Assembly: GCA_021846045.1 (NCBI GenBank)
Contig: JAJZCM010000013.1
Location: 1 to 38,601, forward strand
Length of the DNA: 38,601 nucleotides
Reading direction: 5' to 3'
Source: a bacterium
Lineage (GTDB): Bacteria; Elusimicrobiota; Elusimicrobia; UBA1565; UBA9628
In this document: in pieces, positions 1 to 38,601 of the stretch
Layout: every line of letters starts with the position of its first letter
How positions within the stretch are numbered: position 1 is the first letter of the stretch
The notes under the pieces: model-generated
What the model saw: the letters and a program-made list of their open reading frames with translations, nothing else
What the model was told of the DNA's origin: nothing
The model's database searches: none
Program-made: the position numbers and the translations under genes

Positions 1-38
1 ACGACGCCGCTCTTGTTGCGCTTTTTCCTTACGAACAC
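1..38 (-). CDS. Transposase N-terminus, IS1634-like (partial, runs off window)
   Basis: Only twelve codons are in the window. Reading the minus strand from a GTG at 38 gives MFVRKKRNKSGV. From family knowledge this resembles the start of IS1634-family transposases, which typically open with Met-Phe, a basic stretch and an Asn-Lys/Arg-Ser-Gly turn. The frame differs from cheB, whose stop codon (29-31) overlaps this start. All three frames of cheB close within about 30 bases here, as expected if foreign sequence starts at this point. The peptide is short, so the family call is a recognition-based inference; more sequence to the left would settle it. Confidence 0.45.
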   Translation of the reverse strand, partial: MFVRKKRNKSGV

Positions 39-65
39 ATCTTAATTATTGTGGATAAGACACCC
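1..65 (-). mobile_element. Probable end of an insertion sequence inside cheB
   Basis: Sequence left of about position 65 no longer encodes CheB and contains the start of a transposase-like frame. The exact element end is not visible. The stretch TGTCTTATCCACAATAATTA (minus strand, 42-61) is the likely terminal region, because it lies between the last CheB-like residues and the transposase start. No second end and no target duplication can be seen within the window. Confidence 0.4.
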
Positions 66-985
66 ATAATGCAAGGACTTCTCGTCGAGAGGGAGTCAAA
101 TTTTAGAGGCTCTGCGCAAGTCGGGAAATTAGGTTGAAGTGGCACTTGCCCGGGCTTAAACTTGCGGGCGTTTTCCAAAATGGCGATTTTCCCAACATAA
201 CTTCTTTGAAACATCAACGTTTTGTGGACCGGAGATAAAATGACGTGGCCTTCTCTTAAAATTTCCCCCCCCTTGGCCATGCTCACAGGTTTCCCCAAAC
301 CTTTCGATAGAAAATCCCTAAAGCCATCCCAGACTGGGGCGCTCATGTGCTGACTGACCAGCGTCGCCGCGTTAAAATTATTAGGGAGTTTGAGAAGAAT
401 GTCCTTAAGCATTTCCATCGCTCCGGTGGAGCCTACGATTCCGAGGGCCTTTTGAGATGGCAAGGCATTTTGAGTCATGGATTTGTTGCTACCCTCGCGT
501 TTTTTTAGATATTGGGCGATGAGCGTTTCCTTTGAGCTCTTGGCCAAGCGGAAAATAGCTTCTCCTAATTCCGGAAGCAACCAGCCTAGGGATAAATCAG
601 TGGTCGGTTTGGGGTAAAGGCCGGATGCGCCTATTCTGGATGCCTCTTGAAAAACTTCCGATGCCGTTGGGTAATTGGGCGGCAAAAAAAGAAGAATGGG
701 GATGGGGTTTTCTCTCATCAAATGTTCAATCATGTAAAGGGCGTCGTGTGGTTTTAAGAAAAAATCGAGGATGAGAACTTGCGGAGAATACTTGAGAACG
801 GCAGGAATGATCTCTGAACTTCCATTGAGTTGTGCTATAACCAATATTCCCAATTTTGCAAGGGCTTGGGATAATTTATTTTGAAACTCAGACGTTTCCG
901 CCGCGATTACGACGCGGGGTTGGACAATTTCGCTTGCAGGTTGGTTGGCGAGGCGCGCGGAAGATTCTATACCCTCTGGACCCAT
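29..985 (-). CDS. cheB: CheB-like protein-glutamate methylesterase, 3'-truncated
   Basis: CheB removes methyl groups from (or deamidates) MCP glutamates in the cytoplasm, opposing CheR. Residues about 22-145 form a receiver domain: the phosphorylatable Asp is kept in VLILDFF and the conserved Lys in YPKPTT, but the usual Asp-Asp acidic pocket near the start is replaced by AETS. Residues about 182-318 match the methylesterase domain, with the nucleophile Ser in GSTGA and the catalytic His in SQHM. The third catalytic residue (Asp in GVxLTGMGxDG) is missing: the protein reads IMGVLSTIIKMCS and stops. The family is usually around 350 aa, against 318 here. A run of eight G lies within the coding sequence (265-272). 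Last gene of the che operon, 53 bases after cheR, with no clear ribosome binding site. Probably inactive as an esterase. Confidence 0.8.
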   Translation of the reverse strand: MGPEGIESSARLANQPASEIVQPRVVIAAETSEFQNKLSQALAKLGILVIAQLNGSSEIIPAVLKYSPQVLILDFFLKPHDALYMIEHLMRENPIPILLFLPPNYPTASEVFQEASRIGASGLYPKPTTDLSLGWLLPELGEAIFRLAKSSKETLIAQYLKKREGSNKSMTQNALPSQKALGIVGSTGAMEMLKDILLKLPNNFNAATLVSQHMSAPVWDGFRDFLSKGLGKPVSMAKGGEILREGHVILSPVHKTLMFQRSYVGKIAILENARKFKPGQVPLQPNFPTCAEPLKFDSLSTRSPCIMGVLSTIIKMCS

Positions 986-1038
986 AATAATTACTCAAGC
1001 AAGATGTAAAAAATAATTTTTAATTTCGACATTGTACA

Positions 1039-1875
1039 TTAAGCGGAGCTTGCTTTTCTTAGTACGCCCGGATGAATTCTTGATGTGTCAAACAAATGGT
1101 CATAGGCGTTTCCCACTAGGACTTCGGATGCGCCTAAGATAAGGAGCCCACCTACTTCGAGAGCTTTATGGAAATTATGGAGAGCCTTATCTTTCGCTTC
1201 TTGCGCCAAGTAAATCATGGAGTTCCTGCATAAGATGACTTGGCAGTTGGTGACAAAAGGCTCGTTAAGATAGCTGTGTTCGCGAAAGCGGACCAGCGCG
1301 GTTATTTTGGGCAAAATTTTATAATTCCCGTCTTTTTCTTGAGTAAAGAATAATTTGACTCGTTTGCTGGGAAGGGGTAAAACTGATTTCTGGGGGTAAA
1401 TTCCGGCCTTGGCTTTGGCTAGGGCAATGGGATCGACATCGGAAGCGTAAATCGTGATGGGTGGTGGATTGACGCTTAAAAGGCTCATCTCATAGGCCAA
1501 AATAGCTAGACTGTAAGGCTCTTCTCCCATTGAACATCCAGCTGACCATAGGGTTAAAGGATGAGGACGCGAGAAAAGAGGTCTAAAAATATTTCTTTCA
1601 ATATAATCCCAAATCGGAGGATCTCGGAAAAATTCGGTGACGTTGATAGTGAGCGTGTCAAAGAGGATATCCCATTCCTCCTGGTGGGTCGCTAAGTATG
1701 ACTCGTAGGCGGCATAATCATTTTCTTTTAATTTAACGGAGAGAAAACGCGATTGAATTCGTCTTTGTATAAAGGTCGAACGATATTCTCTAAAGTCGAG
1801 TCCCCTGCGGTTTTGGAGGCGCCCTAAAATCCGTAAAAGAATTTGCTCCGGAGAATCTTGGCTTAAAGGAGGCAT
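1039..1875 (-). CDS. cheR: CheR chemoreceptor methyltransferase
   Basis: Transfers methyl groups from S-adenosylmethionine to receptor glutamates. The 278 aa length is normal. The N-terminal helical domain (about 10-75) is followed by TINVTEFFRD and then the SAM-binding Rossmann core with WSAGCSMGEEPYS. Further along are ASDVDPIALAKAKAGIY (the SAM ribose-binding acidic region) and CRNSMIYL, equivalent to the usual CRNVLIYF. No TPR or pentapeptide-binding extension is fused. It lies 18 bases after the MCP gene in the same operon. Since its partner CheB is truncated, methylation may be one-way in this genome, unless another CheB exists elsewhere (inference). Confidence 0.95.
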   Translation of the reverse strand: MPPLSQDSPEQILLRILGRLQNRRGLDFREYRSTFIQRRIQSRFLSVKLKENDYAAYESYLATHQEEWDILFDTLTINVTEFFRDPPIWDYIERNIFRPLFSRPHPLTLWSAGCSMGEEPYSLAILAYEMSLLSVNPPPITIYASDVDPIALAKAKAGIYPQKSVLPLPSKRVKLFFTQEKDGNYKILPKITALVRFREHSYLNEPFVTNCQVILCRNSMIYLAQEAKDKALHNFHKALEVGGLLILGASEVLVGNAYDHLFDTSRIHPGVLRKASSA

Positions 1876-1893
1876 GGCCGACTATAATTTCGG

Positions 1894-3483
1894 CTACCCG
1901 CGCACCGCTTTTATCTCTCCAGCTTGCCCTCTAAGTTTAAAGGTCTTGATGATGTTATTGAGCGTATCGGACATTTCTTGGAGTTCAAGCGATGAAGAGT
2001 AGGTTTTTTGGGCGTCTTCCACAAAACTCTGGCTAAGGCTGGTCACGAGTTCGACGGAGGCGGATATCTCTTCGGTGGTCGCTGAGTGTTCTTCGGCCGC
2101 GGCCGCGATTTGGCTGACCATATCCGTCATTTGCCCGACCACTAAAACGATGCGCTTTAAGGCTTCTCCCGCTTTGTTAGCCAATTCCACCCCCTTGGTC
2201 ACTTCAAGGCCTCCTTCCTCCATTGCTTTGACCGCGCCTTTGGTGTCGGACTGAATTTTGCCGATCATTTGAGAGATTTCCTTGGTCTCTTGAGTGATTC
2301 TCTCCGCGAGTTTCCGGACTTCATCAGCAACGACGGCAAAACCGCGCCCCTGTTCTCCAGCCCGGGCCGCTTCGATGGCGGCGTTTAAGGCCAAAAGATT
2401 GGTTTGGTCGGCGATATCCTCGATGACCTTGATAATCGCGCCGATTTGATCCGAGGATTTTCCCAAAGTGTGAACCACTTGGGTGGAAGCCTGCATGGTT
2501 TGGCTGATGAGCTGCATTCCATGCACTGTTTTATCGACGATTTCCCCTCCTGAGTGCGCTTCGGTCGCCGCCTGTTGAGCGCATTCCGCCGCTCTTTGAG
2601 AATTTCTGGCGACTTCGGCGACAGTTCTATTGAGTTCGACCAAGGCTTTTGCGACTTGGGCGCTTTGATTGGATTGTTTGATTGCGCTGTCTTTAATGGT
2701 CGTGGCTGATTGTCCCATGCCTTGAGCGGAGCGAGACAAAAGGGAGACAGCATCGACAAGTTTTGCAACCACGCTTCCAAGTTTACGAGTGAAATCATTA
2801 AAGCATCGTCCTAGGAGCCCCAGTTCATCGTCTCGGGAGATTGTGATTTCTTTGGTCAAGTCGCCTTCGCCGAGCTCGTTTCCAAACTGGATAAGATCCT
2901 TGATCTGCTTGACCGTTGAGGTCGTGAAAAAATAAGTGGGGATCGTGACGATTAAAATAACAAGAATCAACGCCGCTGTTGAAGCATAGATTCCTCTGTT
3001 GATGGCCTTGGACGTTTCCTGATCGAAGATGGTAATAAGATCGCTGGATGTCTGAAATAGTTGATCGGTCGTTTTCTGATTGTCGGCATGGCTGCTTCCT
3101 ATGTTGGTTTCGGATTTTGAATAAGATTTCGCGATCGCTATTCCTTGCATTTGGAATTTTTCAAAAAGTCCGGTCATTTCCTTAAGTTTTGTAAGAACGT
3201 TTATGTTCTCCCTATAGTGATCCATTAAACCGGAAATAATTTTCGATATGTCCTCAACCTGTGGATCCACCTTCTCCTTATCGTTGATCCAGATCATGGG
3301 GAAGGATGTCACTTGATTGATGAGGGCGGTGACTTTCGTCCTAAGAACCATCACGCGGTCCATATCTTGAACGACAGATTTGACTTTCATGGACATCATG
3401 GTGTTAAATCCTAACACAAATATAATAAAGGCCATGAGCCCGAAGACGCCAAGCATGATTCTTTTTAAAAGAATGCTTTTCAT
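1894..3483 (-). CDS. Methyl-accepting chemotaxis protein
   Basis: Inner-membrane chemoreceptor that controls CheA through CheW. Transmembrane helix 1 is at about residues 8-30 and helix 2 at 167-188. They flank a roughly 130-residue, mostly helical periplasmic domain resembling a four-helix-bundle sensor. A HAMP domain follows (about 189-245), then the long antiparallel coiled-coil signalling domain. The conserved hairpin tip is clear ([20 protein letters not shown]), followed by [12 protein letters not shown]. Length is 529 aa. The C-terminus ([15 protein letters not shown]) lacks the NWETF-type pentapeptide used to tether CheR/CheB in enteric bacteria. It is the only receptor in the operon, 31 bases after the cheC-D fusion, so it is probably the dedicated input. 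The ligand cannot be read from the sequence. Confidence 0.96.
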
Positions 3484-3514
3484 TTAGATTTCTTCCCCCA
3501 TTTTTGTGCTTTGT

Positions 3515-4627
3515 TTATGTTAGCTTTTTTATGCGCTGGGCCGATCCCTGAGTAATACGCACTTCTCCGGTATTGGTAAGGAGCTCCACAGTTCTTGCAA
3601 CGGAACCGCCTATTTCTTCTCCAACTAAAAAGATTCCCGCTTTTCGAATTTCCGAACGCAGAACCTCGGCGTTGGACGGGCCGATGGTTCTGTTGATGAT
3701 GGAGCTGGCCATCGGCATTGAAGCTCCTCCTGCGATAAAAGCGGATAATTTCCCTTTGGCCCGGATTTGATTCACGAGAGCGGGAATTGCGGTATCGGCG
3801 TACTTTCCGGGCCTGAGAATAATGGCTTCTTTAGATGAATTTTGCGCGAGCATGACGTGCGCCATCCCCCCCTTCTTCTGCGTGGGATCATAGATGACCG
3901 CAGCCACGCAGGAGCCGAGATCGCTAGCCCTCAGGACCGTAGGGGCGGTCGCGATTTCAAGGCTTCCAATGGATACGGGCACCAAGGCGGATTTGCCCTC
4001 CATGGCCCAAAACCTTAAATTCTCCGAAGCATCGTGGGAAAGAGAAAATAGAAAATAGCCGAATTTCTGGGAGAGTCCCCATGAAATATCGGAATAGAGG
4101 ATGGTTCCTTTTTTATCAAAGCTTTGAATTCGCAAGAGCTTTTCCCAGCTTTTTTGCCATTCAAGGACTTCTAATATTGGAACGGAGGAATAAGACTCCA
4201 TTCTAAACAAAGCTCCGAAATCCTTTAAAATGGCGTTGACGAATATATTGGTCGCTTCCTCCAAAATGGATTTTCGCATCGCGTCGTTATTGATGTTTCC
4301 TGCAAGTCCGTTGGCCGCAAGAATGGAATCGAGGAGAGGCTTTGTCTGAGATTGGGAATACCCGAAAGTCGCTATCCCGTTGAGGTCGCCTTGAACAAAA
4401 ACAGAAACATTGTAGACGAGCTCATGCGGCGGGAAAAAACCAAGAGGAATTGGGGACGAAGAAATTGTTTCTAGTATTCCATAGCGCACGGTTCTAACGG
4501 AGGTTTTAAGCAAATCTGAAAGGGCCAAACATCCGCCAAGAGAAGCATGATTTAATCGTTCTTCAATTTTTTGTTTTTCCTTAATTCCCCAAATAGGCTG
4601 TGGAGCCGGAGTTGATTGACTATTCAA
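3515..4627 (-). CDS. cheD: CheC-like/CheD fusion protein
   Basis: Two chemotaxis modules in one chain of 370 aa. Residues about 15-205 resemble CheC/CheX/FliY CheY-P phosphatases. The active-site pattern (D/S)-x3-E-x2-N is complete at S120-E124-N127, and a first, partial copy is at E23-N26 with Gln where the acidic/Ser residue should be. Residues about 215-370 are CheD, the receptor glutamine deamidase, with LGSCV (Cys240) and GGMAHVML (His257). The Cys-His spacing of 17 equals that of Thermotoga CheD. The catalytic Thr six residues before Cys is Ala234 here, with a Ser next to it. CheC and CheD are usually separate, interacting proteins, so the fusion fixes the pairing. It overlaps the FtsA-like gene by 8 bases, which suggests translational coupling. 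Confidence 0.85.
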   Translation of the reverse strand: MNSQSTPAPQPIWGIKEKQKIEERLNHASLGGCLALSDLLKTSVRTVRYGILETISSSPIPLGFFPPHELVYNVSVFVQGDLNGIATFGYSQSQTKPLLDSILAANGLAGNINNDAMRKSILEEATNIFVNAILKDFGALFRMESYSSVPILEVLEWQKSWEKLLRIQSFDKKGTILYSDISWGLSQKFGYFLFSLSHDASENLRFWAMEGKSALVPVSIGSLEIATAPTVLRASDLGSCVAAVIYDPTQKKGGMAHVMLAQNSSKEAIILRPGKYADTAIPALVNQIRAKGKLSAFIAGGASMPMASSIINRTIGPSNAEVLRSEIRKAGIFLVGEEIGGSVARTVELLTNTGEVRITQGSAQRIKKLT

Positions 4628-6797
4628 AGAAAACCTCTACTTGTGCGCCGTTTTCAAGAGGCGACGTAAAAAACGCCTGTTGCCCGTTGAGGCGCACATA
4701 AAGTTTTTTTCCAGCGGATGAAGACGCGTCAATTTGAACGAATTTCAGTACGTCGGCTAAAAGAGGCGCATGAGCAGGGTTATTCTCAAGAGAGATTGTT
4801 TGCCCGTTGACTAAAATATTTATTTTTTTATCATTTGAAGCCTGGGTTGATTGCGGCAAGGTTTTTTGCAAAGCCTGGGCTTGAGTTGTGATCGTGAAAT
4901 AATTGCCGCGGGTGGTTGGATTTAAGTGATCGTCGGCGCGCCATGGCAAAGGCGCGATTTTACCCGTCGTTGAATTGAGAGAGGGAGGAACGGGCATTAG
5001 TGTGATCTTATCTCCGTCTTGAACGACTCTGTTTAGAGAAGATGCTTCCCCGTTGACTTTCCATCCGCCTTGGGTTTTTTCGGAGGGAGTCAGGATATCC
5101 CCCAAGGGAACGCGCAAAGTGGTTAGGAGCATGCGGTCTTTGAGCGGGGCGTTGAGATTGATGGGGGCGCCGTCTGAAAAAACGCGCAGAGGGATTTCCC
5201 TCATCATTCCATTAACCAAAACGGTGGTTCGGGAAAATCCTATGGCTTCTCCGACTGTTCCATCAAGATGCTGATTGGACGAGGGAATTTTAAATGAAAT
5301 GGAGTCCAATTCATTGACAGGTTCCTCAATAGATACGGCTCGTTGATTAAGAGATATTTCGGGAAGAGGATTGTTGTGCGGCTTGAAAATACGGAATTTG
5401 CCGTTGAGCGTGAAAGTCTTGGAGGGGCCCGGCCAACCAAAAATTTTTTTCGGGGATTGGCCGGACGCAACCAGCGCTGAGAAAATGGTTGGGGATTTCT
5501 CTCCTAGAGTTAAAACAAAAGTTCTTCGCCCATTGACGAACAATTTTTTAAACCGAAGTCCCCGGTTGGTAGCTGCGATTTCAAGCGTTCCAAGAGGCGT
5601 TGCTGTTTCGGGTCCCCAAGAATTTGACGTTTGCTTTTGAATGTAGCGCTCGCAGCGAGGGCGGGAAACCCCCACTTTGAACGCGGATATCTCCAAGGCT
5701 TCCGCCAGCATTTGAGTAAATCCGGGCAACAGGCTTCCTCCGCCGACGCAGAGAACCGCTTGCGGAGCTTTTCCAGAGCTTGCTTCAAGAATGGCTCCCG
5801 CAATACGGGCCGTAAACTCAAGTAAAATGGAGTTGACCACGGCCTGAATGTCTTTAATTAAAATCGTGACCTTTCTTTCAAAAATATCAGAAGACTCAAT
5901 GGCTTGTAGAGGCGCTATGGCAACAAGATTATCCGAAGCCTCTTCGCGGCGCTTCATTTCAAGAGAAAACTTTCGTTTGACCTCTTCGGCGCGCAAAAAA
6001 TTAAGCAGGAATGAATCCGCAATTTTTTCCGTAATAGAATCTCCCGCCTGCGGCACCATCCCAAAAGATTGGATAATTCCTTGAGAAACAAAGGCGATGT
6101 CAGAGGTTCCAGCCCCGACGTCTATTAAGGCTAAATTAAGTCGCCTTAAATCGCGGCTGACGACGGCCTGAAGGGCCGCAATTGGCTCTAGGGTGATGGA
6201 AGAAACTGATAGGCGCAACGATTCCAAGACGTCAATCTGGCTCTCAAGGACGCGATAAGGCAGAAAACTGGCCAAAACCTCGACTTCAAGCTCCTGTCCG
6301 TAATGTCCAAGAGGATTTTGAACAATTTCTCCATCAATCGACATTCTACTAACGACATATCCGACGCAGGAATATTGAGGACGAGCGTCTCCTTCTTTCG
6401 GAGAGAATTTTGAAAGAGCCTCTTCCAAGGCTTTCCAAGTTCCTTCGTCAATTTCCTGCTTGCCAAAAGGGGTTCCATCGGGCCGGCAACCGACTATAAA
6501 TTTGCCTTTGGCTGTTTTTAAGTTTCGTCCGGCGACGGCGATGGCGACTTCTTGAGGCCTTTTGCCAAGGCGTTCCGACAAAGAATCGACGACTTGAGCT
6601 GTAATCTCTGCGACAGCGCGGACATCCTCAATTTGTCCCGCGCTCATGGATCTTGTTGGGTGTTCGCGCATTTCAACATCGAGAATTTCAATCTCAATAT
6701 TTTTGTCTGCCGTCGGCGTGACATGGGCGATGAGCCCCATAACCTTGCGGGTCCCAATGTCGAGCGCAAAAATTTCAGAATAAATTTCTTTTTGCAT
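4620..6797 (-). CDS. Long FtsA/PilM-like actin-fold ATPase with repeat-rich C-terminal extension
   Basis: 725 aa, against about 400-450 for ordinary FtsA. The first 410 residues have the actin/HSP70 layout of FtsA. Phosphate-1 is ALDIGTRKVMG (Asp13). An SHS2-type 1C subdomain is at about 45-115. Phosphate-2 is LALIDVGAGTSDIAF (Asp226). The adenosine motif is VLCVGGGSLLPGF (348-360). The rest (415-725) is not FtsA. It is beta-rich and has recurring hydrophobic-x-Asn-Gly turns at residues about 422, 465, 529, 582, 664 and 703, several followed by QDGDKI/LENGAQV-like segments, suggesting repeated beta-grasp-like units. No C-terminal amphipathic membrane helix like that of classical FtsA is obvious. 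It sits 5 bases after cheA and overlaps cheC-D, so it is an integral operon member. Function unknown: a division, pilus or localisation scaffold is possible. From memory, long FtsA-domain paralogs also occur in Firmicutes. Confidence 0.75.
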   Translation of the reverse strand: MQKEIYSEIFALDIGTRKVMGLIAHVTPTADKNIEIEILDVEMREHPTRSMSAGQIEDVRAVAEITAQVVDSLSERLGKRPQEVAIAVAGRNLKTAKGKFIVGCRPDGTPFGKQEIDEGTWKALEEALSKFSPKEGDARPQYSCVGYVVSRMSIDGEIVQNPLGHYGQELEVEVLASFLPYRVLESQIDVLESLRLSVSSITLEPIAALQAVVSRDLRRLNLALIDVGAGTSDIAFVSQGIIQSFGMVPQAGDSITEKIADSFLLNFLRAEEVKRKFSLEMKRREEASDNLVAIAPLQAIESSDIFERKVTILIKDIQAVVNSILLEFTARIAGAILEASSGKAPQAVLCVGGGSLLPGFTQMLAEALEISAFKVGVSRPRCERYIQKQTSNSWGPETATPLGTLEIAATNRGLRFKKLFVNGRRTFVLTLGEKSPTIFSALVASGQSPKKIFGWPGPSKTFTLNGKFRIFKPHNNPLPEISLNQRAVSIEEPVNELDSISFKIPSSNQHLDGTVGEAIGFSRTTVLVNGMMREIPLRVFSDGAPINLNAPLKDRMLLTTLRVPLGDILTPSEKTQGGWKVNGEASSLNRVVQDGDKITLMPVPPSLNSTTGKIAPLPWRADDHLNPTTRGNYFTITTQAQALQKTLPQSTQASNDKKINILVNGQTISLENNPAHAPLLADVLKFVQIDASSSAGKKLYVRLNGQQAFFTSPLENGAQVEVFFE

Positions 6798-6802
6798 TGG
6801 AT

Positions 6803-8617
6803 TTAAAGATACCCCTCTTGAACATCTAAAATCAGTATCGCGCGGCCGTCTCCAAGAATGCTTGCTCCCCCTATTCCTCTAAGTTGCTTGAGAAATCCGG
6901 TTAAATTCTTAAGCACAATTTCTTGGCGTCCCAGCAGATGGTCGACGGCCAAGGCGAATTTGGATTTGCGGGAGTGGACGATCAGGGCATGTTCATCCAA
7001 AACTCTGCTATTGGAGACTAGTTGTTGACTCTTGATGCGGAAAATATCCCTTAAGCGCACCAGCGGCAGAACCTCATTTCTTAAAACGACGACTTCTTTT
7101 TTATCGATGACGGTTGGTTTAACGTTGTCAAGGGAAATAAGTTCGACGACATCCGACAACGGGATGGCGAAAGTTTGCTCCCCCGCTACAAAAAGAAGCG
7201 CCTGAACAATGGCCAAATTAAGCGGTAGAAACAGAGAAAAACGGGAGCCTTTTCCGATATGAGATTCAATTTCAAGATGCCCATTGACCGATTCAACGGA
7301 TTCTTGAACCGCGTCCATTCCAACTCCGCGCCCAGAGTATTGGGTTACTTTTTCCTTGGTGCTGAGGTTTGGGCGGCAGATGAGGTAAAGAGCTTCCTGA
7401 TCTTCCATTTTCGCCGCCGCGTCGGAAGTAATAATTCCCATGGAAACTGCTTTGTTTTTTACCTTGGAGACATCGATTCCTACGCCGTCATCAATCACAT
7501 CGATGACGGCGTAGCCTTTTTCCTTGCGCGCAGTTAAAGAAAGCGTTGCAGCAGGGCTTTTCCCCGCAGCTAGGCGCGTTTCTTTTGATTCGATTCCGTG
7601 ATCGATGGCGTTTCTAAGAAGATGAACGATGGCCTCGTTAATTTTTTCAAAAAGTACGCGGTCAACCGAGATGCTGTTGTCTTGAATAACAAAATTGACC
7701 TCTTTTTTTAATTCATGAGACACGTCTCTGACTACTCGCCCATAACGCTGAAAAATATCATCAACGGGAACCAAACGAGTTTGAAGGACTTCTTCTTGGA
7801 GTTGTCCGCTTAAGCGTTCGACGAATTTAACCTCCGCTTCCAAAGCGGAAGCGCCCAGTTCCTTGCTGTATTGAATGAGCCGGCTTTTAGAAATGGCAAG
7901 CTCTCCGACTAAGTTCATCATCGCGTCCAAATGGGAAAGTTGGACGCGGACGGTCATTTTTGAAAGGGTGTCGGAGTGCGTGGGCTGATGTTCGGGCTTT
8001 TCCGCCGCGAGAACGGTCGTCGAAGTATCCAGTTCCTGTTGCGCCGCAGATGTTTCCATTAGTGGAGGCATGGGAGCTGTGGGAGCGGGAGGCGTTTGCG
8101 GTAAAGAATGTTCGATAGAAAACGGAATCGGATCGGGAAGCGGCACCGGCTCAGGCATGGCTTGAGGAATTTCTTGGGGGGCTTCTGTTTGAATTTGGCT
8201 GGTCTGCGGGATTAGCGTTGGGGCTGCGCTGGAAACAGCTTCTTTGGAGGAAAAGCTCTTAAGATTCGTCAAGAATTCATCGATATTGATTGTATCTTTC
8301 TCTTCTTGAAATTCCTTAACCAATGCGTGAAAAATATCAAGAGCGTCTAAAAGAAGCTGCGCACTCTCCAGGGTAAAGGATTTTTTTTCATTTTTTACAT
8401 CATCGAGGGCGTCTTCGAGATGATGGGCCAATTCGGCCATTTTATCGTAGCCCATTGTCGCGGAGTTTCCCTTAAGAGTATGGAGAGCTTGGAAGATATC
8501 GCGGCGGTTGTTTTCATCAGCGGCGCTTTTTTCAAGAGCCAGAGTGGCTTGTTCGAGGCGTCCTAGAATTTCTTCGCATTCCCCGACAAACAGAGCGCGG
8601 AGTTTAGCAAGATCCAT
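6803..8617 (-). CDS. cheA: Chemotaxis histidine kinase CheA (no P2 domain)
   Basis: Cytoplasmic kinase at the receptor array; it autophosphorylates and passes phosphate to CheY/CheB. The P1/HPt domain (1-120) carries the phosphorylatable His46 in LHTLKGNSATMGY. A Pro-rich linker (about 125-220) stands where the P2 CheY-docking domain normally is. The P3 dimerisation helices contain DAMMNLVGELAISKSRL. The P4 ATPase has HLLRNAIDHGIE (N box), VIDVIDDGVGID (G1) and YSGRGVGMDAV (G2). The P5 CheW-like domain starts around ALLFVAGEQTFAIPLSDVV. At 604 aa it is slightly shorter than P2-containing CheA. It lies 6 bases after cheW. Loss of P2 is known in several non-enteric systems and implies direct P1-CheY transfer. 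Confidence 0.97.
   Translation of the reverse strand: MDLAKLRALFVGECEEILGRLEQATLALEKSAADENNRRDIFQALHTLKGNSATMGYDKMAELAHHLEDALDDVKNEKKSFTLESAQLLLDALDIFHALVKEFQEEKDTINIDEFLTNLKSFSSKEAVSSAAPTLIPQTSQIQTEAPQEIPQAMPEPVPLPDPIPFSIEHSLPQTPPAPTAPMPPLMETSAAQQELDTSTTVLAAEKPEHQPTHSDTLSKMTVRVQLSHLDAMMNLVGELAISKSRLIQYSKELGASALEAEVKFVERLSGQLQEEVLQTRLVPVDDIFQRYGRVVRDVSHELKKEVNFVIQDNSISVDRVLFEKINEAIVHLLRNAIDHGIESKETRLAAGKSPAATLSLTARKEKGYAVIDVIDDGVGIDVSKVKNKAVSMGIITSDAAAKMEDQEALYLICRPNLSTKEKVTQYSGRGVGMDAVQESVESVNGHLEIESHIGKGSRFSLFLPLNLAIVQALLFVAGEQTFAIPLSDVVELISLDNVKPTVIDKKEVVVLRNEVLPLVRLRDIFRIKSQQLVSNSRVLDEHALIVHSRKSKFALAVDHLLGRQEIVLKNLTGFLKQLRGIGGASILGDGRAILILDVQEGYL
7480..7514. repeat. Perfect 13-bp inverted repeat inside cheA
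   Basis: The arms CTACGCCGTCATC (7480-7492) and GATGACGGCGTAG (7502-7514) are exact reverse complements separated by 9 bases. They lie in the codons of the CheA ATP-binding G1 box and its upstream strand. A stem of this strength in coding mRNA could pause polymerase or ribosomes, but it may simply reflect the local Val-Ile-Asp / Asp-Gly-Val repeat in the protein. Confidence 0.6.
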
Positions 8618-8623
8618 CGGCGG

Positions 8624-9103
8624 CTATTTTTTGCTCCACTCTGTGTCTTCGAGAATCATCTTTTCAATACTCTTGAGAATTTTGTCCATGTTGAGGAGAA
8701 GAATCAAGCGCCTTGGGAGTTTGGCGACCCCAATGATGTATTCGACGTCTATCTTGGGGAGATTCTCCGGAACTGCCTCGATGGCGTTTGGAGGAATGCG
8801 AATAACCCCCACTACTGCATCGACGATGAAGCCGACCATTTGGCCCTCAATGTGCGCTACGATAATGCGGGCCTGTTGCGCGTCGGTTTCGCCTTGAATT
8901 GAAAAGCGCTCCTTAAGATCCAAAAGCGGAATAATCTGTCCCCGCAAATTGCAAATGCCCTTGACGAATTCCGGCATATTCGGAATCAGCGTAATCGAAG
9001 CGGATCGGACAATTTCCTGGATCTGAGTGGCCATGACGGCATATTCTTCCCGCCCCAATCGAAATTGAACCCACTGAACCCCGTCGCCTTTATTTTCCGC
9101 CAT
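8624..9103 (-). CDS. cheW: Chemotaxis coupling protein CheW
   Basis: Adaptor of 159 aa that links the MCP to the CheA P5 domain in the receptor array. The whole chain is one CheW SH3-like double barrel. It opens with VQFRLGREEYAVMATQIQEIV, contains the signature NLRGQIIPLLDLKERF, and continues through RIIVAHIEGQMVGFIVDAV to the C-terminal RLILLLNMDKIL. It begins 3 bases after the cheY stop and ends 6 bases before cheA. No frame damage is visible. Confidence 0.97.
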   Translation of the reverse strand: MAENKGDGVQWVQFRLGREEYAVMATQIQEIVRSASITLIPNMPEFVKGICNLRGQIIPLLDLKERFSIQGETDAQQARIIVAHIEGQMVGFIVDAVVGVIRIPPNAIEAVPENLPKIDVEYIIGVAKLPRRLILLLNMDKILKSIEKMILEDTEWSKK

Positions 9104-9106
9104 GGG

Positions 9107-9520
9107 TTAAGCCGCCTGAGATGGCCTTGGTTTAATGAATCCTTCCAGTTTTGTCTTAAGCCTGTCTTGCTGCAAGGGTTTTACGATGTAGCTGTCCGCG
9201 CCGCAAGCCATCGCCTTCTCAACATCTTTGACGCCGTCCGCTCCGGTTGCCATGATGACCGGAATGCCTTTTAGTTTTGGATTTCGCTTAATCGAAACGC
9301 AGGTTTCAAAACCATCAATGCCGGGCATCATCGCGTCAAGCAAAATCAAAGCCGGCTTCTCTTTTTCCGCGAGTTTAATGCCGTCAGCTCCGCTGGTCGC
9401 TTGCACGACGTCATAGCCGAGAGATTCAAGCATCAGCTTTGTCACGGCTAATACCGTTTGGGAATCATCAACATGGATAATCAAAGGCCTTGTGCGTCCG
9501 TCGCTGCTAAACCAAGCCAT
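9107..9520 (-). CDS. CheY-type single-domain response regulator (second copy)
   Basis: Stand-alone receiver of 137 aa, the diffusible phospho-acceptor of CheA. The acidic pocket is HVDDSQ, the phospho-Asp is in LLDAMMPGIDG, the switch Thr is in MATGADG and the Lys is in YIVKPLQQ. It shares the unusual N-terminal MAWF and most of its sequence with the neighbour at 9601-10005, so the two arose by tandem duplication. An 80-base AT-rich gap separates them. Eight consecutive G (minus strand, 9530-9537) lie 9 bases before the start codon and probably act as the ribosome binding site. Confidence 0.95.
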   Translation of the reverse strand: MAWFSSDGRTRPLIIHVDDSQTVLAVTKLMLESLGYDVVQATSGADGIKLAEKEKPALILLDAMMPGIDGFETCVSIKRNPKLKGIPVIMATGADGVKDVEKAMACGADSYIVKPLQQDRLKTKLEGFIKPRPSQAA

Positions 9521-9529
9521 AATGTTTTA

Positions 9530-9537
9530 CCCCCCCC
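9530..9537 (-). promoter_or_regulatory. G8 tract acting as ribosome binding site
   Basis: A run of eight G on the minus strand is the only purine-rich Shine-Dalgarno-like sequence ahead of the receiver gene starting at 9520. Homopolymer runs of this length are prone to slippage, so tract length could tune translation; this is inference. Confidence 0.4.
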
Positions 9538-9600
9538 TACGCTTTCTTTAGTCAAATTCTATAAAAATTTATATTTTTGACTGTTTTCTTAAATTTTTTT

Positions 9601-10005
9601 TTACTCGTTGACAGGCATGAGTTTGATGAATTTTTCAAGCTTGGCCTTGAGCCGATTTTTTTCAATGGGCTTGACTAAGTAGCTGTTGGCGCCGGAAGCC
9701 ATCGCTTTTTCGACGTCTTTAACGGCGTCAAGCCCCGTCAACACGATCACCGGGATATCCTTAGTTTTAGCCTCTCTTTTTAATTTGACGCAGGTTTCAT
9801 AGCCGTCCATGACCGGCATTCGAGCGTCAAGCAGTATAATCGTGGGGATTTCTTTTTCCGCCATTTTAATGGCGTCGGGACCTGTGGTCGCTTGAATGAC
9901 ATCGACCCCCAAGCTTTCCAGGATTAGTTTTACGGTCGATAAGATGATCTGCTCGTCGTCTACATGCAGGACCACGGGTTTTGTGCGATTTTGAAACCAA
10001 GCCAT
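9601..10005 (-). CDS. CheY-type single-domain response regulator (first copy)
   Basis: Receiver domain alone, 134 aa. The acidic pair is in HVDDEQ, the phospho-Asp in LLDARMPVMDG, the switch Thr in VLTGLDA and the Lys in YLVKPIEKNRL. No output domain is present, so it signals by protein contact or serves as a phosphate sink for CheA. It is paralogous to the adjacent receiver (9107-9520). A good ribosome binding site, AGGAGG, lies at 10016-10021 on the minus strand. It follows the receiver-kinase gene by 20 bases. Confidence 0.95.
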   Translation of the reverse strand: MAWFQNRTKPVVLHVDDEQIILSTVKLILESLGVDVIQATTGPDAIKMAEKEIPTIILLDARMPVMDGYETCVKLKREAKTKDIPVIVLTGLDAVKDVEKAMASGANSYLVKPIEKNRLKAKLEKFIKLMPVNE

Positions 10006-10025
10006 AAATTTAATTCCTCCTGTAG

Positions 10026-11087
10026 CTATTTAACCGTTTTCGGCGCCGTTTTTAAATTCTGCGAATGAGGCAAGCGAATCAAGACGCAAGTGCCGGCATT
10101 GTCAGAAGCGGAGAGAGTGATGACTCCCTCATGCGCCAAAACTATTTTTTCAGCCCAACTGAGGCCCAAACCAGAGTGATCTTTTTTTAAAGTAAAAAAC
10201 GGTTCGAAACAGTGTTCTTGTGCGTAAGGTGTGATCGCGGCGCCTTGATCTTGAATGGAGATATAAACCGAAGAATGCATGCGGTCGACATAAACTCCGA
10301 TGCTCAAGGTTCCTCCAGCTTTCTCCATCGCTTCTTGGGCGTTATTTAACGCCTCTTTTATCGCCCTCTCCATCCACTTGGAGTCAAGCAATATGTTAGA
10401 CAGGCCGGAAGCGTCTATTTCCCATCGCAGGGTTATTTGTGGAGATTGAGACACTGCGTGCCGGGACACGATTTCTTTAAGATAGGAATCGATGGAAACA
10501 GAGGTTTTTTCCAAGGCAATTGGGCGCATGATTTCGGAATAGTTGTCCAAGAGTTTAGTCGCTTGCTCGACTGCTTGTTTGACCAAGTGGAAGGTTCTTT
10601 CTCCGAGGGCCTTATCTTCTTTTTTTGTCGAAAATAAATCAAGGAGGCTTGGGAGACTGCCGATGTTGTTGCGAAGCTGATGGATAAATGTTTCCGGCGA
10701 ATTCCAGCCAGAAGTTGAAAAAATGGGCGCGGTCTCTTCCGAATCCAAAAGCGCGTCGACTTTTGAGCGTAAAATCGCTTCGGAATAAGGCTTGAATAAA
10801 AAACTGTTCGCCAGTTGGTGAATCCACGGGCTGTAGCCTTGGGATGAACTCGTAATTAAAATGGGAAAAGATTTTCCTTCTTTTCGGGCGATCTGGCATA
10901 TTTCAAAGCCGGAGACATGCAGCAAATTAAAATCAAGAAGAATGAGATCAAAGGATTTGTTTTTTATGTAATCAACAGCCGCTTGTCCGTCAGATGCTTC
11001 CGTCACTTCATGGCCAAACTTATGCAGATAGCCTGACGTCAGTTGACGCATGAGATTAGAGTCATCAACAACTAATACTTTGGCCAT
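10026..11087 (-). CDS. Receiver-histidine kinase hybrid without sensor domain
   Basis: First gene of the che operon, 353 aa. Residues 1-115 are a receiver domain (VVDDS, phospho-Asp52 in LLDFN, Lys in LFKPYSE). A divergent dimerisation/phosphoacceptor region follows, with a candidate His136 in FIHQLRNNIGSL. The HATPase domain (about 225-345) has an N box (EALNNAQEAM), a G1-like ISIQDQGAAIT and a G2 GLGLSWAEKIVLAHEG. There is no membrane segment or PAS/GAF sensor, so the input is probably phosphorylation of its own receiver, for instance by CheA. This REC-HK layout is known in adaptive phosphorelays; the link to this pathway is inferred from position. Confidence 0.85.
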   Translation of the reverse strand: MAKVLVVDDSNLMRQLTSGYLHKFGHEVTEASDGQAAVDYIKNKSFDLILLDFNLLHVSGFEICQIARKEGKSFPILITSSSQGYSPWIHQLANSFLFKPYSEAILRSKVDALLDSEETAPIFSTSGWNSPETFIHQLRNNIGSLPSLLDLFSTKKEDKALGERTFHLVKQAVEQATKLLDNYSEIMRPIALEKTSVSIDSYLKEIVSRHAVSQSPQITLRWEIDASGLSNILLDSKWMERAIKEALNNAQEAMEKAGGTLSIGVYVDRMHSSVYISIQDQGAAITPYAQEHCFEPFFTLKKDHSGLGLSWAEKIVLAHEGVITLSASDNAGTCVLIRLPHSQNLKTAPKTVK

Positions 11088-11123
11088 GAGTAAGGAATTA
11101 GTTTGCTCAAGTAGACTTTCATG

Positions 11124-11152
11124 ACTATAACATCTATTCCCAGTTCTGTCAA
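11124..11152 (-). promoter_or_regulatory. Sigma70-type promoter of the che operon
   Basis: The minus strand carries TTGACA (11147-11152), a 17-base spacer and TATAGT (11124-11129), close to the consensus. The expected transcript start near 11117 is about 30 bases ahead of the start codon at 11087. This is the housekeeping promoter type, not the sigma28 or sigma54 type that often drives flagellar-chemotaxis genes. Confidence 0.8.
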
Positions 11153-11192
11153 GGAAATTTATTGCGAATTTTATATATAAAAAAATAAAAAA

Positions 11193-13004
11193 TTAAGACT
11201 GAAGCTTGCTTTTCCAATAGCCTAAAGGGAGGCCGCCTAAAGCCGCGATGGCGAGTTGACTGAGGATGAAAATAGACAGCCAGAAAAACGCCTTATCCAT
11301 CCAGCCGTAAGAGTGAAGTCCAATCCCTAGCATATTGACCCCAAACCAAGAAAGGCTGGTGATGACGTTTCCTAAAACCGCCATAACCATGAGCCCGCGT
11401 TCCCGGATAAATCCCCCCCACCGTGCGTGAAGGATGATGGCGTTCCATAAGACGATTAAAAGAGCGCCATTTTCCTTGGGGTCCCATCCCCAAAATCTCC
11501 CCCAGGATTGATCGGCCCAAATTCCGCCCAGTACAGTTCCGACAAAGCTGAAAAAAAGACTAAAGCAAATAATTCCATAAGTCATTTGAACCAAGGCCTT
11601 GGCCGCTTCCTTGTCTAATGAGGGCGTCAGGACGCCCTTGAGAATATAGAGAATCCCCAGGGTCCCAGCCACGAATGTCGAAGCATATCCGATGGTGATG
11701 GATGAGACGTGGGTCGAGAGCCAGAAATTTGAATTGAGCACCGCACGCATCATTTCCATGGTGTCGCCGGTCATCGCCAGATGGTGAGCAATAATTAAGG
11801 TGGTAAAGCCGATGATGGAAGCCGTCATGGCGGCAAAGCCTTTTGGAAATTTTCTTTCGAGTATCCAGCAAAGTAAAACCGCGACCCATCCTATAAACAC
11901 GGCGGAAGAGTAAAGGTTCGTCACGGGCGGGCGGCCTTGAATGATGATGCGGCAAAGAATTCCAAAGGAATGAACGCTCCAGGCGACGACTAAAAGCCGC
12001 ATGGCAAGTTCCATCAGGCGTTCAGGCGCGACAACCCAAGAAAGCGCCAGAGAAATGAAGACGATGAAATAAAGGATAATCCCTTTCCAAAAGGGAGATA
12101 CGGCGTTGAAAATTTCTTCATAACGGCTCCAACGCCATTGAGAAGGCAGGTTTTTTTGTAGCCACTCGTTGTAAGAATTCGCGGCGGCGTTAAACGCGGC
12201 AGGATCGCTGTTTTTACGGGCGTCTTCCATTCGATGATAAAAGAGAAGCGGCTGAGAAAGAGTCCCTTGCATCAGAAGTTGACCGATGGCTTTTCCGGAA
12301 CTAATCCAGCCATATTGATTTCCGGATGAGACTGGAATGGCCCAGAAATAGGCCGATTGATCGATGAAATTCGAGCGCGTCAGAATGCCGGAGAGTTCTT
12401 TCTGGAGATGTTTGTCCTTGGCGATGGATTGCGGGTTTTTAAGAAGGAGATTGGGCAACGAATCCGGAAGTTCCGGGGTTTCAAGGCTGAATTTAAGGCG
12501 TTGGTAAAGAACCACCTGCTCTTCGACTTCCAGGAGAGCCGATTCAAAAGAGGAGCGTGATTTCGCTGAAATTTTTTCTATGGAATTCGCTTTCTTCTCC
12601 AATCGGTCCCATGATGGAGCAATTTGATTGAAGGAAAAATAACGCTGGGCGGTCTGAGGCAAGTTTAAAAAACCAAGCACGTCCAAATTATCAATGCAGA
12701 AAACTTTTTCCATATCCGCAACCTCAGGGCGGCTGACCAAATCCAGCAACCACTTGGACGCGGGCAATTCTTGCCCTTTAGTCGAGACGCTTTCTTTGTG
12801 GCTGAGAACCAAAAGAGAGCTGCGCGCTACCGTGTCCAGGGGTTTTACCCGGCCTTCTTGCAAAACTGGAAATCGGGAGAATAAAGCTAAATCGGCGCCG
12901 GAATCAGAATGAGGGAAAATTGGGAAAAAGGCCCAAATTAAAGCTCCCAAAACTAGGAGGTTGAAAAGAAAGGAATTTTTTTTCAAATTTATTTCTTCCT
13001 TCAT
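11193..13004 (-). CDS. ccsA: Cytochrome c biogenesis protein CcsA (System II, long form)
   Basis: Membrane haem-handling half of the System II cytochrome c synthase. The 603 aa chain has an N-terminal signal/TM segment (about 9-28), then a roughly 270-residue extracytoplasmic region opening with PVLQEGRVKPLDTVAR, and then a multi-spanning CcsA core. The core contains the tryptophan-rich WWD-type motif (WADQSWGRFWGWDPKE, then NGALL) that presents haem, plus His residues in the flanking helices (SVHSFG, STHVSS, LHSYGW). Long CcsA forms with a GRVKPLDT-containing front domain are known from several phyla. Its start overlaps the resB stop by 4 bases. It implies the cell makes periplasmic c-type cytochromes. 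Confidence 0.9.
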   Translation of the reverse strand: MKEEINLKKNSFLFNLLVLGALIWAFFPIFPHSDSGADLALFSRFPVLQEGRVKPLDTVARSSLLVLSHKESVSTKGQELPASKWLLDLVSRPEVADMEKVFCIDNLDVLGFLNLPQTAQRYFSFNQIAPSWDRLEKKANSIEKISAKSRSSFESALLEVEEQVVLYQRLKFSLETPELPDSLPNLLLKNPQSIAKDKHLQKELSGILTRSNFIDQSAYFWAIPVSSGNQYGWISSGKAIGQLLMQGTLSQPLLFYHRMEDARKNSDPAAFNAAANSYNEWLQKNLPSQWRWSRYEEIFNAVSPFWKGIILYFIVFISLALSWVVAPERLMELAMRLLVVAWSVHSFGILCRIIIQGRPPVTNLYSSAVFIGWVAVLLCWILERKFPKGFAAMTASIIGFTTLIIAHHLAMTGDTMEMMRAVLNSNFWLSTHVSSITIGYASTFVAGTLGILYILKGVLTPSLDKEAAKALVQMTYGIICFSLFFSFVGTVLGGIWADQSWGRFWGWDPKENGALLIVLWNAIILHARWGGFIRERGLMVMAVLGNVITSLSWFGVNMLGIGLHSYGWMDKAFFWLSIFILSQLAIAALGGLPLGYWKSKLQS

Positions 13005-14161
13005 GATAGAAATTTAGCTTGTTTAAGACGCATGAGAAAATGGAGAATCAGCCCGAGGGCTATGAAAAAAGAGGAAATATACGGAATAGTCCAGCTTGGG
13101 TTGCGGACGACTTGGAGAATGGAAACCGTGTTGTTTTGAGCGTAGGACGCCTGGTAAAAAGTGAGACCTTGAAAGCGAAGCGGATGGTTCATCGAGATCA
13201 AGGTGTTTCGATTTTCCGTTGGGGAGGCTGGAGCGTTGATATGGATGAGGCTTGAAAAGCGGCTCGGAATGGAAGTTCCTGCATAAATTTTATGGGTAAA
13301 CTTTTTTAGGAAGAGAGAAAATGGAAAATAATAGCGCTTGGGTCTCAGCGTCAGATAGATTTCTTTTCCTTTTATGGGAATTCTTTGCGGCAACGGAATC
13401 ATCTCGGACATTTGCCAATTCCCCAAAATCTTTCCATTTTCCGATACTTGGACCAAGGCCGCCGGCATATTGGGCTGATTGTCATCATGGCTTAAAGGCA
13501 TATCGATAATTTCAAGATTTTTCCCCGGGCCTTGGATTAGTGAATAATTGGGAAATGCGGCATCGCTATTCTTGCGGATATCAACGGCCGCATTAAGAGC
13601 GTAGTGTTTGATATCAAGCGTGATTTTATGGGGCAGGCGTATGGTTTGTCCCGTTTTTAAAAGTTCTTGAGGGATGGAATAGACGATGTCAGTCTTGGAG
13701 TTTGTGGCATCAATAAGGTCAAGTTCCGAATGTCGTGGGTCCTCGCTATAATTTTTGGAAGAGTTTTCCTTGATGGTCATCTGGCTTTCGCGCGCGAAGC
13801 GGCCGGAAAGAAATTGGCCCAGGAAAAGAATGATGAGCCCAAAATGGGTCAGCCAGAGGCCTATTTTTTTGTACGAGAGAGTCAACCGTTTGAAATGCGC
13901 GAAGAGAAGATTAAGGATTAGAACAATTCCTACGAGTTTTCCGGCTGGAAAAAGCGGAATACGGTACCCGCTAAGGATGGGACGGGAGTAGAGAAACCAA
14001 CTATTGAAATGAATTTTGACGGAATCATAAACGCCAAGCTGAACCTCGCCTAAAGTGCATAAAAAGACCAGCAGCGCGAGCGCGCTAAGCCCCGCCAAAG
14101 TTAGCTCAAGGGAAGAGAGAATTTTTACGATTTCTTTTACTAAGAACTTAATTTTGGCCAT
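13001..14161 (-). CDS. resB: ResB-like cytochrome c biogenesis protein
   Basis: Partner of CcsA in System II cytochrome c assembly, 386 aa from the chosen start. N-terminal transmembrane helices (SLELTLAGLSALALLVFLCT; then a second around IGLWLTHFGLIILFLGQF) precede a large periplasmic domain with repeated beta-strands. A C-terminal helix (ISSFFIALGLILHFLM) ends in the membrane. I chose the ATG at 14161 (MAKIKFLV) rather than the upstream ATG at 14200, because the upstream stretch is the 3' end of the lipoprotein gene read in another frame. The chosen start overlaps the lipoprotein stop region, typical of coupled genes. Confidence 0.82.
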   Translation of the reverse strand: MAKIKFLVKEIVKILSSLELTLAGLSALALLVFLCTLGEVQLGVYDSVKIHFNSWFLYSRPILSGYRIPLFPAGKLVGIVLILNLLFAHFKRLTLSYKKIGLWLTHFGLIILFLGQFLSGRFARESQMTIKENSSKNYSEDPRHSELDLIDATNSKTDIVYSIPQELLKTGQTIRLPHKITLDIKHYALNAAVDIRKNSDAAFPNYSLIQGPGKNLEIIDMPLSHDDNQPNMPAALVQVSENGKILGNWQMSEMIPLPQRIPIKGKEIYLTLRPKRYYFPFSLFLKKFTHKIYAGTSIPSRFSSLIHINAPASPTENRNTLISMNHPLRFQGLTFYQASYAQNNTVSILQVVRNPSWTIPYISSFFIALGLILHFLMRLKQAKFLS

Positions 14162-14324
14162 GGAGTCTTTTCTCTTTGAGCATGGCTGCCATGCGCTCAA
14201 ACTTGGCGGCTTCTACTTGAGTGTTTCCCTTGGGAATTTTGTGGATGGAAACGGCCGGTGGCTTGCCTTTACAGGCAAAAGATAAAAAAATTAAACAGGC
14301 AAGTCCTAAGCGGAACAGCTTCAT
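14148..14324 (-). CDS. Small predicted lipoprotein, 58 aa
   Basis: Short open frame on the minus strand starting ATG at 14324. The first 18 residues are a compact signal peptide (Lys, hydrophobic core, LSFAC). Cys18 is a plausible lipidation site although the lipobox is imperfect (Ser-Phe-Ala-Cys). Residues 19-33 are Pro/Lys-rich and residues 36-54 form a charged helix (VEAAKFERMAAMLKEKR). The stop (14148-14150) lies inside the start of resB, giving an overlapping pair. GGGGAG directly abuts the ATG and a TATAAT lies just upstream, so a leaderless or very short-leader transcript is possible. No known family is recognised. Position suggests an accessory to cytochrome c assembly. Confidence 0.55.
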   Translation of the reverse strand: MKLFRLGLACLIFLSFACKGKPPAVSIHKIPKGNTQVEAAKFERMAAMLKEKRLHGQN

Positions 14325-14410
14325 CTCCCCATATTATATAAAAAGAGATGAAATCTGGGTGGTTTAGTTCCCTTTAGGGCTACAAATTTTTTAAGTGGAA
14401 AAATATAAAA

Positions 14411-16183
14411 CTATGCCGTGGTTTTTTGGATATCCGGAATGTCCAGCCGGATATGAGCTTCTTTGAGTTTTTTAGGATTGACCGGGGAAGGCGATTCGCT
14501 GAGGGGGCAGGTTCCCTTTTGAGTTTTGGGGAAAGCGATGACTTCGCGGATTGAATCTTCGCCCGCGAGGAGCGCCGCCAGGCGATCAAGGCCGAGGGCG
14601 ATACCGCCGTGAGGAGGCGCGCCGAATTCAAGGGCGCGCAAAAGCATTCCAAACTGCTCTTCTTGCTCTTGCGCCGAGAATCCCATTAGGGAAAAAATGC
14701 GGCGCTGAATTTCCGCGCGGTGATTGCGAATAGAACCTGAAGCCAGTTCGACTCCGTTAAAAACAAGATCATATTGGTGAGAGCGCATTTTTCCGGGATT
14801 TGAATCCAGCAATGGAATTTCTTCCTCTAAGGGAGAAGTAAATGGGTTGTGGGCGAAAGTCCAGCGTTTTTCATCCGGCTCCCACTCTAAAAGCGGAAAG
14901 TGAAGAGCCCAGTGAAAACTCCAGGGTGTTGAGGGCTGCGGCTTAAGAATTGAAATTAATTCTTTTCTGATTGCTCCGAGAATTTTTGCGGCATTTTCTT
15001 CTTTGTCTGCGGCAAAGAAGGTGACGTCTCCCGGAGTAATTTCAAGGGAAGACTTAAGTTTTGAAATTTCTTCCGCGCTCAAGAATTTAACTATTGGAGA
15101 ATTGGGGCCCGCCTCTTCCCATTTGATCCAGGCCAGGCCCTTAGCTCCCAGGGATTTAGCGAGATCGGTAAGTTTATCTATTTGCGCGCGTGAAAAATCA
15201 AATTTTGCGCTGATGGCGCGGACAACGCCTCCGTTGGATGCGGGTTCGGAGAAGACCTTGAACGAACTTCCTTTTAATAGGGACGTTGCGTCCTTGATTT
15301 GAAAGCCATAACGCAAATCGGGTTTGTCCGATCCGTAAAGACGCATGAGACTAGAGTGCTCGATTTCAGGAAAAGGCGTTTTGAGGTCGACGCCCAAAAC
15401 CTCTTTAAAGATGGCTTTTAGAAAATTCTCAACAATGGCATGAACGTCTCTCTCCGTCACGAAAGACATTTCAAGATCAATTTGCGTATGTTCAGGCTGC
15501 CGATCGCTTCTTAGATCCTCGTCTCTGAAGGCTCGAGCCAATTGGAAATAGCGCTCGATTCCGGAAACCATGAGGATTTGCTTGAAAACTTGAGGCGATT
15601 GAGGCAGAGCATAAAATTCACCTGGAGATAATCGGGACGGGACGAGGAAATCTCTTGCTCCTTCCGGCGTAGCTTTAGTCAGAATAGGAGTTTCAACTTC
15701 GATAAAGCCCGTTTGGTCCAATTCCCTTCTGACGGTCGTAGCAATGCGGTGGCGCAGGACCATGTTTTTCAGCATGCGTGGACGTCTAAGATCAAGAAAA
15801 CGGTATTTAAGGCGGGTTTCCTCAGACACTTCTTGTTCGTCGTCTATCTCAAAAGGCAATACCTTGGAGGTATTGAGAATTTTAATCTCTAAGGCAGTGA
15901 TTTCAATTTCCCCTGTTGGGATTTTGAGGTTTTGCGTTCCTTCCGGGCGTTTTTGAACGGCGCCCGAAACTTGGACGACGTATTCAGAGCCTAATTCTTC
16001 CGCCTTTGCAAAAGCCCCTTTTTGATTGGGACTTGCGACGATCTGAACGCGCCCGGATCGGTCCCTGAGATCAAAGAAATAAACGCCGCCATGATCGCGC
16101 CTGGAATTGACCCAGCCGCAAAGGGTTACGGTTTGTTTTTCGTTCGAGAGACTGAGTTCTCCGCAATTATGCGTTTTAAGCAT
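14411..16183 (-). CDS. aspS: Aspartyl-tRNA synthetase
   Basis: Charges tRNA-Asp (and possibly tRNA-Asn if non-discriminating; not decidable here) in the cytoplasm. The 590 aa length is typical of the bacterial form. The N-terminal OB-fold anticodon-binding domain (GWVNSRRDHGGVYFFDLRD) is followed by the class II core. Motif 2 is FRDEDLRSDRQPEHTQIDLE. The bacterial GAD insertion lies around 280-420. Motif 3 is GLDRLAALLAG, followed by REVIAFPKTQ. It sits between murG and the ccs genes and ends about 85 bases before the small lipoprotein gene. No clear Shine-Dalgarno lies ahead of the start. Confidence 0.97.
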   Translation of the reverse strand: MLKTHNCGELSLSNEKQTVTLCGWVNSRRDHGGVYFFDLRDRSGRVQIVASPNQKGAFAKAEELGSEYVVQVSGAVQKRPEGTQNLKIPTGEIEITALEIKILNTSKVLPFEIDDEQEVSEETRLKYRFLDLRRPRMLKNMVLRHRIATTVRRELDQTGFIEVETPILTKATPEGARDFLVPSRLSPGEFYALPQSPQVFKQILMVSGIERYFQLARAFRDEDLRSDRQPEHTQIDLEMSFVTERDVHAIVENFLKAIFKEVLGVDLKTPFPEIEHSSLMRLYGSDKPDLRYGFQIKDATSLLKGSSFKVFSEPASNGGVVRAISAKFDFSRAQIDKLTDLAKSLGAKGLAWIKWEEAGPNSPIVKFLSAEEISKLKSSLEITPGDVTFFAADKEENAAKILGAIRKELISILKPQPSTPWSFHWALHFPLLEWEPDEKRWTFAHNPFTSPLEEEIPLLDSNPGKMRSHQYDLVFNGVELASGSIRNHRAEIQRRIFSLMGFSAQEQEEQFGMLLRALEFGAPPHGGIALGLDRLAALLAGEDSIREVIAFPKTQKGTCPLSESPSPVNPKKLKEAHIRLDIPDIQKTTA

Positions 16184-16213
16184 GGATTTATTTTAACATT
16201 TTGCCCTAGGGCG

Positions 16214-17293
16214 CTAAGACAAATTCTTAATTGTTAAAGTTAATTTTTGGATTGTTTGTGATGGATGCGGCATGTTCAAGCGTTGATAGCCATCTTTCAT
16301 TAAGGATAGTTTTTCTTGGCTATTTTCCCCCAACAGCAACTTCTCCAAGAGAGCCGGAACCTTTTGTTGGATATTATTTTCAGAGACGATGACGGCGCTT
16401 CCTGCTTTTTCCAAAACTCGGGCGTTTTCTGTTTGGTGATCATGGGTTGCGTTGGGATAAGGAACGAGAATTGCCGGTTTTTTTAACGCACAAAGTTCCG
16501 AAAGCGTGCTTCCGCCCGCCCGGCATAAAACCAAGTCCGCCGCGCCGTAAAGTTCTTCCATTTTCTCAAAATAGGGAAAGACCTTGGCCGCTAGGGGCTG
16601 GTTTCCGTAGTTTTCCTCGATAGCTTTTGAGTCTTGGCCGCTGATATGAATAACTTGAAGATGATGGGGATAGCGGGTGGATAAGTCTTTGAGAATTGCG
16701 GGGATTTGGAGATTGATCCCTCTTGCGCCTTGACTTCCGCCAAAAACAAGGAGAACCGGCCATTGGGGGTCAAATCCCAAAGTTCTTTTCGAATCGGTTA
16801 AATTACGCGGCTCCCATAAAACTTGGCGAATGGGCGTTCCGATGAGTTCTCCCCCCGTTCCTGGAAGTCCTCTCAGCAGTTTTGCCCCTAGAAATCTGCA
16901 AAGTTGGTTTGATAAGCCCAGGATGACATTGGATTCGTGGATTAGCCGGGGCCTTCTTTTTATAAAAGCGGCGAGGATTGTGGGGACGGAGAGATACCCG
17001 CCCATTCCGATTACGATATCAGGTTTAAAGTCGGAAACAATATTGAGGCAAAGTTTAAACGAGGAAAATAGGCGAGTTAAAAACTGAAACCAGCCGTAGG
17101 CGCTTCGGGGCATTCCGCGCATGGGGATCTCTACGTAAGGAAAGTCTTCCGCGTCCAAAACCTTGCGGGCGGCATCTTGTTGGCGCACGATAAAAAGGAC
17201 TTTCCATCCCTCCCTAGCCAAAGATTGGGCTGTCGCCAGTCCGGGATAGAGATGTCCTCCGGTCCCACCCGCGGCAATCAATATCTTTTTCAC
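16214..17293 (-). CDS. murG: MurG, lipid II synthase
   Basis: UDP-GlcNAc transferase that converts lipid I to lipid II on the inner face of the membrane. It is 359 aa, two Rossmann domains. The N-terminal glycine-rich loop is GGTGGHLYPGLA. The second G loop is FGGSQGARGIN. The UDP-sugar-binding signature is CRAGGSTLSELCALKKPAILVP, followed by HDHQTENA. The start overlaps the ftsW stop by 4 bases. It is the last gene of the dcw cluster here. The usual murC and murB do not follow, and aspS comes next after about 30 bases. Confidence 0.97.
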   Translation of the reverse strand: MKKILIAAGGTGGHLYPGLATAQSLAREGWKVLFIVRQQDAARKVLDAEDFPYVEIPMRGMPRSAYGWFQFLTRLFSSFKLCLNIVSDFKPDIVIGMGGYLSVPTILAAFIKRRPRLIHESNVILGLSNQLCRFLGAKLLRGLPGTGGELIGTPIRQVLWEPRNLTDSKRTLGFDPQWPVLLVFGGSQGARGINLQIPAILKDLSTRYPHHLQVIHISGQDSKAIEENYGNQPLAAKVFPYFEKMEELYGAADLVLCRAGGSTLSELCALKKPAILVPYPNATHDHQTENARVLEKAGSAVIVSENNIQQKVPALLEKLLLGENSQEKLSLMKDGYQRLNMPHPSQTIQKLTLTIKNLS

Positions 17294-18387
17294 GCCGCTT
17301 TGGCCTGCCTGGAGATGTTGAGGAGAATTCCAACCCCGATGAGGCTGGACAGTAAGGACGAACCTCCGAAAGAAACAAAAGGAATGGGAATTCCTTTTGT
17401 GGGCAAGAGTCCAATGGACATCGCCATGTTAAAAAAAGCCTGGAGTGAGATCAGCCAGGTAATTCCGGCGGCAAGGAGACTTCCGAACAGATTGGGAGCA
17501 TTTTTCGCGATTTGAGATCCCCGGATGGCGAAAAGCGCGAAGAGAAAGATAAGCCCCGCCCCTCCAATAAGCCCCAATTCTTCACAGAGAATCGGGAAAA
17601 TAAAATCCGTATGTGGAGTCGGCAAATACATGAGCTTGATGTTTGATGCCCCTAGGCCTTGCCCGAAAACACCGCCTCTTCCAACTGCGATCAAGGATTG
17701 GGCCAATTGATAGCCGGTGTTTTTTGCATCATGGAACGGAGAAAGAAAATTTAAAATGCGGGCTCTTCTGTAGGGGAAGCGGATTAGTTCATAAGCAATG
17801 ACTGGAATAGAGAGCGAAAGGAGCCCGAGAATATGCCTGAGCTTTACGCCGGCGGTAAAAAGAAGGCCAAGTGAGACGGTGAAAATAAGAACGGGCGTTC
17901 CCAAGTCCGGTTCTCTGGAAACAAGAAAGATAATGGGCGAAAGAAGAATAGCCGGCATTAGAAGCCCCGAGACGGGAGAACGGAGGCGGCTTCGCTTTTT
18001 ATCCAGATAATAAGCGAGAATAACGACGCAACTAATTTTTGCGAATTCCGACGGCTCGATTCCCAAGGGGCCGATTTTAATCCATCTTCGAGCTCCCCCC
18101 ACTTTATGTCCGAGAAGAGCCCATAAAAGGCCGATCACCGTTACCAAAAGAATAGGCGCGATTTTTTCACGATAGCGGTTGTAATTAACGCGGCTGACTA
18201 GTCCCATGGCCGTAACGCCGAAAATAGCCCAAAATAATTGTCGTTTTAAAAAATAAAAAGACTGTCCCAGATGTTGTTCGGCCCAGATGGCGCTGGCCGA
18301 GTAAATCATGATGAGGCCGAAAAACATCAGAATAAGAACCACCGACAGGAGAGAAAAGTCAAACGGGGGATTTTTTTCGGAAGCCAT
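17290..18387 (-). CDS. ftsW: FtsW, lipid II polymerase (SEDS family)
   Basis: Septal peptidoglycan glycosyltransferase, an integral membrane protein of 365 aa with about ten hydrophobic segments. SEDS signatures include the N-terminal LMIYSASAIWAEQ and SEFAKISCVVILAYYLDKKR. The large loop contains YRRARILNFLSPFHDA, and the C-terminal motif is GIPIPFVSFGGSSLLSSL. It should work with the class B PBP encoded at 23736-25409. It follows murD after 8 bases and overlaps murG. FtsW is preferred over RodA on operon position. Confidence 0.93.
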   Translation of the reverse strand: MASEKNPPFDFSLLSVVLILMFFGLIMIYSASAIWAEQHLGQSFYFLKRQLFWAIFGVTAMGLVSRVNYNRYREKIAPILLVTVIGLLWALLGHKVGGARRWIKIGPLGIEPSEFAKISCVVILAYYLDKKRSRLRSPVSGLLMPAILLSPIIFLVSREPDLGTPVLIFTVSLGLLFTAGVKLRHILGLLSLSIPVIAYELIRFPYRRARILNFLSPFHDAKNTGYQLAQSLIAVGRGGVFGQGLGASNIKLMYLPTPHTDFIFPILCEELGLIGGAGLIFLFALFAIRGSQIAKNAPNLFGSLLAAGITWLISLQAFFNMAMSIGLLPTKGIPIPFVSFGGSSLLSSLIGVGILLNISRQAKAA

Positions 18388-18395
18388 TAAGGGCT

Positions 18396-19769
18396 CTAAC
18401 TCTTGTAACGTTCCAGAATTTTCTTGAATTTTTTCCCGCGCTCTTCAAAATTTTTGAATTGGTCAAAAGAGGCGCAGGAGGGAGAGAGAAGCAAAATATC
18501 TTCCGGCTCTCCGATTTCAAAGGCTCTCTCGACGGCTTTATCCAGGTTCTCGCAATGAGAAATAGGGACAATCCCATCTAGTTCGTTTTCAATTTTCTGC
18601 GCGGCGCTTCCGATGGTCAGAACGGCCTTAACCGATTGGGACAGGAAGGGTTTAAGCGGCGCATAAGGGCTGCCTTTATCGAGTCCGCCCAGAATTAAAA
18701 TAAGTCTTTTTTTAATATCTGAAAAGGCTTTGAGGGCGACAAGTGTTGAGTCAACGTTGGTCGCTTTTGAGTCGTTGACACAGCGGATTTGACGATAAGT
18801 TCCCGCTTCTTCCAATCGATGTTCGACTCCCTTAAATTGGGTGAGGGCTTTTTGGATGGAACGAGTGGAAATTCCCGACGCTAGAGCGAGTAGGATCGCC
18901 GCCATGGCATTTTCCAGGTTGTGACGTCCAGGAAGGTTCGGCGGCGTAAAGGAGAAGGGAGAGTCTTTGAGACTCAGGCGTGCATGAATTTTTCCTCCGT
19001 CAACCCAGGCGTGGCTTGATTTAGGGTCGTCGCCGAAAAAAAGCCTTTGGGCCGGGCATTCTCGGGCTAGTTTGACGGTTTCAAGATTAAGAGAATTAAA
19101 AATGCAAAAATCCGAGGCGTTTTGATCGCGAAAAATACGGGCTTTGGCCCGAATGTAATTTTCAAAACTTCCATGATGGTCGAGATGATCCGGCTGAATG
19201 TTGAGCAGGACTGAGACCTTGGGATGAAAAAAACTGCTGTCCTCCAATTGGTAGCTTGAAGATTCGATAACTAAAACATCGTTGGGGTTTGCGTCCAGCA
19301 CGCAAGCTGAAACGGGGGTTCCAATATTGCCGCAAACATGGACGTTCTGCCCGAATGCGAGTCCCTGGTTGAAAATGTCTCCCGTCAAAGTGGTCGCCGT
19401 CGTTTTTCCATTGGTGCCCGTGATGGCAACGATGTGGTCGGTTCTTGAAAAAGACAAAGCGACTTCCATCTCGCTGAAAATGGGGATGCCCGCGTTTTTG
19501 ATTTTTTTTATGAGAGGCGCGCTCCAAGAAAGACCGGGGCTTTTGACCGCAAAGCCGGAAGAAAGAGCCTCTTGTCCAGGACCGTTAGCCTCCCAAGAAG
19601 CCCCTTGTGGAAATTCTTTGATAAGAGAGGAAATGTCTTTTTCCTGGCGGCTGTCGGTCATGAGAACCTCAAAGCCTTGTTTGAGAAGCAGTCGCGCGGC
19701 GGCGATTCCTGAACTCCCCAGTCCGATGATGCAGGCTTTTTTTTCTTTAAAATCAGATGGGGAAAACAT
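18396..19769 (-). CDS. murD: MurD, UDP-MurNAc-L-Ala:D-Glu ligase
   Basis: Cytoplasmic ATP-dependent Mur ligase adding D-glutamate, 457 aa. The N-terminal Rossmann domain binds the UDP moiety (GLGSSGIAAARLLL). The central ATPase has the P-loop AITGTNGKTTATTL and ENYIRAKARIF, with the expected carbamylated Lys region. The C-terminal domain has the ligase signature HRLEEAG and NDSKATNVDSTLVALKAF. It lies 4 bases downstream of mraY in a compact operon. Confidence 0.97.
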   Translation of the reverse strand: MFSPSDFKEKKACIIGLGSSGIAAARLLLKQGFEVLMTDSRQEKDISSLIKEFPQGASWEANGPGQEALSSGFAVKSPGLSWSAPLIKKIKNAGIPIFSEMEVALSFSRTDHIVAITGTNGKTTATTLTGDIFNQGLAFGQNVHVCGNIGTPVSACVLDANPNDVLVIESSSYQLEDSSFFHPKVSVLLNIQPDHLDHHGSFENYIRAKARIFRDQNASDFCIFNSLNLETVKLARECPAQRLFFGDDPKSSHAWVDGGKIHARLSLKDSPFSFTPPNLPGRHNLENAMAAILLALASGISTRSIQKALTQFKGVEHRLEEAGTYRQIRCVNDSKATNVDSTLVALKAFSDIKKRLILILGGLDKGSPYAPLKPFLSQSVKAVLTIGSAAQKIENELDGIVPISHCENLDKAVERAFEIGEPEDILLLSPSCASFDQFKNFEERGKKFKKILERYKS

Positions 19770-19773
19770 AAAA

Positions 19774-20859
19774 TCAGCGCATCTTAAGCGATGAGAGCGC
19801 GATCAGCATGAGAACAATTCCAATGATCCAAAACCGTACGGTTATCTTGGGTTCAGGCACGCCTTTAAGTTCGAAATGGTGATGGAGGGGCGCCATCCTG
19901 AAAATCCGCTTTCCCTTCCTCAACTTGTAGGACCCCATTTGCAGAATGACCGAGAGGGTTTCAACGACGAAAATTCCGCCGGCGATGGGTAAAAGAAGTT
20001 CCTGCTTGACGCAGAGTGAGGTAAGCGCGATAATGCCGCCTAAAAAAAGGGAGCCCGTGTCTCCCATGAAAACTTCCGCAGGATAAGCGTTAAACCATAA
20101 GAATCCCAAACTCCCCCCCGCCACCGCCGATAAATAAACGGCGATTTCTCCCGCCCCTTCGACATGGATAATTCGTAAATAGGAGGAGAATTTGAGGTTT
20201 CCGGCCACATAGGCGAGGATCCCATAGGTGATGGCAAAGAGAATAACAGAGCCGATGGCGAGGCCGTCTTGTCCATCGGTGAGATTGACGGCATTGGAGG
20301 AGGCGACGATCATGATGGTCGCAAGTATGAAATAAAACCGGTCGAAATTAATAAAAATTTCTTTGCTGAAGGGAACGCTTAAGATGGTCGCATATTCGGG
20401 ATTGGGAGGATAAAGGGCCAAATAAAAAACAATGAGGAGCGCGCTAGCCGATTGAATTATGAATTTGGAGCGAGAGCTTATTCCGGCGGGGTTCTTGGCT
20501 GAGAATTTCACGTAATCATCCCAGAAGCCAAGGGCGGCCAGGATGGTCGAGGCGCAAAGCATGAGGGGCGTAAAGCGGTCATCTGGGCGCATCCACAAAA
20601 TAGCCGACAGGGAAACGACAAAGAAAATTAAAACTCCTCCCATCGTGGGGGTACCCTGTTTGGGGAGATGAGTTTGTGGACCGTCTTTTCTCTGGACTTG
20701 CCCGAGCTTTTTCCTGCGGAGAAAATCAATAAACTTTGGACCGAACAAAAGGGAAAGAATAAGCGAGGTTACTGCGGCTCCGGCGGCTCTAAAGGTGATG
20801 TATTCAAAGATGTTAAAAATGCCGGAAGTTTTTTTGAGCGCGATGAGAAGATAAAGCAT
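19774..20859 (-). CDS. mraY: MraY, phospho-MurNAc-pentapeptide translocase
   Basis: Integral membrane enzyme making lipid I from UDP-MurNAc-pentapeptide and undecaprenyl phosphate. It is 361 aa with about ten transmembrane segments. Conserved loops are present: GTPTMGGVLI near the N-terminus, the catalytic NLTDGQDGLAIG loop (the usual Leu between the two Asp is Gln here), FMGDTGSLFLGG, and APLHHHFELKG near the end. The start abuts the murF stop with no gap. Both active-site Asp residues are kept, so activity is expected. Confidence 0.96.
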   Translation of the reverse strand: MLYLLIALKKTSGIFNIFEYITFRAAGAAVTSLILSLLFGPKFIDFLRRKKLGQVQRKDGPQTHLPKQGTPTMGGVLIFFVVSLSAILWMRPDDRFTPLMLCASTILAALGFWDDYVKFSAKNPAGISSRSKFIIQSASALLIVFYLALYPPNPEYATILSVPFSKEIFINFDRFYFILATIMIVASSNAVNLTDGQDGLAIGSVILFAITYGILAYVAGNLKFSSYLRIIHVEGAGEIAVYLSAVAGGSLGFLWFNAYPAEVFMGDTGSLFLGGIIALTSLCVKQELLLPIAGGIFVVETLSVILQMGSYKLRKGKRIFRMAPLHHHFELKGVPEPKITVRFWIIGIVLMLIALSSLKMR

Positions 20860-22230
20860 TTATTTATTCACGGACTTGGAGACGGCTTCATAGACATTTT
20901 CAAGTTTCATTGCGCGCGAGGCCTTGAAAAGGCAGGCTGAGTTCTTGTTGATCGCTTTCTTGAGTTCATTGATCCAGTCTGCCGGGTTCTCTTTATAATG
21001 CAGAGCGAAAGACGGTTTTCTTTTCGCGATGTTCTCTGCGGCCGTCTTCATTTCCGGCCCGGCCAAATAAATTTCAGCGACAGGTAAAGTTGACAGCCAC
21101 TCCCCCAACTCCGCATGAAAACTCGCGGATTGTTCTCCAAGTTCCTTCATATCTCCCAAGATAAGAATTTTATTTTTGTTCGGAAATTCCGTTATGAATG
21201 ATTCGATGGAGGCTTTCATGGATGCGGGGTTGGCATTGTAGGCGTCTAAAATAATTTCGCATCCGGATGGGTGGGAGAGTTTTTCCATTCTCATGGCAAA
21301 AGGCTTATATTTTTCAAGACCCGCGCGGATCGTTTCTGGAGTAATTCCCAAAGCCCAAGCCGCGGCTGCTGCCGCCGCCGCGTTGTATTTGCTTAATTTC
21401 CCCAAGGCTTTGAGTTGAACGATTATTTTATGCCGGTCGATGATGATTTCTTGTTCTGAAAAGCGGATGCGGCACAGAGGCGCTTCGCCGAACGTAATCA
21501 CTCTTCCTCCCAAACGGCCTTCCAGGCTCGACAACCAGGGGTCGTCGCTGTTAATGACGATTGGCGCGTCTTGAGAAACGTAGTCCAAGAGTTCGAGTTT
21601 TGTTTGAAAGTTGGCCTCCATGCTTCCGTAGAACTCAATGTGATCGGGGCCGATATTGGTGAAAACGGCAAGAGTAGGCTGCGCGATTTGAGCGATTTCC
21701 TTAATGTCTCCGGGGTGGGAATCCGCCAATTCAAAAACCGCCCAGCGATGGGTGGAATCAAGGCTGAGCACAGATAGCGGAACTCCGATTTGATTATTCC
21801 AGTTCCCGGGACTGGCGCATACGGGGCCCAACTCGCTTAAGATTAATTTGAGCATTTCTTTTGTCGTCGTTTTACCGTTGGAACCGGTAATACCGATGAC
21901 CGGGATATCGAATTTCTTTCGGTGGTGAGCCGCGAGAGCTTGCAGCGCCCGAAGGGAATTAGGAACGGCGATGAGGTGTGGAGGTAAAGGCGGCTTGAGG
22001 TCGGGCAACTTTGATTCTTCCACGATCCATCCGGACGCCTTTTGAGCTAATTCTGAGTTGAGAAAAGAATGAGCGTCGTATTTCTCCCCTTGAAGCGCCC
22101 AAAAGGCTTCGCCGTTTTTGATGGTTCTTGTATCGGTAGAAATGGAATCAAAGATATCGTCGGCGGAGCCCGCGATCAGGCGTCCTCCGGCGAATCTGGC
22201 GGCATCTTGCCATCTAATATCAAGCTTCAT
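20860..22230 (-). CDS. murF: MurF, D-Ala-D-Ala adding ligase
   Basis: Cytoplasmic Mur ligase completing the pentapeptide, 456 aa. The N-terminal UDP-binding domain contains SISTDTRTIKNGEAFWAL, the typical MurF/MurE STDSR-like element. The ATP loop is GITGSNGKTTTKEML. The region from the centre to the C-terminus includes YNAAAAAAAAWALGI and DAYNANPASMKAS, the MurF-specific NANP motif. It overlaps murE by 4 bases and directly abuts mraY. Confidence 0.97.
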   Translation of the reverse strand: MKLDIRWQDAARFAGGRLIAGSADDIFDSISTDTRTIKNGEAFWALQGEKYDAHSFLNSELAQKASGWIVEESKLPDLKPPLPPHLIAVPNSLRALQALAAHHRKKFDIPVIGITGSNGKTTTKEMLKLILSELGPVCASPGNWNNQIGVPLSVLSLDSTHRWAVFELADSHPGDIKEIAQIAQPTLAVFTNIGPDHIEFYGSMEANFQTKLELLDYVSQDAPIVINSDDPWLSSLEGRLGGRVITFGEAPLCRIRFSEQEIIIDRHKIIVQLKALGKLSKYNAAAAAAAAWALGITPETIRAGLEKYKPFAMRMEKLSHPSGCEIILDAYNANPASMKASIESFITEFPNKNKILILGDMKELGEQSASFHAELGEWLSTLPVAEIYLAGPEMKTAAENIAKRKPSFALHYKENPADWINELKKAINKNSACLFKASRAMKLENVYEAVSKSVNK

Positions 22231-23732
22231 AATTGTTTCAACGCGGCTTTTACGGCGTCTTTGTCGTTAAACGGAATCGTTTTGTCATTAAGGATTTGAT
22301 AGGCCTCATGCCCCTTTCCCGCGATGAGAACGATATCTTGCGCTTGGGCCAAAGACAAGGCTTCTTGAATGGCTTTTGCGCGGTCTGGAATCATTTTATA
22401 ATTTTTCTGCCCGGCCTTCTTAATTCCCGCTTCAATGTCGGCCAGTATTTCCAACGGATTTTCCCGTCTAGGGTTATCATTGGTAAGAATCACCCAATCG
22501 CTCAATTTTGCCGCTGTTTTACCCATGGGCGCTCTTTTTGTTTTGTCGCGGTCACCCCCGCACCCAAAAACGGTAATGATGCGGCCTTGAGCGGATAGAC
22601 GAAGCTGCTTGAGCACGGTTTCAAGGGCGCTGTCGGTGTGGGCAAAGTCAATAAAGACTTTAAAAGGTTTGCGGGATTCCACTTCTTCAAGACGTCCGGG
22701 TACAAGCCTTAGCTTTTCAAGTCCTGAGATGATGAATTTCTCCGGTACTCCCACGGCGTGGGCCGCTCCGGCTGCGGCCATGGCGTTTAAAATGTTGTGT
22801 TTTCCCGGTAGTTTGAGAAAAATTGGGAGCTTTTTTTTTCCGAGTTTGAGTGTGAATCGGGAACCGTTAAGATCCGCGCGAATATTTTCAGCCGTAACGC
22901 CGCTTTGGCTTTCAAGACCGTAGGATAAAATCTTGCAATGTCTGACTAGAGGTCTAAGCTCCTTGGCCCGAGGGTCGTCGGCATTGATGACGGCAGTTCT
23001 AAAAGGTTTGTTCGATCGCTCCAAGAGTTCAAAGAGATGGGCCTTGGCTTTAAAATAAGCGTTGATGGTTTTATGAAAGTCGAGATGATCGCGCTTAAGA
23101 TTGGTAAAGACGGCAGCGTCAAACGCAATTTCTTCAACTCTTCTGAGAGCGAGGGCATGAGAAGAAACTTCCATTGCCACATGGGTTGTGCCCGCGCCTC
23201 GAAGTTTTGCCAGAATTTCAAGAAGCTCCAAGGATGAGGGCGTGGTATTGACGGCTTTTGATGGCGGAAGGCCGGGGCCGCGATAGGAGATCGTGCCGAT
23301 GATTCCGGTTTTTTTCCGCGCTTCTTTGAGAATTGATTCTAAAAAATAGGTAACGGTCGTTTTGCCATTGGTCCCTGTGACCCCGATGAGGCGCATTTTG
23401 GCGGAAGGATTTCTAAAAAAAATATTGGCCATGACCCCCATGGCGGAAACGGCGTCGGCGGTTTGAATCCAATTGGTTTCTATGTCGGGAGGTTGAGGTT
23501 TTTCACTTAAAACAGCAACCGCGCCTTTTTTAACGGCTTCGCGCGCATATAAAAAGCCGTCTGTTCGGCTTCCGGATAAGGCAAAGAAAAGGCTTCCTGC
23601 GACTACTTTTCTTGAATCATGAGTTAAATTTTTAATGAGGATTTCCGGGTTTTTGACTTTTCCGATGACTGATATGGATTTTGTGAGGTTTCCAAGAGAA
23701 ATGGAGAGTCCTTTTTTAATTTTAGCGGGCAT
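22227..23732 (-). CDS. murE: MurE, meso-diaminopimelate-adding ligase
   Basis: Adds the third stem-peptide residue. It is 501 aa with P-loop VTGTNGKTTVTYF (about 118-130), LKRDHLDFH, and the carbamylated-Lys region FKAKAHLF. The specificity motif DNPR (residues 419-422), followed by RENP, is the signature of enzymes using meso-DAP rather than L-Lys. The C-terminal AGKGHEAYQ is also present. This motif is the best evidence in the window for mDAP-type peptidoglycan. It starts 3 bases after the PBP stop and overlaps murF by 4. Confidence 0.97.
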   Translation of the reverse strand: MPAKIKKGLSISLGNLTKSISVIGKVKNPEILIKNLTHDSRKVVAGSLFFALSGSRTDGFLYAREAVKKGAVAVLSEKPQPPDIETNWIQTADAVSAMGVMANIFFRNPSAKMRLIGVTGTNGKTTVTYFLESILKEARKKTGIIGTISYRGPGLPPSKAVNTTPSSLELLEILAKLRGAGTTHVAMEVSSHALALRRVEEIAFDAAVFTNLKRDHLDFHKTINAYFKAKAHLFELLERSNKPFRTAVINADDPRAKELRPLVRHCKILSYGLESQSGVTAENIRADLNGSRFTLKLGKKKLPIFLKLPGKHNILNAMAAAGAAHAVGVPEKFIISGLEKLRLVPGRLEEVESRKPFKVFIDFAHTDSALETVLKQLRLSAQGRIITVFGCGGDRDKTKRAPMGKTAAKLSDWVILTNDNPRRENPLEILADIEAGIKKAGQKNYKMIPDRAKAIQEALSLAQAQDIVLIAGKGHEAYQILNDKTIPFNDKDAVKAALKQL

Positions 23733-23735
23733 ACC

Positions 23736-25409
23736 TTATTTCTTTCCAAGCCCATAGGTCGAAGCGGCGACGTTTTTGGGCAATTTGGCGTTTTCAATTA
23801 CGGGAATGGGCTCGGGAGGCAAGCCCTTAAGAGCGATGAGGCGCCTGGCAATCTCGGAAAAAACAGGGGCGGAGGCCTGTCCGCCGTAATAGGTTTTTTT
23901 AGGGCCGTTGAGAACGACCAAAATAGTCCATAAAGGATGATTCGCGGGCAAAAAACCGACAAACGACGCATTATATTTCGTGCGGGAATATTTTTTTGTT
24001 TTCGGATCAATTTCATGGGAGGTTCCTGTTTTTCCCGCGACAGGGTATCCTGGAATTTGAGCGAGCGCGCCGGTTCCTCGATTGACGACATTTTCCAAAA
24101 ATTGCGTGAGGGTCTCAATGGTTGATGGGGACGCGACTTTTCTGACGGATTCAGGAGATTCTTCCATTGAAATCAAGGGCTGCCTGAGCGTTCCTTTCGC
24201 GGCGACGCTGCTATAGGCTTCAAGAACTTGGATGGGGGTGACCGCGACCCCGTAACCGTAAGAGGCGGAGGTTAGCGAAATTTCTCCGTGTTTGCCGAAG
24301 GTCTTCCAGTCCCCTGCGGCTTCCCCGGGAAGCTGAATGCCGGTCTTGTTGAGAAACCCGTAGGCGCGGAGCATTCGGTAAAAAGAGGGTTTTCCAACTC
24401 GCAAGACGACTTTTGAGATTCCAATGTTGGAGGAGCGTTCTAAAATTCCGGAAAGAGTCAAATATTGAGACGGTTCATCATCATGAATAGTGATTCTTGG
24501 GGTAACGGCAAAACTTCCGTTTTCGCAAAAAATCTGCTCGGCGATCGAAACGACTTTGTTTTCAAGGGCGGCCGTCGCCGTGACAATCTTCAGGACGGAA
24601 CCTGGTTCGTAGGTATCTTGAATGGCGGAATTTTTTAGCGGCGTTCGAGGAAAGGAAGCCATGGCCAGCATTTGCCCAGTTTGCGGATCCTCGATGAGAA
24701 CAGTCCCGCTTTTAATGGAGAGGGTTTTTGCGGCTGAATCCAAGGCTTCTTCGGCGATATATTGGATGTCGCGGTCGATGGTGAGAGCCAACGGTTTTGG
24801 GGTAAACCCGGAATTATCGGCGTTGAGATAAATCATTTTTCCCGAACCGTCTCGAATGACCCGTAATTCTTGAGGTTTGCCGGTCAAGCGAGCGTCCCAG
24901 AATAGTTCCACTCCTGATAAGCCTTGCCCATCGGAAGCTTTTCCTAAAACGTTGCTCGCAAGCGAGCCATTGGGATAGAAGCGGCGTTCTCTGAGGGAAA
25001 GGCCGAGCCCCGCGATTTTCATTTTTTCGACGGCCTCGGCTTGTTCGTAAGTGAGCGAGTCGGCGAGAACGGGGAAGCGCTTGCGGGATTTATAACGCCG
25101 CAGTATTTCAGCCGGCGGCTCTTTTAAGACTTTTGCGATTTTTTGAGAGACAAAGGTCGGATATTGAATCATTCTTTTATCCGCAAAAAGACGCCAAACC
25201 GGAAGAGACTCCGCCAATATATTTCCTTTTCTGTCGATGATGTCCGCTCTTGGCGCAATTTCCCATAAGGTTCGGGAAAATTCTTTATGGGCCTTAAGGC
25301 TTAAGAGCGCGTGATTTCGCACTTGAAGGTCTAGGAGTCGCAGGATGAGAGGAATAACAGGGAAAAGAAAGAAAAGAGAGACCAGAGAGATTCTCTTTTT
25401 GGGTGACAT
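23736..25409 (-). CDS. ftsI: Class B penicillin-binding protein (FtsI/PBP2 type)
   Basis: Septal transpeptidase working with FtsW, 557 aa. One N-terminal membrane anchor (about 8-24) is followed by the pedestal domain (PRADIIDRKGNILAESLPVW). The transpeptidase has SVLK (Ser271-Lys274), SSN (326-328) and KTGT (460-463). There are no PASTA repeats. The gene starts at ATG 25409, inside a 30-base sequence shared with the terminal repeats of the element at 30297-30569, and no Shine-Dalgarno lies at normal spacing. It precedes murE by 3 bases. Confidence 0.93.
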   Translation of the reverse strand: MSPKKRISLVSLFFLFPVIPLILRLLDLQVRNHALLSLKAHKEFSRTLWEIAPRADIIDRKGNILAESLPVWRLFADKRMIQYPTFVSQKIAKVLKEPPAEILRRYKSRKRFPVLADSLTYEQAEAVEKMKIAGLGLSLRERRFYPNGSLASNVLGKASDGQGLSGVELFWDARLTGKPQELRVIRDGSGKMIYLNADNSGFTPKPLALTIDRDIQYIAEEALDSAAKTLSIKSGTVLIEDPQTGQMLAMASFPRTPLKNSAIQDTYEPGSVLKIVTATAALENKVVSIAEQIFCENGSFAVTPRITIHDDEPSQYLTLSGILERSSNIGISKVVLRVGKPSFYRMLRAYGFLNKTGIQLPGEAAGDWKTFGKHGEISLTSASYGYGVAVTPIQVLEAYSSVAAKGTLRQPLISMEESPESVRKVASPSTIETLTQFLENVVNRGTGALAQIPGYPVAGKTGTSHEIDPKTKKYSRTKYNASFVGFLPANHPLWTILVVLNGPKKTYYGGQASAPVFSEIARRLIALKGLPPEPIPVIENAKLPKNVAASTYGLGKK

Positions 25410-25430
25410 TTATTTCGTAACGAGCCCTTA
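25401..25430 (-). repeat. Solo copy of a 30-bp terminal repeat overlapping the pbp start
   Basis: The minus strand reads TAAGGGCTCGTTACGAAATA (25411-25430) and continues AATGTCACCC (25401-25410). It matches 26 of 30 bases of the left terminus of the 273-bp element (30297-30326), including the AAATAAATG that here serves as the start codon of the pbp gene. It looks like the remnant of a mobile repeat. Confidence 0.65.
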
Positions 25431-25438
25431 GGGTAAAA

Positions 25439-25786
25439 TTAAGTCGAGCGCCGCCAAAACTGAAGTTTCTTCCATAAATGGCTGGGGAAATTTTGGGATG
25501 AAGCGACTTCTTCTGCCGGAGGCAGGTTCATAAATTTAATGGATTTTAAAGGCGCCGGACTCATTTGGAGCTTTTCACTTGCAAGACGGGCGAGTATTGA
25601 GGGCGAGGAGGCGGTCTCAAGGTTTTTTTCCAAAACCGAGGCTTGGGATTTTAACGCTTCCAAGGATTTTCTCCCCTCTTCCACGCGATATCCTAATTCG
25701 GTCGCCTCAATTCTCTCCCAGGCGATCAAAAGAATCCCGCAAGCCGCCACAAATAATAATTTTCCAGAAATAAAATCTTTTTTCAT
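25439..25786 (-). CDS. ftsL: FtsL-like bitopic division protein
   Basis: 115 aa from the ATG at 25786. A short cytoplasmic N-terminus (MKKDFISGK) is followed by one transmembrane helix (LLFVAACGILLIAW), then a heptad-type coiled coil (GYRVEEGRKSLEALKSQASV and onward) and a basic tail. Length, topology and position directly between rsmH and the PBP gene are those of FtsL; sequence conservation in this family is always low, so the call rests on architecture. I preferred the ATG at 25786 over the upstream TTG at 25825 because the extra residues are a translated G-rich leader. A G7 run immediately precedes the ATG. Confidence 0.72.
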   Translation of the reverse strand: MKKDFISGKLLFVAACGILLIAWERIEATELGYRVEEGRKSLEALKSQASVLEKNLETASSPSILARLASEKLQMSPAPLKSIKFMNLPPAEEVASSQNFPSHLWKKLQFWRRST

Positions 25787-25870
25787 ACCCCCCCATCCCC
25801 CCAATCCTCGTCTCTCTCTTTCCAAAGCGGAAACGCTTATTGTATTGTAGATTATTAGTAATTACGCACG

Positions 25871-26098
25871 TCAGTGGATTTTGTTTACTCCTCTGAGAAA
25901 TATTCGCTTCCAGACATAGGAAGTGTGTCCCGCGCTTTCCAAGTGAATCAGGCTGATGATGGGGCGCGTTTTGTATTGCACGCAAAAGTGTGGCATAAGG
26001 CAAGACTCATGCCTTTCCTCATAACCATAAGGTCGGCATTGTCCGGTCCTTAAGATAATTGAGGAAGGGGACTCATGCAGCGAATTCTCAATTTTCAT
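25871..26098 (-). CDS. Possible small protein between rsmH and ftsL, 75 aa
   Basis: An open frame starts at ATG 26098, overlapping the last 11 bases of rsmH, and runs to TGA at 25871-25873. The protein is rich in His and Cys (QCRPYGYEERHESCLMPHFC) and ends in a basic segment. It has no membrane helix and no recognised family. The arrangement fits translational coupling to rsmH, but residue composition is unlike neighbouring genes, so it could be fortuitous or a fragment of something larger. Without it, 25787-26087 would be an unusual 301-base gap in an otherwise tightly packed operon. Confidence 0.3.
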   Translation of the reverse strand: MKIENSLHESPSSIILRTGQCRPYGYEERHESCLMPHFCVQYKTRPIISLIHLESAGHTSYVWKRIFLRGVNKIH

Positions 26099-26981
26099 TA
26101 GTTTTCTCCATGACGCGAAGCCTTGCGCTTCTAGCTCGCGGATTATTTTGGATTTCTTCGTCACTTGGACGCGCTTGCTTTTCACCGATAAACCGGGCTT
26201 TGCCTTCGGAGACCAATGACTGAAAAAGATTCTTAACAATGCGGTCTTCTAATGAATGGAATGTGAGGATCGCGATGCGTCCGCCTGTTTTAAGGCAAGA
26301 GAAGCATCCCCGGATTCCAGGGTCTATATTGTCGAGTTCTCCGTTGACCGCGATTCTAAGCGCCATGAAAGACCTGGTCGCGGGATGAATTTTTCCGTGA
26401 GGAGCGACGCGGGAAATGATGGCGGCAAGAGAGCCCGTCGTTTCAATGGGTTTAATTTTCCGCTCATGGACTATTTGTTTCGCGATTTTTCGAGCGCGGA
26501 TCTCTTCCCCATATTCCGCGAGAATTTGACAAATCTGTTCTTCCGGCCAGCGGTTGATGATGATCGCAGCGGTCAAAGGATTTTTTTGGGAGAAGCGCAT
26601 ATCCAAGGGGCCGTCATTTTTGAAACTAAATCCTTTGAGGGGATTGTCCAGCTGAAGGGAACTGACTCCGAGGTCTAAAAGGACTCCCGTCAGCGGCAGG
26701 AAGTTTCTTTCCTCTAAAAGCGACTTTGCGTCCTTGAAATTGGCTTGGATGAGGGTAAACTTATCTTTAAAAGAAGAGAGCTTTTTCTCAGCGTAAAGAA
26801 GCGCATCCGAATCCTGGTCAAACCCTAAGAGTTTACCGCCTTTAAGAAAGCCGAGTATTTTGCTCGAGTGTCCGCCAAGCCCAACGGTGCCGTCAATGTA
26901 GAGCCCATCCGGGTCGGTGAGAAGTAATTGGCAAATTTCTTCCTCCATGACGGGCTTATGGGAATAGATTTCAGATCCCAT
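26088..26981 (-). CDS. rsmH: RsmH, 16S rRNA m4C1402 methyltransferase
   Basis: SAM-dependent N4-methyltransferase acting on 16S rRNA C1402 (former MraW), 297 aa. It opens with HKPVMEEEICQLL and the SAM loop DGTVGLGGHSSKIL. Further along are LLDLGVSSLQLD, the substrate region PLDMRFSQ, then FMALRIAVNGELDNI and the C-terminal LTFHSLEDRIVKNLF. It directly follows mraZ with no gap, as in most dcw clusters. Confidence 0.97.
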   Translation of the reverse strand: MGSEIYSHKPVMEEEICQLLLTDPDGLYIDGTVGLGGHSSKILGFLKGGKLLGFDQDSDALLYAEKKLSSFKDKFTLIQANFKDAKSLLEERNFLPLTGVLLDLGVSSLQLDNPLKGFSFKNDGPLDMRFSQKNPLTAAIIINRWPEEQICQILAEYGEEIRARKIAKQIVHERKIKPIETTGSLAAIISRVAPHGKIHPATRSFMALRIAVNGELDNIDPGIRGCFSCLKTGGRIAILTFHSLEDRIVKNLFQSLVSEGKARFIGEKQARPSDEEIQNNPRARSARLRVMEKTNEN

Positions 26982-27431
26982 TTAAATTCTTAGGCTTTTG
27001 GTCGCAAGCCGGTAAGCGGGTTCGGCCTTTTTGCGGTTGTAATTTTTCCAGTTGGAAATGCCCCAGATTTCGGCTCTGTTGCCCGCGCCCTGGACTAAAA
27101 CTGGGCCGTTTAGGTTTGCGTGTTCCTTTAAGTATTGAGGAATGAGAATTCTTCCTACTCCATCGAGTTCAACCTCAACCGCTTCCGAGAAAAATTTTCT
27201 TTTAAATGCGCGTTCCTCTTCCGTCTTTGCCAGGGAAAGCGCTTGGAGGTCATTTTCTAAAAGCCGATTCCATTGAGACGGCAAGAAAAGATACAGGCAC
27301 CCTTCAAGCCCGCTGGTGACGTAAAAATGATTCCCTTTTTCCGCGTTCAAGGCTTCTCTGAATTTTGGCGGAATCCCGAGCCGGTTTTTCGGGTCGAGAG
27401 TGTATTCGTATCGGCCGATGAGTAAAATCAT
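26982..27431 (-). CDS. mraZ: MraZ transcriptional regulator
   Basis: DNA-binding regulator of the dcw operon, 149 aa. It has two SpoVT/AbrB-like swapped-hairpin domains, with signatures DPKNRLGIPPKFR (about 13-25) and ELDGVGRILIPQYLKEHANL (about 82-101). It is known to form ring-shaped oligomers that bind direct repeats just upstream of its own gene and repress the operon. Candidate repeats of that kind are visible at 27440-27490. It is the first gene of the cluster. No Shine-Dalgarno is evident ahead of the ATG at 27431. Confidence 0.96.
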   Translation of the reverse strand: MILLIGRYEYTLDPKNRLGIPPKFREALNAEKGNHFYVTSGLEGCLYLFLPSQWNRLLENDLQALSLAKTEEERAFKRKFFSEAVEVELDGVGRILIPQYLKEHANLNGPVLVQGAGNRAEIWGISNWKNYNRKKAEPAYRLATKSLRI

Positions 27432-27439
27432 GAATGGGC

Positions 27440-27490
27440 TATTTTACACTATTTACCACTTTTATGATTCTTTATAACATTATTTACCAC
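27440..27490 (-). promoter_or_regulatory. Candidate MraZ operator repeats
   Basis: On the minus strand GTGGTAAATA occurs exactly twice (27481-27490 and 27450-27459). Each copy is followed at once by a related decamer: ATGTTATAAA after the first and GTGTAAAATA (27440-27449) after the second, giving 10-base, one-turn phasing. The repeats lie between the promoter and the mraZ start. GTGG-containing tandem repeats ahead of mraZ are the known binding sites of this regulator in other bacteria. Confidence 0.65.
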
Positions 27491-27499
27491 AGTGGAATC

Positions 27500-27528
27500 A
27501 GTATGGATGACAAATTTGTTTTTGTCAA
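27500..27528 (-). promoter_or_regulatory. Sigma70-type promoter of the mraZ/dcw operon
   Basis: The minus strand has TTGACA (27523-27528), a 17-base spacer and CATACT (27500-27505), a 4/6 match to the -10 consensus. The predicted start near 27493 places both GTGGTAAATA copies within the first 45 transcribed bases, a sensible place for autorepression. Confidence 0.7.
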
Positions 27529-27581
27529 GGCCCAGTTTTATCGCGTTTAAAATTTAATCAGTATTGATAGGATATTCCCAG

Positions 27582-28778
27582 ATGAGAAATAAATTTAAAG
27601 CGCGTTTAAGCCGAATCGCTAAGACCTGGGGGCCGGCGTGGCTGGTTATGATTGCAGACGTTGACGCCGCCAGCGCGATTACCGCCGTCGATACCGGAGC
27701 TAAGTATGGGACAAAGCTCGTATGGTTTTTGATGCTTTTAGCCGTTCCCCTTTACGTCATTCAGGAAGTGGCCGCCCGAGTGGGTGTTGTGACCGGGAAG
27801 GGATTAGGTGAACTCATTCGTGAAAATTACAGTCGAAAAGTTGCGGTCCTTGCGGCCATTCCGATGGCGCTAGTCGACATAATCAGCTATGTCGTTGAAT
27901 ATACCGGTATTGCGGTGGGATTTCAGATGATGGGCGTTTCTCCGAAAATCTCCGTTCCCGCTTTGTTCTTAGCCCATTTAGCGGTGGTCTATAATAAAAA
28001 ATACGCTGAAGCGGAAAAACCTCTGTTGGTGATTTCAGCAGTTTTTTCCGTTGTCTGGATTTTAGCCGCTTTTCTGACGGCAAGAAAAGGCGTGACCTTC
28101 ACGCCTTTTTATTTCTCTTTCTCGCGCGACTTTGTTTTTCTCTTAGCCGCCAATATCGGAGCCGTCATCATGCCCTTTATGCTTTTTTATCAGGCTTCCG
28201 CTACCGTTGAGAAAGCTACCAAAAAAGAACATTTATGGGCCGTTAGAGTTGAAACGGCAATCGGCGCGGTGTTTTCTGAAATGATTATGGTTGCCATCGC
28301 GGTTTCTTCGATCGGCATTGCGGCCGCTTCCTTGGATTTTGCCTCGCCTGCTCTTTTGACTCGGGGTCTTTCCGGCGTCGCCGGGCATTTTGCTCCCTAC
28401 GTTTTCGGCGTGGGGCTCATCACGGCTTCCTTTATCGCTCTGATTGTCATCTCTCTGGGCAGTTCTTGGGGAGTAACCGAGGTCATGGGTTGGGGTCGCA
28501 AGCATTGGTTTAAAGTTTATCTGCTTGAATCCATGCCAGCCGTGCTTGTCCCGTTTTTTTCTCTCAACCTCATCAATCTCGCGCTTAACTTGATGGCGCT
28601 TCAAATTGCAGTCTTGATAGTTCCCGCCGTTATATTGGGAACGCTGGCCTCCGATAAAAAATTGATGGCGGACTATGTCTTAAAGGGTTTTAACCGCTGG
28701 ATTTACTGGTTTTTTATCGCTCTTATTTTTATCACGGGCGTTGCCAGCATTTTACTCGCCCTCGGCGTTAAACTCTAA
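27582..28778 (+). CDS. Nramp-related divalent metal transporter
   Basis: Inner-membrane transporter, 398 aa from the chosen ATG, with about eleven hydrophobic segments. TM1 has MIADVDAASAITAVDTGAKYG in place of the canonical DPGN of Mn/Fe Nramp proteins, and TM6 has IMPFMLFYQASA where MPH-type motifs sit. VQEVAARVGVVTGKGLGELI between TM2 and TM3 is typical of the family. The altered metal-site motifs put it in a divergent Nramp-related clade, so the substrate (Mn, Mg or other) is uncertain. I chose ATG 27582, with AGGA at 27569-27572 nine bases upstream, over a TTG at 27564. It is transcribed divergently from mraZ. Confidence 0.85.
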   Translation: MRNKFKARLSRIAKTWGPAWLVMIADVDAASAITAVDTGAKYGTKLVWFLMLLAVPLYVIQEVAARVGVVTGKGLGELIRENYSRKVAVLAAIPMALVDIISYVVEYTGIAVGFQMMGVSPKISVPALFLAHLAVVYNKKYAEAEKPLLVISAVFSVVWILAAFLTARKGVTFTPFYFSFSRDFVFLLAANIGAVIMPFMLFYQASATVEKATKKEHLWAVRVETAIGAVFSEMIMVAIAVSSIGIAAASLDFASPALLTRGLSGVAGHFAPYVFGVGLITASFIALIVISLGSSWGVTEVMGWGRKHWFKVYLLESMPAVLVPFFSLNLINLALNLMALQIAVLIVPAVILGTLASDKKLMADYVLKGFNRWIYWFFIALIFITGVASILLALGVKL

Positions 28779-29034
28779 TTCCTTGACAATGCCTTAGTTG
28801 CTTGCGGATAGGGAAGGAATTGGGCGCGGGTGTCCCAGAGCGCAGACGCTCAAGAGCTCGCTCATGCGCTTTGTGCGGCCAGTAGGTCGGTTTCCGGTTG
28901 CGATTGATTTCTCGGGAGATCGTGCTTGGATGGCGGCCGATTTTGAGGGATATATCCCTCAAGGACAATCCTTGGCTTCTCCATATCCCTATCTTCTCCC
29001 GTTCCTCTATGGTCAGTTGCATGTAGGTCTTCAT
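28768..29034 (-). pseudogene. IS30-family transposase fragment (N-terminus only)
   Basis: 88 aa, against more than 300 for an intact transposase. The sequence QLTIEEREKIGIWRSQGLSL and LKIGRHPSTISREINRN is the helix-turn-helix DNA-binding region of IS30 transposases. After HERALERLRS the similarity stops, and the DDE catalytic core is entirely absent. The frame runs into the last codons of the Nramp-like gene. An AAGGAGG lies immediately ahead of the ATG, so a short DNA-binding peptide could still be translated, but this is most simply the remnant of an old insertion. Confidence 0.85.
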
Positions 29035-29149
29035 ACCTCCTTATCCTACAGCAAAGGACCTTCATCCCCTCAAAGTGTTGCACTTGCATCTTGAACTCGT
29101 GACCTCAGCGTGACGAATCTAAGCAGTTACTAATTAGCTAAAATAAATA
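28779..29149. other. Intergenic stretch holding IS30 debris
   Basis: This 371-base stretch between two plus-strand genes contains no intact gene. It holds the N-terminal fragment of an IS30-family transposase on the minus strand (to 29034) and, beyond it, a sequence (29071-29096) with GTGTTGCACTT, a core often found at IS30-family ends. No obvious promoter was found for the plus-strand gene at 29150. Confidence 0.6.
29071..29096. repeat. Possible IS30-type element end
   Basis: Plus-strand sequence from AAGTGTTGCACTTGCATC onward lies just outside the transposase start. GTGTTGCACTT is a familiar inner core of IS30-family terminal repeats. The partner end is not present, consistent with a deleted element. 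Confidence 0.4.
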
Positions 29150-30310
29150 ATGCTCATAAAAGGAAAGTTTACAACTCGAGCCGTTCATGCCGGCCAAAAA
29201 CCGGATCCCTCTACCGGATCGGTCATGACCCCGGTTTATCTGACCTCAACCTACGTTCAAGAATCTCCGGGCGTTCATAAGGGCTTTGAATATTCAAGAA
29301 CTCAAAACCCAACTCGAAAGGCTCTGGAAGAAAATCTCGCGGCTTTGGAAGGCGGAGATTATGGCCTCTGTTTTGCAAGCGGCATGGCGGCCATCAGCGC
29401 GGTCATTTCCTCATTGAACTGCGGCGATCATGTGGTGAGCGGCAACGATCTCTACGGCGGAACCTACCGGGTTTTCACGAAGGTTTTTAAGCGCTACGGA
29501 ATCTCATTTGATTTCGTGGATACGACCGATCCCGATGCCGTCGTTCAAGCCCTGAATCCCAAAACCAAGCTTTTATGGCTTGAAACTCCGACCAACCCTC
29601 TTTTAAACATTACCGATATAGCCAAAATTTCAAAATTGGCTCATGAAAAAAATGTCCCTGTCGCGGTTGACAACACCTTCGCAACGCCCTATCTTCAAGA
29701 GCCCTTGAGTCTTGGAGCTGACTTGGTCGTTCATTCCAGTACCAAATATATCGGCGGACATTCCGACGTCGTCGGAGGCGCGGTCATCACTTCGGACAAG
29801 TCTTGGCGTGAGCGTATTCAATTCATCCAAAATTCCGTTGGCGCGGTGCCGGGGCCTTTGGATTCTTTTCTCCTTCTGCGCGGAACCAAGACCCTAGCCT
29901 TAAGAATGGACCGGCACTGCGAGAACGCCCTAAAAATCGCGCGTTTTCTTTCCAAACATCCCAAGGTCGCCAAGGTCTATTATCCGGGGCTTGAAAGCCA
30001 TAAGGGTCATTTACTCGCGAAAGAACAGATGCGCGCTTTTGGCGGCATGATTTCTTTCGAGTTTGCCGAGGGTTTTGAGGCGGCCAAAAAAATGGCCTCT
30101 CAAACGAAGGTTTTTGCCCTAGCCGAAAGCTTGGGCGGAGTTGAGTCTCTCATCGGTCATCCCGCGACCATGACCCATGCGGCTATTCCTAGGGAAGAAA
30201 GGTTGAAGCGCGGTCTTACTGACGGTCTAATTCGCCTTTCCGTCGGTATTGAAGACGCGGAAGACTTGATTTCTGATTTAGATCAGGCGCTTGGAGTTAG
30301 GGCTCGTTAA
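29150..30310 (+). CDS. metB: Cystathionine gamma-synthase / gamma-lyase family enzyme
   Basis: PLP-dependent trans-sulfuration enzyme in the cytoplasm, 386 aa. Recognised by YSRTQNPTRKALE, ASGMAAISAVIS, the NDLYGGTYRVF substrate/phosphate motif, the PLP aspartate in VAVDNTFATPYLQEPL, and the Schiff-base Lys in HSSTKYIGGHSDVVGG. The C-terminal SLGGVESLIGHPATMTHA is also standard. Synthase (methionine synthesis) and lyase (cysteine synthesis) activities cannot be separated by inspection, so the symbol is provisional. Its stop codon and last few residues lie in the left terminal repeat of the 273-bp element. It has no Shine-Dalgarno and could be leaderless. Confidence 0.88.
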   Translation: MLIKGKFTTRAVHAGQKPDPSTGSVMTPVYLTSTYVQESPGVHKGFEYSRTQNPTRKALEENLAALEGGDYGLCFASGMAAISAVISSLNCGDHVVSGNDLYGGTYRVFTKVFKRYGISFDFVDTTDPDAVVQALNPKTKLLWLETPTNPLLNITDIAKISKLAHEKNVPVAVDNTFATPYLQEPLSLGADLVVHSSTKYIGGHSDVVGGAVITSDKSWRERIQFIQNSVGAVPGPLDSFLLLRGTKTLALRMDRHCENALKIARFLSKHPKVAKVYYPGLESHKGHLLAKEQMRAFGGMISFEFAEGFEAAKKMASQTKVFALAESLGGVESLIGHPATMTHAAIPREERLKRGLTDGLIRLSVGIEDAEDLISDLDQALGVRAR

Positions 30311-30569
30311 GAAATAAATGACACACTTCGGAGGTTCGATGTTGAGACGATTTCAAGAAGCGACGACCGCGCATAGCTTAAGCTATGTAAGGGAGGAGCG
30401 ACAAAGAAATAGTCCAAGAGCGAACCTCCCCGAAGGGCCGGGGCGCTTTTGGACTGCGCCTTCGTCGTTCGTCGCTCACATAGCTCAAGCTATGCTCGCT
30501 CCTCACTTCTCGGCTCGCGCCGAAATCGCCTCCGGCGAAGTATGTCAGTTATTTCTTAACGAGCCCTTA
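30297..30569. mobile_element. 273-bp MITE-like element with terminal inverted repeats
   Basis: The ends (30297-30325 and 30541-30569) are inverted repeats matching at 26 of 29 positions around GGGCTCGTTAAGAAATAA. Inside, the two halves are again an imperfect reverse complement along most of their length. They share CGGAGG near the ends, CATAGCTTAAGCTATG (30372-30387, a perfect palindrome) against CATAGCTCAAGCTATG (30479-30494), and AGTCCAA-AGCG near the centre. It encodes no plausible protein. It lies between convergent genes and supplies the end of the metB frame. The whole could fold into one long hairpin when transcribed. Confidence 0.7.
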
Positions 30570-30591
30570 AATAGGGACTGTCCCTATTTAA
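30567..30591. terminator. Perfect 12-bp palindrome, candidate bidirectional terminator
   Basis: TTAAATAGGGAC (30567-30578) and GTCCCTATTTAA (30580-30591) are exact reverse complements around a single T. It sits between convergent genes and includes the stop codon of the minus-strand gene ending at 30588. There is a short T/A flank but no long U tract, so termination is plausible rather than certain; it may be another dispersed repeat. Confidence 0.45.
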
Positions 30592-30971
30592 TTGGGCGCT
30601 TCATCTTTTTTAAGCAAAGCCGGAGTTTTTCCTTTTAAATAGACCCCGTCGTCTTTCTTCCGAAGCCAAGGCGGCAAGGAGTCGTTTTGGGAATTTTTTT
30701 CTTTAGGCGAGAGGATGTCTTCAATTCCCATTTTCACGGTCTGCTTTTGGAGATTTCGGTAAATTTCTTCGTTGGTGTAGGCGCGCGAAGAAATGGGGAC
30801 CGTTCCTTTTTTTATCTTAAGCGGAGAAAAAATGGGGTTTCCTGGCGCTTCAGCCAGCGGACGCGGGGAAGATCTTGAGAGTTTGGGCGTTGAGAGAAAA
30901 ACTAAGTCTAAAAGATAGGCAAAAACAGCGGCTGAACCGATGAGAAAAAACCAAAAAGAAGCTCTCCTCAT
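30588..30971 (-). CDS. Hypothetical single-pass membrane protein
   Basis: 127 aa, not recognised. An N-terminal helix (residues about 5-27, [20 protein letters not shown]) anchors a hydrophilic, Pro/Lys-rich, probably extracytoplasmic region. This includes a short helical piece ([20 protein letters not shown]) and [20 protein letters not shown]. Its start overlaps the scoB stop by 4 bases, so it is probably co-translated with the CoA-transferase genes although no metabolic role is apparent. The stop codon lies inside the 30567-30591 palindrome, so the original 3' end may have been altered. Confidence 0.7.
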
Positions 30972-31624
30972 TGAAAAAAAGCGGTATTGACTTTAGAGTC
31001 AGTCTTGAACCCTGCTTCCGTTAAACTTTGAATTTGAGAAACGCTCGATTCCGGATGATGGGCTTTGAGAAGAAGGCCTTGGGGCGTAATTTCAAATACC
31101 GCAAGTTCCGTTACTATTGCGGAAACGACCCCCTTGCCGGTCAAGGGCAATTTGCAGCTTTTTAAAATTTTGGGAGCGCCTTCTTTGCTCACATGCTCCA
31201 TGGCAACGATGACTTTTTTGGCTCCGGCAACCATGTCCATGGCGCCACCCATTCCCTTGACCTTCTTTCCGGGAATCATCCAGTTGGCAATATCTCCCTT
31301 TTCCGAGACTTCCATTGCGCCCAAAACGCTCGCATCAATGTGTCCGCCGCGCACCATCGCGAAAGATTCATGCGAGCCGAAATAAGAGCAGCCTTTCATT
31401 TCCGTGACGGTTTCTTTTCCAGCATTGATGATGTCGGGGTCTTCCGTTCCTAAGATGGGATAGGGGCCGTAACCAAGCATTCCATTCTCTGTGTGTAAAA
31501 CGATATGAACATCTTGCGGCAGGAAATTTGGAATTAAAGTCGGAATGCCGATTCCGAGATTGACGTAGTCTCCGTCTTTAAGGAGTTTGGCGGCGGCCTT
31601 TGCGATCACGATTCGTTTATCCAT
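30968..31624 (-). CDS. scoB: 3-oxoacid CoA-transferase subunit B
   Basis: Beta subunit of a succinyl-CoA:3-ketoacid or acetate/acetoacetate CoA-transferase, 218 aa. The catalytic glutamate is in ENGMLGYGP (about 40-48). Other family marks are [28 protein letters not shown] and [16 protein letters not shown]. It lies 15 bases after the A subunit; the gap starts inside the 3' repeat-derived end of that gene. The acyl substrate cannot be told from sequence alone. Confidence 0.93.
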
Positions 31625-31639
31625 AGTTAGGAACTGCCT

Positions 31640-32416
31640 TCACTCGCCGTCATTCCGGCGTAAGCCGGAATCCAGACTTTCACGTGGGCCTGGACTCCGG
31701 CTTACGGATTGCCGGAGTGACGAATTGGGAATTACGGTAAGTTTTTCAATGGGTTTGGCGTAGTTTTCGCCTTGAAAAATTTTATTTATGTAAATTCCGG
31801 GAGTATGAATCTCATCCGGCTCAAGTTCTCCGGGGCTATACAGAGTTTCAACCTCGGCGATGACCATTTTCGCGGCAGTCGCCATTGCTTGATTAAAATT
31901 GCGCGCAGTTTTTCGGTAAACGAGATTTCCGAGGGTATCCCCCTTCCAGGCTTTAATCAATGCGAAATCGGCAAACAGAGGTTTTTCAAAGACATAGTTT
32001 TTTCCATCGATGCAGCGGGTTTCCTTGCCTTCCGCGACAACGGTTCCGTAACCCGTGGGCGTATAAAAACCGCCAATTCCGGCTCCGGCGGAGCGTATTC
32101 TCTCCGCCAAGGTTCCTTGCGGCGTCCACTCGACTTCAATTGCGCCTTTTAGGGCCGCTTCCTCAAAAGCCTTGCATTCCCCGCCGTAGGACATGATCAT
32201 TTTTTTGACTCGGCCCTTTTTGATTAAAAGTCCGATTCCGTAATTATCGGTTCCGGCGTTATTAGAAACGATCGTGAGGTTTTTGGCGCTGATATTTTGG
32301 ATTTCTTCCAGCATCTTTTCCGGAAGCCCGCAAAGGCCGAAACCGCCGATCATGAGAGTCGCGCCGTCGAAAATTCCGGCTAAGGCTTCGCCGGCGTTTT
32401 TGACTTTTTTGTCCAT
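31640..32416 (-). CDS. scoA: 3-oxoacid CoA-transferase subunit A, with repeat-derived C-terminus
   Basis: Alpha subunit, 258 aa, with the CoA-binding glycine-rich segment MIGGFGLCGLPE, SNNAGTDNYGIGLLI, the conserved GIGGFYTPTGYGT, and YRKTARNFNQAMATAAK. The family normally ends shortly after IEKLTV (about residue 226). Here some 30 further residues follow (ending SLDSGLRRNDGE), encoded by a REP-like palindrome (31649-31722). The native stop was therefore displaced by repeat insertion; the core is intact and probably functional. It is 4 bases downstream of metK. Confidence 0.92.
   Translation of the reverse strand: MDKKVKNAGEALAGIFDGATLMIGGFGLCGLPEKMLEEIQNISAKNLTIVSNNAGTDNYGIGLLIKKGRVKKMIMSYGGECKAFEEAALKGAIEVEWTPQGTLAERIRSAGAGIGGFYTPTGYGTVVAEGKETRCIDGKNYVFEKPLFADFALIKAWKGDTLGNLVYRKTARNFNQAMATAAKMVIAEVETLYSPGELEPDEIHTPGIYINKIFQGENYAKPIEKLTVIPNSSLRQSVSRSPGPRESLDSGLRRNDGE
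31649..31722. repeat. REP-like palindromic repeat, copy 1
   Basis: The plus strand runs from GTCATTCCGGCGTAAGCCGG to a complementary arm ending GCCGGAGTGAC. The inner stem CCGGCGTAAGCCGG is a strong short hairpin, and a second stem CCGGCTTACGGATTGCCGG lies at the far end. It is related to the copy at 34718-34784 and belongs to the widespread class whose translations read like IPAFAGMT. It overlaps the 3' coding end of scoA. Confidence 0.8.
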
Positions 32417-32420
32417 GGTT

Positions 32421-33644
32421 TTAAGCCAAAATAAGGGGGCTCTTGGTCGAACGTTTGATTTTGGAACTGGAACGTTCCAAAACTTCGGCTTTTAAACTTT
32501 CCGCGAGGCCCGTCTTTTCCCATTCAAAACCTTCATCCTCTCGTCCGAAATGCCCATAGGCGGCCGTCTTTTGGTAGATGGGACGTCTGAGTTTAAGGGT
32601 TTGGATGATGCCCTTAGGGGTTAAAGAGAAATGCTTTCGAACCGCCGCTTCTATTTTTGACTCCTCGCAAATTCCGGTTCCATGCGTGTCGAAATAAACG
32701 CCCACCGGATCAGCGACTCCAATGGCATAGGCCAGCTGTACCGTGCACCTTTCGGCAAGCCCCGCCGCGACTACGTTTTTAGCGATGTATCGGGCCATAT
32801 AACAAGCCGAACGGTCGACTTTCGTCGGGTCTTTTCCGGAAAAAGCTCCCCCGCCATGCGGGGCATATCCCCCATAAGTATCGACGATGATTTTTCGTCC
32901 CGTTACTCCGGTATCGGAAGCAGGGCCGCCGACCACGAATTTTCCGGTGGGATTGACGAAAAAGCGCGTCCTATCATCCAAAAGGCGCTTTCCCAGGACC
33001 GGACGAATGACGGTGTTGATGATTTCTTCCTTGGCTTTTGACGTAATTTGTTTTCCAGTTTTGTCCAAAATATTTTCCGTGTGCTGGGTTGACAAAACGA
33101 CTGTGTCCACGCGCAAGGGCCGCCCATCTAAATACTCCACGGTCACTTGGCTTTTCCCATCAGGGCCCAGATACGGCAAGATGTTTTCTCGCCGCGCCAT
33201 TGAAAGACGACGAATTAGTTTATGCGCGAGCATGATCGGAAGAGGCATTAGCTCCGGAGTTTCCCGGCAGGCATATCCAAACATGAGACCTTGATCTCCG
33301 GCTCCCCCGGTGTCGACGCCTTGGGCGATGTCGGGTGATTGCCTACCGATCGCATTTAAGACCGCGCAGGAAGTGGCGTCAAAACCGTATTTGGGGTGAT
33401 CGTATCCGATTTCACGAATGACCTTGCGCGCCAATTCATCGATGTCGATATAGCTTTTAGTCGTAATTTCACCGCCGACGATGACCATGCCTCTCGTTAC
33501 GAAAGTTTCGCAGGCGACACGTCCCATGGGGTCTTCCTTGAGGACGGCGTCTAAAACCGCGTCGGAAATTTGGTCGCAGACTTTGTCAGGGTGTCCTTCG
33601 GTTACCGATTCCGAGGTGAAAAAATGTCTTCCTTTGCGTTCCAT
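32421..33644 (-). CDS. metK: S-adenosylmethionine synthetase
   Basis: Makes SAM from methionine and ATP in the cytoplasm, 407 aa. Signatures: [20 protein letters not shown] near the start, [12 protein letters not shown] (hexapeptide-type motif), and [19 protein letters not shown] with the P-loop-like [10 protein letters not shown] clear AAGGAG lies just ahead of the ATG at 33644. It provides the methyl donor for enzymes in this window such as CheR and RsmH, and relates to the nearby metB. No SAM riboswitch is visible in the 11-base gap to the preceding gene. Confidence 0.98.
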
Positions 33645-33655
33645 AAGTTTCTCCT

Positions 33656-34690
33656 TTATTGGGGCATATTGAGGACCGCGGCTTCGTAAGCAGTGATGCT
33701 TTCTTTAACGACGCTCTTGGGTCCTAAAATACAGTTGGATAAATGCGCTTCTTTTTCAACGGTCACGTTATCAAAAAGCATACAATTTTTAAGCACCGCG
33801 TGCGAGGATATTTTAGAATCGGCCCCAATGACGCTGTAGGGACCGATTTCGGCGTAAGCGGCGATTTGGACGTTTTTCCCGATGAGGCAAGGGGCTTTTA
33901 ATACCGCCTCGGGAGAAATAGAAGCCGGCTCTTCAATCCAGATTCCCTTCGATATCTGCCGTCCTGGAAGCGCGATATTAACCTTGCCGTCCAGGCAATC
34001 GATCTGGCTTTTGCGGTATTCAGCGAGATTGCCGACGTCGGTCCAATAGGACTTGAGATGATAGGCGTAAATGGGCTTTTTAAGTTTTAAAAGCTTCGGC
34101 CAAAGCTCGTGCCCAAAATCATAAGTCTTGCCTTTGGGAATATATCTTAGAATTTCCGGTTCGAAAAGATAAATTCCGGTATTGACGGTATTGGAAAATA
34201 TTTCCCCCCAAGAGGGTTTTTCAACGAACTTTGTGATGCGCCCGGATGCTTTGAGAAGGGTAATTCCATATTCAAAACGGGTGTCGACGGGTTTGACTGC
34301 GATGGTTCCAATGGCGCGCTTTTTTTTATGGAAAGCGATCATTGAAGACAAGTCAATATCAGAAAGTCCATCGCCGGACATGACTAAAAACGGCTCTCCT
34401 TTGAAAAACGCCTCGGCTTTTTTGACTCCGCCGGCTGTCCCTAAAAGAGTCGGCTCTTGCGAGTAGTGGAGCCTAAGCCCCCAGCGGGTTCCATCTCCGC
34501 AATAAGAGCGAATTTGATCCGCATGGGCAAAAAGGTTGATGACAACCTCTTTGATCCCGTGGCGAGCCAAATTGTCCAAAACGTAGTGTATGACCGGACG
34601 ATTGGCGACGGGAATAAGCGGCTTTGGGATTTGATAGGTCAGGGGCCTAAGCCTCGTTCCCGCTCCCGCGGCCAAAAGCATCGCTTTCAT
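33656..34690 (-). CDS. Sugar-1-phosphate nucleotidyltransferase (GDP-mannose type)
   Basis: Activates a sugar-1-phosphate to an NDP-sugar, 344 aa. The N-terminal nucleotidyltransferase domain has the signature [14 protein letters not shown], then [14 protein letters not shown], the metal-binding region [11 protein letters not shown], and [19 protein letters not shown]. Residues about 250-344 form a left-handed beta-helix of hexapeptide repeats ([20 protein letters not shown]). This architecture is common to mannose-1-phosphate guanylyltransferases and glucose-1-phosphate relatives; the adjacent phosphomannomutase-type gene favours the former. It follows that gene after the second REP-like repeat. 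Confidence 0.85.
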
Positions 34691-34717
34691 TTACTTTCCT
34701 TGTAACTGCTCAGGTTC

Positions 34718-34784
34718 GTCATTCCGGCGAAAGCCGGAATCCAGAAGATTGATGCTCTGGACCCCGACTTTCGTCGGGGTGACG
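34718..34784. repeat. REP-like palindromic repeat, copy 2
   Basis: Plus strand GTCATTCCGGCGAAAGCCGG and following bases form a short hairpin (CCGGCGAAAGCCGG). A second stem, CCCCGACTTTCGTCGGGG (34762-34779), lies at the other end and the copy closes with TGAC, mirroring the GTCA at its start. It is located in the 123-base gap between the phosphomannomutase and nucleotidyltransferase genes. It shares its first 27 bases, with one mismatch, with the copy at 31649. Confidence 0.82.
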
Positions 34785-34813
34785 TGAGTAGTTGCCTTTC
34801 CGTCACTATTTGC

Positions 34814-36223
34814 TCAATTAAGATTCGGCGCCACCCATTTTTTCGCAAGATCCAAAAGAGACTGAGTGCGCTCCGGCGAGTCCGATTCCGCATAAACTCT
34901 CATCAGGGCTTCCGTTCCCGAAGGACGCATGAGAAGCCAATGGCCATCGGCAAGAGAAATCTTAAGCCCATCAATCTGTATTAAATTCTTAATCTCGGAA
35001 CCCAGAATTTTTTTCGGCAATTTCTTGATTAAGCGGGAAACAAATAGATTTTTGTCCGCAACGGGTTTATGAAGGTGAAAATCCATCCGCTTAAAGAAAG
35101 ACTTTCCATACTTTCCCGAAATTTCATTCCACATTTGCGAAATAGGTTTGTTTTCGCTGGCGACCATTTCAAGAAAAAGAAGAGCCGTCAAAAGTCCGTC
35201 TCTTTCCGCAACCGCCTTGGTCCAGGAATATCCGCCCGACTCTTCCCCGCCGATTGTGGCGCCGCCGACGGCCAAGGCTTCGGCCACGTGCTTAAAGCCC
35301 ACCGGTAATTCCTCAAAATCGACGCCGTAATCTTTGGCCATGCGCTCGGCCAAGTATCCCATCGAGACCGATTGGACGATTTTTCCCTTTATTTTTTTTC
35401 TCTCCACTAGATAGCGAATGACCAGCGGAAATATTTGGCAGGGAGTTAAATATTTCCCCTTATCGTCGATCATAGCGAAGCGATCGGCGTCTCCGTCTAC
35501 GGCGATCCCTAAAACGGCTTTTTCAGAAACGACTTTTGCCGACAAATTTTTCAGGTTGGCTTCAACCGGTTCAGGGGCATGCCCGCCAAAAAGAGGGTCT
35601 CTTTGGCTTCGAAGAGATATGATCTTGTTTCCAGACAATATCTCCTCCAAAAGCCCTCCGGCCGCGCCGTGCATATAATCGATAACGATCGGCTTTTTGA
35701 TTTTTTTTATCTTGGCGATGTTCACGCGAGATTTGAGATAGGCCACATAGTCTTTTTTAAACGAGCGCTCTTCAAATTCGTTTCCGTAAGCCGGAGAATC
35801 TTTATCAATGTATTCCTCGACCGAATGAGTGATTGCTTCCATCGCGCCGCGTCCGTCATGCTTGATTTTAATTCCATTATAAGTCGGCGGATTGTGGCTG
35901 GCCGTAATAACCATGCCCCAAGATTTGAGCTTGTGGGTCAGGAAACTCACGGCCGGAGTTGTGAGAACCTCGGAAGACAAAATCGTCTTGATTTTGTTGC
36001 CGGCAAAGACCTTGGCCGCCTCCTTGGCAAAAACTTCGGATTGAAACCTCCGGTCGTAGCCGATAATAATGGGCGGAACGGATTTTTTTTCCTTGAGGGC
36101 TTCTTCCTTCATATATTGCGCCATCGCCTGGGAAACCCGGCGAACATTTTGAAAGGTGAATTCTCTCGCTATCATGCCGCGCCAACCGTCGGTCCCGAAT
36201 CTAATCTCAAAAACTTTTTCCAT
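34814..36223 (-). CDS. Phosphoglucomutase/phosphomannomutase family protein
   Basis: Interconverts hexose 6- and 1-phosphates, 469 aa, four-domain alpha-D-phosphohexomutase. The phosphoserine loop is TASHNPPTYNG (Ser109). The Mg-binding loop is DGDADRF (Asp243, 245, 247). The sugar-binding loop is GGEESGGYSW and the phosphate-binding loop is MRPSGTEALMRVYAES. Substrate (mannose or glucose) is not certain. Together with the next gene it forms a sugar-phosphate to NDP-sugar pair, likely feeding envelope glycans and perhaps the GT-C enzyme transcribed divergently. AAGGAG precedes the ATG. Confidence 0.92.
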   Translation of the reverse strand: MEKVFEIRFGTDGWRGMIAREFTFQNVRRVSQAMAQYMKEEALKEKKSVPPIIIGYDRRFQSEVFAKEAAKVFAGNKIKTILSSEVLTTPAVSFLTHKLKSWGMVITASHNPPTYNGIKIKHDGRGAMEAITHSVEEYIDKDSPAYGNEFEERSFKKDYVAYLKSRVNIAKIKKIKKPIVIDYMHGAAGGLLEEILSGNKIISLRSQRDPLFGGHAPEPVEANLKNLSAKVVSEKAVLGIAVDGDADRFAMIDDKGKYLTPCQIFPLVIRYLVERKKIKGKIVQSVSMGYLAERMAKDYGVDFEELPVGFKHVAEALAVGGATIGGEESGGYSWTKAVAERDGLLTALLFLEMVASENKPISQMWNEISGKYGKSFFKRMDFHLHKPVADKNLFVSRLIKKLPKKILGSEIKNLIQIDGLKISLADGHWLLMRPSGTEALMRVYAESDSPERTQSLLDLAKKWVAPNLN

Positions 36224-36260
36224 GGCTTAAACTCCTTATATTATCCGCTTGGGTCATTCT

Positions 36261-36274
36261 ACAAAAATTTTTGT
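36261..36274. repeat. 14-bp perfect AT-rich palindrome in a divergent promoter gap
   Basis: ACAAAAATTTTTGT lies in the 51-base gap between the divergent phosphomannomutase and GT-C genes, immediately ahead of the GT-C start. It could be an operator for a dimeric regulator or a chance A/T run. Confidence 0.4.
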
Positions 36275-38464
36275 ATGCTTTGGGGTATGCTCAATCCAAT
36301 ATCCGAATACGAGCAGGATTTGGCCGTCCTTAAAAAGGCTCGCAACAAAAAACTTTTGATGTTGGGCTTAAGCCTCTGCGGGCTCTTGGCCTTTATTTTT
36401 TGGGAAGGCCTCCTCCTTAAGTCGTTTACCCTGCAAGACACGCTCCCCCCCTCTTGGACTGAATCCATCCACATGGATGCCGCTTGGAATTACTGGCGAG
36501 ACTACCAAAAGGGCCGGCTCAGCGTTAAAAGAATTATTTCCTTCTCGCCCGTCATCGGAACCAGCGTTCCCCCGCTTTATCCCCTCAGCTTAATTTTTGC
36601 GTATTCCAGCTTGAGCCCTGCGCGGGCGGCCTTGTGGGTCAATTACGCTTACTTCATGCTTCTATGCCTTGCGGTTTTTGCCTGTTCTTATTTTTTTCGT
36701 CCGGATTATACCGCAGTTTTGGCCGCCGTTTCTTTCTGCGCCTCCCCCATCGTTTGGAGAATGATGACGACCCAACTTTGGGATTTGCCGGCGGCGGCTT
36801 TGGCAGCGGCGGCCTTATGGGCCTTTTTGATATCGGAGGGCTTTGCGAAGTGGCTTGGCAGTCTTCTTTTCGGATTTCTTTTCGCGGCAGGGATGCTGAT
36901 GAAAGAAAGCTTCTTTTCCTATTTCATTCCCATCCTCGTCGTCGCCATCGGAAATTTGAAATTTCCAAACAAGCGCTGGAAGATCACGGCCGCCATGTCG
37001 CTGTCTTTTTTCTTGTTTTCTCCCTGGTATGTTTACCACTTGCCGGCTTTAATGTCTCGTCTGTTTCAGGCCTCTTCCAGCATGGCCGTTCCTTTTTTAA
37101 ACGGAGGCGTCATCGACTACCTTTTCAAGATGATGAACGGCTTGGGCCCTTTTTTATGGGCATTGGGACTGGCCGGAATTTTAACGGCTCAATACAAGCG
37201 CCATCGAGATTGGGGCTGGCTAATTTTGGCGACTGTCGTTTCTTCCTATGTTTTCTGGACATTGGTTCCCAATAAAGAATTGAGGTTTCTCTTGCCTGGA
37301 ATTTCTGGGCTGGCCGTAGCGGCCATCTCCGCTTGGCCTAATATGGTTTTATGGTTTGTCGCCGGATTTCAAATCCTCACCATTGCCAATCTCAATACGC
37401 ATTGGATAGAGCCGTTCAATATCCCAACGCCGCTTCATGCGATTTCTCTGTTCCCTCAAAACCCTCCTTTGAATCAGCGCTGGTATCTCAAAAGCGTCTT
37501 AAAAACTGCTGCCCAACTTTCCGACCTGAAACGCGTTCTGAACCCCATGACCATTGTCTCCAACAACGCTTATTTTAACGAGTTTAATTTTAAATGGATG
37601 AATGATGTCTCGAACCTTAAACAAATTGTTTCGGTTCCTCCCCAAAAAAGATTGTGCGAGTTTTCGGAATTTCTTTTGCTTAAAACCGATCATATGGGGC
37701 CTGCCTCCGACACGCTTGAAAACGCGCGGGAAACGGTTTTCGATCCGGACGGCTGGTTTCTTTCGGCTTATGAACAGGCCGCGCAGTGGCGGCTTCCGGA
37801 CGACAGCCTAGCCATTTTGTTTCAGCAAAAACGCCCCCAAATACCGCCTTTGCGCAAGGAAAAAATTCATTTTCAATTCTATTCCGTCAAGAATATGGAA
37901 GCGGAAAACGTGACGCTGGATTTGGGAAAATGGGACCCCCAAAGCGCTTCTTACCCCAACGCGGCTCTTACGGCTTCGATTCTCCACATTGATGGAATCG
38001 CCGTTTCCAATCTGAAGCTCGGGATGAAGGATTTTTCTCTGCTCCCTGTTCTCAATCAACAAAAAAAATGGGACGGCAATGTTCGTTTTCTGAAGATGAA
38101 TGAGCTGGACGTTTTTTCCGCCGAAGTATCCTCCTCCGACTTGTCCGCCCTCATCCAGAATCTCGCGCCTGATTTAATCGTTAATAATTTATCCATCGAC
38201 AAGGATTTAAATTTGAGCGCTCATTGGAAAAAAATCCCGATTTCCGCCCGATTGAGCGTTCAATTGACGGGGCTTCCACCCCAAAGCGATCAAGCTCTGC
38301 TTCTTTCTTTAGAGGCATTGCGTTTGGGTCCCGTTCCGATACCGCGTTTTCTGTTGAAGATGTGGGCAAAGAAAGATATTTCTTTGGCCCCCCGTCCTAG
38401 GCACCCCTTTAAAATTGTTCCCTCGGGACTGACTATTTCTCAGGGATTTGTAAGTATTCCATAA
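36275..38464 (+). CDS. GT-C glycosyltransferase fused to LmeA/DUF2993-like domain
   Basis: 729 aa from ATG 36275; an in-frame ATG at 36287 preceded by GGGG is an equal candidate. The open frame extends upstream only as antisense of the mutase gene. After a short cytoplasmic start, TM1 (LLMLGLSLCGLLAFIFWEGL) leads to a first outer loop with SIHMDAAWNYWRDYQ, where GT-C enzymes such as GT39/ArnT place their catalytic acidic residue. About ten TM segments follow to roughly residue 390. The C-terminal part is soluble. Its last 170 residues (TASILHIDGIAVSNLKLGMK; LEALRLGPVPIPRFLLKM; PFKIVPSGLTISQGFVSI) resemble the LmeA/DUF2993 lipid-binding fold. Membrane enzyme probably using a polyprenyl-linked sugar; acceptor unknown. 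Confidence 0.68.
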   Translation: MLWGMLNPISEYEQDLAVLKKARNKKLLMLGLSLCGLLAFIFWEGLLLKSFTLQDTLPPSWTESIHMDAAWNYWRDYQKGRLSVKRIISFSPVIGTSVPPLYPLSLIFAYSSLSPARAALWVNYAYFMLLCLAVFACSYFFRPDYTAVLAAVSFCASPIVWRMMTTQLWDLPAAALAAAALWAFLISEGFAKWLGSLLFGFLFAAGMLMKESFFSYFIPILVVAIGNLKFPNKRWKITAAMSLSFFLFSPWYVYHLPALMSRLFQASSSMAVPFLNGGVIDYLFKMMNGLGPFLWALGLAGILTAQYKRHRDWGWLILATVVSSYVFWTLVPNKELRFLLPGISGLAVAAISAWPNMVLWFVAGFQILTIANLNTHWIEPFNIPTPLHAISLFPQNPPLNQRWYLKSVLKTAAQLSDLKRVLNPMTIVSNNAYFNEFNFKWMNDVSNLKQIVSVPPQKRLCEFSEFLLLKTDHMGPASDTLENARETVFDPDGWFLSAYEQAAQWRLPDDSLAILFQQKRPQIPPLRKEKIHFQFYSVKNMEAENVTLDLGKWDPQSASYPNAALTASILHIDGIAVSNLKLGMKDFSLLPVLNQQKKWDGNVRFLKMNELDVFSAEVSSSDLSALIQNLAPDLIVNNLSIDKDLNLSAHWKKIPISARLSVQLTGLPPQSDQALLLSLEALRLGPVPIPRFLLKMWAKKDISLAPRPRHPFKIVPSGLTISQGFVSIP

Positions 38465-38498
38465 TCGACAATCCCCCTCTTGTTTTTTTTGAAAGGAT

Positions 38499-38601
38499 AT
38501 GGCATCCTGTAAGGGCGTGGCAACTGAAAATCAAGTCGGCAAAAGAGTCAGGGTTCTTATCGCAGATGATCAAACCCTTTTTAGAGAAGGCATTGAAGAC
38601 G
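38499..38601 (+). CDS. Response regulator, NarL/LuxR-type N-terminus (partial)
   Basis: Only the first 34 residues are in the window. VRVLIADDQTLFREGIED is the typical start of a NarL-family receiver, with the acidic pair in ADDQ. An AAAGGA lies close to the ATG at 38499; an in-frame GTG at 38517 is an alternative start. The output domain lies beyond the window, so the helix-turn-helix class is inferred only from the receiver subtype. It starts 34 bases after the GT-C gene and may be in the same transcript. Confidence 0.8.
   Translation, partial: MASCKGVATENQVGKRVRVLIADDQTLFREGIED

Follow-up and report, generated by a model that had tools for sequence, protein, structure and literature searches.

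What does an actin-fold protein do inside a chemotaxis operon? The question is raised by the stretch of DNA analyzed here in its entirety (the window; 38,601 nucleotides of contig JAJZCM010000013.1, assembly GCA_021846045.1), which comes from a bacterium of the phylum Elusimicrobiota. A long FtsA/PilM-like protein of 725 amino acids, which we call FtsAx, is encoded on its reverse strand between genes for CheA and for a fused CheC–CheD. An earlier note, made from the sequence alone, had claimed this open reading frame, and we confirm it at 4620..6797 with an ATG start; the window genome is referred to below as G000. The coupling-type spacing claimed for both sides of the gene is also found: a gap of 5 bp follows the cheA stop (6803), and the last 8 bp of FtsAx overlap the cheC–cheD reading frame, which begins with TTG at 4627. 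In comparison with an orthologue from the same genus, dN/dS is 0.073 for the whole gene, 0.054 for its N-terminal half, and 0.093 for its C-terminal half, and the adjacent che genes give values of 0.03–0.06 in the same comparison. These low ratios in both halves indicate that FtsAx is a real gene and that each half is under purifying selection.

There is nothing unusual about the chemotaxis genes around FtsAx, and databases already contain the long FtsA-like family under the default names FtsA and PilM. Domain matches define the operon, all of it on the reverse strand. It is headed, as in genomes G004 and G011 and as a conserved feature of this family, by a 353-amino acid protein that joins a receiver to a histidine-kinase ATPase domain (10026..11087); two CheY-like receivers (9601..10005 and 9107..9520), CheW (8624..9103), and a CheA of 604 amino acids with Hpt, dimerization, HATPase, and CheW-like domains (6803..8617) precede FtsAx. 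It is followed by the CheC–CheD fusion (370 amino acids; 3515..4627), which keeps the CheC phosphatase motif, SILEEATNIF, in the second half together with the GSCV motif of CheD, and then by a methyl-accepting chemotaxis protein with HAMP and MCPsignal domains (1894..3483), CheR (1039..1875), and CheB (29..985). CheA, CheW, CheY, CheC, CheD, CheR, CheB, and the receptor are held in common with the CheC/CheD chemotaxis systems of the Bacillus and Thermotoga kind; the operon differs from those systems by an additional gene, for the actin-fold protein, placed between those for CheA and CheC, and by the absence of flhA from the surveyed carriers of FtsAx. Elsewhere in the window, a 106-amino acid open reading frame at 30318–30638, downstream of a Cys/Met PLP enzyme, has no Pfam match.

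The FtsA-like actin fold proposed in the earlier note is borne out by profile matches, which describe an intact fold of the FtsA/PilM type in residues 1–400 (5598..6797). FtsAx matches Pfam FtsA with an E-value of 2.6e-13 (50.8 bits; cut-off 31.8) and Pfam MreB with 2.5e-8, and the profile of the family matches solved structures of FtsA (2.5e-28), PilM (2e-12), and MreB (4.5e-11). All 12 homologues keep the phosphate loops, DIGTR (residues 13–17) and D-x-GAGTSD (226–233), and the adenosine-loop GG (352–353) without change, so FtsAx is likely to bind ATP.

The C-terminal half of the protein (residues 405–725; 4623..5585) contains at least three homologous modules, at approximately residues 414–505, 515–605, and 650–725 of a tail of about 310 residues. 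In profile comparisons, the three segments match one another with hhalign scores of 35–53, against at most 15.5 for controls composed of actin segments of FtsAx and column-shuffled profiles. The earlier count of about six x-Asn-Gly turns in this half was fair: we find seven (residues 422, 465, 529, 582, 664, 704, and 716) where shuffled sequences lead one to expect 1.6 (p ~0.0005), and this excess, together with the homology of the modules relative to both sets of controls, rules out chance as the source of the turns. With respect to the fold, the tail of the window protein matches ThiS at 5.3e-4 (20.9 bits, under the 22.5-bit cut-off), and among the 12 members of the family Ub-Mut7C is matched by 11, ThiS by nine, TGS by five, and moaD_arch by four. 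The matches are short, mostly below the curated cut-off, and fall at differing positions in different members, so the weight of evidence lies in their agreement and not in any single match. Taken with the homology of the modules, these signatures support the repeated beta-grasp-like modules of the earlier note and suggest that the tail is a string of ubiquitin-like domains of the ThiS/MoaD/TGS kind, as a candidate fold predicted from sequence. AlphaFold models made from the single sequence have a pLDDT of 32 for the C-terminal half and 50 for the last module, and in that low-confidence model the last module has a beta-beta-alpha-beta-beta order; a Foldseek search of the PDB with the same low-confidence model returned nothing at E <= 0.001, the best match (0.82) being ubiquitin-like. 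FtsAx modules thus match the ThiS, MoaD, TGS, and Mut7-C models weakly but repeatedly and in independent members, and they differ from those domains in being arranged in tandem on an actin fold and in the absence of the sulfur-carrier Gly-Gly: the protein ends in Phe-Glu, which makes a sulfur-carrier role unlikely.

FtsAx orthologues are encoded by 11 other genomes of the phylum, which together represent six families. CheC or CheC–CheD lies downstream in 12 of 12 loci, either directly or past one response regulator, and CheA lies upstream wherever the contig reaches that far, either directly or past one or two small regulator genes. Both sides are visible in the loci of G000, G004, G011, G007, G009, G041, G074, G121, G065, G135, and G113; in G002, the contig ends inside FtsAx and only the CheC–CheD side can be seen. 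Among 295 genomes of the phylum, FtsAx was found in 11 and CheA in 24. CheA is present in 10 of the 11 carriers, the eleventh being G002, and in 14 of 284 non-carriers (Fisher p 1.7e-11, a value that ignores the relatedness of the genomes, the carriers spanning six families). Neither FtsAx nor CheA was found in G001 and G003, which belong to the genus of the window genome. In trees, FtsAx of G065, a member of the window's class, groups with the FtsAx of G135, which belongs to another class, and the same pairing is seen for CheA; the two proteins share their inheritance, and these pairings suggest that the cassette travels together. Linkage to che genes, the test that the earlier note had set for the long FtsA form, is therefore complete in the 12 loci of the phylum.

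In clusters outside family f1, a protein with response regulator and PAS domains is encoded between CheA and FtsAx (L051 10655-11407, L054 8329-9081, and L050 10570-11427), and in G041 a GAF-PAS protein takes its place; it is possible that this small protein is a direct partner of FtsAx. The CheB of G135 (L054 5006-6622) has a C-terminal haem-NO-binding (HNOB) domain (28.7 bits; cut-off 25.5), and CheB proteins of similar length at L051 13172-14806 and L052 5304-6932 align with it from end to end, a hint that adaptation may include the sensing of a gas.

FtsAx is absent from related che sets in G186 and G014. In G186, CheA is followed directly by CheC, CheC, and CheD, and in G014 CheA–CheD is accompanied by CheC; in both genomes, CheA is related to that of the carriers. 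FtsAx is thus dispensable for the core pathway. We consider it rather unlikely, and yet the strongest of the alternatives, that FtsAx organizes or localizes the array of chemoreceptors and CheA instead of acting downstream of CheY. Actin-fold proteins often position cargo, and systems of the ParC/ParP type organize and localize arrays elsewhere; the fixed place of the gene beside CheA, and a loss in G186 that spares the core che genes, are what would be expected of a positioning factor. However, the most constant neighbor of FtsAx is CheC, a phosphatase of CheY~P, and this points to the output side of the pathway.

An action on the divisome or the cell wall, by which che signaling would modulate growth or division, is improbable in our judgment. 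The nearest solved relatives of FtsAx are FtsA proteins and its best NCBIfam match is ftsA, as such a role would lead one to expect; however, the score against TIGR01174 (114.9–117 bits) is below the equivalog cut-off of 175.85, and a canonical FtsA of 413 amino acids adjoins FtsZ on another contig of the window genome. FtsAx and its homologues are separated in the tree from ten canonical FtsA proteins of the phylum (support 100/100). The separate FtsA with FtsZ, the separate clade, and the score below cut-off together rule out FtsAx as the cell-division FtsA. The two proteins have in common the actin fold, the 1C/SHS2-like insert region, and the ATP loops; unlike FtsA, FtsAx has a long beta-grasp-like tail, is not encoded beside ftsZ, and has no amphipathic membrane-targeting helix at its C-terminus, as judged by the terminal sequence and by a hydrophobic moment over the last 14 residues of 0.17 versus 0.47 for canonical FtsA. 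The latter ends in PAWLKSMTSLFQELF, a plausible membrane-targeting helix. Division is a less likely target of FtsAx, given the normal FtsA/FtsZ pair in the genome and the lack, in FtsAx, of a membrane-targeting helix of the FtsA type. The second phosphate loop of the canonical FtsA (L031 470-1711, contig C69 of G000) reads DIGGQSVSIGVY and so departs from the DIGGGTxDIAVY-like motif usual in FtsA; FtsAx, unlike the canonical FtsA of its own genome, keeps the full motif. The window also contains a dcw cluster at 16214–27431 (mraZ-rsmH-pbp-murE-murF-mraY-murD-ftsW-murG), from which ftsA and ftsZ, on another contig, are absent. MreB is likewise encoded elsewhere in the genome.

That FtsAx might be a chaperone- or reactivase-like ATPase governing the exchange of CheC and CheD with receptors, with no part in output, is distinctly improbable: weak similarity to DDR and EutJ reactivases in 12 of 12 members and the CheC/CheD genes downstream in every locus are in its favor, but the DDR and EutJ matches are weaker than the FtsA match and reflect the shared actin/HSP70 fold, and in G186 and G014 CheC and CheD occur in the absence of FtsAx.

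If FtsAx acts on the output side, the question becomes what the pathway controls. FlhA was found neither in the window genome nor in any surveyed carrier, and 3 of the 295 genomes of this largely non-flagellated phylum have it. PilT is present in all 11 surveyed carriers and in 242 of 295 genomes (association with carriage not significant, p 0.22); its near-universal presence in the phylum makes it uninformative about the target, and no pilus genes were recognized among the scanned neighbors of the che clusters, so the pilus is a best guess by elimination. Judged by co-occurrence, flagella are a disfavored target and type IV pili a possible one. FtsAx belongs to the same superfamily as PilM of the type IV pilus platform but has no pilN, pilO, or secretin neighbors. 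The window protein scores 23.9 bits against PilM_2 (cut-off 27) and 31.6 against TIGR01175 (cut-off 133); PilM_2 matches 11 of 12 members, and some homologues exceed the Pfam cut-off. The window genome has its own PilM-PilN-PilO-secretin locus on contig C24, away from FtsAx, which rules out FtsAx as the pilus PilM. The pilT-ftsA-ftsZ operon of Clostridium perfringens concerns the division FtsA (PMC6958937).

Outside the phylum, we found full-length, co-linear homologues of FtsAx in two Bacillota: a protein of 719 amino acids annotated as PilM in Anoxybacillus amylolyticus (WP_066327715.1) and one of 711 amino acids in Acetoanaerobium noterae. They are 26–29% identical to FtsAx, share with it the actin part and the tail of NG turns and beta-grasp-like modules, and form one clade with it. 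No che genes were found in the neighborhoods of these two homologues except CheR approximately 11 kb away in Acetoanaerobium. The earlier note had held scattered homologs with no che linkage to be evidence against its proposal; linkage is complete within the phylum, but the two Bacillota homologues are not che-linked, and the protein family is, on these two examples, wider than its che role. We know of no function for the long FtsA/PilM-like proteins of Bacillota. A search of viral contigs with the FtsAx profile detected no relative, and a scan of genome contigs detected a single weak one, with an FtsA-like match confined to the actin part. Neither the che association nor the beta-grasp-like tail is described in the papers searched, most subscription papers being outside that scope.

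The explanation that we favor, tentatively and as a real possibility, is that FtsAx is an actin-like scaffold or adaptor dedicated to the che system, tying signaling by CheA, CheY, and CheC to type IV pili or to polarity. The anatomy described in the earlier note is upheld, and the output that it suggested, a polymerizing scaffold steering division, polarity, or pili, is kept as a hypothesis. As a dedicated part of a CheA–CheY–CheC–CheD chemosensory cassette, FtsAx would bind ATP through its N-terminal actin fold and would probably self-assemble in an ATP-dependent manner or dock at a site as FtsA and PilM do. The string of beta-grasp-like modules would form an arm that binds other proteins; CheY~P, CheC, or the neighboring response regulator is the probable partner. 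The che signal might then act locally on the machinery of the type IV pilus or on its pole, our best guess as to the target, in place of the flagellar switch. The more specific proposition, that an actin-like protein with ubiquitin-like arms, as a filament or as an adaptor, is a dedicated effector that replaces the flagellar switch as the target of CheY and CheC in non-flagellated bacteria, we regard as somewhat doubtful. Chemosensory steering without flagella is poorly understood beyond a few well-studied groups, and the conserved placement of an actin-fold protein between the CheA and CheC genes, seen in several families, gives genetics a direct way into the problem of non-flagellar steering. 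If our interpretation is correct, this would be the first chemotaxis-linked role known to us for the long FtsA-like family.
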